The notes beneath the pieces were generated by a model. That model saw only the letters and a list, made by a program, of their open reading frames with translations, had not been told where the DNA came from and did no database searches. Positions 1-64,000 of a stretch of DNA of 64,000 nucleotides are shown piece after piece. The DNA comes from Aurantiochytrium sp. KH105. Lineage: Eukaryota; Sar; Bigyra; Thraustochytrida; Thraustochytriidae. The stretch lies in contig BGKB01000189.1 of the NCBI GenBank assembly GCA_003116975.1, positions 20,584 through 84,583 on the forward strand, written 5' to 3'. Position 1 is the first letter of the stretch, and each line of letters begins with the position of its first letter. The position numbers and the translations under genes are program-made.

Positions 1-723
1 TCTCTGGCGTCCTGGCGATGGCCCCGGTGCTCGTGTCTCGATGGGTTTTGGAGGGTGGGTGTCAAGGCTCTCTTGTTCCCTCGTCGGGGACGTCAAGACT
101 GGGCGCGTCAAGCAGAATGTTGCTCTTCGTCACGCCAGGAACGGGAAGAGAGGTTCCTCCCGAGGACTCCATCCAGCACAGTTAGCCTCGCCGCCGACGA
201 CGAGGATGACCGTGAAAAATGGAGACGGACCACCCACCCGAGAGAACTCATCCGTCCGAGCCAGGGTCGAAGGAGAGACGGCGCAGGACGCAGCCAGGCT
301 TCGCGCCAGGCGTCCCGACCACCCAGCACCCGCGCAAGAGCAGCCTGGCCTCGTGCGAACGCGCACAGCGTGTCCTGGCGTTGCGTGCCGTGCCGTCCCG
401 AGCGAGTGGGTGCGTCAGCGAGCGAGCGAGCGCGCGTGCGCAAAGCGAACCAGTGAGGGTGCGCGGGCCTACCGGTGTGCGCCCGGACACCCGGTACACA
501 CGTGCATGTGTCCGTGTCCGGGTGGGCGTCTCACTCGTTTAGACCATTTCATTTGGACACTTGATGGGTTTAGTCTATCTAACGCCTAGAACTTCCTATC
601 AAATTGCGGTCGCAGCGCCACGTACAAGAGATAGGCCGTGACATTGCGGTAATTTTTTGTGCAGTTAACTTTGAAAATTTATCCGTTGAAGACCCGTTTA
701 TTTTTTGGTGTGAGCATTGAAGG
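1..723. other. No supported gene; GC-rich to AT-rich transition
   Basis: Open frames on both strands up to about position 590 overlap one another and read as Arg/Ala/Pro/Ser-rich low complexity with no recognisable motif. GC content is high to about 540 and then drops sharply towards the peptidase relic on the right. I see no promoter, RNA gene or repeat here that I could defend. Confidence 0.5.
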
Positions 724-1798
724 TCATTGATGAGACATCTGCTTTTGCGATTGGTCTATTTGGGTTTGAAATAGCACATTGGAAGAAATGTTATCAAGGA
801 AGAGTTCAGCAAGACCAATCTGGGCAGCTAAACGCTTCTGCGGGATCGCACTGCTGCCCGCCTCAGGTGTCAATGCCATGTCAAGCTCAGTTTCACCGTG
901 CCCAGCTGCAAGCCCTGCCATAATCATCATCACGTAAATACCACAGTCAAACCCATTTCTTTGAGACTTTGAGCGGTAACATGGCTCCGCCCAATTTTCA
1001 GTTTTGAAGAGTCCCGAAGTAGTTGGCGACAACAAAGGCTTTGTCTTCTCTCCTCTTCGGATCCGACGCTTATGCTTTTTCAGGCTCTTTGACCTGCCTC
1101 AGACCCTGCCACACTCTCCACCTCACGATTTCTTTGGTTTGAGTTTATCATGTCAACCGTTCGTGCATGCTCCTGCTCTTTGCAAGGTCCCGAGGGAGAC
1201 GGAAGTGAGCTGAAGCAATTTTAAGTCCCATAGCGCCGGCGAAGCTTCTCAGCTCTGTGGTAAATGCACTCGAGGACGAGAACCCTGCTGTTGAGCCGTA
1301 AAGGACCAAGCGGTCCTTTATCACGTCGAGATACATTAACATCTAGTGAGCATTGTAGCAGGCGGGCATGAACACAAAGCGCAGATTGCTCGGAATGCAA
1401 GTCTCATGTCTCTTCAGCTCCTCCCAAGATCTACGGTTATGAGAAGCTTGTATGGTAACTGAGGATTCCCGATGCAATGCACGATCCAGTCTCCCAGAGT
1501 GTGTACATACAAACGCACAGCCGTCCTTGCGAGTCCTGTTATCTTCCCGAAGGATCTCCACGAAGACTTTCATCACAAAAGAGGCCAAGCAATCGTCAGC
1601 AGTTGACAGTTGGTGAAGCTCTTTGAAACTAGCTTGCAGTCGAACTCCAATTTTGCTGTGCCGCCGCCCGCATCGATGGCTTCTGTGAACGAATTTGAAC
1701 TGAGCCCTAACGTTCCTCTCAAATGCTTTCTCGAGCAGGCTCTTGTAGGAGTTCATGAGAACTCCGTCCTTACTTGAAACTTTGCAAAGAGGGCTCAA
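724..1798 (-). pseudogene. Relic of a Ulp1-like (C48 family) cysteine peptidase domain
   Basis: Read on the minus strand, three pieces in order resemble the catalytic core of a C48 (Ulp1/SENP) peptidase. The first ends in FMPACYNAH at 1346-1375, where the catalytic His is expected. The next codon (1343-1345) is TAG, where the family has Trp, and the frame continues as MLMYLDVIKDRLVLYGS with the expected Asp region. After a stop near 1148 and a frame change, 724-1035 carries QRNGFDCGIYVMM, matching the family's oxyanion-hole Gln and catalytic Cys block. The His, Asp and Gln/Cys elements are therefore present in order, but split by a nonsense codon and at least one frame break. The 5' part runs into the sequencing gap at 1799-1860. 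Such domains occur in SUMO proteases and in some eukaryotic transposons; which origin applies here is not decidable. An intron could account for the frame change but not for the stop after His. Confidence 0.66.
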
Positions 1799-1860
1799 NN
1801 NNNNNNNNNNNNNNNNNNNNNNNNNNNNNNNNNNNNNNNNNNNNNNNNNNNNNNNNNNNN
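1799..1860. other. Assembly gap (62 N)
   Basis: A run of 62 undetermined bases interrupts the minus-strand frame leading into the C48 relic, so the N-terminal part of that element cannot be read through. Confidence 0.99.
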
Positions 1861-4801
1861 CGAGGTCTGTGGGAGAAAATGCAGACAAGCTGTGAGGTCC
1901 ACTGAAAAGACACATTGAATGTGTCCCTAATTTCGTGCTATGTTGTTCTACTGAGCACGAAATTCCGAAATTTTGATGGCCCTCCATATTAATCATAGCA
2001 AAAACCCTGAAAAATGTAAAAAGTTTCAAAGTTAAAAGTTGCTCAGAGGGGGGATTCATCAGTCGCTTAGATCTACCCGATCCTTTCCCCTTGTTTTCTC
2101 TTTTCTCTCCTTTCCGCGGCTGCACATAATTTGGCCCCATTCTGGGGCCTAGTCCGGCATTCACCGTGTCCGCGGGGACTGCACACACCAGGGTCCCCGC
2201 GCGTCTTGGGCTGCCTGCCAGGGCCGGTTCGCCGTGCACCGCCGGCACGCGCCGCGGGACGCGATCGTGGTTGCGAAAGGGGAGCCGTCGTGGCGTTCTC
2301 GCCTCTGCGCGGGCAATTACGCGCGGCGTATTGGCGACGCAGTCGCGGCCAGCGAGTGCACGCGGAAGGCGCCGATGCACGTCGCTGTCGGCGGCAACAT
2401 CGTCGACGGCTCTCTCTCCTCCCGGCTGGGCGGTCCCGGTCTCCTGCCTGACCTGTCATGTCATGTCATGTCAATCCAGGCCTGCGCCCTGTCGCGGGCC
2501 GGTTCGAACGGAGGCCGGCGATGAAACGCAAGGCAACGGGAGCGCCACGAAGAAGAGCTGGAGTCGTTGCGGTTTCTTAACTGGCTGGTTGGTTGGTTGG
2601 TTGGTCGCACCCCGTAAGAGCGCAGGAAAGCAAGCGAGCGAGCAGGAAGGATAGCGGGCTTGCGCAAGGCGCGAGCACGGGGTCCGCCGTTCTGTCGCCC
2701 CTCGTGCATTTCGTGCATTTGGTTGCGATTGATCCATCCATCCATCGACCGACCGATCGAGCGACGTTGCGGCCGAGCGAGGCAGACGTGGACGCAAACT
2801 GGCAGGCCACGGTCGCCCGAAAGCCCGCAAGATTTGGGCTCGCATGTCGCAAGTCGATTGTCGCACGTCGCTGGTCTCGACGGGTAGCTAGCTCGCTCTG
2901 CGCGCATTCGTTCGAATGATCAATCGGTCGAACAGAACAAGGCGAGCTTCGAACGTTCGAGCGAGGCTGGACTGGAGCGCCCCGGCCCACTCGCGGTGGC
3001 TGCAGAGAAAGCGCGCCGAGCTCCCGGCCGCGCGGAGAGCAGTCGCGGGGCCGAGCCAGGCTTCGTCTGCGCCGGAGAGAGGCCGGCCGCCGGAGCTGAC
3101 CCTGGCCGCGTGCGCCGGCCGGTGCGAGGATGCGAACGTGCATGCGAAAGCGAGAAACGAGGCTCGAAGAAGAGGGAGAGCCGGTGTCCCAGGGCAATAA
3201 AGGCGAGCAGGCGACACGCAACGGTGTTTAGCGAGCGCGCCAAAGCCTCCGCGACGACGGCGTTGCCCCGCCACCGGCAGCGGGCGTTGAGGCAGGCAAG
3301 CAGGCAGGCGCGTGAGCGGCCAGCGAATCAGCGAGCGGCTCAGGGTCGCCTGCGCGGTCCTGTCAGTCCCTGGAGCGCGGCGGGGGCGGCCGCCGGGGCG
3401 CCCTCGCGAGGCGGGGTGGGCGCGGCCGCTACCAGCTGGCTGGCGGCCCTGAACGGCTGCGGGAAGACGGGACCTCGGTGCGGGGCAGGCTGCGGTAGGG
3501 CGCGGCGAGGAGCCTGGACAGGCTGTGGGTACCGCGGTCAAGGGTGCGGGCGGCGGCGAAACGAGTAACTTGAGCTGGAAGAAAGAAAGCCGCAGTGCAG
3601 CGAGCAAAACTAACAGACAACGAACGACATGCGCACCGTGCGTAGAAAGAACAACAAGCACCGGCACGAACACGAGCAACCAATTGCAAGCAAGCAAAGC
3701 AAGGCGAGGCAAGTCGATCCCAGCAGCCCCGTCGATCCCAGCGCAGCGCGCGGCTCGCGGCCATACCGCCGCGGCATATCTAGCGGATCGAGTTTGTGTG
3801 CTCAGCGCATTGCGACGCAGACGCAGACGTGCGGGAAGCACGCGCGGAAGGAGGAATTTTGCGCGAGAGAGAGAGGAGCGGAAAAGGAAGAAAAAAAAGA
3901 CCGCGGTGTCCAGAGAGAGAGAGAGAAAAAAAAAAAGGAGCGCAGGACGCGCTCGGAAAACAGGGAAAGAAAGAACTTGAAGCAACTCGAGACCTGGCTG
4001 GAGCCGCGTGTTGGTGCAGCGCAGCAGCAGCTACAGAGCGCGAGCCTGGGTGCCCCGGACGTTTGGTTCCGTGCTTTCGTGCGTGCAGGCTTCCTTCAAG
4101 TGGCACGAGCGCACGAGTGCGGAGTCAGGAACACGAAGGGAGAGAAGCAAAGCAGCAGAGGCGACCAAGCTGAGAAAAGCCCCGCGCGCGACGCACCGCG
4201 TGCTCATTCATTTCTTCGCCCACCCATCCATACGTCCAATCGGCTGGTCTCTCGGTCGATCGAGCCCGCCGCATTCCTCGAACTCCCTCGCCGGAATTCT
4301 CCCCGCGCAGCGGAGTGGAGCGGAGTGTCGGTCGCGAGCACTTTCGAGACCGAGCGCATTTGGAGCGGGAAGGAAAGTCCGGCGACGTGAACGGCGAGCC
4401 CAAGCAAACAAGCAAGCGCGTAGCGGCGAGGAGGGAGCAGGCAGGCAGTTCTGATTGGGAGCCCACGCGAAGCGAAGCGACCGGACGCACCCACCCACCC
4501 ACCCACCCACCCACCCACCCACGTGCTAGGTTGGCGAGGTCTGTTCGATTGACCACGCGACGCAGACCGTCAACGAGCAAGAATTCGAGCAAGTGAAGCG
4601 CTCCATCAGTTCAATTCATTCCAGCATCCATCGACCGGTCGATCGATCGAGCGATCGATCCATCCATCCATCGGCAGCGAGTTCGAACGGAAAGCCTCGG
4701 CCGAGGAGCGAACAAATCCGCATCGCGCGCGAGCAGAGCAGAGCAGAGCAGAGCCGTCGGCAGCGAAGGCGCGAGCGGGAAACAGCGCGGAGCGAGACGC
4801 G
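1861..4801. other. Gene-poor, repeat-rich stretch
   Basis: Many overlapping open frames occur on both strands, all Arg/Ala/Ser/Glu-rich low complexity and lacking motifs. Simple repeats are frequent: (CATGT)n near 2455-2472, (GGTT)n near 2585-2604, (CATC)n at 2727-2745, a homopurine stretch with GAGA and A-runs at 3860-3975, a CCCA-type tract at 4490-4521, (GATC/CATC)n at 4635-4672 and an AGAGC tract at 4731-4752. It could be an upstream regulatory region or a long 5' leader for the ORF at 4802, but no signal proves that. Confidence 0.5.
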
Positions 4802-5341
4802 ATGATGGTCATGGCGGTACCGGAAAGGTGCGCGACCTGCGAGCAAGGCGCCTTGGCACAGAGCGCCACGCGCACGGTCCTCGTGAGCGCGGGCGAGAGG
4901 CGCGGCCCGATGCTGCGCAGGAGAACGCCGGGAGGCGAGGGCGTCGGCGTCCCGCGCCGTGCGTTGACGCGACCTGCAGAAGCAGCGGCAGAGAGGCCGA
5001 GGAAAGCGCAGCTCCGGGTGCGCAAGACGCGGCAGCGGGCAAAGGCCTCGCTCAGTCTCCCGTACGTGCACAAGGTCGGCGACAAAGTCACCGTGTACCC
5101 TTCATTGGACTGCTACAGGAATGAGCAACGTGGTGAGCAGCAAGAAAACGAGGACCTGGACCAAAACAAAGACCCCAAGCGCGGGGACATGGAAGTTTCA
5201 AGTACCAAGGGAGAGCCAGAGGTCGATGATCGCGAGTCGGGATGGTGCGCCTTGCTTGGCCAAGAAGAGCACACCTCGAGCCCACCACTGGAGGCGGACG
5301 ACTCAAATGCACTCGTCTCAGCGAGAACAGCTAGATTATGA
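4802..5341 (+). CDS. Hypothetical protein, 179 aa
   Basis: This is the most gene-like frame in the first 6 kb. It opens with tandem ATG codons, has a high-GC third-position bias like the confident genes nearby, and ends with a TGA followed by a change to pyrimidine-rich DNA at 5425-5480 that could be 3' sequence. The first 80 residues are basic and Ala/Arg-rich with one CxxC pair (CATC, residues 10-13). A segment reading VHKVGDKVTVYPSLD follows near residue 90. The last 70 residues are acidic and hydrophilic (Glu/Gln/Asp-rich). I see no membrane segment, signal peptide or known domain, and cannot assign a function. It may be one exon of a larger gene, or spurious. Confidence 0.38.
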   Translation: MMVMAVPERCATCEQGALAQSATRTVLVSAGERRGPMLRRRTPGGEGVGVPRRALTRPAEAAAERPRKAQLRVRKTRQRAKASLSLPYVHKVGDKVTVYPSLDCYRNEQRGEQQENEDLDQNKDPKRGDMEVSSTKGEPEVDDRESGWCALLGQEEHTSSPPLEADDSNALVSARTARL

Positions 5342-6604
5342 ATGACGCAAAGTAGCACGCGCCATGCATGACACTCAAACGATGCGTTCTCCAGCTCGCT
5401 CGCTGTGCAAGCGCGGTCGCGACGTCTTCTCCTTTCACATTTCTTCTACTTCTTCTTCCTTTCTTTCCACCCTTTTTTTATTATACACATGAAAAGACGA
5501 GCTCATCACCACGTCTTTTCGCTCCTTCTTTGTCGTGCCGCTTCAGTTTTCTTATTCCATTCACATCGGAAAGCAAAGACGCGACAGTAATTACCTTCTA
5601 TAAACACCTGTCAACATCATCTGCAACTCTCTATTTTTCCAAAAGCCTCTAGCAACCAGGTAGCTTTACTCGATGGAGCCTGTACAGCGTGGCACAATGT
5701 CTTGACTTGATTGGGATCAAGACGCGTATCGCGTTGCGATTCTTCTTCCTCCACTGCAAGGATCCGGGACTTGGCTTACTTGCTTTCTCGATTGATTGAC
5801 TGTGCGGGCGAGATTCCGTTGATCGGGACAGATGCAAGGGTCCACATCGAAACTAATCAGGTCGCCGTTGTTCGTTTCGTTTCAAATCCATCTCCCGGAC
5901 CACAGCGAAAGACGTTCGTAACCCCGCTTACGTTGAGTGCGCATGGTCGAGAGGTTGGGCAGGCACACGAAATCAGCCGTGCTCGTCTCAAGAAAAAGCC
6001 TGGACGCCAACAAGGTGTTCGTTTTGAAAAGGTGCACGAAATCAGCCGTGCTCGTCTCAACAAAGTGCCTGGACGCCAACAAGTTGTGCGTTTGCTTATT
6101 TCGACAAAAAGCAAACCAAAGCGGTAATGAATGCTGCGCAAAGGCCTCTTCTCTCGATCTTCTCATTTTTTTATCCTATCACAAAATGCGGAGGATGGCA
6201 GCGCGGCGACGCACAATTGCGCAAAACATGCCATGTTTTCGCAATTGTCTTTGCTCTGTACCACCACCTGCATTCCCTCTCGCATACTTTGAAGGCAACT
6301 TTGGTGAGAGATTTGTTACCTTGTCCAGCTGCCATGATGTTTGTCGCCTGCCTGCCATTCGCCATTCTGCACGGCGTCACCTCGTCACTGACAAGAGTGG
6401 AAGAAGGCGATGAGGCGCTGACGGACACCAAACAGACTTGGATCGCCAAGCCATCGCCGACCACGCCCGCGCTTGCACGTGGAGGCGGATCAGCCTGACA
6501 GCGCACCGCACCGCGTCAGCTCGCACGCTTTCTCACGCGCGTACGCGCTCAGAAGTCTCTTTCTTTCTCTCTCTCTCTCTCGCACGCGCAAGACAAGAAA
6601 GAAG
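5342..6604. other. Spacer upstream of FBPase
   Basis: This holds a pyrimidine-rich stretch at about 5425-5480, the 69-bp tandem repeat at 5966-6103 and a CT-dinucleotide tract at about 6560-6583 just before the FBPase start, which may be part of its promoter or leader. No convincing gene was seen; the 23-codon repeat units are open in several frames without a start codon. Confidence 0.5.
5966..6103. repeat. Two-copy 69-bp tandem repeat
   Basis: Copies at 5966-6034 and 6035-6103 share most of their first 50 bases (both begin CACGAAATCAGCCGTGCTCG) and diverge towards the end. The period is divisible by three and stays open in several frames, but no frame has an ATG start and a convincing protein, so I treat it as non-coding. 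It sits about 500 bp upstream of the FBPase start. Confidence 0.85.
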
Positions 6605-7994
6605 ATGGCAGAGACCAAAAAAGAGCTCGAGGCCATCGAGGACGCGCTCAAGCGCGCCTCCGTCAAGATCTACGAGGAGATCCAGCGCCACATCGGATGG
6701 ACCGGAGATGAGATCTGTAAGTTGCATGCCCAGCCATTCGCATCTCCTCTTTGCCGACGCGTACGAGGACCAGACTAACCCAGATTTTATTGAACGACAA
6801 ACACAGCCTCCTTCGTGCAGGAAGGCGCGACCCAAAAGACCACAAAGGTAAACACCAGCGGTGACAAAGTGCTCCAGCTTGACATGCTCGCGGACAAGCA
6901 TGTCGAAGACGCGCTTCGCGATTGCCCCTACGTCGCCGGTTTCGCTTCGGAGGAAAGAGAAGACTTTGTCCAACTTCATCCGGATGGCAAGTACACTGTC
7001 GTTTTTGACCCGCTCGATGGATCGCAAAACGTGCCCGTCAACATCACCGTCGGTGCCATCTTCGGTGTCTTCAAAAGTCCTAACCTCGAGGTCGTCGAAA
7101 AGGGCGAAGAAATCGTCGCTGCGGGCTACGCGCTTTTCTCCACTGCACTCCAGTTTGCCTACTGCACACGCGACCTTCCGGTGCACATGAGCCAGTACAA
7201 CTTTGTCGACAATGACTGGGTCAAGTACCTCGACAACTTTTCCCAACCCAAAAAGGGCAAAACCTACGCCATCAACGAGGGCAGCTGCGCGAACTGGGAC
7301 GAAATCACCGCCACCTTCGTCGCGCAGCACCTTCGCGGCCGCTCCGTGCGCTGGATGTGCTGCATGGTCTCCGATGTCGCTCGCCAAATGCTTCAGGGTG
7401 GCTGCTTCCTTTACCCCGCAGACAAAAAGTACCCCAAGGGCCGTCTTCGGCTCGTCTATGAAGCCGTAAGTTAGCTCACAGCACTTCATCTTCTACAAAA
7501 GGAAAAAGAGAAAAGATGCGAGGGTTTGTCGCCACTCGCGTACGCATATGACAAGCACATCGACTGACTCGCTCGCTCGCTCGCTCGCTTACTCACTCAC
7601 CTACTCGCTCGCTCGCTCGTGTTGATCATTTGGTTGATTGGTTGGTTGATTGCTTCATATGTCACAGGTCCCGCTCGCGTTCATGTGGGAGCGCGCCGGC
7701 AACGGCAAGGCTTACGCCACCGTCGAGGGAGAGCGCATTCTTGACCGTCGCATTCCGCACGAGGACATTCATGCTCGCTGCGGGGTCATTTTTCTCGGTG
7801 AGGACGAAGCCTCCAAGTTTGATCGCCTCCGTGAGTCCGCGCCCTCGTGGCTTGGAGGACAGCCCGAGGCCAAGGCCAAGCTTGCGCGATCCAAGTCCGA
7901 GACAGCCGCCATTTCCGAGGCTAGCACGCTCCGCATTGCCCTTGTCATTGGCGCTGCGCTCAACATCGCTCTTCTTTACCGCGCCACACGCTAA
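6605..7994 (+). CDS. FBP: Fructose-1,6-bisphosphatase with C-terminal hydrophobic tail (3 exons)
   Basis: Hydrolyses fructose 1,6-bisphosphate to fructose 6-phosphate in gluconeogenesis. Best model: exons 6605-6716, 6807-7465 and 7668-7994, joined by GTAAGT...CACAG and GTAAGT...CACAG introns, giving 365 aa in frame. The metal/substrate signature DPLDGSQN lies near residue 105 (the family usually has DPLDGSSN). FASEERED, the YALFSTALQF block, the FLYPADKKYPKGRLRLVYEA block across the second splice junction and the PLAFMWERAGNGKA block near the C-terminus all match class I FBPases. The usual enzyme ends soon after this point (about 330-340 aa). Here about 45 more residues follow, ending in a hydrophobic helix (LRIALVIGAALNIALLY) and then RATR, as in a tail anchor. 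No N-terminal targeting peptide is obvious. A CT-rich tract lies just before the ATG. Confidence 0.93.
6717..6806 (+). other. FBPase intron 1 (90 bp)
   Basis: It starts GTAAGT and ends ACACAG. Removing it joins TGDEI to SSFVQEGATQKTTKVNTSGD in frame, as expected for FBPase. Confidence 0.85.
7466..7667 (+). other. FBPase intron 2 (202 bp)
   Basis: It starts GTAAGT and ends TCACAG. It contains (CTCG)n and (GGTT/GATT)n simple repeats at about 7565-7655. Removal joins VYEA to VPLAFMWERAG in frame. Confidence 0.87.
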
Positions 7995-8240
7995 AGATAA
8001 GCAGTTTTGCCTACCTACCCTCGAGACAATGCACCATCCCATTTGCGTCCTGCTCGCTCCTATAAAAATTTAATCAACTTGATTTTGCTTGCTTGTGCAC
8101 TCATATCGCCACAATGCTTGCCCTTGTCATTGGCACTGCGCTCAACATCGCTCTTCTCTACCGCGCCACACGCTGGTGATCAGCACTTTTGCCTACCTAC
8201 CCTCAAGACGATGTGCACCATCCCATTTGCGCCTTTGCTC
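7936..8240 (+). repeat. Duplicated 3' end of FBPase, offset 182 bp
   Basis: The last 19 codons of FBPase plus about 50 bp of 3' sequence (about 7936-8058) recur at about 8118-8240 with a few substitutions. Shared landmarks are the tail-helix codons, TTTTGCCTACCTACCCTC, and the CACCATCCCATTTGCG block. The two copies are about 90% identical by eye over the first 100 bp. In the second copy the stop has shifted by one codon (CGC TGG TGA). Confidence 0.9.
8114..8179 (+). CDS. Possible 21-aa tail-helix mini-ORF
   Basis: An ATG lies directly before the duplicated FBPase tail codons, giving a 21-residue hydrophobic peptide (starts MLALVIGTALN, ends YRATRW) nearly identical to the FBPase C-terminal helix. 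It could be a mere by-product of the duplication, an alternative terminal exon, or a translated single-helix membrane peptide. Nothing beyond the intact frame shows that it is expressed. Confidence 0.25.
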   Translation: MLALVIGTALNIALLYRATRW

Positions 8241-8548
8241 GCTTCTCTGAGCATAACTCATTGTGATCTGACTCACTCCCTTCCCTCCTTCACTCCGAGG
8301 CCAACAAGTAAGCATTGCATTGCTGGTGCATTCGCCCCGCTACAATTCTGCGGACAGAGACTCCCTTTTTTCATTCTCTTGCAAACCCCCTCGACCCAAC
8401 ATTAAAGGAGTACATCTCAAATTGATTCATTAGAACCATGTGATTATGATATGACTTGACTTGACATGACGTGACTTGACTTTCAGATTTTCCAAAAAGT
8501 CGAATTGAGCAAAAGAGTCCTGATGGCCGAGCTCATTCATTTTCTATT

Positions 8549-9319
8549 TTAGAACCAGATCCGAGCGAGAATGTTCTGGCCCTTGAGAGCATGCCAGGCG
8601 ACAGCACCCACGTGAATCGGGATCACGTACTGGATAATCTGGCCCATCTGCTTGTGCGCCTTGAATGCCGTCGAGGCCACATCCTTGTTCGGCTCATCAG
8701 CGACAGCCAGCGTCGAACCAAAAAAGGGAATGCCCTTACCGCCAAAGTAACCCATCGCCATGCCCGAACCAGGCAGGGCAATCATCATGGCGTAAAAGTA
8801 AAAGTGCGAGAGCTTAGCAAGGCCGTGTTCGATAGCGCCGCCAGGAGGAGGGGGAGGCTGCTTCTGAAAGAGTCGCAGGGCCACGCGGGGCACCACCAGC
8901 GCCGCCACCAGGACCGCCGTTGACTTGTGGATCATCATCAGCTCGCCCTTGGAGTACCCGTACTTTTTGGGATTCTCCTTGGGCGTCCACTGCGCCAGCT
9001 TGACTGTTCCGATGCACGTCAGAAAACCCGCCGCGATCAGCCAGTGCAGCAGCACCATCGGCGACGAGTACTTTGTCCGCGGCACCTCCACGCCGGCCAC
9101 CGTCGCCGTCGAGAGAAGCCTCGCCACCAAGCTGCGCGTCACCGGCGCGGCGGCCGCAGACGACTTGGCCGGCGTCCGCGTCAGCAGCGGCGCGCTCGCA
9201 GCCCGAACCTCGGTCATCGCGCCGGCACGCGAGCACGCCAGCCGCGCCGCGCCCGCGCCGTTCACGACGCGCAGCAGCGGCACGGGCCGCGAAGCCCGGA
9301 GCACAGTGGCCGCGAGCAT
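8549..9319 (-). CDS. Mitochondrial cytochrome b561-like protein (bacterial/Ni-hydrogenase b-type fold)
   Basis: A 256-aa membrane protein. I start at the ATG at 9319 (MLAATVLRASRPVPLLR), because the first 90 residues from there are Arg/Ala/Ser-rich without acidic residues, as in a mitochondrial presequence. The longer open frame upstream lacks features. Four hydrophobic segments follow: the first contains LLHWLIAAGF, the second HKSTAVLVAALVV, the third SHFYFYAMMIALPGSGMAMGY and the last IPIHVGAVAWHAL. The spaced His residues in the helices are the expected haem b ligands of this diheme quinone-linked family (PF01292 type). Such proteins shuttle electrons between quinone and acceptors, and some bacterial members act as superoxide:quinone oxidoreductases. 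The exact substrate cannot be read from sequence. The gene converges on FBPase and is divergent from the RCC1 gene. Confidence 0.82.
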   Translation of the reverse strand: MLAATVLRASRPVPLLRVVNGAGAARLACSRAGAMTEVRAASAPLLTRTPAKSSAAAAPVTRSLVARLLSTATVAGVEVPRTKYSSPMVLLHWLIAAGFLTCIGTVKLAQWTPKENPKKYGYSKGELMMIHKSTAVLVAALVVPRVALRLFQKQPPPPPGGAIEHGLAKLSHFYFYAMMIALPGSGMAMGYFGGKGIPFFGSTLAVADEPNKDVASTAFKAHKQMGQIIQYVIPIHVGAVAWHALKGQNILARIWF

Positions 9320-10231
9320 GCTCGTGCTGGTCCTGGTCCTCGTCCTCCTCGTCGGTGGCGACGAGGCTCTGCTTCTTTCTCCGCACGCAAGACCACGACG
9401 CTCTCTGCACGCACTCGCTCGCCCGCACGCACGCACGCAAGCGTCGCCGCCAAGCCCGATCGGTGTTTGCTTGCAGAGCACTTCGTTCGTTGGCCCAAAA
9501 GCGACCAAAAGATACATGTCCCGAGCGCGCTCTTCGTCACGTGCTGCTCTTCATCGAGGCCTCGGCTTGCACGTTGGCTCGGCGCCTCGCCGGTCCCAGG
9601 CTTCACCCTTCCCTCGCCGCGCGTCGGCATCGCAGACGCAGACGCAGACGCCGACGCCGACGCGCAGAGACGCCGAGCGATCTTCATCCCGCCGTGGCCG
9701 CCGTCGATCGCGCCGTGCGTGCCCTCCATGGCGTCCCGGAGACTCGACGCCAAGCGCCGAGGCCCAGGAAAGCACACCGCGGCGCTCCTCTCCTCGGGCC
9801 GGACGCCCCGTCCTCCGCGCGGAGGAGCGGGGCCGGGCGGGAGGCGGGATCGTCGCGGCGCGACGGCGATGCGAGCGGCGCGAGATCCGCAGAAAACGAA
9901 GAGGAGAATCGAGGAGAATCGAGGAGAATCGAGGAGAAGAGAGATTTCTTTCGATATGGCCGTTGGGGGAGCTTGCCTTGCGAGGTGGAGTCACTTGACC
10001 TTGCAACTTGCGCTTGCACTTGCTTGAAGTCTTGGCGAGCGATCGATGTGTTGAGGTCCGCGTCCGTCGTCGCACAGCGCGAAGCTGGTTGGCTTGTTGC
10101 TCGGTCGCTCGAGCACGAGAAAGACATTGGGGGTCGGTCATAGACCCGCGGACGAGCTTGTGCGAAGCTTGGAGTAGACTGGAAGGGACGGGTCGCTGCT
10201 GCGCTAAGGCGAGGGAGGGAAGAGGGGCAAG
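9320..10231. other. Divergent intergenic region
   Basis: About 0.9 kb between two divergently transcribed genes. It is GC-rich with short repeats, including an 11-bp GAGAATCGAGG repeat at about 9903-9935 and (GCAGAC)n near 9632-9660. Long frames in the plus direction here overlap the cytochrome presequence region and are Arg/Ser-rich; I regard them as spurious. It probably holds both promoters. Confidence 0.5.
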
Positions 10232-13200
10232 ATGCCGGCCGCCTCGAGCAAGAGCATCGTCGTCTTCGGATTCAATGGCAAGGGAAGCCTCAGCACCTTT
10301 GTCGACGACCAAGGCATGGTCATCAACTCGCTCGAACCGCGACTACTCCCACTCGACCAGGAAATTAAGGCCGTCGGATGCGGCAAGGCACATACTGTCT
10401 GGGTCACGCGCGATGACGAAATTTATGTCGCAGGGGACAACGCACACGGCCAGCTAGGAAGACTACCGACTCCGCGAGACATGCAAGAAGGTCTCGCATC
10501 AGGTCCTACCGCCCCAGAGGAACTCAGTCATGCGCTCCTTGACGAGCTGTCAATCCATCACGTTGCATGCGGAGACGAGCATTCTGTTCTCGCGAGCGAC
10601 GACAAAGTATTAATTATTGGGGGTATCTCTGCGGAGGCCTCTCCTGCGCCATCTTCTCCAGGGCGTGAACTAACAGCACCAGCCCCGCTTCGGCTTGTCT
10701 CGATGCCACGAGCAGTTGTCGGTCTTGCGTGTGGCGGTGCTCATACCCTTGCCAGGCTTTCGGATGGGTCCGTCATGGCCTGGGGCAATAACAGCTTTGG
10801 CCAACTTGGTCTCGGTGACTTTGTTGACCGCGCAGAACCCACCATTCTACCCATGCCAGCAGTGGCGCTCTCCGCAGGCCTCTCCGCAGCAGCGCACGTT
10901 GCTTGCGGTGGTTCTCACTCTGCTGTGCTTCTCGACACCAAAAATGCAACAGTCCACGATGACGTCCAGATGCGCTCCGCTGGCGCGATTTGGCCTAACC
11001 TGCTTATGTGCGGAGACAACGCAGACGGCCAACTCGGACGCCCTTCTGGCAGGAATCAATTTCTCGATCCTGTTCTTGGCTTCGATGCAGATCTTCCTCT
11101 GACCATTCACTCCGTTTCATGCGGCGAAAATCATACCTTTGTGCAAACTCTATGCGGCGTTCCAAGAGGACAACCACCGTCGCGCACGAAAAGTGCAGAG
11201 ACTGCGCACGAGAGCATCGAAAAGGAAAGTCCCAGCAAGAAAAGGAAAAAGAAAAAGAAGCAAGGTGACATCAAAAAAGAGTCCGCTCTTGCTTCAGACA
11301 AACGTAAAAATGATGGTTCGCCCGGCTTTGCATTGAAAAAACGCGTCTATGTCTTTGGAAGCAATCACTATGGAGAGCTCGGGCTCGGTGAATCGGGACC
11401 ATTGCGCGTTCACCGTCCACAGCATCTCGCGCTTCTCGATAGCGCAGATGTGCACATCACCTTGGGTGCAGGGACTTCGTTCGTATGGGTTCTTGCTTCC
11501 AAGAACAAGGCAGCGTCAGCGGCATCGCCTTCAGGAGAACCAGGGTTTATGAAGCCAGGATTCTGGGCCTGCGGACGCAACGATTCGGGCGAGCTTGGCT
11601 TGCCCGCAGATGCAGAACGTCCCCACATTCACAACTTCACCGAGATCTCGCGTCTTGGCGTCTCTGACTTTGGCCAAACGTTTGCGTCGAGGTTTACAAT
11701 TATTCTCTCCGGAACGGAGGACCCCGAACCCAAGGTTGCCTTTCGTAAAGACGTTTTCCACGAGCTTGATCGACGTCTGACGGCCGCCAAGGCCACGAAC
11801 AGCGTCAGCCAAGACGAAGATGATGGCGAGGAGGAAGAGGACGACGGCAGTGATCACAGTGGCGAAAACGAAGAGGTCAAGGAAGGGAATCATTCGCCTC
11901 ATCCTCGTCACGCATCACCCAAGCCGAGTAAAGAAAAGTCCTCTGTACCGGCCTTGCTCGAATTACCGGCCACGACGCCGCAAAATTCGCAGGCGCAGGC
12001 ATCTTCCCACCGCCAGGGGTCTCCAGCACGTCGCTTTCAATCACCGGCCAGCTCGCCTGCGGCAGCGCTACAAGCATACCATCTTGAGCAACATGCAGTT
12101 CTCGCTCTTGAAATGGAGCGCCTCTTTACGAATCAGCTCATGTGCGACGCCGCCGTCAGGGCTGGAAAGCCCAGCACTCTCATTGATGGCGTCGTGCCAT
12201 CCGAGTTGCATCCACGTCCGCATCCCCGTGCGTCTCTCAGCACCTCGGCGTCGAGCGAGGTCTTGGGTCAGACCTCCATCGCGCGTTCTCCGCATGGAAA
12301 CGATTCAGCTCTGGTGACCTCATCAAACAAATATCACTTTGATGCACGTCTTTACCCTGTGCACAGTGCGATCCTCGAGTGCCGCTGTCCGCGCATTGCG
12401 CAGCTTATTCACCACGAGAACTCGCGACTTCATATTGCCTCCGAAGGCGACCACCATCACAGGATCGAATTCAGAGCTGGATCAGGCTGGAATTGGCGCA
12501 CACGCATGGTTCGCGTCGAGCTTGAGAACGTCTCCGAGGCAGCCATGCCCACATTTCTGCAGTTCCTGTACTCTGACCGCGAGGCCCTCATTGAGCGTTT
12601 TGACGCCGACAATTTGGGCATTCTTCTTGACCTCGCTTATGCGGCGCACTCATATGGGCTTGATCGTCTTCTGGGTCTTTGCCAGCTGCGCATTGCGCAG
12701 ATTCTCACAACGGCAACGGCTGTCCCCGTTCTCGGTCAGGCCTCGAATCTCGGTCTCTTGGCCATCAAACGCATCTGTCTCGAGTTCATTCGCGACAACT
12801 ACGAAATGACCGTATCGAGAAGGAACCGCGTCGCTGTGGAGGCGCTCAATTCTAATCCTGCGCTTCTCGCCGAAGTTGTCGGCCTCACGAGCGCTGATTT
12901 TGCGACCTCGCTCATTGACGCGCTCCCAGAACCGACCATCCCGTATGCGTCCGTGCTCGTGCACGACCTAGGTCGGCTCAAGGAGATGGCTAGTTTTGCT
13001 GATGTTGAGATTCTACCTACGGCTGGAATGGCGCCGGGATTTCCGTCTCAGCACCATGACCAGACGCGAAGCTCCAGCGCTGCAAGCCACGCACCAATCA
13101 GCTGTCACGCAATCATCCTTGCGGCTCGCTGCCCCGCTCTCTTTGACGCCATTCGTGCGCATCTCTTTGGTGATATTTCGCGCAAGCACGACGTCAGTCG

Positions 13201-13975
13201 CGACCCAATGAAAAGTCCCTTTCCACTCACCGAGGAGCACTTTTTCGGGCCAAGAGCAGCCACCGTGGGGCCTGCGCAGAATTCACATCCTCGAGAGCTT
13301 CCGGGCGCGACCCAAGAGGGCCCCATGGACCTAAAGCGGGCCCTTCATCAGGGTCTTGGCATGCTTCGTGGTCTCATGGGTCAGGCTGTCTCGAGTGTAG
13401 CTCCTGCCCCTCCTGTTGCAGATCCTGCTGTTGCAGCAGCAGCTGCTGCCGCCGCTGCTCAACGCGCTCAGCAACTTTTGCAAAAAGACAAGCAAATCGC
13501 AGCCTTTGTGCAAGAGATGGGATCTGCGCACGACGCACTGCCACGGCCAAGGGTTGCCAGTCTTTCAGGAGAAACTCGAAGAATGCAGATTTGTGAGGTC
13601 ACGGAAGCCTCGCCCAAGGCGATTCGCGTGTTTCTAGACTATTTGTACGCCGCCTCGACAAAGAGCGTGACACCCGAGATCGCCATTGACATTCTCATGA
13701 TGTGCCATGTCTACAAGCTCCAAGACTCGGCCCTCTACCGTGCAGCCGCTGAGATCCTTTTGCGTAATCTCGAGCCCTCGAATGTACTTGACGTTCTCTG
13801 CGTGTCCACACTCATTCACGACGTTGGCCTGAGGGACCTGGCTCTGGTCTATGCTGTCCAACACGCCAAAGACTGTCTCTTGCACAATGGAGACAAGCTT
13901 CGCGACGCCATTGCAGACTTTCCAGATCTCGGCGTGGCCCTCATTCGTGCTCTCGCGGAATCTTCGCGACATTGA
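10232..13975 (+). CDS. RCC1-repeat protein with two BTB domains
   Basis: A 1,247-aa intronless frame from ATG at 10232. Residues about 5-480 carry RCC1-type repeats: VAGDNAHGQLGR, ACGGAHTLARLSDGSVMAWGNNSFGQLGLGD, MCGDNADGQLGR, VFGSNHYGELGLGE and ACGRNDSGELG. These should form a seven-bladed propeller interrupted by a Lys-rich insert (KKRKKKKKQ, about residue 340). A disordered acidic and Ser/Pro stretch (about 510-620) follows. A first BTB domain spans about 630-880, including VHSAILECRCPRIAQLI and FLQFLYSDREALIERFDA with a BACK-like helical tail. A second BTB spans about 920-1200 (SCHAIILAARCPALFDAI ... VFLDYLYAASTKSVTPEIA), split by an Ala-rich insert near 1067. RCC1/BTB proteins often serve as cullin-3 substrate adaptors or small-GTPase regulators; which applies is not visible. 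The doubled BTB is unusual. Confidence 0.9.
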   Translation: MPAASSKSIVVFGFNGKGSLSTFVDDQGMVINSLEPRLLPLDQEIKAVGCGKAHTVWVTRDDEIYVAGDNAHGQLGRLPTPRDMQEGLASGPTAPEELSHALLDELSIHHVACGDEHSVLASDDKVLIIGGISAEASPAPSSPGRELTAPAPLRLVSMPRAVVGLACGGAHTLARLSDGSVMAWGNNSFGQLGLGDFVDRAEPTILPMPAVALSAGLSAAAHVACGGSHSAVLLDTKNATVHDDVQMRSAGAIWPNLLMCGDNADGQLGRPSGRNQFLDPVLGFDADLPLTIHSVSCGENHTFVQTLCGVPRGQPPSRTKSAETAHESIEKESPSKKRKKKKKQGDIKKESALASDKRKNDGSPGFALKKRVYVFGSNHYGELGLGESGPLRVHRPQHLALLDSADVHITLGAGTSFVWVLASKNKAASAASPSGEPGFMKPGFWACGRNDSGELGLPADAERPHIHNFTEISRLGVSDFGQTFASRFTIILSGTEDPEPKVAFRKDVFHELDRRLTAAKATNSVSQDEDDGEEEEDDGSDHSGENEEVKEGNHSPHPRHASPKPSKEKSSVPALLELPATTPQNSQAQASSHRQGSPARRFQSPASSPAAALQAYHLEQHAVLALEMERLFTNQLMCDAAVRAGKPSTLIDGVVPSELHPRPHPRASLSTSASSEVLGQTSIARSPHGNDSALVTSSNKYHFDARLYPVHSAILECRCPRIAQLIHHENSRLHIASEGDHHHRIEFRAGSGWNWRTRMVRVELENVSEAAMPTFLQFLYSDREALIERFDADNLGILLDLAYAAHSYGLDRLLGLCQLRIAQILTTATAVPVLGQASNLGLLAIKRICLEFIRDNYEMTVSRRNRVAVEALNSNPALLAEVVGLTSADFATSLIDALPEPTIPYASVLVHDLGRLKEMASFADVEILPTAGMAPGFPSQHHDQTRSSSAASHAPISCHAIILAARCPALFDAIRAHLFGDISRKHDVSRDPMKSPFPLTEEHFFGPRAATVGPAQNSHPRELPGATQEGPMDLKRALHQGLGMLRGLMGQAVSSVAPAPPVADPAVAAAAAAAAAQRAQQLLQKDKQIAAFVQEMGSAHDALPRPRVASLSGETRRMQICEVTEASPKAIRVFLDYLYAASTKSVTPEIAIDILMMCHVYKLQDSALYRAAAEILLRNLEPSNVLDVLCVSTLIHDVGLRDLALVYAVQHAKDCLLHNGDKLRDAIADFPDLGVALIRALAESSRH

Positions 13976-14343
13976 CTGTGAAAACAGGAAAAATAAATAA
14001 AAAGGCCAAAACTTCGAACTTTGTTTCAAGGTGCGTTTTGATCATTCCCTCAATTGAACAAGCGTGCACGGTGATCTTTCCTGCGGCCTCTTGCTAGCGC
14101 GCACGTAGGCCTTAATTTCAAAATCGAACATAGAAAGAAGGAAAAAAATGACCAAAGAATTCCCGTTCTCACTGCTGTGCACACAGTTTCCGTTAGAGGC
14201 CGTTGAGATCGAGCGTCCGTGACGGCGGGTATTCCGTGAGCCCGATTGTTCCGCGCAGCTGGCGGCAGCAAGGCAAGCCGCCGACCAAAGGAGTGCCCAA
14301 AGCGCGAGCGCGACGGGGTGTAGCGGCACGCCAGAGCCCAACG

Positions 14344-16518
14344 ATGTCTTCTAGCAAAAGCACCGCCGCAGAACCCGCTGCGGCCCACTTCGCCCGGCGT
14401 CGACTCGCAGAAAACAGTTCGCCATCGCGTGGGCAATGGGCGTGGCCTCTTGTAAGCATCTTGACCATTGCAACAGTGCATTGGCCATGGATTTCGCTTA
14501 GGCTGACCGAGGAGGCTGGCAAGAGCAGCGAATTCGAGTTCTGGTCAAGTCGGCTTGCGGTTTTCACATTTCACGCAGCCATCTGCCATTTCTTAATTTC
14601 TCGTGCGACCGTGGCGTGGCCAGTGCACGGTATAGCTACCCTGATGCTCTCAGCAAATCGCCACACCGTCATGTATGTGCGCCGATCTTCGTTGATGCAA
14701 GCATTGACTCTTTCGCTTGTTATCTATGGAGTAATCTTGCTCGTGGACCGCATTATACAGCGCCATGCAATCCACCGCTGCGTGACTAAACTTCTTTCGC
14801 CTCTTTGTAGCATAGCGGCGTGGTCGTTAGGGAAATCAGGTACATTTGGTATCCCCTGGACCAGCGTTGTTGCTTTACTCGCTGTTTCTGCGGCAATCTC
14901 TACAGCCCTTTCGCCATCAGACGCCTTTGATGCGTTCACCGTTTTTGACGCATCAGGTGCTTTGCCTACATGGGGCTTACCGTATGCTGCCGCATGTTGG
15001 GGCGCTGCCGCAATGGCGGGCATATGGGACACTTTGTATTGGGGCTTTCACGAACCAGCAAACGTTTTGCTTCAAGTAGAGCAAGAGCTCGCAATGACCG
15101 GGAAGCTCAACTCAATAGATCGCGCGTACGAAGCCACAACACGCATTCGAGGTGTGTATCATGACAATACTGGTGGCTCTCGCATTTGTGTGGCTCTTTT
15201 GGTTGTTGGTTCCGCATTGTTTTCGCACGAAGTATGGTGTGCACGAGATTTTGCAAGAACTGCAGATCCGCTTTTGGCGTGGAGATCGTCCATGAAGGCT
15301 GTGGAAGATAAACTTTCACAAAACCGAGCATTTGCAGCGCATGGCATCCTTGATTCTCTCCCGCAAGATGCGGGAAAGGACGCGTTGTCGGCGTTACGAT
15401 TCTGTGGAGCCAAGTTCGCAGCACTTGCAATGGATGAGTCGAATCTTGTGCACACTGATGTCAGCGATACCTTACTTGCATGCGGTGCGTGCATTCAGGA
15501 TCCACAACGATGGAATGAAACGTGTGCTGCAACAACCCAATTGTCGCTGCACGAGCAGAACCGCTCGTCCACATCAAGTGAAGACATGAACGTCTTTCGC
15601 TATGAGTCGGATGCCCAGGATGCAATACACGCCGTCTGTCATGTTTGTTCAAATACAACGCGCCTTCGTTCGACGCTTGCGGCTGATCCACACGTCTGGG
15701 TTGCAGCGGTGAAACGCGCCATTTTGACCCGGGATGTAACGCTGGCTCGATCTTGCTGCAACCTTGGAAACGAGGAGATCTTGCCTGAAGACTGGCTCTC
15801 GCAGGCTATCTCGCTCGGCAAGGCTGGGCTTTTCGAAAATGCTATTGCTCTCATTGAGCAGGGCCTCAAGAAGGATCCGTCATCAACAGAGGCCTGGTTG
15901 CACCTGGGCCAACTTCGCGTCGCCGTTGGTCGTCTCGCGAGTGCTGAGCTCGCCTATCGAAGAGGTCTCCGTCTTGACAGCAAAGACCCGGAATTACTCA
16001 AGCAATCTGCGCTCGTGGCGAGCGAACGAGGTCGCCTCGAAGACGCACGCGAAAGCTATGGAAAGGCATTTGAAGTTTATGTGGACCAGGGTATGTTCCG
16101 AGAGGCCGCCTCAGTCCATGCAGATCTCTGCTATGCCATGCTTTTCAACGATGCGCTCGAGGATGCTGCAAATTGCTCCATACCGCTTGACGCAGCACTC
16201 GAACAAAGCCCAGCAAGCATATTCAATCATCGAGGAATTGCAAAGGCAAGACTTGGCGATAGTACGAGCGCTGCGGAGTCATTCCAAGAAGCCAAGGAAC
16301 GAAGCTGGACCTTGTTAATGGCTTCCTCTGCGGCGTACTCGGTAACTTCACACGCCGACGCGTTTAATAATCTCGGAACGCTGGCCTGGACGGAGCAGCG
16401 TACGCTTGAAGCTCGCGATTACTTTGAAAAGGCCCTTCAAGTTCAAGGTGACCACCCGCATGCACTAAAGAATTTACGCAATCTCGAGGAAGCGCTTCTG
16501 CCTCGGCCCATCATCTAA
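14344..16518 (+). CDS. Polytopic membrane protein with C-terminal TPR repeats
   Basis: A 724-aa frame starting at ATG 14344 (MSSSKSTAAEP); the frame is open further upstream only from a TTG. After a basic N-terminus, about five to six hydrophobic segments occupy residues about 35-340: WAWPLVSILTIATVHWPW, LAVFTFHAAICHFLI, LTLSLVIYGVILLVD, SVVALLAVSAAISTAL, a Trp-rich segment and RICVALLVVGSALF. Residues about 480-718 are tetratricopeptide repeats: the DPSSTEAWLHLGQLRVAVGRLASAEL block, and near the end a block with AFNNLGTLAWTEQRTLEARDYFEKAL. A membrane N-half plus TPR C-half recalls TMTC-type proteins in outline only; I see no glycosyltransferase signature. Function unknown. It converges on IFT46. 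Confidence 0.78.
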   Translation: MSSSKSTAAEPAAAHFARRRLAENSSPSRGQWAWPLVSILTIATVHWPWISLRLTEEAGKSSEFEFWSSRLAVFTFHAAICHFLISRATVAWPVHGIATLMLSANRHTVMYVRRSSLMQALTLSLVIYGVILLVDRIIQRHAIHRCVTKLLSPLCSIAAWSLGKSGTFGIPWTSVVALLAVSAAISTALSPSDAFDAFTVFDASGALPTWGLPYAAACWGAAAMAGIWDTLYWGFHEPANVLLQVEQELAMTGKLNSIDRAYEATTRIRGVYHDNTGGSRICVALLVVGSALFSHEVWCARDFARTADPLLAWRSSMKAVEDKLSQNRAFAAHGILDSLPQDAGKDALSALRFCGAKFAALAMDESNLVHTDVSDTLLACGACIQDPQRWNETCAATTQLSLHEQNRSSTSSEDMNVFRYESDAQDAIHAVCHVCSNTTRLRSTLAADPHVWVAAVKRAILTRDVTLARSCCNLGNEEILPEDWLSQAISLGKAGLFENAIALIEQGLKKDPSSTEAWLHLGQLRVAVGRLASAELAYRRGLRLDSKDPELLKQSALVASERGRLEDARESYGKAFEVYVDQGMFREAASVHADLCYAMLFNDALEDAANCSIPLDAALEQSPASIFNHRGIAKARLGDSTSAAESFQEAKERSWTLLMASSAAYSVTSHADAFNNLGTLAWTEQRTLEARDYFEKALQVQGDHPHALKNLRNLEEALLPRPII

Positions 16519-16804
16519 ACGCGTCGAGTCCAGATCATGCATCCAAGCATGGTGGAGAGCTAGGATCTGCCGTCAAGGATTTTTAAAAACAAGGAGAAAC
16601 AATCTGGTTCTGCCATTATGTGGAGCAGTAACCACGAAACTTGCTCGACACATATTGAGCATAAGAGTCAAGACGAAAAGTGCATGAAGACTACAAGTAG
16701 GCCTATGCCCAGCGATGTAACAAGCAAGGCCCAAATGCCATTCGAGAAGACCAATCATCATAAACGAGTAAAGTTGCAATTGTATAGTCGAGAGATACTT
16801 TGAG

Positions 16805-18316
16805 CTAAAAGTCATCCTGCGGCTGCTGTTGTACTTCGCCATTCTGGAAATGATGATTGTCGCGAAATTCAGAGTAAAGCGTAAAAAGAACGTGCAACGG
16901 CTCGATCATGTTGTTGAAGACTGGAATGTCGAGAATTGCGCAGACGACCCGAGCATAGTCCTTGAGATCGAGGTCGATATCGGCAGAAGGCAACTTGATT
17001 TCCTTCATGAGCTGCTCCACCTGTTCAGGCCACACTTGCATGAGCGACTCAATGTCAGGCATTTGCTTGGTATAATGGACCTGGGGAGGTGGTTTGGAGC
17101 GGTGGAGGTCTTTGATAGAGTCCATCCAATTTTGGATGGCCTTGGGGTCCTTGTCTGCGTTTTCGATTGACCTCACGATCATCGGGTTCTTTACGGACTT
17201 TTTGCTCATGGCGCGGAGCTGGAGGTCGAGTACCGTCGCATCAGACTGCGTGGCAGACGGCTCGTCGAGGACCTTGAGACCAAGGTCATCTTGCTCGCGG
17301 TCCGGACGCGGGATTTTCACAAAGGCGTCAATATCGCCCACCGCAGGAATATAGTCCGGAATAAAGCATCGCAACTTGGTGTCGAGCTCGATGTCGTGCG
17401 GCTTATAGCGGACAATGTACTGGAAAAGCTCCTTGACCTCATTGGAGACATCGAGGTGATCGTACTCGCGCGGGTCAAAACCTTCGAACCCACTGCCTTG
17501 GCCGCGCCTGTTTCCCGTAGAGTTGGTCATGCTGCTTTCTTCATCATCGTCGTCATCATCATCGTCATCGTCGTCATCGTCTTTGTCGCGGGCAGCCTTG
17601 CTACTCGCCGCGAGATGCTTGCTCTGTTCAGCAGCGCGTTGGGCTGCATCACGCATGGACGCGTCACCAGCCTCAAGCTTGACGCCAACATTTTGTCGTT
17701 TACTTGGCGGGTCGCGCGATTTCGATTCTTGCGTGGCTCCAGGAATCTCCTCATTGTCGGAAAGACCACCGTTTCCAAGGCCGGGAGACGAAAGTGTGTT
17801 CGGAGGGGAGTCGCCAAGCCGATTCGGTTCTTCATCATCGTCGTCTTCGTCTTCATCCTTGTGGAGTCCCTCGCCGGCTTTGGCGAGACCAGTAATGTCA
17901 CGCATCTTGGGTGTTCCCGTGTCTCCGGTATCGATGCTTTCGTCTGAAAAGCTCTCGTCGAGGTCAACGCGAGCATCGTATGGTTGATTGTCGACTTCGC
18001 GCATGTTTAAGGTCGCCCCCTTGTCGTCGTCGAGACCGCCACTGGCTCCAGACATGCCGCCGGCTTTGCGGTGCTGGTTATCCATGCTATCAGCAAAGGA
18101 AGCGTCAAAGTCCGAGTCGTCATCGTCATCGTCGTCCTCATCGTCGTCGTCAATGTCGTCCACGACATCTTTGCCACGACCGTGGGTATTGCCAAGGGCG
18201 TCGCGCCCATTGCCGGTTGCATGATCCTCAAAGGAACCGCTGCTTGTGGTGCTGCTGCTATCATCGGAGGCGTCGTCGTCGTCCTCAAAGCGCGGGGCTT
18301 GCTTTGACTCGGCCAT
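16805..18316 (-). CDS. IFT46: Intraflagellar transport protein 46
   Basis: A subunit of IFT-B, which carries ciliary cargo (outer dynein arms in the algal homologue) along the axoneme. The 503-aa frame starts at ATG 18316 (MAESKQAPRFEDDDD); a TTG upstream is open but unlikely. Residues about 1-275 are acidic and disordered with several Asp runs. The conserved IFT46 region spans about 280-490: EVKELFQYIVRYKPHDIELDTKLRCF, then IPDYIPAVGDIDAFVKIPRPD, PKAIQNWMDSIKDLHRSKPPP, MPDIESLMQVWP and the C-terminal block with DYARVVCAILDIPV and LHVLFTLYSEF. This match is strong. The presence of the gene implies a ciliated life stage. The family is usually about 300-400 aa; the extra length lies in the acidic N-terminus. 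Confidence 0.95.
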   Translation of the reverse strand: MAESKQAPRFEDDDDASDDSSSTTSSGSFEDHATGNGRDALGNTHGRGKDVVDDIDDDDEDDDDDDDSDFDASFADSMDNQHRKAGGMSGASGGLDDDKGATLNMREVDNQPYDARVDLDESFSDESIDTGDTGTPKMRDITGLAKAGEGLHKDEDEDDDDEEPNRLGDSPPNTLSSPGLGNGGLSDNEEIPGATQESKSRDPPSKRQNVGVKLEAGDASMRDAAQRAAEQSKHLAASSKAARDKDDDDDDDDDDDDDEESSMTNSTGNRRGQGSGFEGFDPREYDHLDVSNEVKELFQYIVRYKPHDIELDTKLRCFIPDYIPAVGDIDAFVKIPRPDREQDDLGLKVLDEPSATQSDATVLDLQLRAMSKKSVKNPMIVRSIENADKDPKAIQNWMDSIKDLHRSKPPPQVHYTKQMPDIESLMQVWPEQVEQLMKEIKLPSADIDLDLKDYARVVCAILDIPVFNNMIEPLHVLFTLYSEFRDNHHFQNGEVQQQPQDDF

Positions 18317-18940
18317 GATGTTTTCAACGCGCAACAAGACGCCTGCGCTCTAGCGATTGAGTACACGCAACTAAACGTCTACGTTCCGACGGCGGTATGA
18401 TGTTGGGGCGACCGCGAGGACGGAAGGGCCTGTCGCGCTGCGGAGAGGTCTGCCAGGGTCGGGTCGTCAGGGCGTGCGCGGCGGAGTCTCTCTCCTGGAC
18501 CTCTACCCTTTTTTTTTTTACAGGAACCTTGAAGAATAGGACCGCTGCTAATTATAAGACGAGAAGAAGCACCGTTATCAAGGCTATAGACTTATTTCCT
18601 CATTCACTTGGTTACTTTTGTCGATTGAGTGATGATTGAATGAATGAGGAACCAATTGTCCACAAGCCTTCGAATTAGTACATTGTCCTGCTTGTATTTC
18701 TTGTGCGTCAACGGTCACAATAAGGTGCATTCGCGCGCGAGCGAGCATTGATTGAGAGCGCTGGGCTGACAAGGAGGAGGGATGGCCCTGGCTGCGATGA
18801 GGGCAAGCAAGCAAGCAAGTAAGCATGAGAAGAAGTTAATAAGTTGAGAGAGAATGGGACAAAGGAAAGCGGAATCGCTGGATCAAGAGAAAGAAAAAAA
18901 GGCAAGAGAATAAGATGAGAAATTAAGAAGGGTGCCTAGC
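18317..18940. other. Intergenic region
   Basis: About 0.6 kb between two minus-strand genes, presumably holding the IFT46 3'-distal DNA side of its promoter and the 3' end of the acyl-CoA dehydrogenase gene. A T10-type run lies at about 18510-18520. There are (AAGC)n repeats near 18808-18822 and short purine runs near 18885-18905. No gene seen. Confidence 0.5.
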
Positions 18941-20908
18941 TTATGCACAGAGAATATCAGGCGAGACAGTGAGGTTGGTGTCTTCGAGAGCAGTCAAGAG
19001 CTTGGCCTGGTGTTCTGTCTTGGGAAGCTCATGCTTGAAGAACCACTTTGCAACTACAGACTTGCTTTCGAAAAAGTCAGAGTCTTCCCGCCCCGCATCA
19101 CGCGCGCGCACCGCAGCCGCTTCGGTGACAAGGAGACGCCACGCCACGGCAACGTGACCCGCCATATTGAGATATTCATGAGAGTTGGCGAGCATGAGAT
19201 CGGGGTCCTCCACGGAAGCAAGACATTCAGTTGTCTCTTGAAGACGCTCAATCGCCTCTTTTAAAGATTTCGCACGCTCAGTGAGACCTTCGTTCCCAAG
19301 ATCCTGGCCCAACTTGAGCGCAGCGTCCTGATCCTTGAGCATGGTCTGAACCCAGATCTTCAAGGCACGACCCTTTTGCATATGGACCTTGCGGCCGAGC
19401 AAGTCAATGGACTGAATTGCATTTGTGCCCTCATGGATCATGTTGAGGCGATTGTCACGGTAGAGTTGCTCGACGGGGTAGTCGCGGGTGTAGCCATAGC
19501 CTCCGTGGACCTGAATGGCCCACTTGTTGGCCTCGAGCGCCCATTCCGAGGGCCAGCTCTTGATGATTGGGGTGAGGATATCGAGGAGAAGCGCCTTATC
19601 CTCTGCCTCTTGGGAAGAAAGGTGCGAAGGATCGTGTAGTTCGTCCACGAGCAGGGATCCATACAAGCAGAGCGAAATGGATCCCTCGGAGTATGCCTTT
19701 TGGGCCAAAAGCATGCGGCGCACGTCGGAGTGCTGGATAATTGGGACCTGGTCTGCCGAAGGATCCTTGCCCTTGACAGGACGACCCTGACGCCGTTCGA
19801 GCGCGTACGAGAGAGAGGCGGCGAAACCCGCATAGCCAAGCGCCGAAGCGCAAAGGCCGATCGTCACGCGAGCTTCGTTCATCATGAGGAACATGGTCGC
19901 GAGGCCGCGCCCCTCCTCGCCAACGAGCTCGCCGATGGATTCCTTGTCCTCGCCGTAATTGAGGACAGTGTTGGTGATGCCACGCCAACCCATTTTCTTG
20001 TTGAGGCCAGCGAGCTCGATGCCATTCTTTTCGCCAAGTGAACCATCATCGTTGATGCGATACTTGGGTACGATAAAGAGGGAAATCCCCTTGACGCCGG
20101 GTTCGGTGCGGTCGGGGTACTTGGGATCGCTGACCTTGGCCAGGACCATATGCACGATGTTTTCGGAGAGCGGGTGCTCGCCACCCGAGATCCACATTTT
20201 GGTGCCCTTGATAGACCAGGTTCCATCTTCGCGAGGAAATGCTTTGCAGGTGATGTCGCCGAGACTTGATCCGGCCTGAGGCTCGCTAAGGTTCATGGTG
20301 CCGTAGTACCGTCCTTCGATCATGGGAACAAGGTACTTTTGTTTTTGCTCCTCGCTGCCTACAGCGTTGAGCATGTTGCCGGCGGCGATGGTCAAGAAGG
20401 GGAAGGTGGTCGTGCCCACGTTGGCTGCGTAGAGCGGCAGCAAGAGAGCGTTGGTGACAACGGTAGGGAGCTGCATGCCGCCTCTTTCGTAGTCGGCATG
20501 GGCGCCAAAGAGACCTGCGTTGCGAAAGGCCTCGAGCGCCGGCTTGACGCCATCGTTGATTTCTACCTCTCCTCCGGCGACGAACTTGGGTTCTTGGAGG
20601 TCATTCTGACGATTGTGCGGCGCAAAGTCATTCTCTGCAATCTTGAGCGAGGTCGCGAGAGCATCTTCGAAGATTTCGCGAGAGGCATCGCCGTAGCGAG
20701 CGCTCTTGTTGAAAAGGTTCTCTTCCACGTTGAGGACGTCAAAGAGCTGGAACTTGAGATTTTTCTCGTCTCCGTACAAATTAATGGCCGAAGAGGATGC
20801 GAGTCTCTGTTGTTGCGTGCGTGCGATCCGCGCGCTCGTTTTGGGCGACTGCGATGTCAGAAGGCCCGCTGCCGACGCCACGCCTCGAGTCTGTCGTCCG
20901 AAGAGCAT
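18941..20908 (-). CDS. Mitochondrial acyl-CoA dehydrogenase, DmdC/FadE5-like
   Basis: An FAD-dependent acyl-CoA dehydrogenase of 655 aa, from ATG 20908. The start MLFGRQTRGVASAAGLL begins an Arg/Ser/Ala-rich mitochondrial-type presequence; the longer upstream frame is not convincing. Core motifs are in order: NAGLFGAHADYERGGMQLP, a block with YYGTMNLSEPQAGSSLGDI (FAD/substrate loop), then IKGTKMWISGGEH, the arginine-rich C-terminal region with VHGGYGYTRDYPVEQLYRDN, and MIHEGTNAIQ near residue 490, whose Glu is the usual catalytic base. The GYGYTR-YPVEQ-YRDNRLN-IHEGTN-IQ-DLLGRK string is typical of the long subfamily that includes bacterial DmdC (methylmercaptopropionyl-CoA dehydrogenase) and FadE5. 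An extra C-terminal helical region of about 130 residues agrees. The substrate cannot be fixed from sequence. Divergent from the FW-domain gene. Confidence 0.92.
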   Translation of the reverse strand: MLFGRQTRGVASAAGLLTSQSPKTSARIARTQQQRLASSSAINLYGDEKNLKFQLFDVLNVEENLFNKSARYGDASREIFEDALATSLKIAENDFAPHNRQNDLQEPKFVAGGEVEINDGVKPALEAFRNAGLFGAHADYERGGMQLPTVVTNALLLPLYAANVGTTTFPFLTIAAGNMLNAVGSEEQKQKYLVPMIEGRYYGTMNLSEPQAGSSLGDITCKAFPREDGTWSIKGTKMWISGGEHPLSENIVHMVLAKVSDPKYPDRTEPGVKGISLFIVPKYRINDDGSLGEKNGIELAGLNKKMGWRGITNTVLNYGEDKESIGELVGEEGRGLATMFLMMNEARVTIGLCASALGYAGFAASLSYALERRQGRPVKGKDPSADQVPIIQHSDVRRMLLAQKAYSEGSISLCLYGSLLVDELHDPSHLSSQEAEDKALLLDILTPIIKSWPSEWALEANKWAIQVHGGYGYTRDYPVEQLYRDNRLNMIHEGTNAIQSIDLLGRKVHMQKGRALKIWVQTMLKDQDAALKLGQDLGNEGLTERAKSLKEAIERLQETTECLASVEDPDLMLANSHEYLNMAGHVAVAWRLLVTEAAAVRARDAGREDSDFFESKSVVAKWFFKHELPKTEHQAKLLTALEDTNLTVSPDILCA

Positions 20909-21647
20909 CTTTCTCCGGTCCTGATCCCCGTCCCCTGTCCTTATTTCTTCTACCGGGCTATGACTCTGATCCACCTTTGTTGCCAAAGCTATACCTTGGC
21001 AGGCTGTCTTGCCGGCCGCTCGGCCCCAAAGCGTGGACCTGCACGGGTGGGTCACGAAGAGGTTTTACCGCACGTGTCCGGGCTCGACGTCTCCTCCCAC
21101 TCCGCCCCTGGCCGAGGAGGACCTTCCTCGCCAGGCGTCTCGCGCCGAAGCCCTTTTGTGACGACCTCGACCTCGGCCTCCTTCCTTCCCGCAAGCCACG
21201 CAGGCAAGGCCGTACCACCCGAAGTGCAATCTGGAAAGCGGCTTGCGCGAGCGCTCGCGCCCCAAGGTCTCGCTCGGGGACCTCGATCGGACTCAGCCGT
21301 CCCCGCGCGCACCCCCCTTTTTTTCGCACACCCTGCGTTGCGCGGTCCTCAACGCCTTCCTGCACAACCCCTTTTCCCCCCTCCGACGCGAGCGAGAGCC
21401 GGTGTTCCGCCTTCGTTCCACGTCGGTGCCAGTTCTGTTCCGGGCAATGCAATAAGCGGGCGCAGACGGTTCCGCGCTGGTTCCGCGGGCGCCGAGGCGG
21501 CTGCAGGACGGAGAGTGGGGATGAGGTGGGAGCGAGGAAGGTTCCGCGGCGGGAACAGGGAAGGCTTCGCGAAGGCTTCGGTGTTCGCCCCGGCCAGAAG
21601 CGGGGCGGGACGATTCCGGGCGCGGCGGTGGCGGCGGCAGACCCGCA
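20909..21647. other. Divergent promoter region
   Basis: A 0.74-kb GC-rich spacer between the divergently transcribed acyl-CoA dehydrogenase and FW-domain genes. Open frames across it are Arg/Pro-rich and overlap on both strands. I see no TATA box or other motif I can defend. It presumably holds both promoters. Confidence 0.5.
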
Positions 21648-23777
21648 ATGTATCTCCCAGGATCCCAGGAACTGGTCGAGATCGTGAAGCGCGCGGAGAA
21701 GCAGGAGACGTCGGAGACGGAGGTTGCTGAGAAGGAGATTGAGGAGCAGGAGAGCGAGCAGGAGAAGATGAGCAAGGCCCAGAAGGGGAGAACGTGGATG
21801 GTGGAGGTGAACGATGAGGTGGTGTGGTCGTTCTGCGAGGTCGATGACCGCATGAGCGTGCAGGTGCTCAAGGAAAAGGTGATGCGGGCCATGGGAGACG
21901 AGGCCAAGGTCCCGGACGCGCTGGCCATCCGGACCGGACTCAGCGCGCTGACGACGGTGGAGAGTGACGAGGGCCTCCGAGCCACGATTGCTAACCTGCC
22001 CGACTACACGGTCGTGGTGCCCGTCTTTGACGCAGCTGTTGAGCCGAAGGTGGCGAATACCGCGTCCGATTCTGCCGTCAAGGCGGAGGACGACGCCGAA
22101 GTCGTAAGCAAGAGCGTCGCTGCCAAGGTCGTTGCTGATGACCTTGACGAGAACATGACCGACGACGAGGACGAGGACATGATGGACGATGGTGACGATG
22201 ATGACGAGGACGACGGCTCGGACGATCAGCGTGCCGAGGACTTCATCGCGGCTATCGCGGCCGAGGATGATGCGCCCAAGGTCGACGACAGCGTTGCCAA
22301 GTTCGCTTCACTCTTCCCGGACGAGACCACCAAGGTCAGCTTTCTGCTCTTTGCGGTCAACGGAAAGACACGTCGGCTTTCGAAGCGCGGCATTGATACC
22401 AAGTCCGCCAAGCCTCTCAAGCTTGAGGAGGCCCTCAAGTATGAGGACATTCTCCTCGGTAGCATGTCTCCCGATGAGATTGCTCTTGTGCTCTGCACCT
22501 TTCGCATCAAGCCCTGGAAGCTTCGCCGTGTCGGCCTCGGCCGTCTCGGATTTGCTATGAAGGAGGTCAAGATGCGTCGCAAGTACATGCGTCGCTTTGG
22601 CGAAGGCCCCCCTCCTCCCCCGCATGGCTTTGGTCATCGCCACCACCACGACCACCACCATCGCGGCGGTCCTGGTGGCCATCATCATGGTCGCTTCGGC
22701 GGCCCTCATCACGGCGGCCCTCACCACGGCGGCCCTCACCACGGCGGCCCTCACCACGGCGGCCCTCACCACGGCGGCCCTCACCACGGTGGCCCTCACC
22801 ACGGTGGACCCGGACGTCCGGGCATGCACTTTCCCGGTGAAGGCATGCCGTGGATGGGCCCTGGTGGCCCCCAAGGTCCCTTTGGTGGACCTCATGGTCC
22901 CTTTGGTGGACCTCAAGTTCCCTTTGGCGGACCTCATGGTCACAAGGGCAAGGGCCGCTTCGGAGGTGGTCGTCATGGAGGCCCTTGGGGCGGCCCCGGC
23001 TCGTGGGGTGGCCGCGGCCATCACAACCACTTTGGTGGCCCTCCTCCCCCGCCTCCTCCTCCCCCAGCAGGACCTTTTGGCGCCAAGCCCGACGCTTCTG
23101 AGGGTGATGCGAAGCCCTCGCACGACGCCGATGCTGGAGTGCCTGAATCCTTTGGCGGGTGGGGATGGGGTGGCCCGTGGGCTCATCATGGTGGTCCCCC
23201 CCATCATCATCATCATCATCACCCCCACCACCATCGTCATGGACCTCCCGGAGGTCGCGGCCGCGGTCGTGGCGGACGTCACCGTTGCCGTGGCCGTGGC
23301 AACCACCCCGGCCAGGCCAAAAAGATGGCCCGCTTCGTCGCGCACAAGTCGGTGCCCGACGGTGCCAAGATGGTCCCGCTGACCATTTTCGGCAAGAAGT
23401 GGCGCGTGCGCAACGACGCCGCCGATGCCTGGCCCTCTGCTGCCAGCATTGTGACGATCGGCGGTGATGATCTCACCACGGATGCCACCAAGGCGCCCCG
23501 CGTTGGTCCCCTCGCTCCCGGCGAAGAGACTGTAGTGGAAATCTCACCTCTTCGTGCCCCGGAACAAGCTGGGCTCTACAAGTCTTTCTTCCGCCTCGAG
23601 GGAGACTCTGGCCGCTTTGGTCAGCGTCTTTGGTGCGAGATTCTCGTTCCGGAGGGTGCTGAAGAGGGCGCCGACGATGGAAAGCACTCTGATGCCTCTC
23701 GCGATAGCCAGCAATGGCTCGAGATTTCTGCCAAGGACGCTTCGGCTCCGGAGCAGAGTGCTGACGCGAAGCAGTGA
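21648..23777 (+). CDS. NBR1-type FW-domain protein with His/Gly-rich repeat; candidate autophagy receptor
   Basis: 709 aa from ATG 21648; an alternative Met is at residue 41. Residues about 50-130 (TWMVEVNDEVVWSFCEVDDRM ... DYTVVVPVFD) look like a beta-grasp (PB1/ubiquitin-like) fold. An acidic stretch (about 165-190) and an Arg/Lys-rich helix follow. Residues about 320-560 are extremely Gly/His/Pro-rich, with seven GGPHH units, poly-Pro runs, a His7 run and an RGRGRGG patch. Residues about 560-680 match the FW (four-tryptophan) domain of NBR1/ILRUN: VPDGAKMVP, FGKKWRVRNDAADAWP, LAPGEETVVEISPLRAPEQAGLYKSFFRL and FGQRLWCEILVP. Just after it, WLEI (residues 690-693, preceded by a Ser/Asp-rich stretch) fits an Atg8-binding LIR motif. 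PB1-like + FW + LIR is the plan of NBR1 autophagy receptors; I do not see the ZZ and UBA domains. Assignment of the FW domain is firm; the receptor role is inferred. Confidence 0.8.
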   Translation: MYLPGSQELVEIVKRAEKQETSETEVAEKEIEEQESEQEKMSKAQKGRTWMVEVNDEVVWSFCEVDDRMSVQVLKEKVMRAMGDEAKVPDALAIRTGLSALTTVESDEGLRATIANLPDYTVVVPVFDAAVEPKVANTASDSAVKAEDDAEVVSKSVAAKVVADDLDENMTDDEDEDMMDDGDDDDEDDGSDDQRAEDFIAAIAAEDDAPKVDDSVAKFASLFPDETTKVSFLLFAVNGKTRRLSKRGIDTKSAKPLKLEEALKYEDILLGSMSPDEIALVLCTFRIKPWKLRRVGLGRLGFAMKEVKMRRKYMRRFGEGPPPPPHGFGHRHHHDHHHRGGPGGHHHGRFGGPHHGGPHHGGPHHGGPHHGGPHHGGPHHGGPHHGGPGRPGMHFPGEGMPWMGPGGPQGPFGGPHGPFGGPQVPFGGPHGHKGKGRFGGGRHGGPWGGPGSWGGRGHHNHFGGPPPPPPPPPAGPFGAKPDASEGDAKPSHDADAGVPESFGGWGWGGPWAHHGGPPHHHHHHHPHHHRHGPPGGRGRGRGGRHRCRGRGNHPGQAKKMARFVAHKSVPDGAKMVPLTIFGKKWRVRNDAADAWPSAASIVTIGGDDLTTDATKAPRVGPLAPGEETVVEISPLRAPEQAGLYKSFFRLEGDSGRFGQRLWCEILVPEGAEEGADDGKHSDASRDSQQWLEISAKDASAPEQSADAKQ
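22698..22802 (+). repeat. In-frame 15-bp minisatellite (GGPHH x7)
   Basis: Seven consecutive units of GGCGGCCCTCACCAC with only synonymous changes (CAT/CAC, GGC/GGT) encode Gly-Gly-Pro-His-His inside the FW-domain protein. Confidence 0.95.
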
Positions 23778-24241
23778 GCAATGGACCGAGGGCTTTTCAT
23801 CTCATTCCATCCCATCCCATTTACGCTTTTGATTCTTCAAGCAAAAGCTCTAGACGTGAAGGCGGGCTTACGTAACCGCCGCAGACCACGCTCCTTACAT
23901 TTCATCTCATAAATCCAGTTAACGATGTCCATCCCGTGCCTTACTTTTTCTGTTCTTTCTTTTTTCCCGCTTTGCGCCCTTCTCGTAGGCTAGTGCGATT
24001 TGTACCGGTGGGGTCACGCGCGGTGTGTCTTCAGTTTTTCGCCTTGAAGTCCGAGCAAATTTTCGCGCGCGCGCCAACAGCGTACAGCACGAATCAATCG
24101 TGTTCTCAAGATAAATGACATTGTTGAAAATTCTTGTTTAGTTGCTTCATTCGCAATTCTGATCTTGCCTTGATGGGAACGAGAAGGAGATCTTATTTTT
24201 TAACTTAAAATCTCGTTCCTACTTTTGGCGAGAAGCCCATT
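23778..24241. other. Intergenic, no gene seen
   Basis: This lies between the 3' ends of convergent genes (FW-domain gene plus, secreted protein minus). It contains a short CATCCCATTT run just after the stop and is moderately AT-rich near 24100-24230. No RNA gene or ORF with support. Confidence 0.5.
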
Positions 24242-24844
24242 TTACTTGTAGTTGAAGCAAAGGTAAGGCTGGTATGTATCGAGACCAGTCCACTTCTTCG
24301 TCCCGCATTTATCGCAGTTCCAACCTCCGCTCCAGCAAAATTTGCATGTGTAAGACCAATGCTCATAGACAGCAATTCCACCGGTAAGATCTCCAACATC
24401 GTAGCTGTACTTTTTGCCTCTAAGAATCAGCTCCTTTAGGGCTTTCACACCAAGTTTAGACAAATCTTTGCCAATAGTTTTGCCAAGGTAAATGAAGGGG
24501 CCCGTAGGTCCGAAAACGAACATTGTGGCCGCGATGATGTACTGGGCATGATTTAGATGCTTGCCCCAGAGAACGAGGTCGCACTTGTTCTCAATCTTGG
24601 CCTTGACAGAATTGATGTTGTTCAGTAGGCCGCGTCCATCATCGACCGAATCCATGGCCCGAAGACGGCGGTCGGCGTCGGGGTCGGCCTCTTCCACATC
24701 TTCCGGAAAATAAGAGAACACGCCAGGACGTACCTCTGTCGGAAGAGCAATCTCCGTGGAGTTATCGCCGATGGTGACGTTGTCGCTTGCGTTGGCCGAG
24801 AGAACCAAACCAGCCAGCACAACCCCAAAAACCTTGACCATCAT
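24242..24844 (-). CDS. Small secreted protein with Cys/Trp/aromatic-rich C-terminus, unknown function
   Basis: A 200-aa frame with tandem Met starts. A clear signal peptide (MMVKVFGVVLAGLVLSANAS) predicts secretion, with cleavage near residue 19. NNTS-type glycosylation sites (NVTIGDNST) lie at the mature N-terminus. An acidic pro-region-like stretch ends in RRLR (about residue 60), which could be a processing site. A hydrophobic stretch at about 106-120 (IIAATMFVFGPTGPFIYLG) may be membrane-active or buried. The C-terminus has six of the seven Cys (KFCWSGGWNCDKCGTKKW region, CxxC-type pairs), with Trp and Tyr. I do not recognise a family. Codon use and AT-rich flanks differ somewhat from neighbours. 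It could be a secreted effector, a structural wall component or a processed peptide; nothing in the sequence decides. Confidence 0.7.
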   Translation of the reverse strand: MMVKVFGVVLAGLVLSANASDNVTIGDNSTEIALPTEVRPGVFSYFPEDVEEADPDADRRLRAMDSVDDGRGLLNNINSVKAKIENKCDLVLWGKHLNHAQYIIAATMFVFGPTGPFIYLGKTIGKDLSKLGVKALKELILRGKKYSYDVGDLTGGIAVYEHWSYTCKFCWSGGWNCDKCGTKKWTGLDTYQPYLCFNYK

Positions 24845-26096
24845 AATGATTGCTGGTCAACTCGTTGGGATCACGATATGCTTCGAAGGTTTGTTTGGGA
24901 TCTAGGTTTCTATGCCTGGAGGTTTGTTGGGTTCGGGATTTGCCGACGTATAGTTTTGGCCGAACTGCTTGGACATGACAAACGACCTCAGTCATGCACT
25001 CTTTGCTTCCTTACTTTCTCCTTTGCATGGCATCTGCAAGCAACGCGTCTCGAGCTATCCGCTCTTTACCGTGGTACAAATATACGGGACAGGCTCCAAA
25101 ATGAAAAAGAACTTACGAACAAGCTCTCCGCTCTCTGGCCATTTGCACCATGGAATCATGTTGACTAACACAAGAACCTGATGGCTGATTCTCGGGAAGG
25201 GAGAAGAAAAGAAAAGCTGAAAGGAGGGATTATTTTCTTCATGTTTTCGCGAAAGCCTCGAAATTTCTGCCTCGCTGGCCTTGTCCATCTTATTGCGCAA
25301 ATGTCCAGGCGACCAAAGCCCCCCCCCCCCCGCCGCCAATGTGGGAGGACGGATACCCCCGCTGGACAGTCTCTGTAGGGCCAAAAGTGACTTTGAAAGG
25401 AGAACTTGATTAGAGCCAGCGCATAGCACGGGATCTCGCTCACCTATTCCATGCAGATGCAGACGAAAGGGACGCTTGCAATGCACAAGAGGGATAATCT
25501 ATGGCGTGGGTACTCGCAAATGGACCGTCTTCTTGCGGACCCTAGCTTGGAGTTTCGCATCTTCGTGAGGACCATCGTTGGCAAAGAGACTTTCGCTTCA
25601 ATAACGTTTGCCACAAAATTTAGCGTGGCGAGAACGCGTCAAGGGAGATAAAATTTTACCAAGTTTTCAGCGAAAGATTGGTTCCGAGAGGCTCTTCTAA
25701 TGGTAACCCCTCAAAGGAAGGTATACGTAATCGCTGCAACCTGAGGAGAGAGTATAGGATGCATTCGGTACGCGGAACTTTGCGAAACGTCAGCTGCGGA
25801 TACCAAGTCAAACGAATGCAAGGGGTACGCGGAGGATGTGAATGGGAAAGAAAGCGAATGTGGACCAAAGAGGTGCAGGAAATCTTTGCTGCGCATTTCG
25901 ACATGGAATGACAGCACCCGTGAAGTCGAATGCAAGAGCTCGATAGCAACGAGGAACAACATCATACACACCGGCTCGGCTTGCAAGTTATCTTTTCCTT
26001 ATAGATGCTCCTCGTTCTTGACACACGAACGCATCGCACGTCGCTTTTCCTAGTCTAGGCCAAGAGCCAAGATATTAGTCCACCGAAGACGAATGC
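24845..26096. other. 1.25-kb region without supported gene
   Basis: Short frames on both strands are below 150 codons and without motifs or matching composition. A C13 run lies at 25319-25331. The DNA is less GC-rich than the flanking coding regions. It probably includes the promoter of the secreted-protein gene at the left and the 3' end of the C1/C2 gene at the right. Confidence 0.5.
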
Positions 26097-29000
26097 CTAG
26101 AGTTCTGTCAGTGACGATGACGAGACTGAGGAGGAGGACCTCGTTACCGTGCTCGCTGCAGATTTGGCGTTTGCAGGGGACTTGCGACTTAGCAGCATGC
26201 GTGAGATCCTCTCCGTACTAAAGGTTGACGATGACCGCGATGCAGGCCGACTCATGAGTTGTGCTTCGAGCTCAGGTTCGTGACGCACACGTTGCATAGT
26301 TGACACGAAGCGATGACCTACATCGTCGATTGTTGCAAGGCGAGCCCACAAGGCTGCAAGCCGATCCCACCAATCGAGCAAGAGTTGCTCCGAGGAGGCC
26401 GACTCTTTTGTCTCTGTCTGGCCTGCTGCTCCGAGATGTTGCCGACGCGCGTCGTTCGCAGGACCACTGGCGGGTCGTAGACTGCTTCGGATTGCCGGCG
26501 GCGAGGTTGCAAGCACGTACGCACCAAAAAGGGCTGACTGGGCAATGACCGGGAAATAGGAGCGCAGATAAAAGACGAGCGAGAAGATCGCGCCCGCGCA
26601 AATGACGAGAATGTCGACCGCGGTCGAGGCATAGGGATTTGCTCGACTCAGCGTGAGAGATAGCTTTTCTCCTGCCTCTGCAATATCGCAAGTGAGTTCT
26701 TGCACCCAGCGAAGTTCGCGCCAAGCCAACGTCGAGCGCTCAATAAGATTAAGACCTCGTTTGGGGTCGCTGATTTGGTGATTCCACACGAAAAAGTCTT
26801 CGGCAAAATCGTCCCGAACAAATACCCCGTCTTCTGGACGGTCGAACCTATGCCCAGAGGGCAGCTCGCGCACGGAGCTTGACGGCTTTGCTGCAGATTC
26901 GCCTTGGACGGCAAAATCGTCATCCTCGACGTCTGTTTCCTCGTCGACTTCAAGGCTATTTCCCGTCTCGTTGGCGTGAGGCAGCGCATCATCCGTAGTG
27001 CTTACATGGGGAACTGCTGCGGCATGGCTGCTACCACTCGTGCTACCGTTTGGAATGTCGTCCGGTGCAATGTCAGATTCCGCTGGATCTCCAGCTGAAT
27101 TGTTGTGCACAGCGTCCTTCAGGTTATCGCCAGCAAACTTTGTTACAATTTCTTCGTCGCCGACCTCCTCCTCCTCTTCTTCGTCATCGGTAGGCAAATC
27201 GGAGGCGCTTGATCGTCGAGACGATCGGGAGTTGGAGGAGAAGAAGGTTCTTGCCGCGGCAAAAGCCTTGGTAGTGCTCGTCCGTCGCTTCGGAGATGTT
27301 GAGCTCGACGCTTTTGGCGACGAAGAACCAGTAGCTGCTGCTGCAGCAGCAGAGGTCCATCGACTTCGTCGCTGCGTCTGGTCACCTGCAGATTGCGAGA
27401 CTTTTCTCCCACGCAGGAGATCTTTTTTGGCGGGGCGCGGGACCGTAGCCCAGTTCATGGTTAAATGCTGGCCCTCGAGGTAGGCCCGACTCGCAAGAAT
27501 GAGCGAGATTGCCATGGCCAATGGATACATCCAAATAGGAATGACAAAGATGAGAAGAAATGCAAAAAGCCAGGATGACAGCGTGAGCAGCGGACTGTCC
27601 CACGAGCACACCAAGTCGAGCAACGTGCATGGGCCGTGAACAAGGTGCGTGTACAAGTAGGCGCGGACAATGTTGATCCGAATAGCATTCCTCCGAATCT
27701 CTGTAAAAGACTCGAGCGAGTCCTTGAATTTAACCGACCGGTACGTGGCGCGAAATGAGTCCTTGAGTTCGAGGGGGTGTAGTTGTGCGATGTACAGTTT
27801 CCAAAGAGAGCTCTCCTTGATGCACAACTGTGTACGAACGCGAAGTTTGACGTATCCAAGACTCATTCGCGGAAAGTCAAGCCCGCTCTTGTCAATTACG
27901 GGCACTGCCGGCCGTACGCGGCGCTTCTTGAATCGCTTCGACCGTGGAAAAATTTCGAACCAGCCTTCGCAACCCTCGAGAAGGTCAATAACAGGGATAT
28001 TAATTTGTCCGAGAACGCGGCGATTCATGAGCGACATCGATCCAGACGTTTTGTACAGGACCATTTCGAGATCACCCGCGAGATCGAGCACGTCAAAGAC
28101 ATATTTCTCCCCGGGAGCCCACACGGGGGTCTCAGAGATGCGTTGTTGCGCTGCCGGGAAGCTCGTGAGACGTTTCAGGTTGTCTTCTTTGCGAAGCGCC
28201 GCCCGTTCGCGTACAATGGCGTCGAGCCGCGGGGAGCGATACGAGGTTGCACCGAGCGCCAGAGAGTATCCGAGCGCACGCGAGAGTTCTCCATCTACAA
28301 AATGACGAGATCCATCCTTCGCAATTTGCTTCGAGTCCAGGACTTCTACCTTGAGACACCCAATGCGTTTCCTGCGTTGGGTTTTTGCGACAGGAAACCC
28401 TGCATTGTCGCCAGAGTCGTCAGAGTCTACCTCGGTATCTTCTTCATCTGCTGACTCTAGAACGTGCTGACTGTCGGCGGCAACAGTCTTGCTATCATCC
28501 GCATCACCATGTACACTTTTCTCGGGTTCTTCTGACTCAGCCTTTGCATCATGCTTTTCAGCAGGCTTGTCATTTTCGGGAGACTCGTCGTCGGTGCTCT
28601 GACTGGTGTTACTAAGTTTTTCCATGCTGTCGGTAGCTACCGCAGAAACGGACGCCAGAAATTCCGAGACTATCGGAGGGGGAGAGGTAGATGTGGACAC
28701 CGAAGCCTGTTCTTGCGTTTCATGAGTTTCTTGTGCTCTTTGTGCTTCTTGAGTTTCTTGTGCATCTTGTGTTTCTTGAGCTTGTGTTTCCGATGCTGAC
28801 GATGGAGGCGGCGGAGATGACAACGAAGCTGGCTTCGGTGGAAGCTTTGGCAAGCTCGCTGTTCCTTCTTCAGATGGCTCTTGCGCAGCATGAATAGGCG
28901 TGACGGGTTTTCCCACCTCTCTGCTTTTTTTCTTAGGACTGGGATCCATGGAACATGCTGCTCGCGACTGTGCCTCGTCCACGCACGCCTCATGAACAGA

Positions 29001-29147
29001 GAGACCGCAATCACTGCAGCGGAGACACTGGCGATTGAGGCTTAACATGAATTTCCTACAGACAGCGCACTTGATGGGCTGCCGCATCACATTCCACGTG
29101 AAGGCGTGAAGGCTGGGCCCAGACTCTCCTGTCTCGCCGTTCTCCAT
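26097..29147 (-). CDS. C1-domain and C2-like multi-pass membrane protein (MCTP-like)
   Basis: A 1,016-aa frame from ATG 29147. Residues 14-65 form a C1 zinc finger: His14-x12-Cys27-x2-Cys30-x13-Cys44-x2-Cys47-x4-His52-x2-Cys55, then Cys65. C1 domains bind diacylglycerol or serve as atypical protein/lipid modules. A long acidic, Gln/Thr-rich disordered region (about 70-260) follows. Residues about 265-470 look like a C2 beta-sandwich (IGCLKVEVLDSKQI ... YVFDVLDLAGDLEMVLYKT ... SLGYVKLRVRTQL). Then comes an MCTP/PRT_C-like region: a helix before CSWDSPLLTLSSWLFAFLL, a membrane hairpin, a disordered Ser-rich loop, then NPYASTAVDILVICAGAIFS and a second hairpin. MCTP-type proteins tether ER to other membranes. 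Together with C1 this suggests a lipid-regulated contact-site protein, by inference. Confidence 0.72.
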   Translation of the reverse strand: MENGETGESGPSLHAFTWNVMRQPIKCAVCRKFMLSLNRQCLRCSDCGLSVHEACVDEAQSRAACSMDPSPKKKSREVGKPVTPIHAAQEPSEEGTASLPKLPPKPASLSSPPPPSSASETQAQETQDAQETQEAQRAQETHETQEQASVSTSTSPPPIVSEFLASVSAVATDSMEKLSNTSQSTDDESPENDKPAEKHDAKAESEEPEKSVHGDADDSKTVAADSQHVLESADEEDTEVDSDDSGDNAGFPVAKTQRRKRIGCLKVEVLDSKQIAKDGSRHFVDGELSRALGYSLALGATSYRSPRLDAIVRERAALRKEDNLKRLTSFPAAQQRISETPVWAPGEKYVFDVLDLAGDLEMVLYKTSGSMSLMNRRVLGQINIPVIDLLEGCEGWFEIFPRSKRFKKRRVRPAVPVIDKSGLDFPRMSLGYVKLRVRTQLCIKESSLWKLYIAQLHPLELKDSFRATYRSVKFKDSLESFTEIRRNAIRINIVRAYLYTHLVHGPCTLLDLVCSWDSPLLTLSSWLFAFLLIFVIPIWMYPLAMAISLILASRAYLEGQHLTMNWATVPRPAKKDLLRGRKVSQSAGDQTQRRSRWTSAAAAAATGSSSPKASSSTSPKRRTSTTKAFAAARTFFSSNSRSSRRSSASDLPTDDEEEEEEVGDEEIVTKFAGDNLKDAVHNNSAGDPAESDIAPDDIPNGSTSGSSHAAAVPHVSTTDDALPHANETGNSLEVDEETDVEDDDFAVQGESAAKPSSSVRELPSGHRFDRPEDGVFVRDDFAEDFFVWNHQISDPKRGLNLIERSTLAWRELRWVQELTCDIAEAGEKLSLTLSRANPYASTAVDILVICAGAIFSLVFYLRSYFPVIAQSALFGAYVLATSPPAIRSSLRPASGPANDARRQHLGAAGQTETKESASSEQLLLDWWDRLAALWARLATIDDVGHRFVSTMQRVRHEPELEAQLMSRPASRSSSTFSTERISRMLLSRKSPANAKSAASTVTRSSSSVSSSSLTEL

Positions 29148-29593
29148 GGTCACAGAAGGTCTCGCAGGATCCTGCTCTGCACCTTGAACAGCCTCGCACA
29201 GTCGCCAGAAAAGAGCTTCGCCAGGTCTCCCTCCACGAGCGCCCCGCGCTGCTCGAGCCTCGGCCGCGAAGGCTCCTCGCTCGTCTCGACGGCCTGGACG
29301 ATCTCCGTCAGTTCTCCTCTCCTCGCGTATCTTTCGCAGTGCTCTGCTCTCGGCAGCGCAGCGCCGCTCTTCTCGACGGCCGGTGCGTCGGTGGGTCGAG
29401 GCCGGGCCCGGGCTTCGCCTCGGGTCGGGTTGGACCGGGTTGGATTGGGTTGGATCAGCCGGGTCTGGCGCGAGTCGTGTCGCTGCGGCCGCTCGAGGTC
29501 TGCGCGCTGAGCAGGTCTGGGCTCGACGCGCCGCGCTGATGTCGGGGCTCTGTCCCTTATAACCTTGTGCTCCCTGTTGCCTAGTACCACGCG

Positions 29594-29664
29594 TCTCCCG
29601 TGATGTAATGGCAACATGGCTGACTTTGAATCAGCATCCCTGGGTTCGATTCCCGGCGGGAGAT
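29594..29664 (+). tRNA. tRNA-Gln (anticodon UUG)
   Basis: A full cloverleaf can be drawn: 7-bp acceptor stem (TCTCCCG / CGGGAGA, perfect), 4-bp D stem with a 7-nt loop containing GG, 5-bp anticodon stem GCTGA/TCAGC with loop CTTTGAA (anticodon TTG at 29627-29629), 4-nt variable loop, and T stem with one G-U pair around TTCGATT. No intron is present and no CCA is encoded, as expected of a eukaryotic nuclear gene. The B box (GGTTCGATTCC) is perfect; the A box has A instead of G at position 10. Position 1 is U paired to A72. The tRNA lies about 450 bp from the divergent C1/C2 gene. Confidence 0.95.
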
Positions 29665-29678
29665 TCATTGAGACGTTC

Positions 29679-29686
29679 TTTTTTTT
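29679..29686 (+). terminator. RNA polymerase III T-run
   Basis: A run of eight T lies 15 bp after the tRNA-Gln 3' end, followed by further T-runs, as expected for Pol III termination. Confidence 0.85.
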
Positions 29687-32415
29687 CTTTTTTTTTTCTC
29701 TCGTTTTCACAAGGCCTATGCAGGTATAGGTGCCTTTTTTTGGGCTGCGGCGTCCTGCGCAGGAATGATGAATCGAATCATCATCTCACCGACCGACAAA
29801 CATCATCATTCTCGAAAGTCCGCGTGGGTCAAGCAAGATGGTCTCGAAATGGCTAATGGCTGGCCGTGTCGAGCATGGGTGGAATACGCATAGATGAGAC
29901 GAATGCAGGAAACCGGCAAGATGGTGGTGGACGCCAAGCGCGTCTCTTCCGCCTCGAATGCCCACGCTTCCAAAAGGTCCGGTAACCCGAGGCGGGCTCC
30001 TCCTGACGCGAGTCTGGCGCAGCAAGAAAAAGGTCGCGGCGTAACGGTCGCCCGCGAGCGACCTGCCGACTGACCGCCCGACCAATCGATCCATCGAACC
30101 TTCCTACGCGAGACACAGACAACAGACAACAGTGGCGTGCACGTGAAGTGCGAGAGGGCTGGAGGGAGTGGCCGCCGTTCTGCGGCTGCGCTGCTACTTC
30201 TCGCGGCCGAAACTTATGTTTCTCTTTGGCTTTCTCGATGAGGATACTATAGGCTCACAGTCTATACAAACTGTGCAACGCGCTGCTTCCCTACCCTCTT
30301 CAACAACGTCAACAACAAGAACAACAACAATCATCTACGCCCGCACAGACGCACGCAGTCTTTTGTCGGTTCATCGGCCAGCCAGGACGGACACGGAAGG
30401 CACCGTTGGCTCTGCAGCCGACAACAGCCTTTTGGGGCAATGACAAACGACCCATGTCCAAGCACGCGCAAGCAAGCCCAAGCAAGCAGGATGCGCTCGA
30501 TTGTTTGGCCAACCAGCGGAGCTGGTTGACGGAGAAACTGCCTGGTCGATCACCATTCATTCATTCATTCATTCATTCGGCGAAGCATCGCTGGCCTACC
30601 TACTTCAGCTCCTCGACCTAGGATGCTCTCTTACCTTCATTCCCGGTCTCATTCTGGCAATCTACGCGCCTGCAGCTCCGCTTTGCTTTGCGACCTGGCG
30701 GGCTGTTTTATCTTCCATGGGACTCGAGCTCGTTCTCCTTTCCAACGGTTGCCGTGCGTGCGTACGTACGCATGAAGCCCACCCTCCTACCCAAGCAAGC
30801 ATAGAAAAGCACAAAGCAAAGCAAAGCAGGGCAGAGCAGAGCAAAGCAAGCTCATCCACCCCTTTTATCGTCCACCTCCACCTCGATCCTCATCTTCTTC
30901 CCCGCTTCCTCCATCTCCTTCTCCGCGTCCTTCTTCGCTGCCACCGCCCGATCGTTACACGTTGAGTAGGAAGAAACCCTGGGCGGCGAGATCTCCACAT
31001 CGCGGCGCATCGGCAGCGGCAACGTCTCCCGAGCCTCGGCATCGAAGCTCCGCCTCGCACCCGCGGTCTCGCATGTTCCTGGCCCGCGGGGAGGGCCCTT
31101 TTCCCGCGACATCGCCGCTCCTCCACGACGAGCTGCAGCGCCTTTCCGGCCGCGACTTTCGCGCGGCCTTCGCGCGTCTCGGGCGCGTCTTGGGCGCGGA
31201 AGTCCCCGGCAGTGATAGGCCAGATAACCCCACATATCTCCGCGCGTTAGCCCTCTTTCCAGGACGCCCCTTCGCGCCCGCGCCCGAGCCGCCCGAGCCG
31301 CCGCCCGAGCCGCCGCCCGAGCCGCCGCTTTAGCCCGAGCCCGAGCCCGAGCCCGGGGCCGGCCGCGGCTCCGCGTGGGCCGGCGGCGACGAGGTCCGGC
31401 GGGTCGCGGCCGCGGGAGGGAGGCAGGGAGGGGGGGTGTCAGTCCCGAGGAGGCGGCACGCGCCCGCCCAAGCGGCCTTTTTCTTTCAATCGTGCTCGCT
31501 TTCTTTCTTTTTCCTTCTTTCCTTCTTTCCTTCTTTCCTTCTTTCTTGCCTTCTCTCTCGCGCCCGCGCAGTCTTTCATCGCCGCGCCCGCGCAGTCTTT
31601 CATCGCCGCGCCCGCGGAGATCGTCGCGGAGCAGTTGTCGCTGCAGTTAAAGCTGCAGCTGTAGCTGCAGCTTGTCGCGGAGCGGGTCGTCGCGGCGCAA
31701 GTCGTAGAGCGAAGCATCTCCGTCTCCGGCGCCTTACGCAGACTCCAGAAGCGCACACAGCGCGCAGCGCGCAGCTCGTGCACAAGCTCGAGCTCGAGCC
31801 CGCGGAGCAGCCGCCACTGCAGGAGCAGTCGCCGGCGAGCGAGCCCGGGAGAGAGGAGCCGCGCTGCAGCAGCAGCAGGTCGCGGAGGGCTCGCCGGAGC
31901 GAGCGAGCGAGCTTCTTGGCCGCGGGCAAGAGGCGCTGGGGCCGCCGCCGATCACGAGGGAGCCCAAGCAGGCACGCAAAGCAGGCAAAGCAGCAAGCAG
32001 GGGTGATAGAAGTCGGCGAAAGCGAGCAGGCAGACCTCTCTCGCTCTCGCTCGCTCGCCGGCACGGGCGGAGACGGCGCGCGCGGCAGGCAGGCAGCAGC
32101 CTCGCGCGGGCTCGCGGGGGACGCGGAGCGGAAGGGGAAGGCGCGGCGCAGGCAGGTACGGAGGGGTGATTGAGTGGGTGATCGACTGATTGATTGATTG
32201 ATTGATTGGCGCGTGCAGGCAGCCTGGCAGCGTGCGGACGAGCGCGTGCGGGCGTACGTGCGTGCGGGCGGGCAGCGGGGCAGCGGGCGAGCGCGGCGGG
32301 CTGAGACGAAGTAGAGGCGCATCGAGTCGTTTGGTCGGTGGGTTGCTTGAGTGCCTTGGTCGAGCAAGGGATCCTGGACGCGAGGGGACGAGACAAGGAG
32401 GCGAGAGAAGACGAG
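29687..32415. other. 2.7-kb repeat-rich spacer
   Basis: No frame here is convincing. It contains (ATTC)n at about 30555-30578, AAGCA/AGAGC repeats at about 30795-30850, a GAGCCGCCGCCC repeat at about 31285-31335, (CTTT/CTTC)n at about 31496-31552, a 24-bp CAGTCTTTCATCGCCGCGCC-type duplication at about 31568-31612, a CTGCAG-rich palindromic stretch at about 31638-31680 and (GATT)n at about 32186-32206. The right part probably holds the promoter and leader of the calponin-homology gene. Confidence 0.5.
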
Positions 32416-34743
32416 ATGCCTCGTATCTCGCAGCCCGTGCCGAGGCATAAACCCACGGCGCCGCCCGCGACGAGGATGGAAATCGCTGCAGCTGTCGCGA
32501 GCGGTCGCGCTCGCTCAAGCATGCAATCCACCGCCAGTAGCGTCATGAGCCGAAAGAGGCAATCGCTCGATTCGCAGCAACCCCTGCAGCCTATTCGCTC
32601 GTTGGAGCGCAGCAGCCCGCGCAACAGCTTGGCGAATGACGAGATCCGTCACGATGACGAGTACTCGATCGCGACCTCGTCCGGAACCCCCGAGGAGCAA
32701 GTGGCCGGCTGGCTCGGACGCGTAACGCAATGCGTTATCCGACCCGAGTGCCTCTGCGAGGACCTCCTCGACGGCGTGGCCCTCTGCAGACTCCTGTCGC
32801 GCATCGATGGTAGCGGAGTCGAAGACTCCTTCCGCGAAGCACCGTCCACCAAGGAAGAGGCACAGCGCAATGTAGAAATGTTCTTTCGCGGGTGCCAGAC
32901 GCTTGGTCTGGCCGAGTGCATGGAGCTTTTCTCGTACAAGGACCTGCGAGCCAAACGCAAGGAGCTCGTCCTCGACGTCCTCGCGGGCATGGCGCACGAG
33001 CTAGATGGACCTTTCTGGTATCGCATCAAGTCTGGTGCCGAAGACCGGCCGTGGTTTTCTGGCGACGAGGACGAAGAAGAGGAGGTCGATGCGGACATTG
33101 GCGGCCTCGAGGAAGTCGACAGCGCCGAAGATTACCTGCCGCGAAAGAGATCGTCGCAGCATCGCTCCAACGGTGTTGGCTTTCGCGTCGACGAAGTGCC
33201 TGCAGATGACGATTATTATTATTATCAAGAAAGCGACGCAGGTGGCGACGACGAAAACGTATTCCGTCACCAAACGCCGCTGTCCGCGCCCACGCTCTCG
33301 GGCACGACCAAGACAAAGAAGAACCGTCAGGACAAGTACGGCGCCGGCGCAGAAGACTTTGAGGAGAATGGAGCGCCGGATCATCACGGCAAAAAAAAAA
33401 AGGACAAGCAGCAACGAACCAAGTCCGAGCCGATCATGCCCGAGGTGCGGGATAAAAATGCAGCAACAGCAGCAGCTGATGGGGCTGCGAAAAAGAAGAA
33501 AACCAAAAAGCAACCGCAACAGCTCAAGGTCGCTCCCGCCGAGGCTGTTCCTGATCACACAAACGGCACGGCCAAGACCAAAACCAAGACCAAGACCAAG
33601 GCCGTGTCAAAAGCCGATGCCGCATTGCCTGCGCGGAAGAGCGCTCGCCAGCAACGCCAGCATCAGGCAGAAGAGACACGAACGCAACGAGCCAAGGCCA
33701 AGTCTCTGTCCGCAGCCCGGGATGCCGCTGCTGCAGCCGCATTTGATGAAGCAGGTGAGTGGTTCGAACACAGCGCAAGCGAAGTTGACGAAGGAGCCAA
33801 GAATGGCAATTCAGCCCTTGCAAACGGAAGGTCGGGAAGAAGTGCATCAGCCTCAGACGAGCAGCAGCAAAGCTTTGCGACACGGACGCGGGCGCGGATC
33901 GCTGAATTCGCGGATCGCTTTGCGTCTCGACGTGCAGATACAGAAGAAGAGGCAGACGAAGATATGAAAATGCCCGCACCGCCCAAGCGAATGGCGTCCA
34001 AGGGTGTCATGGCTAACCCGATCATGCTCGCGCAAGTGCAAGAGGTGGACGACGAGGACGCTAGTGTCGACGACGAGGAATATCCCATCATCGTGAAGCC
34101 GCTGCCCAAGATCAATGTTATTCGATCCATGCCGCTGCAGCGGACGCGTGGCGCCTCCTACTCAAAGGGCGGACACGTCCTGTCTCAGCGTCGCGCTTCG
34201 CTCCGGCAGCTACGTAGTCGTCCAAAGGATGATTACTCCATGTCCATGACGTCTTCGTACACTTCGGCGTCGCCATCAGAGTACTCTTATTATACAGATG
34301 ACGACGAGGACATGACTGATGGCTCGAGCATGGACTACGACTGGGAGTCATCCTACTTTTCTGACTCCACCGACGCGCTCATGGAGTGGGACAGCGTATC
34401 CCGTAAAGGGCACGGCGGTCGCACGCGAATGTCGCGGGCCTCGCGCAAGGCGCGCCAAGGATCCACGCAGCGAAAAATGAGCAGCAAGCACGCTCTTGCA
34501 AAGCGAATGAAAGCCAAAGCGAACATGAAGACTCGCGCTGGTAAGACGCACGCCGGAAAGAGCGGCAAAAAGAAGGACAAGCACGCTGCTGTCTCGCTGT
34601 GCATGGGCATCGTTGGACTCCTCATGATGGCTTTTGCTGCTATCTTTACCATCGTTTTTGCTGAGGTCATTGGGATCATCAACTTTCGCGTCGGCGAGAA
34701 GCTCGGGCTGATCGAGCCGGCTCCCCCTGCATGGTTCTTTTAG
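32416..34743 (+). CDS. Calponin-homology domain protein with C-terminal membrane anchor
   Basis: 775 aa from ATG 32416 (MPRISQPVPRH); the frame is open further upstream only from a GTG. Residues about 95-195 form one calponin-homology domain: VAGWLGRVTQCVI, LLDGVALCRLLSRIDG, NVEMFFRGCQTLGL and LFSYKDLRAKRKELVLDVLAGMA. Such single domains bind actin, microtubules or signalling partners. Residues about 215-650 are disordered, with alternating acidic and Lys-rich stretches, a KKKTKKQPQQ patch and repeated KTKTKTK. A Tyr/Asp/Ser-rich stretch (SEYSYYTDDDED) follows near 620. The C-terminus has one strongly hydrophobic helix (about 730-752, CMGIVGLLMMAFAAIFTIVFA) followed by about 25 residues, so the protein should sit in a membrane with the CH domain in the cytosol. 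A role linking cytoskeleton to a membrane is inferred. Confidence 0.8.
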   Translation: MPRISQPVPRHKPTAPPATRMEIAAAVASGRARSSMQSTASSVMSRKRQSLDSQQPLQPIRSLERSSPRNSLANDEIRHDDEYSIATSSGTPEEQVAGWLGRVTQCVIRPECLCEDLLDGVALCRLLSRIDGSGVEDSFREAPSTKEEAQRNVEMFFRGCQTLGLAECMELFSYKDLRAKRKELVLDVLAGMAHELDGPFWYRIKSGAEDRPWFSGDEDEEEEVDADIGGLEEVDSAEDYLPRKRSSQHRSNGVGFRVDEVPADDDYYYYQESDAGGDDENVFRHQTPLSAPTLSGTTKTKKNRQDKYGAGAEDFEENGAPDHHGKKKKDKQQRTKSEPIMPEVRDKNAATAAADGAAKKKKTKKQPQQLKVAPAEAVPDHTNGTAKTKTKTKTKAVSKADAALPARKSARQQRQHQAEETRTQRAKAKSLSAARDAAAAAAFDEAGEWFEHSASEVDEGAKNGNSALANGRSGRSASASDEQQQSFATRTRARIAEFADRFASRRADTEEEADEDMKMPAPPKRMASKGVMANPIMLAQVQEVDDEDASVDDEEYPIIVKPLPKINVIRSMPLQRTRGASYSKGGHVLSQRRASLRQLRSRPKDDYSMSMTSSYTSASPSEYSYYTDDDEDMTDGSSMDYDWESSYFSDSTDALMEWDSVSRKGHGGRTRMSRASRKARQGSTQRKMSSKHALAKRMKAKANMKTRAGKTHAGKSGKKKDKHAAVSLCMGIVGLLMMAFAAIFTIVFAEVIGIINFRVGEKLGLIEPAPPAWFF

Positions 34744-34826
34744 TGATTTTGAAGAAAAGAAAAGAGATGAACAGAAAGGAAAGGAAAAGAATAGTAAAGA
34801 TGGAACTGAACTGACACGGGGCCAAC

Positions 34827-35108
34827 TCAGGAGGTCTGGCTTTTGGTCATTTGTCCAAAGGGGCTGATGAGCAGCGGAACGTGATAGTGGGACGCCGGAT
34901 CAGCGATCTCAAAAACGATCTTTACATAGGGGTAAAAACACTTGCGTCCCTGTTGCGCAAAGTACGCCGCTGTGTCAAAATGCAACTCGTACACGCTGTC
35001 CTTCTCCGGAGCCTGCTCCGCGTTGAGCAGCGGCGCGTCAAGACGACCATCTGCGTTCGTCGTCTGCGTCGTGATCATGCTCGTCTCGAAAGTCTTCGCA
35101 ACGAGGAT
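34827..35108 (-). pseudogene. Truncated 5-hydroxyisourate hydrolase (transthyretin-like) remnant
   Basis: Intact HIU hydrolases are about 110-120 aa and open the hydroxyisourate ring in purine breakdown. The frame here reads ILVAKTFETSM, then ITTQTTNADGRLDAPLL, YELHFDTAAYF, FYPYVKIVFEIADPASHYHVPLLISPFG, which is the C-terminal two-thirds of the family. It retains the TNADGR Arg and the HYHVPLL His. Missing are the N-terminal strand with the first catalytic His (HVLD region) and the C-terminal YRGS tetrapeptide: the frame ends QMTKSQTS instead. Upstream, a TAG at 35109-35111 closes the frame (it could also be a splice acceptor), and I find no HVLD-like exon in the 230 bp before the sulfotransferase gene. 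It is most likely a decayed or truncated copy; a spliced gene with a distant first exon is less likely because the adjacent DNA is occupied. Confidence 0.62.
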
Positions 35109-35342
35109 CTACTGTTCGCCGTGAAATGTACGTGCTCTTGGTCGGTGAAGTCGTTTGGCACGACAGCTGTGCAGGCCACATTCAAGTTGAAAATTGAACG
35201 CTGGCTCCGTTTTTGTTTCGGGACAACTAGAAAAGAGAAGAATTTATATAAAAAAAAGAGTACACGGTCATCATCATCATTTTGTTATCTGTCATGCGTT
35301 CTTCCCTTCTTGGAAACTCAGGCCAAAAGGCAGCCTGAGAAT

Positions 35343-36884
35343 TTACACAAGTGAAAGAGCGCCTTCCTCGGGTTTTCCGTCGTCTTCGGGTCGATCGGCG
35401 TGAATTTCCTCGCTCGCATTCGTTGTTGAATGGTTGTTGTTGTTGCTGTTGTTATTGCTGCTGTTGCTCCTGCCAGTCACATTGTCAACGTCGCTCCTCG
35501 CTTCGTCGACGGGTGCGTCGGGCTCGTGACCGCTGAGGTCAGAATCCTCTCTATAAGTAGGCCCATCAGCCTCTGTACCGGTACCTTGTGGACGCTGCGC
35601 ACAGTCCGAGGTAGACGAGCGCGCCGAGAGCGAAGACACGGAACTACCGGTGTCACACATATCGCCTCTGAAAACGGAGTCATCAAACACGACAACGACA
35701 GACTCGGGGGACTCTTGTGGCTGTCCACTGGATGACCGGCTATCCTTATTGCCGGCGCCAGGACGTCTTGCGCCTTCGTCGTGCTTGACAAAGTTGCCCG
35801 ACATGAACTTGGCACGAAGCTGCTCAAGTGTCTGGCTCGGTACCAGGTCATCGCGCTTAGGGATATTCGTCTCGTAGCCAAAGGTGACAAAGTCCATAGC
35901 GTACATGTCAATGACTTTGTCGAGAGTTGCTTGGTCATAAAGTGCGTACCAAGGCTGGGCGGTGGATCGCTTGTTTGTGTGTGGCATGTCACACAGAGCG
36001 CGCACGACCTTGGATGGCAGGTTCTTGTATCTGCTCTGGTACAGATCAGTCTGCGATCCATCGCGACGCTTAATAATCTTGAGGTCCTCCTGCTTGATGA
36101 CGTGCGGCACAAGCTGATGCCCGCAAAAATGTGTAAACGCGTGCATGGGCAGCACGTGGCAGTATACATCCCACTCTTCGGTGTTGCCCGTAGACTTGTA
36201 GACGTCAAGTTTTTTGCTCCAAACGTCGACAAACTGCGCAAACGACTCAAAGGGGTGCGTATTGTAGCGGTAGATGGAAACCATGCGGGACAGAGGGTTG
36301 CGCACGATGGCGAAGGCATCTTCGAGGTCGTCCGCCTTGACGAACCTTTTCCGCAAAAGCTTCTCTGCGGTATAGTGCATCAAGTAGCCATCGTAATTGA
36401 CGCCGTGCAGGTATTCGGGCGCGCCGCCAAAGCCCCACAGGTACTTGCCAAAGACGAGCAGACAGAATCGGCGCACGAATTCTCTACGGCCCATAATGCT
36501 GGCCGTCATGATAAAGGTTGAAGCCACAAAGGTGACGAGGCTGCAGGCCCAAAAGGAAATGGATAGTGGGGGCGGGCACCAGCGGTCTTCGCGACAGGCG
36601 GGAATCCCCCAGTGCGAGTCGGCAAAGTAGACAATCCACGCTGTGGTGAAGACGATGAGTGCGTACAGGTTCTCAAAGGAGACAAAGGCAAAGTTCGACT
36701 TTTCCAGCAGTCGATACCTGTAGAAAAAGTACAGCTGCCCGATCTTGTGGTACAGGTCCGTGGCTTTTCGCGCCTTTTGTTCGACCTTGAAGAGCTTCGT
36801 AAGGCTTGTGCCGCCGCATCGCGGTACGTGCACGAAGAAGAGCTTGCCATCGGCGCTCTCGCCGTCCTTGAGGAGCCAAGGCAT
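35343..36884 (-). CDS. Membrane-embedded sulfotransferase
   Basis: 513 aa from ATG 36884. A PAPS 5'-phosphosulfate-binding loop (FFVHVPRCGGTSLTKLF, residues 16-32) opens the protein, and the 3'-phosphate-binding segment (AFAIVRNPLSRMVSIYRYN) lies at 190-208. Downstream conserved pieces (LKIIKRRDG; PWYALYDQATLDKVIDMYAMDFVTFGYE) match carbohydrate sulfotransferase-2-type enzymes that act on glycans. Between the two cofactor motifs are two strong hydrophobic segments, about 66-88 and 107-131, with a third weaker one at about 138-150. So the enzyme has an internal hairpin instead of the usual N-terminal type II anchor. Residues about 385-513 are a disordered Ser/Asp/Asn-rich tail with an Asn-repeat stretch. 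Substrate unknown; sulfated exopolysaccharide synthesis is a plausible but unproven role. Confidence 0.82.
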   Translation of the reverse strand: MPWLLKDGESADGKLFFVHVPRCGGTSLTKLFKVEQKARKATDLYHKIGQLYFFYRYRLLEKSNFAFVSFENLYALIVFTTAWIVYFADSHWGIPACREDRWCPPPLSISFWACSLVTFVASTFIMTASIMGRREFVRRFCLLVFGKYLWGFGGAPEYLHGVNYDGYLMHYTAEKLLRKRFVKADDLEDAFAIVRNPLSRMVSIYRYNTHPFESFAQFVDVWSKKLDVYKSTGNTEEWDVYCHVLPMHAFTHFCGHQLVPHVIKQEDLKIIKRRDGSQTDLYQSRYKNLPSKVVRALCDMPHTNKRSTAQPWYALYDQATLDKVIDMYAMDFVTFGYETNIPKRDDLVPSQTLEQLRAKFMSGNFVKHDEGARRPGAGNKDSRSSSGQPQESPESVVVVFDDSVFRGDMCDTGSSVSSLSARSSTSDCAQRPQGTGTEADGPTYREDSDLSGHEPDAPVDEARSDVDNVTGRSNSSNNNSNNNNHSTTNASEEIHADRPEDDGKPEEGALSLV

Positions 36885-39800
36885 TCTCCGGGCCTAGTTT
36901 AGTCCTGGCCCTCACCTCTCCGCCGCTCCGGTCCTCTGTATAACTCTGCTTTACCCTAGTAGTACGTCTTGTCGCTCTGCGCGAACGCGCCAGACACGAC
37001 GAACTGCTTGCTTACTTGCTGACAAAGCCAAGTCAAGGCAGACGCCGGATGGCGAGGAACGCGTCGCTCTGCGCGGCGAGCGAGACGCAGGAGTGCGCGG
37101 CGGGCAGGGCCGCAGGGACCCGCGGGCGGTCCGCGCCGGCGCGAGGGTGCGCGGTCCTCTCGCTGGGTGGCGGAATTGCTGGACGCTCGGAGCGGAGAGG
37201 AGCGAGCGAGAGAGACTGGCTGGGGAAGCCCGAGCAAGCAAGCAGGGCTAGCTCTGTGGCCGGAGCGTCACGGCTGCGCGTCGAGAGCCCAGCGCGTCCG
37301 TCGGTCTGTTGGGCGCCGAGAAGGGCGCGGGAGCGGCGGCGGGAGAGAGCTCCGGCCGCGAGGGCGCGAGGCTGCGGCTCTGGAGAGCAGAAGAGGCTGC
37401 GAGCGCGCCGACACGCGCGGAACGACGCCGCGTCAGCGAGGATGACTGGACGGATGAATGGACGGATGGATGGATGTGCCGCCGGCAAAAGCCTCACGCC
37501 ACGACCGCTTGCGGGACGCGAAGCTATTGCTCGCGTGCTGGCCTGCCTGCGAGCGAGGAAGGAAGCGAGCGAGGGCGGGACGAGAGACGCGGGCGCGCGG
37601 GCGCGCGGGCGAGCGAGCGAGCGAGAGAGCAGCGCGGAGCGAAGCGGCGGCCTCTGCAGCTGCGCGCGAGCTCCTGCTGCGGTTCGGCGTTTGAATCGAG
37701 CTGCGAGGAATTCAAATTTTCAAATCCTCGCTGGACTTCAAAAAAATTCACTTCGTCGCGTCCGGTTCTTGCCTTCTTTTTCTCCCCTTCTTTCCTTTTT
37801 CTTTCTTTCGTTCCTTCTTCGCTCCTTCTTCTCCTTTTCCTGCGCCCGGCCTCTTCGAAGATCTGGGTCCTCTTCGAGGTCCCGCGGCCCTGCCTCGCTG
37901 CGAACGAGGCCGCCAGTGCAGCTAGCAAGGAGACCTGGCCGCCGAGGACGGGGCCGGAGACGCAGGAGGAGAAAGGAGAAAGCCGCGGCGGGGCGGCGGG
38001 CGAGACGGGCGGTCCTGAGCGCGCCCTCGAAAGCAAGTTCAAGTCGTGTCGTTGTCGCTGCAGCGTCTCTTGGCCGCTGCTGAAGAGAACGATTGGAACG
38101 AGTCCCCGGCGCACCGCGACGTTCCTTTGCGTTCTATGACTCTGGATAGTATGGTCAGGGCCCCTCGGCGTGTTCTGTTTCGCCGGCGCAAGGAAGGAAA
38201 AGAGGAAGCGTGGCGACGGTTCAGAAACTCCGGCGGCACGCGACGCGCTTGACTTGACCGAGCGCCCGCCGGTCTGCAGCTGCAGCTGCAGCAGCGGCGC
38301 CGAGCGACCGGGTCGACGCAGGGAGGGAGCGTATGAGCGAGGGAGCGAGGGAGCGAGGGAAGGGGACGAGGGAGGCGCGAGAGCGAGAGCGCGAGCGCGA
38401 GCGCGGTGACGGGGAATCTAGCGCGTCAATCGCGGCGCCGCGAACTCCCACCGCCGGACGTAGGTGGGCTTTAATGCTCTGCGGGAGAGTGTTGGGGAAC
38501 CCGCAGAGGATGAGCACGCTTCCGGCGCAGTGGGGCTGGGTACCGCAGCGGCGTCCGCTGTGGACCACAGTGCGATCCTGGACGGGGAGCGCGGGGAACG
38601 AAGGTGGAGCAAAGCGTGGGACGCAAGCGCGGCGTCGAAAGGGGTTTGTTGAAGACGGAATCGATGAATGGATGAATGAATGGATGGATTGAATGAAGGA
38701 CACGATACAATAATGCAGACGCGCGACCTTGACCCGAGAGCGGCGTCTTCTTCGTAATGAAGGACTGGACCCCAGCGCGCCGAGGGGCGCTCGGAGTGAC
38801 GGGCGAAGCGAACTTTGAGGGCTTGCCCTGGGAGACGCGGGTGGGCGAACAAGCAGGCTGAATCGTTAGCGGGACGGTCAAAGCTTGGGTGGATTCGGCA
38901 AAAGGTCGGTCGGTTGAGGACGACGACGACGAGGGGTGAGGAGGAGCAGGGATACTGACGTAAGCCAAGATGGCGATCGAGTTCGCTTGCGACGCAAAGG
39001 CAATGATGAGGCTTCGTGTCAGTCAAATTGACTGCGAACCCATAGGCAAGAAGTAGCTGCAAGAGTACAAGACGGTTGACGGCGGGTGGCTCTGGTAGGT
39101 TAGGAAAGTAGAGTAATGTATGCATGCATGCATGCATGCATGCATACGGGTGACACAGAAAGGTCGCGGGGTCATCTTATCACCGAAAACACGCCTGTCG
39201 GAGAGGACACAGGCACAAGCACACATAAGTATGCAGTTAGTCAATCCGTCAGTCGCACGCATTAGTGATCGCGCATTCGCCGAAAGGCTACTGCCTACGT
39301 GTCTGCGGCGCCGACAATGACCAGCACAGCTGGCCACCCACTTACTCACCCACCCACCCACATTTCGGAAATGCACTTTACCCTTGAGAGTGAATCACAT
39401 CTACGAAGCCACGTCCAGTCGACTTATCTCGGAATCCAATTGACTGACTCGCCGCTCTCTCTCCTCCCCCCCCCCCCCCCTTCGCGCGCATCTGCCTGGC
39501 TGTCGATGATGCTCTGTGGCGACCCAAGCAACAGCAGCAGCAGCAGCGAGCATCGCGCGTCGGAGTGAGCGGCTGCGGCTAGCCCCAAAAGAGCTGTGAC
39601 CGGGAGATCCGAGCCGTCGAGCTGGTAGGGCCGAGGCCAAAACCAAGAGGCAAGCCGTTGCTATTCTCTGTCCCATGAATGCACGCTCGCGATTTCGCTT
39701 ACGGTTGTTGGAGCGCGCGTCCGCTCACTTTCACTCCTCGAGCGAGAAATGGGCTCCACCGGCAATGATCCATGTGAAATTTTTCGCCTTTCGCCACGCT

Positions 39801-40954
39801 GAGAAGAAAGCGAGATGACTGCTCTCTCTCTTCTTCGTCTCGGCACAGTTTCACAAAGTCCCCAATCTGATTCTGGATCCGAGCCCGTCAATTGTACAAC
39901 GTGGCGTCCGAGGCGCCCTGCAAAGCCTGACAGTGAGAAGAATGAACATCAACTGTCCGCCTTGGAGCAAATGACCACCATCAATGCGAAGAATCGGTAG
40001 CACATAAGTAGCTTTTCTCATGTCCGATGCACCCACCTCTATCCACTCTGGCTGTCTACTGCTTGCTCTGCACAACAGCCGCGCTCGTTGCAACTGCAGC
40101 TGCAGATGAAGCGTCTTCACCATGAAATCATGGCATCCAATCCGGGCCTGGCCATTTTGAGAGAATTGAACCCTTTCGTACAAGGATCAATTGTGGTCTA
40201 TTCGCCAAAAGTAAACTTTGAACTTTCAAACTAAGCATTTGTTGCGATGCATTCCTTGTAGAGACCTTTCAATGTCGGCCACTGCAAGTTGGCAATGTTC
40301 GTACGTGCTGAAGTGCTGTCTTATGCGCAGCTTCTTATTTGCACCGTTTGCACCCAGACGCAAATGAGATAGGTTCTTCGAGCGTTGAACGAAGGACATT
40401 ATGTCGATGCTCATGGTCATGGTCATGGAAAGGTGGCAACGAAACGATCGTAAGACCTCCACACACTGATTGCAATGTAAGACTGAGCAAACATACACAT
40501 GATATGTTGACGTCTCAAACGAATGCTGATGCATTTCATGCAAGCAGAAGAAACCAATACAAGGCAAAATCCTGCGCAACAAGTCGAGCGCTTTGGCTGG
40601 TCCCCCATCTCCGTCTTCGAGCGTCAAAAAACAAGGCCTCATTGTCATTGTCACCGACCAAGTTTGGAGCAAGCGTATGCGAACGAAATGAAAGAAGAAA
40701 AAAAAGCCCAGCACAAGCAGCTTTCCTGCGCGAGCTTGGCTCACAGTCAGCCCTTCGTTGGCATCGGAGAGAAGGGGGGCGGGCGGCGCGAGCTGCGCGA
40801 GCGACCGCACGGCGCTGGTGGCGAGGTCGCCACCAGCTCAAAGTCCTCCGCTCGCGCGCGTTGGGTCGAGGTGTCCGAACGAGAGTCGTCGCACGGAGCA
40901 GGTCACGCAGAAGAGAGAATCCAGTTCGCCAACAAGAGGGACAAAGCCGCGCTC
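36885..40954. other. 4.1-kb divergent spacer, no supported gene
   Basis: Long frames at 37-38 kb are Arg/Ala/Glu/Ser-rich, overlap on both strands and lack motifs. Landmarks: GAGCGAGC-type repeats at 37555-37630 and 38330-38405; pyrimidine tract at 37770-37840; a perfect 30-bp ATGC-rich palindrome at 39118-39147; a CCCA tract at 39335-39362; C15 at 39466-39480; CAGCAGCAG at 39530-39548; TGGTCA repeats at 40410-40428. It must hold the promoters of the sulfotransferase and myosin genes. A non-coding transcript is possible but not shown. Confidence 0.5.
39118..39147. repeat. 30-bp perfect palindrome of TGCA repeats
   Basis: Starts GTATGCATGCATGCA and continues as its exact reverse complement, formed by seven ATGC repeats flanked by GT and AC. 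Alternating purine-pyrimidine; capable of cruciform or Z-type structure. Confidence 0.95.
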
Positions 40955-43900
40955 ATGGCGGAGAACGAGGCCTTGCAGGCCGCCTCGCGACCCGAGACGG
41001 AAGAGGGACCGCGACGCAAACGGCGCTGGTACCGCGTTGATTCCCCTGCGGCCTGGGAACTTCGACAGCAAACAACAAACAATACCGAGCGCAAAGACGA
41101 TGACAAAGATGACAGTGTCGACGTCTTCACGAACGCTGATCACGATGACAAGAGCAGAGAGAGCCTACCTTTTATGCCGGGCCAGCTGGATGATGTACAA
41201 GATGCCCTTGAACTACCAAGTCTACACGAAGCAGCGCTCCTGGATTTGCTGCGTCGACGTTTTCTACAAGAGATACCTTGCACATGGATTGGGACTGTTT
41301 TGCTGAGCGTGAATCCGGGCAAGCCACTTCGCGGCCAGCAAGGCATCGGCGAAGACTACTTTGACATTTCGGCAAGTGGGCACCATCCATCGGGGAGCAT
41401 TGATGAGAGTTCCCACAATCTGGGGAATACCTCGGCAGCAGCAGCAGCAGCAGCAGCAACAGCAACAGCAGAAGGAAATCCAGGTCTCGAGTATCAAGGT
41501 CATGCAATGACGCGATCACCATCTTCCTCGGTCTCCTCCATGACCTCGATGGTTTCCACACTGTCCACGGCCGCAGTTTCTGCAATCAAGCCCCAGGCAC
41601 ACCTCGCTGGCGTCGCAGACCGTGCCTACGCCTCAATGTTAGCAGGGCCCACGAGACAAACACAGACCATCATGGTCAATGGTGAGAGCGGCGCCGGCAA
41701 GACAGAAGCCGCCAAATTCATCACGCGCTGTCTAGCGCGCAAATCGCGCAAGGCCCGCTCCGCTGCAGCAAAAGCCTCGAAAAGCAAGGTGGACAACTAT
41801 TTTGGCAAAATGGGTCTCGGCTCACCCACAACGCTCGGCCGCGGTGGACGCCGCGGCGCGCGAGGCGGACGCAATGCTCGCAGCTCGCGCGGGCTCGCCG
41901 CACTTTCACCCCGGCCTTCATCAATCGACAGCGAGATCGGATCCGCGGTCGAGGAGTTCATGATCTCCGTTTCGCCCGTTTTCGAAGCCTTTGGGAATGC
42001 CAAAACAGAAATCAATCATAACTCGAGTCGCTTTGGCAAGTTCCTCCAGCTCGACTATGACCGCGACGGCGTACTCATTGGCGCACAAACGCGTCACTTT
42101 CTGCTCGAGAAAACACGTGTTGTAGGCCATGCACCTCACCAACGCAACTTTCATGTCTTTTATCAGCTCCTGGCCGCAATTCACCATCACAACGAAAACG
42201 CCTCACAGGCAAGCCCTGCAAAATCAATAAAGAGGCGAGTCTCGGGAAGCGCCAGCGACGCAGATGGAGACGCAGATGCGGAGACAGAGGAGAATGATGC
42301 GGAACATGAGTTCACGCTCGGACCCGTGAGCGAGTCATACGCTTACCTTGAACCCAGCGCGGCATCTTGCAATGCTGCAGAAGCGAAAGTCGCCAGCACA
42401 AACCTTTTGTACGGCCAAGACGATGAAGCAAAGATGCAAGAGGTGTGCAAGGCGCTCGATGAGATTGGCGTGGACGTGAAACATCGCAAGTTCGTGTGGC
42501 GTACGCTCTTGTGCATTCTCGAGGTCGGAAATCTATCGTTCGTAGCTGCAGATCGAGGCCATGGGCTAGACGGCTGCAAGCTGGATCGCAACGGCGGCCG
42601 TGCAGCGGCAGCCGTCGAACGCGTTGCCCAATTCCTCGGTGTGGACATCGAGGACCTCGACAAGAACTTGTGCTTTCGCACAGTTTCCGCGGGCGGACCA
42701 AAGCGAACGTCGGTTCTTTTGCATCCACTGACGGCCGCCGAAGCGGTGGCGTCGCGCGACGGGCTGGCAAAGGCACTGTATACGGCGCTCTTTGACTTTG
42801 TGGTCAGCACGGTCAATCTGCGCATTAATGCCGGAAATGCCGAAAAACAAGTTGCTGCGTCAATCGGTCTGCTCGACGTTTTTGGATTCGAAATGGCGCA
42901 ACGCAACTCCTTCGAGCAGCTTTGCATGAACTACGCCAACGAAAAACTCCAGCACAAGTTCGAAAAGCATCTCGTTGCAATGGAACGGGCCTTCCTTGAG
43001 GATGAAGGCCTCGACGCCGATGCAGACATGACAACCTTTCACGATAGCAGCGCTGTCATTGCTGCAATTGAAGACAAATCCATCGGCATCTTTGCTGTGC
43101 TTGACGAAGCGAGCGCGCTTCATCTCGACGACGCTGCTTTCATTGCAGCGCTTCGTGGTAAATTGGAGCAGCAGTGCACCGACATCAATGCTACCGAAAC
43201 AGGCCAAGCGATCGTCGAGACGCCCCCTCAACAGGGTGCTCGTTCCTTCGTTGTGAGGCATCGCGCAGGTGACCTCGAGTACGATGTACGTGGTTTTGTC
43301 GAAAAAAATACCGACGCAATGCAAGCCGATGTGGCCGATATGCTTTTGCAAAGTCGGAACGCCTTTGTTGCTAGACTCGTGCAGGCATCCACGGCAAGTG
43401 CATCTGCGAACCTTACGTCCAGTACCGCAGCCGAGGATCTCAACCTCGCGGACGCCTTGCCCGCTGTCGGAGGACAAAGACATTCGCGTCGTATGGCGGT
43501 AGAGACGGGCAAAGCCGCGGAGAACTTTAAAGCTACGCGTACGATGGCATCCACCAAAACGATCTCGGCGCTCTTTCGCAAGCAGCTCAGCCACCTCGAC
43601 GAGGCAATGGACGCTGGCGCAGTGCATTTTGTTCGGTGTATCCGCCCATGTAACCTGCCTGCACGCGTGAACTTTGACGGAGCTCTTGTTCTTAACCAAT
43701 TGCACCACTTGTCGGTGCTAGAAATGGTTCGCTTTCGGCTACGTGGCTTTTGCGAGCGGCTTCCGCTCGAATCGTTTTTCATACGTTTCTGTGGACTCGC
43801 AGCCTCTAACGTCTGCATCCCCGATGGAGCGTCTGGTCTACGGCGCTCGGCTCTCAGCCTGCTTCGGCGATTATTCCCACTGGCCCAAGACGCATATCTC

Positions 43901-45811
43901 TATCGCGTCGGATTGGAGCACGTGCTCTTTCGACCCAAGGCACTGCACCGCCTCGACGTGCTGGAGCGCATTGTGAAAACGTTTGCAGCAAGCACGATCC
44001 AGACCTGGGCCCGAACTGCTGTGCTCGTGGACCAAGACCGATTGGATGACGCAGCTACGAAAGTGCAGACGCTGTGGCGAGCATGGCGCTGCGTACAAGA
44101 ATTTGACGTGCAAAGGATTGCGTGCATACGTGTTACGGCCTGGTGGCGGTCACGGCTCGCTCGGCAGCAATACTTGCGAACGAGCGTTGCCGTATTAAAC
44201 GTACAGAGTTTTGCACGCATGTTAGTAACACGGCGCGCATTTTCACGCAAGGTCCACTGTGTAATTTGCATCCAGGTCTGGAGGCGATATTGGAAGCGTC
44301 GAAGAGGCATGCGCAAGCTGCGGTTGCGCTGCACAGCATCGAAAATCTCGCGCTGGTACAAGGCAATCATCTCCGCCCGCTTGCGCCGCGCCAACGAAGC
44401 GAACCAGACACGCAAGCTGCCATGGGCGGACTCTCTTCACACAGAGGATGTCCTGCGGCATGAGGGAGCCGTGGTGTGTCATTTTGACCTGCATCGCGAG
44501 TGCATACCTCGTGTCACGGGTGTTCCTGAGCGCGCCGAGTCGCAGTTGTTACTTTTGCAGAATCGATTTGTCCTTACGACCTCGGCGCAGGTCATTGACG
44601 AGCTCGTGCTCACTCCCGAGACGCGGGTGTACGCACGAGACAAGCACCATTTCTTTATTGCTGGCGTGGCACCTCAGCTTGATCTTGTCTATGCTTTTCG
44701 TGATGTGCGCGGACGCGCAACCGAGTGGGTTCAGGCGCTTCTCAAGCCACTCACAGCAACCGATCTCTTTGCACAGCCGACAGTCGGCAGCGCGTCAGGC
44801 CCAAGACGAGGCCCCTTGCAACTACGTCAGATGGGCACTGTGCAACACACGAGCGATGGTGATTCTGTGAGTACAGAGCGCTCCTCGAGCACGTGCTCGG
44901 CCTCAGTGACGTCAATCTCGTCGTCCTCGGCATCAAAAGCGCAGCGTGTCGCAGGTAGTTTCATGGGGCGATGGAAGCGGCAACGAGACCCGAGAACGTG
45001 CACTACGGTATGGTGCGCATTGCAAACCGGAGCATTGCTCATGTATGAGTCAGCCCAAGCAAAGGATCCCGTCGCTGCACTGTCATTGTCGTCACGGTTC
45101 ACTTTCCGGCATCTCACCGATGAAGAGGGCCCGAATCGCATCGAGACGGAGGATATCTCCATTGAAGAGGCCATGCTGGAATTTACGTGCGCGGACTCAG
45201 CGCAGGTGTTGACAAGTTTTGCGGAAGACCTTGATGCGACTTCTATGCCTGCGGTCAAGTTCGCCAAGGGGGACACCTACACGCTTGAGATCCCGAAAAT
45301 TTTACAACGCGGTCTCGAATTGGAGCGGGAGAAACGGTTCGCAGAGGCGGTCGCGTCGTTTACTCACGTGTCAAATCAGCTAGGATGGCCGCGCATCAAA
45401 TCGAATGCCAATGCCGCGGAAAGCGCTTTTCACCGCTGCGCTTGTAACATGGAGCGACGATGGTTCTGTGCCGCCATTCACGACGCTGAAATGGCCCTGC
45501 TCGCCTCTCCTCAGAACGCAAAGGCACATCTTCGCAAGGGTCTCGCGCTCATGGAACTGCGTCTCGAGGATCGTGCACGAGCTTCGCTTGAAGAAGCCAT
45601 CAATCTCGACGCTGAATTGGTGGAAGCGCGCACCATTCTTGCCAATTTGGACGACAAGGAAAAGGGCCACCGCATGTGTACGATTCCCAAGCTACAAGAC
45701 TTGCGCAAGATGAGGAAACTCAAGCTAAAGAGGAATCCAGGCGGTTCGTCTTCGAGCACTGCCGGTTCCGGTGGGCAAGCCTCGTCGGCCTCTGCTTCCT
45801 CTCGGGCATGA
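40955..45811 (+). CDS. Unconventional myosin with IQ motifs, PH-like region and C-terminal TPR
   Basis: 1,618 aa from ATG 40955 (MAENEALQAASRP). The frame is open to an upstream ATG at 40523, but those 144 residues look non-conserved. The motor spans about 70-1010: P-loop GESGAGKTEAAK (243-254), switch I region NHNSSRFGKF, switch II LDVFGFE (about 641) followed by NSFEQLCMNYANEKLQ, and actin-binding/transducer segment HFVRCIRPCNLPARVNFDGALVLNQL. Two inserts stand out: an Ala/Thr-rich insert before the P-loop (about 155-205) and a Gly/Arg-rich loop-1 insert (about 270-325). Several IQ-like motifs (VQTLWRAWR and following) occupy about 1029-1145. A PH-like stretch (GRWKRQRDPRTCTTVWCALQTGALLMYES) lies near 1335-1365. 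TPR-like helices are at about 1445-1570 (FAEAVASF, NAKAHLRKGLALMELRLEDRARASLEEAINLDAE). There is no coiled coil, so it probably works as a monomer. Class not assigned. Confidence 0.9.
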   Translation: MAENEALQAASRPETEEGPRRKRRWYRVDSPAAWELRQQTTNNTERKDDDKDDSVDVFTNADHDDKSRESLPFMPGQLDDVQDALELPSLHEAALLDLLRRRFLQEIPCTWIGTVLLSVNPGKPLRGQQGIGEDYFDISASGHHPSGSIDESSHNLGNTSAAAAAAAATATAEGNPGLEYQGHAMTRSPSSSVSSMTSMVSTLSTAAVSAIKPQAHLAGVADRAYASMLAGPTRQTQTIMVNGESGAGKTEAAKFITRCLARKSRKARSAAAKASKSKVDNYFGKMGLGSPTTLGRGGRRGARGGRNARSSRGLAALSPRPSSIDSEIGSAVEEFMISVSPVFEAFGNAKTEINHNSSRFGKFLQLDYDRDGVLIGAQTRHFLLEKTRVVGHAPHQRNFHVFYQLLAAIHHHNENASQASPAKSIKRRVSGSASDADGDADAETEENDAEHEFTLGPVSESYAYLEPSAASCNAAEAKVASTNLLYGQDDEAKMQEVCKALDEIGVDVKHRKFVWRTLLCILEVGNLSFVAADRGHGLDGCKLDRNGGRAAAAVERVAQFLGVDIEDLDKNLCFRTVSAGGPKRTSVLLHPLTAAEAVASRDGLAKALYTALFDFVVSTVNLRINAGNAEKQVAASIGLLDVFGFEMAQRNSFEQLCMNYANEKLQHKFEKHLVAMERAFLEDEGLDADADMTTFHDSSAVIAAIEDKSIGIFAVLDEASALHLDDAAFIAALRGKLEQQCTDINATETGQAIVETPPQQGARSFVVRHRAGDLEYDVRGFVEKNTDAMQADVADMLLQSRNAFVARLVQASTASASANLTSSTAAEDLNLADALPAVGGQRHSRRMAVETGKAAENFKATRTMASTKTISALFRKQLSHLDEAMDAGAVHFVRCIRPCNLPARVNFDGALVLNQLHHLSVLEMVRFRLRGFCERLPLESFFIRFCGLAASNVCIPDGASGLRRSALSLLRRLFPLAQDAYLYRVGLEHVLFRPKALHRLDVLERIVKTFAASTIQTWARTAVLVDQDRLDDAATKVQTLWRAWRCVQEFDVQRIACIRVTAWWRSRLARQQYLRTSVAVLNVQSFARMLVTRRAFSRKVHCVICIQVWRRYWKRRRGMRKLRLRCTASKISRWYKAIISARLRRANEANQTRKLPWADSLHTEDVLRHEGAVVCHFDLHRECIPRVTGVPERAESQLLLLQNRFVLTTSAQVIDELVLTPETRVYARDKHHFFIAGVAPQLDLVYAFRDVRGRATEWVQALLKPLTATDLFAQPTVGSASGPRRGPLQLRQMGTVQHTSDGDSVSTERSSSTCSASVTSISSSSASKAQRVAGSFMGRWKRQRDPRTCTTVWCALQTGALLMYESAQAKDPVAALSLSSRFTFRHLTDEEGPNRIETEDISIEEAMLEFTCADSAQVLTSFAEDLDATSMPAVKFAKGDTYTLEIPKILQRGLELEREKRFAEAVASFTHVSNQLGWPRIKSNANAAESAFHRCACNMERRWFCAAIHDAEMALLASPQNAKAHLRKGLALMELRLEDRARASLEEAINLDAELVEARTILANLDDKEKGHRMCTIPKLQDLRKMRKLKLKRNPGGSSSSTAGSGGQASSASASSRA

Positions 45812-46273
45812 TGATCCATCCATTTCGCGGGGCACCATAATAGCTATTCCTCAGCTGCTTGCAGGGCGACTCTTCTCTGACCTTAAGATTACTATTTTAT
45901 TCCAAAGACACCGCTCGCTTGCAGCTCAACGCCAAAACACGAGCGCTCCGGCTGGCTGCGCTGCTCGTCGGAGCCCGCGGAGCATCCCAAGCAAATCACC
46001 CAAGTTGAAGGTGACCAGTAGGTAGCACTGCCGTAGGCTTGGGCTACTAGCATCTTTGCTCGGCGCAGCTCCAGCCATCACCCGGCAGAGCCTTGCTTGA
46101 GCAATGGGCTCCGAGTAAAGACAGAACTGGAGTCCAAGCTAGCGAGGGAGAGGGCTGCTGCGCGCGAGGGAGCGGGCTGGCGAGCTTACGAGTCGCTCGC
46201 ACGCGCGCACGCAGCGGGCGCTGGACATACACAGAGAGGCACGCGTACCTCGGGGCCGGAGAGGCGGTTGATC

Positions 46274-47977
46274 ATGTCAGGGTTCGCGAGCTCGGTGCTC
46301 CTGGGCGATCTGAATGATTTCATCTCGCCGTCGCAGGCGTGCGTGAACCCGATCTTCGCGGGCGACAAGGCCGGCGACGAGGGCGCAGGGAACAAGAACG
46401 CGGCAGAGGTAGAGAAACTAGGACTGCCCAAGATTGGCCTTCAGCTTGAGAATGACTTTGGGGCCGCGATGGACGTCGAGACGACAGATCCTACGCCAAA
46501 CGCCCCGGACCTTATCAAGACCTCCGCGCAAAAGACTGCTCAAGTTTCCTTGAGCGACTGCCTCGCGTGCAGCGGGTGCGTGACCTCGGCGGAGACGGTC
46601 CTTATTGAACAACAGAGCGCCGATGAGTTTGAACGCAAAGTTGCTTCGGGCCAGTTCGATGCTATCGTGGTCACTCTCTCAGCGCAGTCAAGAGCATCTC
46701 TTGCCGCGCACTTTGGCGTGAAGACCGCGACGGAGATCCAGGAGCGTGTTTCTACGTTCTTGCGTTCTCGCAAGCGCGTGTCTTTTGTTCTTGATGCGAC
46801 CGTGGCCGGAGACCTCGCTCTCATCGAGCAATCTCGTGAATTTATTCATCGCTATCGCTCGCAGCAGGGCAAAGAGGGAAGCCACCCCTGGGAGGCGCCA
46901 CCGACAAGTGCAGCTGTGAGCTGCACGACCATCAAAATGGACCCGACAGGTCCCACGCCAGAGGAAGTCGTTCACGGCGGAGAGGTTCGCCCAGGTGCGC
47001 TGACTCCTCTTTTGGCATCGGCATGTCCGGGCTGGATTTGCTATGCCGAAAAGTCATGCCCCGAGGCCATTCCGTATATTTCCACCACCAAGTCTCCGCA
47101 ACAAATTGCCGGGGCTCTCGTCAAAGATTGGGTCAGCAAGCAGACGGGCGTTGCGCCAGGTCGTATTTTGCACGCCACAGTGATGCCTTGCGCCGATAAA
47201 AAGCTCGAAGCTTCTCGAAATGACTTTTTTCGGGCCGAAGCCGACGCACGCGACGTGGACTGCGTGCTGACCACCACTGAACTTGCAAACATGATGGTAG
47301 AAGATGAAACCGATGAAGGCGACGTGGCGATGCTCGACGACGTGCACGAAGCAGGTTCGGGGCCACTCGCACGTCGCGTTGCGGACTCGCTAGCCTCGCT
47401 CTCGGAAGCTTCTGCCGTTGGCGTGAGTGCCGCGGACGGTGGATCAGGAGGCTACGTTGAGTACGTCTTTCGCACGGCTGCAAAGGAGCTATTTGGCGTT
47501 GACGTTCCGAGTGGGCCCTTGCCATTCAAACAAGGTCGCAATGCCGACATTCGAACCGTCGAGCTGCACGTCCAGGGTAAGCCAGCACTGCGTTTCGCCA
47601 CTGCGTATGGCTTTCGCAACATTCAGCAAATTGTGCGCCAACTCAAACGTGGCAAATGCAAGTACGACTATGTCGAAATCATGGCGTGCCCTGGTGGCTG
47701 TCTGAATGGAGGCGGCCAAGCCCGGCCCGAAGTTTCCGAGGTCGACATGGTCGTTTCAGAAGCCACCAAAGCCGCGGCTCAGCGCGAGCGTCTCGGTCAG
47801 GCTTCTGAGATCTTTCACTCACGTCCTGTGCGCGCCCCAGAGGACAATCCGCATGTTCAGGTGGTCTATCAAAACTATATTGGCGGCGAGCCTTTTGGAG
47901 AGGAGAGTCGCCGGCTATTGCACACACGGTATCACACTGTGCCCAAGCTAGAAAGTGGCCTCACGCAGTCGTGGTAA
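46274..47977 (+). CDS. NAR1: Cytosolic Fe-S cluster assembly factor NAR1 (iron-only hydrogenase-like)
   Basis: NAR1 links early and late steps of cytosolic/nuclear iron-sulfur assembly, with the CIA1-CIA2-MMS19 targeting complex. 567 aa from ATG 46274 (MSGFASSVLLGDLNDFISPSQACVNP). N-terminal cluster Cys residues are C23, C96, C99 and C102 (SLSDCLACSGCVTSAETV). The H-cluster-type Cys are present in ASACPGWICYAEKSCPE, HATVMPCADKKLEASRNDF and MACPGGCLNGGGQ. The C-terminus ends in Ser-Trp, as NAR1 proteins end in Trp. No hydrogenase activity is expected, as in other eukaryotic NAR1 proteins. The frame is open upstream without an ATG that fits. All ligand Cys are intact, so the gene looks functional. 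It lies 0.46 kb after the myosin gene on the same strand. Confidence 0.96.
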   Translation: MSGFASSVLLGDLNDFISPSQACVNPIFAGDKAGDEGAGNKNAAEVEKLGLPKIGLQLENDFGAAMDVETTDPTPNAPDLIKTSAQKTAQVSLSDCLACSGCVTSAETVLIEQQSADEFERKVASGQFDAIVVTLSAQSRASLAAHFGVKTATEIQERVSTFLRSRKRVSFVLDATVAGDLALIEQSREFIHRYRSQQGKEGSHPWEAPPTSAAVSCTTIKMDPTGPTPEEVVHGGEVRPGALTPLLASACPGWICYAEKSCPEAIPYISTTKSPQQIAGALVKDWVSKQTGVAPGRILHATVMPCADKKLEASRNDFFRAEADARDVDCVLTTTELANMMVEDETDEGDVAMLDDVHEAGSGPLARRVADSLASLSEASAVGVSAADGGSGGYVEYVFRTAAKELFGVDVPSGPLPFKQGRNADIRTVELHVQGKPALRFATAYGFRNIQQIVRQLKRGKCKYDYVEIMACPGGCLNGGGQARPEVSEVDMVVSEATKAAAQRERLGQASEIFHSRPVRAPEDNPHVQVVYQNYIGGEPFGEESRRLLHTRYHTVPKLESGLTQSW

Positions 47978-48002
47978 CTTGAACATGAAAATGAAACAAG
48001 AC

Positions 48003-48044
48003 GAGATGAGATGAGATGAGATGAGATGAGATGAGATGAGATGA
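48003..48044. repeat. (GAGAT)n microsatellite
   Basis: About eight GAGAT units lie just after the NAR1 stop, in the convergent spacer with the first LRR paralogue. Confidence 0.95.
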
Positions 48045-48137
48045 ACACATTTTATTTCCTGCTTCCTATTCTGATGTAGGGCTTCCCCAACGAGAAAAGA
48101 CCAAGAAAAGCATGGGCGGCTTCGACAAACACGTTCA

Positions 48138-51100
48138 TCACCAACCTGGCCTTGAATGAGCCTCGTAGGACTCGTCGTTTGAGTCATCGTGCCCATAGAT
48201 GGAGAGCATCGGCCCGCGAGTCTCGTCAGAATCCTCGGGAAGAAAGATGTCCGAGACTGCTGAGAGACAGTACAAGTATCCAGTGACCGCAACACGTTTG
48301 GAAGTGAAGCGATATGCAAAGCAGCCGTGAGGACAGTGTCTCTTGCGAATGTGCTCGGGAATGACTTTTTCGCCCTGGAAGATGTAGCAAAACTCGACCT
48401 TGCGATCGTTCCCTGGTTCGAGGTTCTTGATGGTGACCTCTCTCCATCGATCCGCACTCTGAAGCTGGTCCATCGCCTCCTTGGGAAACTTGAAGGGGCC
48501 ATTGAAGCTGAATGCGTTTCCAATAGTGAGCGCAGAGGCCGCGACGAAGCGCAGGTTTGCGTCGAAATAGAGATATCCTCCAAAGTGCAAAAAGCGTCGA
48601 GCTGCATCTTCGTATCGTTGATTCTCGAGCCAATTTAGCGCGCCCGCGTTAAGACCATCGAGAGGATACGCCCAACAATAATAGCGGGCGCTATCCGGAA
48701 TGTACCAGTAGCGCTCAACAAACGGTTTTACTCTGTGGTCGGTGTTACGCAGGGTGACGGGAGATAGCGGACTCATTTTGCCGGTCAGCTTGGTGGTTTT
48801 CTCGGGCCCATTATGGTACACCGAGGCGAAGACATCAGGGCAAATGAACTCGTACAAGTTCTCGTCAAAGTTAAGATTGAGATTGAGTTGCTTGGTCGAG
48901 GCAATGCCGAAGGAACGCAACGACACAAAGGGGCTCTCGAGGGGTTTGTTGAAAGGCATTGCGCTTGTGGGGTCCACGACAATGCGGTTGACGTAATCGA
49001 TGAGTTCAAGGCCCCACTCTGATTCGCGACCGTGAATCAGATCCCACCACGTCGAGAGTTCTTCAAAGTTGAGAGTCTTTCTGATGCGCGCGCGACGCAC
49101 GTAGTCAACGAGGTCCACAATCGAGGATAAGACCACCATGGACGTGGGGTTGTTGTATTCGAGAGACCTCCAATCAGGTTCGTGCTCCAGCTTTTCTTGT
49201 AGCCCCGCAATATCATCAATTACGCGATCGATCTTATCGAGCTCTTCACAGAGTCTGTGTACTTTTTCAATGTCGAATTGGCCTCTACGCGGAAGGCACA
49301 GGCCCGGGCTTGCTCCTTGCTGCAAGTCATGAAGACTGACATGGGTTGTGCACGGAAGACCCCAGCACATGGCGTGAGATAACGCCAGCTGTCTCTCATG
49401 AAAGCCACGAAGTTGGACGCCAAGCTGACGAACGTAGAATCCGACGAGTTGGCGCGGATGGTCAATCTGAACGACGACAACGTCCGGCATTTGAGGATTT
49501 GCAAAAAACATGTCTGCCTCGGAGATGCTCACTTGTGTCCCACAGAGTCCCACAATCCGAAGCGCGTGACACTTGTTGACGAGACAGGCCGCCGACGTGA
49601 GCTTTTCTGCCGAAGCAAGGCGAAGCTCGCGCAAATTCACGGTCCAGTTTGTGAGCATTTGCAGATGCTCGTGCGTGAGAAAACTCAAGCCGAGTAGCGA
49701 AAGAGAACGCATGTATCGGCTGACCTGCATGGCAAACTTCTCCCACTCTTCCATTGGCTCAAAAGCATTCGTGAGAACATTGTCCAGATGGAGGCTGCGC
49801 AGCGAGGCGCCGCATCTCTTCATGAGGTTGACGAGGGGCTCGCTCTTAGTAATGGAAAGAAAGCTTCCTTTTCCTTGTATTTCTTTGTACTTTTCCCGGC
49901 ACAGGACATCGACAGAGAGATTAAGAGAACGAAGATTTCTGCACCGATCCGAAATTCGATCAAGCACATTCTCGGTGAGCAGCGGCAGATTGCGCAGACT
50001 GAGCCGGCGCAAGTTGTTCGAGGCACACCTGGCAATGTGATGGACACCGTCATCTCCAATCTTGACACAGCCGTCCAGCACCACGGAATGAAGTGTAATG
50101 CAGCGCACATCCTCGAAGGCTTTTAGTCCTTCGTCCGTGATTTGTACACAGAAACTGAGGTTGAGAATTTGCAAGTTTGGGCATTTGACCGAGATGAGCT
50201 CGAGGATAGTGTCATCGACGGTGACACAATCCATGAGCTCGAGAGAACGAATGCTTTTAAAAAGTATGCGACTGTCCAAGCGAGAAAAAGCGAGAGAGAA
50301 AACTCCGCCAGACACGTCAGCGCTGCTCGAAGGGACGCTGCGCGTGGTACGATTGCGCAGGAAGCAGCCTTTGACAACGTCAACGAGCTTTGACGGAGGC
50401 GGTCGGTCCTCCTTTGCCTCGAGCTTCCTCTGCACCACATGAAACGGTTTGCCTTCGAAAACGATTGAACCGCTGAGCTTTTTCAGAAAATGACGGAAAG
50501 CGCCATAAGAGTACTTGTTTGGCGAGTACCAAAGGAGCGAAAGTCCCAAGGTAAGCGGTGCAAGAAGGATTTTGATGACCCAATTTAGAGCGCTCAAGCT
50601 GTAACGCATGTACCAGCTCTGACTGGTTGTACGATCGTAGTCGAAAAAGTCTGTGAGTGCCTCGGCGGCCAGTGTGGATCCGATAGAGGACGTTGGCTGG
50701 TCTGCAGCCTCGGAAAAAGCGCTTTGAAAACCTTTATCGTCCGCGCGCAGCCCGGTCTCGAGATCCCCCTCTTGATCAAAGCCATTGTCGTAATTACCAG
50801 GCGCATCACTGTCGCGGCGACGATCGTTTCGGAGGTCATCGAGCGATTCAAGGGCGTCGACCACCGCGGTCTCTTTGTCGTTTCGAGGATCAAACACGAG
50901 ATGGCGAACAAGCTCAATGTTGCGCAGGCTTGGAATGTCGCGAAGGAGCAGAATTGCTTCGATGAACTGACGCGAAGCAGAGACAAGCGAGGTGACAAGC
51001 GCAAGCCAGTAAAGGAGCTCGAAATTGCCACCTTGGAAGATGAAGATGAAAATGACCTCGACGGCGATCTGCGGAATATCCTGGATGAGAAGCACAGCCG

Positions 51101-52328
51101 CGGTGAGGATGGACATTCTGGCAGCCTCAAAGTCAGCCTTTGCTTGAGTTGCGATGGGGTCTTTTACGGAGCTACCTGCAGACTGGCCAATGGAATTCTG
51201 TCCGAGCGTCTCGTTGATTTTGTAAGAACCCTTGACTAGGTCGTTGAAACCTGTGTTGGGCTCGATGATGGCGATGAGCACCCCGAAAAGGTACTTTTGG
51301 ACGCGACGTCTGTCGTTCCAATCCACCAAGGTATAGTCGGAGAGCCCAATGCCAAGGCGGAGGATAAAAGTAATGGCCAGCGCTGCGATGGACACGTGAA
51401 AGAGGGATTCCGCCGTTGTGCCGATGAGAGGGGCGAGCTGGGTTACGACAAAGATGATATCGGTGGCAATGTTCGTGGTCTCGAGAATCATATCAAAGAT
51501 GGCTCCGTAGGTGCGCAGGCGGCGGCGCTTCTCAAGCGAGTGCGGCAATGCGTAAGTATCTGGAACTGGAACGTCGTCCGAGTGCGCGGACGTCGCCTCG
51601 ATCGAGCTGACGAATCGCGATGGAAAGAAAGTCATGCCCACAAACCAGGCAAAGGACTCAAATAGGAACTTAAGCTGCCTCCATAAAATGGAAGTGCGCC
51701 AACTCATCGAGCCTTGCTTGGGCTTCGGATTCTTGCGCTTGTGAGCAAGTCTCATGATTTCAAAGTGCGAACTGGTGTGGTACTCGCGAAGGAATTCCAT
51801 TTTGATCATCATTCGGGAGATGATTTGCAGAAAGTCCTCAATGTCGCTAAGAAGTACTTCCATCATGCGGGTATCGATGTAACGCACTTGATCTGCTTGT
51901 GGATTGACCGAATCAAGTTCGTGATCAGCGCCGTTGCTAATGTAGTGGTCGAGGTTCGCTAGTCGCTGCCCAACGTCCACAACGGCCTGGACGAGGTCGG
52001 GGTCGTAGATGAACCTGCCTTCCTCGATGGCTGTGACATGGTCGTGCGTGAGGAATTGGCTCTTTTTCTTCTTGTCGGTCTCGCCGGCCGGAAAGGCGAA
52101 AGTCCTCTTTTCCTCTTTCAGCAGGGTCTTGGCCTTGTCGTTGTACCTGCAGATCTGATTCTTGGCGTCCTCGATGGCGGAGCCCGTGGTCTCGGCCGGC
52201 GGCCGGAGCAACTTCTTCTGGGCGATCTTCCAGAGTCTCTTCCCCGTGCTTTTCGGTTCGGCGCCCACGCTTGCATGGCTCGCGCGGCGCACGGGCGCGG
52301 GGCCCGCAGGGCCCGCGGGGCCCGTCAT
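48138..52328 (-). CDS. Multi-pass membrane leucine-rich-repeat protein, paralogue A of a tandem trio
   Basis: 1,396 aa from ATG 52328. Order of parts: Gly/Pro-Ala N-terminus, basic; conserved helical block at 92-190 (HDHVTAIEEGRFIYDP, VVDVGQRLANLDHYI, IDTRMMEVLLSDIEDFLQIIS); membrane block at about 270-462 with hydrophobic segments near 275-303, 309-330, 345-360, 405-432 and 436-462, plus one at 578-601. The fourth holds LLIQDIPQIAVEVIF, followed by LLLRDIPSL and RHLVF. Leucine-rich repeats of the FBXL/AMN1 cysteine-containing type span about 690-935 (CPNLQILNLSFCVQITDEGLKAF). A helical linker follows, then a C-terminal domain at 1125-1365 (LYEFICPDVF, RYWYIPDSARYYCWAYPL, RFLHFGGYLYFD, FNGPFKFP, HCPHGCFAYRF). 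No F-box, kinase or signal peptide is seen. Function unknown; no family recognised. It is the most divergent of the three. Confidence 0.85.
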   Translation of the reverse strand: MTGPAGPAGPAPVRRASHASVGAEPKSTGKRLWKIAQKKLLRPPAETTGSAIEDAKNQICRYNDKAKTLLKEEKRTFAFPAGETDKKKKSQFLTHDHVTAIEEGRFIYDPDLVQAVVDVGQRLANLDHYISNGADHELDSVNPQADQVRYIDTRMMEVLLSDIEDFLQIISRMMIKMEFLREYHTSSHFEIMRLAHKRKNPKPKQGSMSWRTSILWRQLKFLFESFAWFVGMTFFPSRFVSSIEATSAHSDDVPVPDTYALPHSLEKRRRLRTYGAIFDMILETTNIATDIIFVVTQLAPLIGTTAESLFHVSIAALAITFILRLGIGLSDYTLVDWNDRRRVQKYLFGVLIAIIEPNTGFNDLVKGSYKINETLGQNSIGQSAGSSVKDPIATQAKADFEAARMSILTAAVLLIQDIPQIAVEVIFIFIFQGGNFELLYWLALVTSLVSASRQFIEAILLLRDIPSLRNIELVRHLVFDPRNDKETAVVDALESLDDLRNDRRRDSDAPGNYDNGFDQEGDLETGLRADDKGFQSAFSEAADQPTSSIGSTLAAEALTDFFDYDRTTSQSWYMRYSLSALNWVIKILLAPLTLGLSLLWYSPNKYSYGAFRHFLKKLSGSIVFEGKPFHVVQRKLEAKEDRPPPSKLVDVVKGCFLRNRTTRSVPSSSADVSGGVFSLAFSRLDSRILFKSIRSLELMDCVTVDDTILELISVKCPNLQILNLSFCVQITDEGLKAFEDVRCITLHSVVLDGCVKIGDDGVHHIARCASNNLRRLSLRNLPLLTENVLDRISDRCRNLRSLNLSVDVLCREKYKEIQGKGSFLSITKSEPLVNLMKRCGASLRSLHLDNVLTNAFEPMEEWEKFAMQVSRYMRSLSLLGLSFLTHEHLQMLTNWTVNLRELRLASAEKLTSAACLVNKCHALRIVGLCGTQVSISEADMFFANPQMPDVVVVQIDHPRQLVGFYVRQLGVQLRGFHERQLALSHAMCWGLPCTTHVSLHDLQQGASPGLCLPRRGQFDIEKVHRLCEELDKIDRVIDDIAGLQEKLEHEPDWRSLEYNNPTSMVVLSSIVDLVDYVRRARIRKTLNFEELSTWWDLIHGRESEWGLELIDYVNRIVVDPTSAMPFNKPLESPFVSLRSFGIASTKQLNLNLNFDENLYEFICPDVFASVYHNGPEKTTKLTGKMSPLSPVTLRNTDHRVKPFVERYWYIPDSARYYCWAYPLDGLNAGALNWLENQRYEDAARRFLHFGGYLYFDANLRFVAASALTIGNAFSFNGPFKFPKEAMDQLQSADRWREVTIKNLEPGNDRKVEFCYIFQGEKVIPEHIRKRHCPHGCFAYRFTSKRVAVTGYLYCLSAVSDIFLPEDSDETRGPMLSIYGHDDSNDESYEAHSRPGW

Positions 52329-53057
52329 GCTCTCCGCCCGCCGCTTCGCCGACCTCGTCCGTCACCAGCCAGGTGCGATCGAGCGATAGAGCAGCAATTC
52401 CCGGTCTGCCGAGGGCGGGGTTGGAGCGCTGCGCGTGCCTCTTGCTTGCACGCCTCGCGTTATCGTGCCCCTTGCGGTTCGCGCCGCGGCCAGTGTGCAC
52501 GCCGGTACGTACGAACAGGACGCTTGCTTCCAACGACAGCCGCGCTCCGAGCAACAGCTGCGCTCCGAGCAACAGCTGCGCTCCGAGCAGCAGCTGCGCC
52601 ACGAGCAGCTGCTGCAGCTGCGCTCCGCAGCACGTTGCGGCGCTCTCGTCGCTCTCGTCGCGAGCCTGGCGCCGTGCCGCGAGCTGCAGCTGCACTGCCC
52701 GCCGCGTCTCGACGCGAGCGCGACCGCGAAGGCCCGGCAGCGCGTGCAGCGCGTGCACCGCGCGTGCAGCTAACTGTAAGTGGACAGATGAATGAGATGG
52801 AATCGAAGGCGGCCACGCGGCTTGCGCGCGCGGAGGGATGGAGGTCGGGAGGTTGGGGCGGTGTGGAGGGCGGGAAGGCACGCGACGCGATGCGATGCGA
52901 TGCGATGTGATGCGATCTAGAGTGCAATCAACAATGAACATAAACTTTATCAAAACGGAAAAAAGGTTACGGCGAAAGGTGGGAGGGGGAAGGGGTACGG
53001 GAACCTCTTGCTCGCCAAGCCAGACAGGCAGACACTGGTGAGTGCACTCGATTAAGA
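52329..53057. other. Spacer between paralogues A and B
   Basis: A GC-rich 0.73-kb spacer with 18-bp repeats at 52543-52614 and CAGCTG/CTGCAG clusters, then (GATGC)n at about 52888-52915. It must hold the promoter of paralogue A and the 3' end of paralogue B. Overlapping frames are Ala/Arg-rich and judged spurious. Confidence 0.55.
52543..52614. repeat. 18-bp tandem repeat upstream of paralogue A
   Basis: Four units of CGCTCCGAGCAACAGCTG (the last degenerate), rich in CAGCTG E-box-like palindromes, lie about 215-285 bp upstream of the paralogue A start codon. Confidence 0.85.
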
Positions 53058-56000
53058 TCAAGGCTGGGGATAGTCGTCCTCTGAATCATCGTCGGCACCG
53101 CTTGAGGTGTCGGAAATTCGGCGGGATCCCTTGTCAGCAAGATCATCTGCACGAAGGAAGACGTCCGTAACGGTAGCGAGTGGGTAAAAGTACCCAAAAC
53201 ACGTTTCCTCTTCACCACCTTTGGGCTGGAACTTGTATGCAAAGCACCCGTGGGGGCACAGATGCCGAGCAGACTTGACGTACTTGGAAATCTCACCGTT
53301 GTGGATGAAACAAAAGTGCATGCGCTCTGCATCATCGGGCAATAGCGTTTTGATTGAAACTGGCTGCCAGCGCTTATCTTTCCGGAGTTTTTGGATTGAA
53401 TCGTTGGGGAGCTTGAATGGACCATTGAAAGCAAGCGTGGTTCCTACGGTCAGAGCTGAAGCCGAGACAAACTGACGATTCTCGTCGAAGTAGAGGAAGC
53501 CACCGAAGCGGATAAAACGAAGGACCGTGTCCTCGTACCGCTGATTACCAAAATAGCCGGATACTTCCCTTTTACGATCGGAATCGTTGGTTCCAATATC
53601 TTCAAAACAGCGAAGTGGATTTGCCCAGCAAAAGTACCGGGCACTGGGAGGGATGCACCAGTAGCGCTGCAGCAAGCGCGTGATCTCTGAGTCTGGGTTT
53701 CTGACAGAAAGAGGCCAGAGGTCACTGATGGTACCCGTGAGCCTTGTAGGGGCCTTGGCAGCTTCGATTTTTGTGAAGGCCTCATTGAATGCGTCAGGAC
53801 AGATGAACTCGTACCACTTCCAGCGAATGTTGATGTTGAGGTTGAGACGCCGCGTTGGCATGATACCGAAGGAAGGCATCGCCACGAATGGGCTCTTTTC
53901 ATTTTCCAACGCGTAGACTTCACTGAATTGTCCCTTCGTCTCATACTCGTGCAAAGCATCTTCGATTTTTTGAAGAAGTTCTTGCATTGAGTCCAATTCA
54001 CGATCTTGAAATTCTTTCGCCCATTCGTGGTACTCCGTCTCTGAAAGGGTATGCCGCGCACGAGCTCGCCGCACGGCTTCTACGAGGGCCACAATGAGCG
54101 ACTCGAAGATCGTGGTCGTTTCATCGCGCTGGAGTTGCGCATTACATGTGGCACGATGTTGGTCCGTGCCATCGACAAACCACCCATGCAGTTTCTTCGC
54201 AATATCTCGGATGTCATTCATGAGGTCTTCTCCCCCAAAATCATCTGCGTTAGAGTCCTGCGTGCTGGCTCTTCCAGCACGAGAGAGGCAAAGAGACAGC
54301 ATGCTTGAGCATTTGTGATCCCGCGCTCTGCTCAGGTTCTCGTATGCATCGAGCTGCTCTTCAAGTTGCAGCACGTAGAATTTGATCATTTCTTGAGGAT
54401 GATCAACTTGCATTACTTGTAAGTCGGGCAGCCTACGCGAGAGCATAAAGTCATCGACGTCGCCAAGAGGCACCTGAGATCCGGACAAATTTACCAGCTT
54501 AAGTGCGTGACAGTGCATCTTGAGGCACTTTGCATTTTTGATATTCTTTGCGCCAGATATACGTAGCTCGCGCAAATGCGGAGTGTGCTCGGCCAGATAT
54601 TTCAAAAAGTCCGTCTTGATCCATGTTGCGCCTGAAAAGGAAAGACGGCGGATGTAGGGATTCATGGCGCCGATCAAATTCTTCCAGTTCGTTTTCCCAA
54701 ATTCTCCCTCATTGAGAATGTTACTTAGCTTGAGTGTGTGAAGTGAAGAGCATCGTTGCACGAGCCCAACGAGTTTTTGGAAGTTCTCCTCTGTGGCAAT
54801 GTCAAGAAAGTGATGCTTGTCATCGAGTGATTTTTGCTTTTCCCAAGTTGGGGTACTGACGAGATTTTTGATCAAAGTGTCGACGTCGAGGTTGAGAGAT
54901 CTCATATTTGGGCAGTGCCAACCAATGCGATCGAGGACTTTCGGTGTGAGCCTAGGAAGGTTGCGCAGACTCAGAACCCTGAGGCTCTTTCCAGAGCCCT
55001 CGGCGATGCAAGCGACGCCTCTGTCCGAGACGCGAATGCAACCATCAAGGATGACCGAGGAAAGGGCAACGCACCTGTGGTTGCTCTTACTGAAATGCTC
55101 GAGACCCGTATTCGAGATGTCGTCGCAAAAGGCGAGATTCAAATTCTGCAAGTTGGGACACATGGCAGAGATGAGTCCCAAAATGTCATCCGTGATGCTC
55201 ACACAATCTGTGAGGTGGACGGATCGAATGCTGCGAAAGAGCGTGCGGCTGTCCATACGGCAAAAAAGAGGCCGGAAAAAGAGTCCCTTGGAAATCTTTC
55301 GATTCTCCATGCTTGGAGTAGAGCGCGAGCATGGGTGCATCATGGTTTTGAGCACTGGAAAGTGGTCCTTTTCAAATGGTTTGCCCTCGAAGACCACAAG
55401 ACGGCTCAGCTTGTCGCGAAAGTGGCTATTCGCGTTCCACGACGCAGTGTTTGGTGTTTCCCATAGTATGGAAAATCCCGCTGTCAATGGGATCATCAAG
55501 ATCTTGACGAGCCAATTGAGACCGAACAACATGACGTACGTTCCGGGATCCTGCTTGTTCGTGCGATCGAAATCAAAAAATTCCGTCAAGGCCTTGGAAA
55601 TCAGTCTTTGACCACCGAAAAATTTGGGTTTGATTTTCTCGGGAGAACCGTCGTCCGCATCCAGCTTTCGGCCCTTTTCATCGTGATGAACGTTTGATTT
55701 TTCCGCACGAGTGTCGAAAATCTCGGCGCCACGACTACCATGGTCCGCATCTGCCCCATCAAAATTCTTTTTGTTGCGACAGAGCTTGATATCAATGTCA
55801 CAATTCGAATTGAAGACGAGATGACGTAAATGAACGAGGTTGCGGAGACCTGGAATGTCGCGAAGGAGCCAGATTGCCTCAATGATCTGTCGCCCGGCTG
55901 AGAGGAGAGAAGTGCAAAGCGCGAGCCAGTACACATATTCGAAATGTCCATGCTGGAAGTTCGAGATGAAGATAATCTCAACGACAATCTGCGGAATATC

Positions 56001-57521
56001 CTGAATGAGCAGGACCAAGGCGGTAAAGATGGCCATCTTGGCGGCTTTGTAATCCGCCTTGGCCTGAGTAGCAATTGGATCCTTGACAAAAGTACCCTCT
56101 GCATCGCCAATGATATTGTAGCTCAGGGACTCTTTGATCCTGTACGACTCTTTAACGAGGTCGTTGAAGCCCGCGTTGGGCTCAATGAGTCCCAGGATGA
56201 TGCCAAAGAAGTACTTTTGCACCCGGTGGTGATTTTTCCAGTCGACAAGCTTGTAGTCTGAGATTCCGATCAAGAAGCGTAGAAAGAAAGTGAGAGCGAG
56301 GGCGCTAATGGAAACAAAGTACAGCGGGGCATCGGAAGTACCAGCGAGAGGAGCGAGTTGGGTGACGAGGAAGATGAGATCAGACGCAATGTTGGATATT
56401 TCGAGAACGGCATCAAAAAAGGCCCCGTAGGCGCGCAGACGACGACGCTTCTCGAATGTATGCGGAAGTGTGTAGTTGCGTGGGGCAACGTGACCAAACT
56501 CTTTGTCAATCCATTTTTTGAAAGCAGCTGGAAACATGTTCATGGCAACGAACCAGCCGAGAGCCCTGAAGCTGTAGAGGACTTGGCCACCGACTGCAGA
56601 GCACGCCTTGCGGCGTCGCTTTCTTCTCACGGGCCTCTTTCCAGCGCCAGCAAGACGCCTTCCTTCGATATCTTCTTCTTTTAGGCCTTGCTGAGCTATT
56701 ACTCGGCGTTTCTGAGCTTGACGTCTCTTTTGTACCGTTTTCATGATCTCGACGTGTCTGCTTGAATAACACTCGCGCAGAAACTCCATTTTGTTGGTCA
56801 TTTTGGAAATGACTTGAAGAAAGTCCTCGATGTCGCTGAGCAAGGCTTCTGTCATGCGGCTGTTGATGAAGCGCACGTGATTTTTTTGCGGGTGAGGTTT
56901 CGCGTCTGACAGATTCGCATCTGCATCGTCACTCGAAGAAACACTTTTTGAGTGCCCGCGATTGTTTTCACTTGTACCGTCACTCAAAGAATCACTAATG
57001 TAATGATCCAGGTTTGTAAGACGTTGCCCAATGTCCACCACGGCTTCTACGAGCGCGGGGTCGTATACGAACGTCCCTTCCTCGATAGCCTTGACGTGCT
57101 CATGGGTGAAGAAGGGTTTTTGCCTTTCAATACTGTCTTTTTCTCTTTGACCGAATTTTTTCCGAAGCTTTGTCGTTCCCGAGGGAGGTGTGCCTTGCCT
57201 TTCCACGAGATCTTTGGCTTTCTTATCTGCACTTTTTCGTACAATTTTGACTTTATCAAGCACACTCTGATCATTCAGTTGATTCTCGTCGTAGAGTGTA
57301 TCCACTGTCCAAGGATTCTTCTTTGTGTCATCCTCCTCCAAATCAACGTTTTGGTACGACCAGGTTTCATCACTGAAATGAGACAAGGCCTCTGGATCGT
57401 TTTTCTTAGGGGTGAAGGTGCTGCGTGTCGTGCCACGTTCAATATCGTGGCTGCCGGTCCCGGAACGATTGGTTTCGCGACCGCCTGACTTGCCTTTACG
57501 ATGGGAAAAGACGTTGCCCAT
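53058..57521 (-). CDS. Multi-pass membrane leucine-rich-repeat protein, paralogue B of a tandem trio
   Basis: 1,487 aa from ATG 57521; the frame continues upstream only to a TTG. It begins MGNVFSHRKGKSGG: Gly2 and Ser6 fit an N-myristoylation signal, followed by basic residues. The conserved helical block lies near 135-280 (FFTHEHVKAIEEGTFVYDPALVEAVVDIGQRLTNLDHYISD), interrupted by a Ser/Asp-rich insert. The membrane block is at about 360-575 (AFFDAVLEISNIASDLIFLVTQL; GLIEPNAGFNDLVKESYRI; DPIATQAKADYKAAK; LLIQDIPQIVVEIIF). LRRs of FBXL type are at about 760-1025 (CPNLQNLNLAFCDDISNTGLEHF; SSVILDGCIRVSDRGVACIAE). The C-terminal domain is at about 1230-1475 (WYEFICPDAF; RYWCIPPSARYFCWANPL; RFIRFGGFLYFD; FNGPFKLP; LCPHGCFAYKF). 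An acidic tail ends the protein. Closest to paralogue C. Function unknown. Confidence 0.86.
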   Translation of the reverse strand: MGNVFSHRKGKSGGRETNRSGTGSHDIERGTTRSTFTPKKNDPEALSHFSDETWSYQNVDLEEDDTKKNPWTVDTLYDENQLNDQSVLDKVKIVRKSADKKAKDLVERQGTPPSGTTKLRKKFGQREKDSIERQKPFFTHEHVKAIEEGTFVYDPALVEAVVDIGQRLTNLDHYISDSLSDGTSENNRGHSKSVSSSDDADANLSDAKPHPQKNHVRFINSRMTEALLSDIEDFLQVISKMTNKMEFLRECYSSRHVEIMKTVQKRRQAQKRRVIAQQGLKEEDIEGRRLAGAGKRPVRRKRRRKACSAVGGQVLYSFRALGWFVAMNMFPAAFKKWIDKEFGHVAPRNYTLPHTFEKRRRLRAYGAFFDAVLEISNIASDLIFLVTQLAPLAGTSDAPLYFVSISALALTFFLRFLIGISDYKLVDWKNHHRVQKYFFGIILGLIEPNAGFNDLVKESYRIKESLSYNIIGDAEGTFVKDPIATQAKADYKAAKMAIFTALVLLIQDIPQIVVEIIFISNFQHGHFEYVYWLALCTSLLSAGRQIIEAIWLLRDIPGLRNLVHLRHLVFNSNCDIDIKLCRNKKNFDGADADHGSRGAEIFDTRAEKSNVHHDEKGRKLDADDGSPEKIKPKFFGGQRLISKALTEFFDFDRTNKQDPGTYVMLFGLNWLVKILMIPLTAGFSILWETPNTASWNANSHFRDKLSRLVVFEGKPFEKDHFPVLKTMMHPCSRSTPSMENRKISKGLFFRPLFCRMDSRTLFRSIRSVHLTDCVSITDDILGLISAMCPNLQNLNLAFCDDISNTGLEHFSKSNHRCVALSSVILDGCIRVSDRGVACIAEGSGKSLRVLSLRNLPRLTPKVLDRIGWHCPNMRSLNLDVDTLIKNLVSTPTWEKQKSLDDKHHFLDIATEENFQKLVGLVQRCSSLHTLKLSNILNEGEFGKTNWKNLIGAMNPYIRRLSFSGATWIKTDFLKYLAEHTPHLRELRISGAKNIKNAKCLKMHCHALKLVNLSGSQVPLGDVDDFMLSRRLPDLQVMQVDHPQEMIKFYVLQLEEQLDAYENLSRARDHKCSSMLSLCLSRAGRASTQDSNADDFGGEDLMNDIRDIAKKLHGWFVDGTDQHRATCNAQLQRDETTTIFESLIVALVEAVRRARARHTLSETEYHEWAKEFQDRELDSMQELLQKIEDALHEYETKGQFSEVYALENEKSPFVAMPSFGIMPTRRLNLNINIRWKWYEFICPDAFNEAFTKIEAAKAPTRLTGTISDLWPLSVRNPDSEITRLLQRYWCIPPSARYFCWANPLRCFEDIGTNDSDRKREVSGYFGNQRYEDTVLRFIRFGGFLYFDENRQFVSASALTVGTTLAFNGPFKLPNDSIQKLRKDKRWQPVSIKTLLPDDAERMHFCFIHNGEISKYVKSARHLCPHGCFAYKFQPKGGEEETCFGYFYPLATVTDVFLRADDLADKGSRRISDTSSGADDDSEDDYPQP

Positions 57522-58429
57522 CTTCTTGCTTCTTCTTCTCTTCTTCCCCCTTCCTTGCCTGATAAAGCCCTTCTTCCCACCTTCCTTGCTCCGCGCGTCG
57601 GCCGCGACTCTTTCCGCGTCGCTTTTGCGCTCCTCTTCGAGCTGCCTCGTCCACGTCAATCAATTGTGCGCCAGCGACCGAACGAACGCTCGGCCGTTGG
57701 TCCTGCTGCTAGCCTTTCCAGCGAAGCCGGTCTGCCGCCGGCCGCGGGAGCTCTCGTACGTCCGTGCCAGGCAGGCCAGACTAGGCCAGACCAGGCCAGA
57801 CCAGGCCCTCGCCCGTCCCCCTTTTTCGCGCGCGCGCAAGGGTTTGTGGCTGTCGCGGTGCTGCTCCTGGCTGCTTTGCTGTTCGTGGGCGTGTGCACGG
57901 GCCACACACTCAAAAACGCTCTGCACGCGCCGCGCGAATAACGTCCTGCATACCCCTTGTTGCCCCTGCTTCCTTCGAAGTTTGCACCCGCTGTGGGAGG
58001 TAGGGAGGAAACGAAGACGAAGATGAAGACGACCGCGCAAAGCAGGACCGCTGCAGCAAGATCGCGGACTCGGACGATGCCTTGGAGAGCGACAGCCTGG
58101 AGGGGGAGAGGGGGGGGAGCGAGGGCGGAGATACGAGGGGGGGGTGGGGAAGGATGGGAAAGGGGGGGGGGGGAGAGTGAGATGTATTTTAGAGAAAGTC
58201 ATGAACTCGACATTCGGTTGGGGTGTCCGAACACTAGGCAGAGGGGGGAAAGTGAAAAACTTTCGCCAAAATGTCAAAATGCAAGAATTTGGCTGGATAC
58301 GAACAACAAAAACAGATCATTATAATAATATATCGAGAATGACGCTTCAGTACGGTCGTTGTCAAATTCTGAATTCTTCGCCTCGTTCGTCTCAGGATTC
58401 TACATAAGTCCCACTCTCGGGGATTCGGC
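57522..58429. other. Spacer between paralogues B and C
   Basis: 0.9 kb without a supported gene: basic/Lys-rich open continuation of paralogue B to 57659 from a TTG only; CCAGGCCAGA-type repeats at about 57768-57803; several G-runs at 58095-58175; more AT-rich DNA at 58250-58400. It presumably holds the paralogue B promoter and paralogue C 3' end. Confidence 0.5.
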
Positions 58430-61400
58430 CTAAGCATTGAAATCGTCATCTCGGTCATAATCTGACGCGTCTTCGTGATAATCTGACGCGTCTTCGTGAT
58501 AATCTGACGCGTCTTCGTGATAATCTGACGCGTCTCCGTGGTCATCTGACGCATCTTCGTGGTCATCTAACGCGTCTCCGTGGTCCTTTTTGTCGGGCGC
58601 GTCTTCTGTGCGGAGGAACACGTCTACGGCCGAAGCCAAAGGATAGAAGTAACTCTCCTTCGGACGACGATGATCTTTGAGAGTGAATCGATATGCAAAT
58701 CCCCCATGGGGGCAGTGACGTCGGATCTCTGGTGCAAGAACTTTCTCACCATGAAAGACAAAACAGAACTCCAGCTTTTTCGCGTCCTCGGGCTGAAGAC
58801 TTTGAATGGTAACGTCGTGCCAGCGCTTTTCAGCTTCAAGTTTGTCTACGGTCTTCTTGTTGAGCTTGAAAGGACCATTAAAGCTCAACGTCGTACCAAC
58901 TGTCAGCGCGGAGGCCGAGACAAAATGCCGGTTTGCATCAAAATAAAGGAAGCCTCCATAATGCAGGAAACGGCGCGTGGTGTCTTCGTAGCGCTGATGC
59001 TTGAACCAGTCGAGATTGGAAGCTTTTAGGTCGGTGAGCGGATTTGCCCAGCAAAAGTACCTTGCCTCTGGTGGAATGTGCCAGTAGCGCTCGAGAAGGC
59101 GCGACGCCTTAGTGTCGGGCGTTCTGACAGAAATGGGCCAGATCTTGCTGATCGTACCGGTGAGGCGAAAGGTTTTGATAGATCTTTCATTCTGCGATGA
59201 AACCGAGCCAACAGTGACTTGAGTTGCCTGGGAAACATCCGTGCCTCTTCCCGATTTATCCGCCGTGTTCCCAGATTCGCCTGTTAGATAAACATCGTCA
59301 AAGTCGTCTGGACAGATGAATTCGTAAATGTTCCAGCGAAAGTCAATCTTGAGATTCAGACGGCGCGTTGACATGATATCGAATGATGGGAGCGCTAAGA
59401 ATGGGGTTGACTTAGAGTCAGCAAGTGGCGCGTTGCGAAGCTCATTGAGCAGCGGCGCGACCTTTCTTGTAAATTTTATAATGAGATCCAATCCTTTACC
59501 CTTTACTCCACGCATTGCAGATAGAACATGTTGTGCTCGCTTTACGATCACGTTGCAGCGTTTAAGCTCAGATGCGGTACCCGTGAGTTTCTCCCATTCT
59601 TGATACTCATGAAAGCTAAGCATCATTCTCGCACGCACACGACGCACAAAATCTACCAGCGCCACGACATGCGACAAGATCTTCGTGGATGCAGCGTGGT
59701 CACTTTGAAGAAGCCCCCCTACATTGTGCTCTTGCATCCACTTAAGCAACGACCTGATGCTCTCAATGGCTTTCAGAGTATTTTCGTCCAGGCTGTTCGC
59801 CTCTCCAGCTCGGCAGCAGAGGGATAAAGGCGATCTGGGCGGCGCCAAAGCGCTGGCCTTGCGCTCGAGGGCCACGAGCTGTTCTTTGAGCTGCTTCCCG
59901 TAGAACGGGAAAAGCTGGGACGGGTGGTCGATCTGTACTACTTCGACGTCAGGCATCATTGGCGAAGCGAAGAAAGCGTCAGCATCGCTCATCGGGACCT
60001 GTGTTTCACTGAGATGGACCGCTCTCAAAGAATGACAGGATTTCAGCAAGCAGTGAGCAGATTCCAGCGAACGTACGCCTGAAAGGCGCAGCTCACGAAG
60101 AAAACGTGTCTTCTTGGCCAGAGACTTGAGTGACGCGTCTTTGAATGTGGCAGCGCCCGCGAGGGAAAGCGTGCGAAGGTAAGGGTTGATATTCTTCGCA
60201 AAATCTTCCCATCCAGTGAATTTCTTGCCGAGCACGTTGCTCAGCTTGAGTGTTTCCAGAGATGAGCAACGCTTCAACAGCTCAATGAGAAGTCCTGTAT
60301 CTTTGATCGATAGGAACTTGTACTTGTTATCATTCTCCTTGGCCAGTGTATCCTTGATCAAAAGATTAACATCGAGAGCGAGGAAACGCAGCCCAGTGCA
60401 GAACTTGGCAATAAACTCGAGGGCCTTTTCCCGGAGCAAAGGGAGATCACGCAGGCTGAGCCGCCACAAGTTCTTTCCCGAGCACTTTGCAATGTGGCGC
60501 ACACCCCGACTCGTGACTTCGATGCAGCCATCAAGGACGACTGAACCGAGTGCGATACACCTGTTGGTCTTGAAATACTTGAGCCCCTTGTCCGTGATCT
60601 TCGTGCAAAAACTGAGGTTAACGTTTTGCAAGTTCGGGCACATGCACGAGATGAGCTTGAGAATGTCGTCGGTGATGCTGATGCAGTCTGTAAGTTCCAC
60701 AGAGCGGATACTACGAAACAGCGTCTTGCTGTCCATACGGCCAAAGAGAGGGTCCATGAGGATGCTTGAGAGCCTAGAAGCGTCGCCGTCTTCGATAGAG
60801 CCCATGCAAGGCATGGATGGGCACGATATTGCTGACGATACTTTCTTCAGCAAGGTCTGACCCTCGTCAAAAGGCTTGCCTTCGGAAAGGACATGTCGAC
60901 TGATCTTCGAGCGAAAGTGGTGGTACGCGCTCCAAGAGGCGGCAAGTGAGCTCTTCCAGCTGAGCGAAATGCCAAATGTGAACGGGATCATGAGGATGTT
61001 TCTGAGCCAGCTCAAGCCCCACAGCAGGGCACGAGCGAATGAGTTCTGATTAGTTCGGCGATCGAACTTGAAAAACTCTGTCAGCGCTTTGGAGACGAGT
61101 CTTTCGCCGTAGTAGAACTCAACCGGCACATCGTCTCCGGAGTTATCGCCCTTGCTTTTTTCCATTGCTCCGAGAATTTTATAGTCAATGTCGTTGTTTG
61201 GGTTGAACACAAGGTGGCGGACCAGAATCAAGTTGTGCAGACCTGGAATGTCGCGAAGGAGAAAGACAGCCTCGATGAGCTGGCGGAAGGCAGACAGCAG
61301 AGAGGTGAGCAGCGCAAGCCAGTACACAAACTCAAACTCGCCGCCCTGAAAGACAATGATGAAGATGACTTCGACCACGATTTGCGGGATGTCCTGAATG

Positions 61401-62716
61401 AGAAGGACGATCGCGGTCCAGATCGACATATGAGCGGCCTTGTAGTCGGCTTTGGCCTGCGTAGAAATGGGGTCCTTGACGAAGCTTCCCACAGCGTCTC
61501 CAATAATGTTGTAGCTCAAAGACTCTTGGATTTTGAAGGACTCCTTGATGAAGTCGTTGAATCCGGAGTTGGGCTCAATGATGCCCAGCAGAACGCCAAA
61601 TACGTACATTCGACTTCGGTACGCGTCGTCCCAATCGACGAGCTTGTAATCCCAAAGACCGATTGCGAACCGCGCGGTGAATGTCAAGGTGAGGGCCGCG
61701 AGAGACACGTAGTACAAGTAGCCGTAGTCGCCCGCAGCAAGAGGCATGAGCTGCGTGACAAGGAAGAACAAATCTGAGACGATATTGGTGACTTCCAAAA
61801 TAGCGTCAAACGCCGATCCGTAGATGCGCAAGCGGCGTCTCTTCTCGATCGTGTGCGGCAGCGTGTAGAGACGAGGTGTGGCATGCTTGAACTTCCTATC
61901 CAAGGTCTCTTTGAAGATCGCGGGGAAGCTTTCAATTGCGTACCAGCGGAGATATGAGCTGACCTGCCTGACTTTTTGCGCGACTCTGCTGCACGTGCTC
62001 GTTGCTGTGAGCGAACTCGTGCTTTTCATCCTCATCTCCGCTTCACGTTCCCGGACACGAGCATCTTCCAGAATGGATACGTGTTTGCTTCTGTAGCACT
62101 CACGCAAGAACTCCATCTTGTTGATCATCTTGGAAATGATGTGAAGAAAGTCTTCCACATCGCTGAGGAGCACCTCGGTCATACGACTGTCAATGAAACG
62201 CACGCGGTCCTGTTGAGGGTGATCATCCTGTGAACTGAGGACCTTGAGACATTCGTGGTCATTGCTGTCGCTGACATAGTGATCAAGATTTGCGAGGCGC
62301 TGGCCCACATCAACGACCGCCTGGACGAGGGCAGGGTCGTAGAGAAAGTCCCCGTCCTCGATTGCCCTGACGTGATCGTGAGTGAAGAATGGCTTGGCCT
62401 TGTCTTCAGGGGCCAACTCTGCCGCTGGATTTTTTTGCTTTACGAGTCTGGTTGTGCCCGAAGGAAACGCGCCCTGACGCTGCACGAGCTTATCTGCTTG
62501 ACGCTTGCATTCGTCCTCCACGAGAACTAAGCTCTGGTACACGTCTTCGTCCTGTCTCAGTTTGCCCATCTTGACCTTTTTGCTCGTTTTCGGTCCGAGA
62601 CATCCGAAGCAAGTCTTGAACGTATTCTCGTCGGCGTTCTTATCGACTGTGATGGCGACATGATCTTCATCTACGCTTGTGCTCGGCGCTACGCGATCAT
62701 TCTTTCCACGAGGCAT
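58430..62716 (-). CDS. Multi-pass membrane leucine-rich-repeat protein, paralogue C of a tandem trio
   Basis: 1,428 aa from ATG 62716 (MPRGKNDRVAPSTSV); the frame continues upstream through repeat-coded sequence that I reject. A CFGCLGP motif near residue 35 could be palmitoylated. The conserved helical block lies at about 110-205 (FFTHDHVRAIEDGDFLYDPALVQAVVDVGQRLANLDHYVSD; IDSRMTEVLLSDVEDFLHIIS). The membrane block is at about 295-512 (AFDAILEVTNIVSDLFFLVTQL; GIIEPNSGFNDFIKESFKI; DPISTQAKADYKAAH; LLIQDIPQIVVEVIF; FLLRDIPGL). FBXL-type LRRs are at about 665-920 (CPNLQNVNLSFCTKITDKGLKYF). The C-terminal domain spans about 1120-1368 (NIYEFICPDDF; RYWHIPPEARYFCWANPL; RFLHYGGFLYFD; FNGPFKLN; HCPHGGFAYRF). 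The last 60 residues are an acidic 7-residue repeat. Function unknown. Confidence 0.86.
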   Translation of the reverse strand: MPRGKNDRVAPSTSVDEDHVAITVDKNADENTFKTCFGCLGPKTSKKVKMGKLRQDEDVYQSLVLVEDECKRQADKLVQRQGAFPSGTTRLVKQKNPAAELAPEDKAKPFFTHDHVRAIEDGDFLYDPALVQAVVDVGQRLANLDHYVSDSNDHECLKVLSSQDDHPQQDRVRFIDSRMTEVLLSDVEDFLHIISKMINKMEFLRECYRSKHVSILEDARVREREAEMRMKSTSSLTATSTCSRVAQKVRQVSSYLRWYAIESFPAIFKETLDRKFKHATPRLYTLPHTIEKRRRLRIYGSAFDAILEVTNIVSDLFFLVTQLMPLAAGDYGYLYYVSLAALTLTFTARFAIGLWDYKLVDWDDAYRSRMYVFGVLLGIIEPNSGFNDFIKESFKIQESLSYNIIGDAVGSFVKDPISTQAKADYKAAHMSIWTAIVLLIQDIPQIVVEVIFIIVFQGGEFEFVYWLALLTSLLSAFRQLIEAVFLLRDIPGLHNLILVRHLVFNPNNDIDYKILGAMEKSKGDNSGDDVPVEFYYGERLVSKALTEFFKFDRRTNQNSFARALLWGLSWLRNILMIPFTFGISLSWKSSLAASWSAYHHFRSKISRHVLSEGKPFDEGQTLLKKVSSAISCPSMPCMGSIEDGDASRLSSILMDPLFGRMDSKTLFRSIRSVELTDCISITDDILKLISCMCPNLQNVNLSFCTKITDKGLKYFKTNRCIALGSVVLDGCIEVTSRGVRHIAKCSGKNLWRLSLRDLPLLREKALEFIAKFCTGLRFLALDVNLLIKDTLAKENDNKYKFLSIKDTGLLIELLKRCSSLETLKLSNVLGKKFTGWEDFAKNINPYLRTLSLAGAATFKDASLKSLAKKTRFLRELRLSGVRSLESAHCLLKSCHSLRAVHLSETQVPMSDADAFFASPMMPDVEVVQIDHPSQLFPFYGKQLKEQLVALERKASALAPPRSPLSLCCRAGEANSLDENTLKAIESIRSLLKWMQEHNVGGLLQSDHAASTKILSHVVALVDFVRRVRARMMLSFHEYQEWEKLTGTASELKRCNVIVKRAQHVLSAMRGVKGKGLDLIIKFTRKVAPLLNELRNAPLADSKSTPFLALPSFDIMSTRRLNLKIDFRWNIYEFICPDDFDDVYLTGESGNTADKSGRGTDVSQATQVTVGSVSSQNERSIKTFRLTGTISKIWPISVRTPDTKASRLLERYWHIPPEARYFCWANPLTDLKASNLDWFKHQRYEDTTRRFLHYGGFLYFDANRHFVSASALTVGTTLSFNGPFKLNKKTVDKLEAEKRWHDVTIQSLQPEDAKKLEFCFVFHGEKVLAPEIRRHCPHGGFAYRFTLKDHRRPKESYFYPLASAVDVFLRTEDAPDKKDHGDALDDHEDASDDHGDASDYHEDASDYHEDASDYHEDASDYDRDDDFNA
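58457..58582 (-). repeat. In-frame 21-bp minisatellite, six units
   Basis: Six 21-bp units (ATAATCTGACGCGTCTTCGT on the plus strand, plus one base) encode the heptad-length repeat DASDYHE / DASDDHG at the extreme C-terminus of paralogue C. Units differ by a few substitutions, the right-hand units most. Confidence 0.95.
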
Positions 62717-62772
62717 GGTGCTCGTTTGTCCGCTCGCTCCCTGAGACCCGTGTCTGTCTGTGTTTATATGTG

Positions 62773-62813
<41 letters not shown>

Positions 62814-62814
62814 G
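62773..62814. repeat. (TCTG)n microsatellite
   Basis: About ten uninterrupted GTCT/TCTG units lie about 60-100 bp upstream of the paralogue C start codon. On the minus strand they are open and read as TDRQ repeats, which inflates the apparent frame. Confidence 0.95.
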
Positions 62815-63833
62815 GTTGTTCGTCTCGCCTCGCCGCCGCGACCGACCGCGACAGACCGCGACAGGCCGCGACAGGCCGCGAGGCCGCGAGGCCGCTACAG
62901 ACCGCGCGCTCGCCTCGACTCGCTGCCGACGCCGCCGTCTGGGCTCGAGGCAGAGCAGCTCGCGCGCGATAAAGGTCTGCTGCCCCGCCTGCGTCGCCTC
63001 GCGCCCTCTCCAAAGGCGCTTGTGCGCAAGGTCTACTGCAGTCAGTATTCTCCCTTGATCATTCCTCCATACTCACGAACGATCACGCGCGACACCCACT
63101 ACTCACTACGACTCTCTGTCCAAGCGAGCGAATTCAGCTGCTGGCCGCACACCCCTCCCCCCCCCCCCCCCCTCCCCTTTCGCAAAGAGCGCGCGCCGCG
63201 AGCCGTCCGCGCCGCGTGCCGTGTGCAGCCGGCCGCTCGCGCGCCAGGTGCGCGACGAGTGGCTCTGCTGCGCTCTGCAGCTGCAGCGCGCCGCAGCTGC
63301 TGTGCCGCGCGGGGGGTTCGGGCTGTGCTGCCAGGCTGCTGGCGGCGGGCCCGCTCTCCGCGCGTGCCGCGCCAGCCTGCACGTGCCGCAGTCTTCTCCT
63401 CGTCTCGCTCCGCCTCTTCTCGTCGCGCCTCATCTCCTCGCCGGCGCTCTCTTCCGCTCCCGCCCGCCCTTCCGCGAGCGCGCGGGCCCGCGGGCGCGAG
63501 GGCGCGCCACGGGCGCGCGGGCGGGCGGCACGGGCGGCCGTGGCATGGGCGGCAGTGGCATCATGATGGGTGGGCTGGCAGCGGCCGGTGGTGGTGGCTG
63601 GCAGGGACTCGGGTGTGCGCGTGCAGCACGTGCAGGACGGGTAGCGGCGACGAGCACAAAAGGACGGAGAACAACGACAAGGAGCGTTAAAATAAGCGGC
63701 CAACGTACCGAAAGAGAGTAGGAGGGCGACTCCCGCCATACTCGCGGTGGGCCGGAGCGGGACAGGAAGAAGATGAGCGGACCGCGAGGAGGTTGGCAGC
63801 AGGGCGGCACATAGGCGAGCTGGAATGAATGAG

Positions 63834-63838
<5 letters not shown>

Positions 63839-63920
<82 letters not shown>

Positions 63921-63921
63921 A
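63839..63921. repeat. (GAAA)n microsatellite
   Basis: About twenty uninterrupted GAAA units. Polypurine on the plus strand; the opposite strand reads as Phe/Leu/Ser repeats in open frames that are not genes. Confidence 0.97.
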
Positions 63922-64000
63922 GCTTTACGGGCGAACCTCCAGATGCGCCATCTGCTGCTGGGCAAGGCAACTTTTTTATCCAAAGGGGTGAGGGGGGGCG

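Follow-up and report, generated by a model that had tools for sequence, protein, structure and literature searches.

A tandemly expanded thraustochytrid family of LRR-bearing membrane proteins with a probably XKR-like membrane block

The minus strand of a 64,000-nt stretch of Aurantiochytrium sp. KH105 DNA (the window, C189:20584–84583, where C189 is contig BGKB01000189.1) carries three consecutive genes, A, B and C, each a single uninterrupted reading frame. They belong, as copies 1 to 3, to a family of membrane proteins, each roughly 1,400 residues long and encoded in one frame, that has expanded in a Hondaea-like thraustochytrid. End-to-end alignment confirmed the frames, codon counts and shared architecture that a first-pass annotation had described, with gene A being 45% identical to B and 48% identical to C over its whole length. 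The same annotation had picked out SLSYNIIGDA, FFTH[ED]HV and ARYFCWANPL as marks of B and C, and all three motifs are indeed present in both and altered in A. The positions of the genes and their blocks are collected in Table 1.

Table 1 Genes A, B and C and the blocks of their products, in window coordinates
Feature	Gene A	Gene B	Gene C	Strand	Remark
Gene A, array copy 1	48138..52328			-	1,396 codons, uninterrupted ORF
Gene B, array copy 2		53058..57521		-	1,487 codons, uninterrupted ORF
Gene C, array copy 3			58430..62716	-	1,428 codons, uninterrupted ORF; C29 counterpart broken by stops
N-terminal helical block	51729..52067 (residues 88-200)	56718-57125	62045-62401	-	
Membrane block	50874..51566 (residues 255-485)	55794..56486	61187..61879	-	XKR N-repeat-like (gene A; probable)
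XKR sequence signal	50937..51143 (residues 396-464)			-	AKADF...QDIPQ...TS...E457...D464; = XKR8 121-187 (weak match)
Linker with one more hydrophobic segment	50289..50873 (residues 486-680)	55266-55793	60746-61186	-	
FBXL-type LRR	49449..50288 (residues 681-960)	54390-55265	59915-60745	-	Bounds via alignment to A
Helical linker	48948..49448 (residues 961-1127)	53907-54389	59420-59914	-	
Alpha/beta C-terminal domain	48213..48947 (residues 1128-1372)	53130-53906	58589-59419	-	

The common layout runs from a helical N-terminal block through the membrane block, a linker, an FBXL-type LRR and a helical linker to an α/β C-terminal domain, as defined by sequence and, from the LRR onward, also by a fair structure model. 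The fixed domain order proposed earlier was borne out across the family. In Pfam the LRR families alone exceed their cut-off, which upholds the view that the LRRs are the sole recognizable domain, and the solenoid is of the FBXL type. No F-box family was returned at E values up to 0.1 in 11 members; in contrast to FBXL proteins such as FBXL2 and FBXL17, the thraustochytrid family showed no F-box and adds the membrane block and other domains. Searches by block, as suggested at the outset, thus placed the LRR and gave the membrane block a weak likeness to the XK-related (XKR) lipid scramblases, but found no convincing match for the N-terminal block or the C-terminal domain. The N-terminal block drew scattered weak matches in PDB sequences and Pfam (eS1 ribosomal protein, E 0.038; Tmemb_cc2, E 0.013 in one of 11; GatC in two of 11), and the C-terminal domain drew capsid VP1 (E 0.18), SlipAM and NDUS4 (E 0.006, one of 13 each); these were not adopted, nor was DUF7322, which matched the linker in one of eight (E 0.063). 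Structure comparison of the C-terminal domain returned lists filled by LRR matches, and we claim no new fold for it. The extra hydrophobic segment of the linker rises above the hydropathy threshold in six of 12 proteins, a threshold that also misses span 1 in gene A, and sequons did not decide the matter.

Searching the 76-Mb assembly (367 contigs) with gene A showed that the genes of the described trio are real but do not stand as a trio: eight family copies lie in a single orientation at C189:68724–118976, an array that extends to the right past the window. A matching set of eight copies is found at C29:443918–488195, where the counterpart of gene A is 97% identical in protein, and five further family loci lie on C92, C101, C150 and C80 (two). 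At the array end stands a far diverged plus-strand relative of 1,355 codons (C189:119651–123712, matched at C29:488948–492976), which has the same layout and shares 26–28% identity with A across the N-terminal and membrane portions. We infer that C29 and C189 represent two haplotypes, because the copies keep the same order and, except at a run of Ns, the same spacing, and because dS is 0.05–0.18 for the five copy pairs with an open frame on each contig. Single open frames make up 13 of the 16 array copies. The other three, gene C on C29 (C29:454195–458862), copy 5 (C189:96966–101818) and copy 8 (C29:483985–488195), are each broken on one contig only, with an open counterpart, and may reflect either errors of assembly or null alleles. 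Outside the array, interruptions also affect the copies on C101 and C150 and the second one on C80. Beyond the right edge of the window, long ORFs present in many frames were dismissed as an artefact of the N run.

We placed 22 protein rows in a tree, midpoint-drawn beside the plus-strand copy, for which the tool warns of long branches meeting, making the root less sure than the supports. Rows from this genome group together (93/98), as do all but A and copy 8 (97/100). Gene A falls outside B and C, as had been proposed, on a branch uniting everything else whose support (85/92) is under the tool's star level and whose root depends on long branches. The accompanying proposal that B and C are closest relatives did not hold: gene B joins a C80 copy (100/100), whereas gene C clusters first with copies 4 and 5 (100/100) and next with C80/C150 copies (100/99). 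The C92 and C101 copies group with copies 6 and 7 (99/100). A, B and C form no clade (three label changes), and the order among the B, C and 6/7 groups is not settled by the tree.

Among 5.8 billion public proteins, with scoring confined to those that have short words in common with the query (one candidate list comprised 7,991, making the count a lower bound), we found at least 10 distinct homologues: seven records from Hondaea fermentalgiana (P0004–P0010), two on one 'lgn' contig (P0011 and P0012) and P0013. This census does not show a stramenopile-wide spread. P0013, a 1,345-residue family member labelled Durusdinium trenchii, comes from a 5.8-kb contig and is possibly thraustochytrid contamination of a dinoflagellate record. 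Gene A is 45–51% identical to six of the Hondaea proteins and 97% identical to the seventh; P0010, which corresponds to gene A, is 98% identical to its C29 copy, an identity that marks this genome as that of a close relative or strain, and P0009 corresponds to gene B. In P0004, which holds two copies, the first half resembles copy 6 and the second half gene C and the copies close to it. The Hondaea gene models seem faulty in places, P0004 (2,265 amino acids) fusing two copies and P0009 being without the N-terminal block. All seven are named F-box/LRR-repeat protein 2, 7 or 15, names that are automatic only; they belong to the same family. NCBIfam returned no family for A, B or C, and PF27094, annotated on P0004, did not turn up for 11 members in the Pfam copy used. 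In the accessible parts of the literature on XKR in protists, stramenopiles, unicellular eukaryotes, plants and fungi, and on LRRs in thraustochytrids, we found no paper on this family, in agreement with its earlier description as possibly undescribed. The length of the frames (about 1,400 codons), the identity between gene A and its C29 copy, the Hondaea identities and dN/dS values of 0.08–0.47 together rule out chance. The family is real, selected and expanded, with only automatic names in public records.

For the membrane block the strongest pointer is to the fold of XKR scramblases, which the first-pass annotation did not consider; the channel-like role that it named as one possibility was not supported. 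In the available text of its structural description, XKR9 is built of two related repeats, each comprising four spans plus one helix that is partly inserted, with long loops inside; a PQL motif kinks TM3, and TM1 and TM3 carry buried acids typical of the family (PMC8298096). Like XKR proteins (PF09815; XKR8, XKR9 and XKR4), the thraustochytrid family has a PQ in span 3; it matches XKR8 121–187 weakly and may share the helix order of the N-terminal repeat and the acids in spans 1 and 3. It differs in staying below the Pfam cut-off, in showing no second repeat and in its further domains (an LRR, a helical block at the N terminus and a domain at the C terminus).

The searches behind this likeness gave weak but agreeing signals, none of them decisive by itself. 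The membrane block was modelled poorly (mean pLDDT 49.4), with four long helices and two short ones; XKR8 stands at rank 12 in its structure comparison, with other helical proteins scoring equal or higher. PF09815 reached 10.7 and 10.6 bits against a cut-off of 24.8 in two of 10 pieces and, with E values up to 10 admitted, appeared in two of 12; DUF6463 equals it in frequency and strength (two of 12, E 0.25). In profile comparison none of 200 decoys reached the score of the membrane block against XKR, although with the large profile the best decoy came to 30.4 against an observed 30.5, and the block ranked top among 297 ORFs. Structure comparison, Pfam register and profile alignment agree on the XKR N-terminal repeat in the same register. 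Spans 1–2 taken alone carried no sequence signal (122 and 80 of 200 decoys reached the score), forced global alignment to XKR yielded nothing (P 0.77), and a profile including the plus-strand copy weakened the match (P 0.0013, 0.0033 and 0.0032). A PDB profile search gave no XKR up to E 10; its rhodopsin match (E 0.09), which equates span 3 with helix 6 in part of one protein only, was rejected. The search for a second XKR repeat found none, either with the C-repeat (P 0.44 and 0.49) or in the linker block (P 0.85). PF09815 and XKR8 searches for canonical XKRs in this genome were empty in a run without a working control, and the XKR protein-database search (517 matches) was unable to return proteins as long as those of this family. 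Scanning viral and prokaryote contigs with the membrane alignment gave 76 and 47 pattern stretches, respectively, and confirmed no relative.

At the residue level the likeness is partial. The PQ kink motif is present (P419-Q420, followed by I, L or A), with PL instead in the plus-strand copy and one row being a broken frame. E283, N286 and D290 in span 1, D417 in span 3 and E457 in span 4 are kept except in the plus-strand copy, which has lost the span 1 acids, at gaps and in one broken-frame row; the conserved acids E283, D290 and D417 may correspond to the buried acids of XKR TM1 and TM3, the span 1 register having been set by hand. According to the available text of PMC8500837, XKR8 requires D26, D30, R134, E137, E141 and R183. 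In the hhalign register R134, E137, E141 and R183 correspond to T409, V412, Q416 and L460 of gene A, and D180 to E457; by hand, D26 corresponds to N286 and D30 to D290. One of the six essential path residues is thus kept and five are changed. D129, which forms a salt bridge to R98 and is well conserved across the XK family, falls on R404 in the hhalign register and is not kept. The family therefore falls short on tested points of XKR membership, but it may have the fold and some of the polar core in common with XKR.

The proposal that the copies are under selection was sustained. In the five C29/C189 pairs, analysed with our own Nei–Gojobori script, dN/dS is 0.13 for A, 0.47 for B, 0.20 for copy 4, 0.08 for copy 6 and 0.27 for copy 7; dS is saturated for A–B, B–C and A–C. 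Pooled synonymous:nonsynonymous counts are 48.5:41.5 in the N-terminal block, 63:12 in the membrane block, 59.3:57.7 in the linker, 90.5:61.5 in the LRR, 35.3:64.7 in the helical linker and 75.5:43.5 in the C-terminal domain. By Fisher tests on rounded counts, the membrane block differs from the LRR (P 1.5e-4) and from the C-terminal domain (P 0.002), and the LRR from the helical linker (P 1.9e-4); gene B supplies 31.7 of the nonsynonymous changes in the helical linker, nearly half. The partial pairs C, 5 and 8 were kept out of the pool, the C29 ORF of pair 8 being out of register past its frame break, with inflated counts. On these values the genes are maintained as proteins under purifying selection, with the membrane block the most constrained part. 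A frozen membrane block with a faster LRR and linkers is the pattern expected for a sensor family with a common output.

We consider it somewhat probable that the membrane block is distantly related to a single XKR repeat, namely the domain at the N terminus of these lipid scramblases. It is a tenable if tentative idea that the family comprises LRR-bearing, half-XKR-like membrane proteins that act as regulated lipid scramblases, an activity predicted from this likeness. XKR topology, taken as a guide, would put the LRR and C-terminal domain in the cytosol, and four spans would leave the LRR there unless the fifth hydrophobic segment crosses the membrane. With four spans each, both repeats of XKR9 would face the same way, and a homodimer of half-domains might substitute for the two-repeat molecule; the cytosolic LRR and C-terminal domain would respond to a bound partner or ligand by gating the membrane part, the output being lipid scrambling or another lipid-facing act. 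Taken to its full extent, this would make the family a single-repeat, dimeric scramblase gated by a cytosolic sensor, the protist counterpart of the animal scramblases in a state before doubling, with the array varying the sensor side (LRR and helical linkers) around a constant membrane engine; we regard that complete picture as quite improbable. The accessible literature speaks of XKR scramblases in animals, and a one-repeat XKR-like LRR family in stramenopiles, if real, would carry the fold far beyond them, open the origin of the two-repeat scramblase to testing and offer a first functional idea for records named 'F-box/LRR'.

Rather doubtful, yet to be taken seriously, is that the proteins are receptors or channels whose membrane fold is unrelated to XKR, the likeness being a chance product of polar spans around a PQ kink. 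Every XKR score lies under the usual cut-offs, rhodopsin came first in the PDB profile search, spans 1–2 are silent and model confidence is low; the decoy result, the rank among ORFs and the agreement of structure and sequence on both protein and register speak for XKR instead. If the fold is XKR-like, it might still not scramble lipids, and the half-domain would anchor an LRR signalling or scaffold module or bind a lipid-transfer partner. That a single repeat was found, that most XKR8 path residues are changed and that FBXL-type LRRs have the fold of protein-binding adaptors would suit this unlikely reading, but a plain anchor would have no need of the retained in-span charges E283, D290, D417 and E457, nor would one expect its membrane block to be the most constrained part. 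Least probable by far is a decaying family or a set of unexpressed frames: the interrupted copies in the array and on C101, C150 and C80 could be read that way, yet most array copies are open, some breaks may be assembly errors, and the dN/dS values of the five pairs and the strong constraint on the membrane block point to maintenance.

Gene B starts with MGNVFS (57504–57521, minus strand), whereas A and C start differently; this start resembles an N-myristoylation signal. To the left of gene A lie a gene with iron-hydrogenase domains (46097–47977), presumably of the Nar1 type, and a myosin gene (40523–45811). Pfam matches of the other window genes between 10232 and 47977 comprise RCC1-like, TPR, IFT46, acyl-CoA dehydrogenase and NBR1-type Ig-like domains, C1-domain and CH-domain proteins, a sulfotransferase, the myosin head and the iron-hydrogenase-like match, and a tRNA-Gln lies at 29593–29666.
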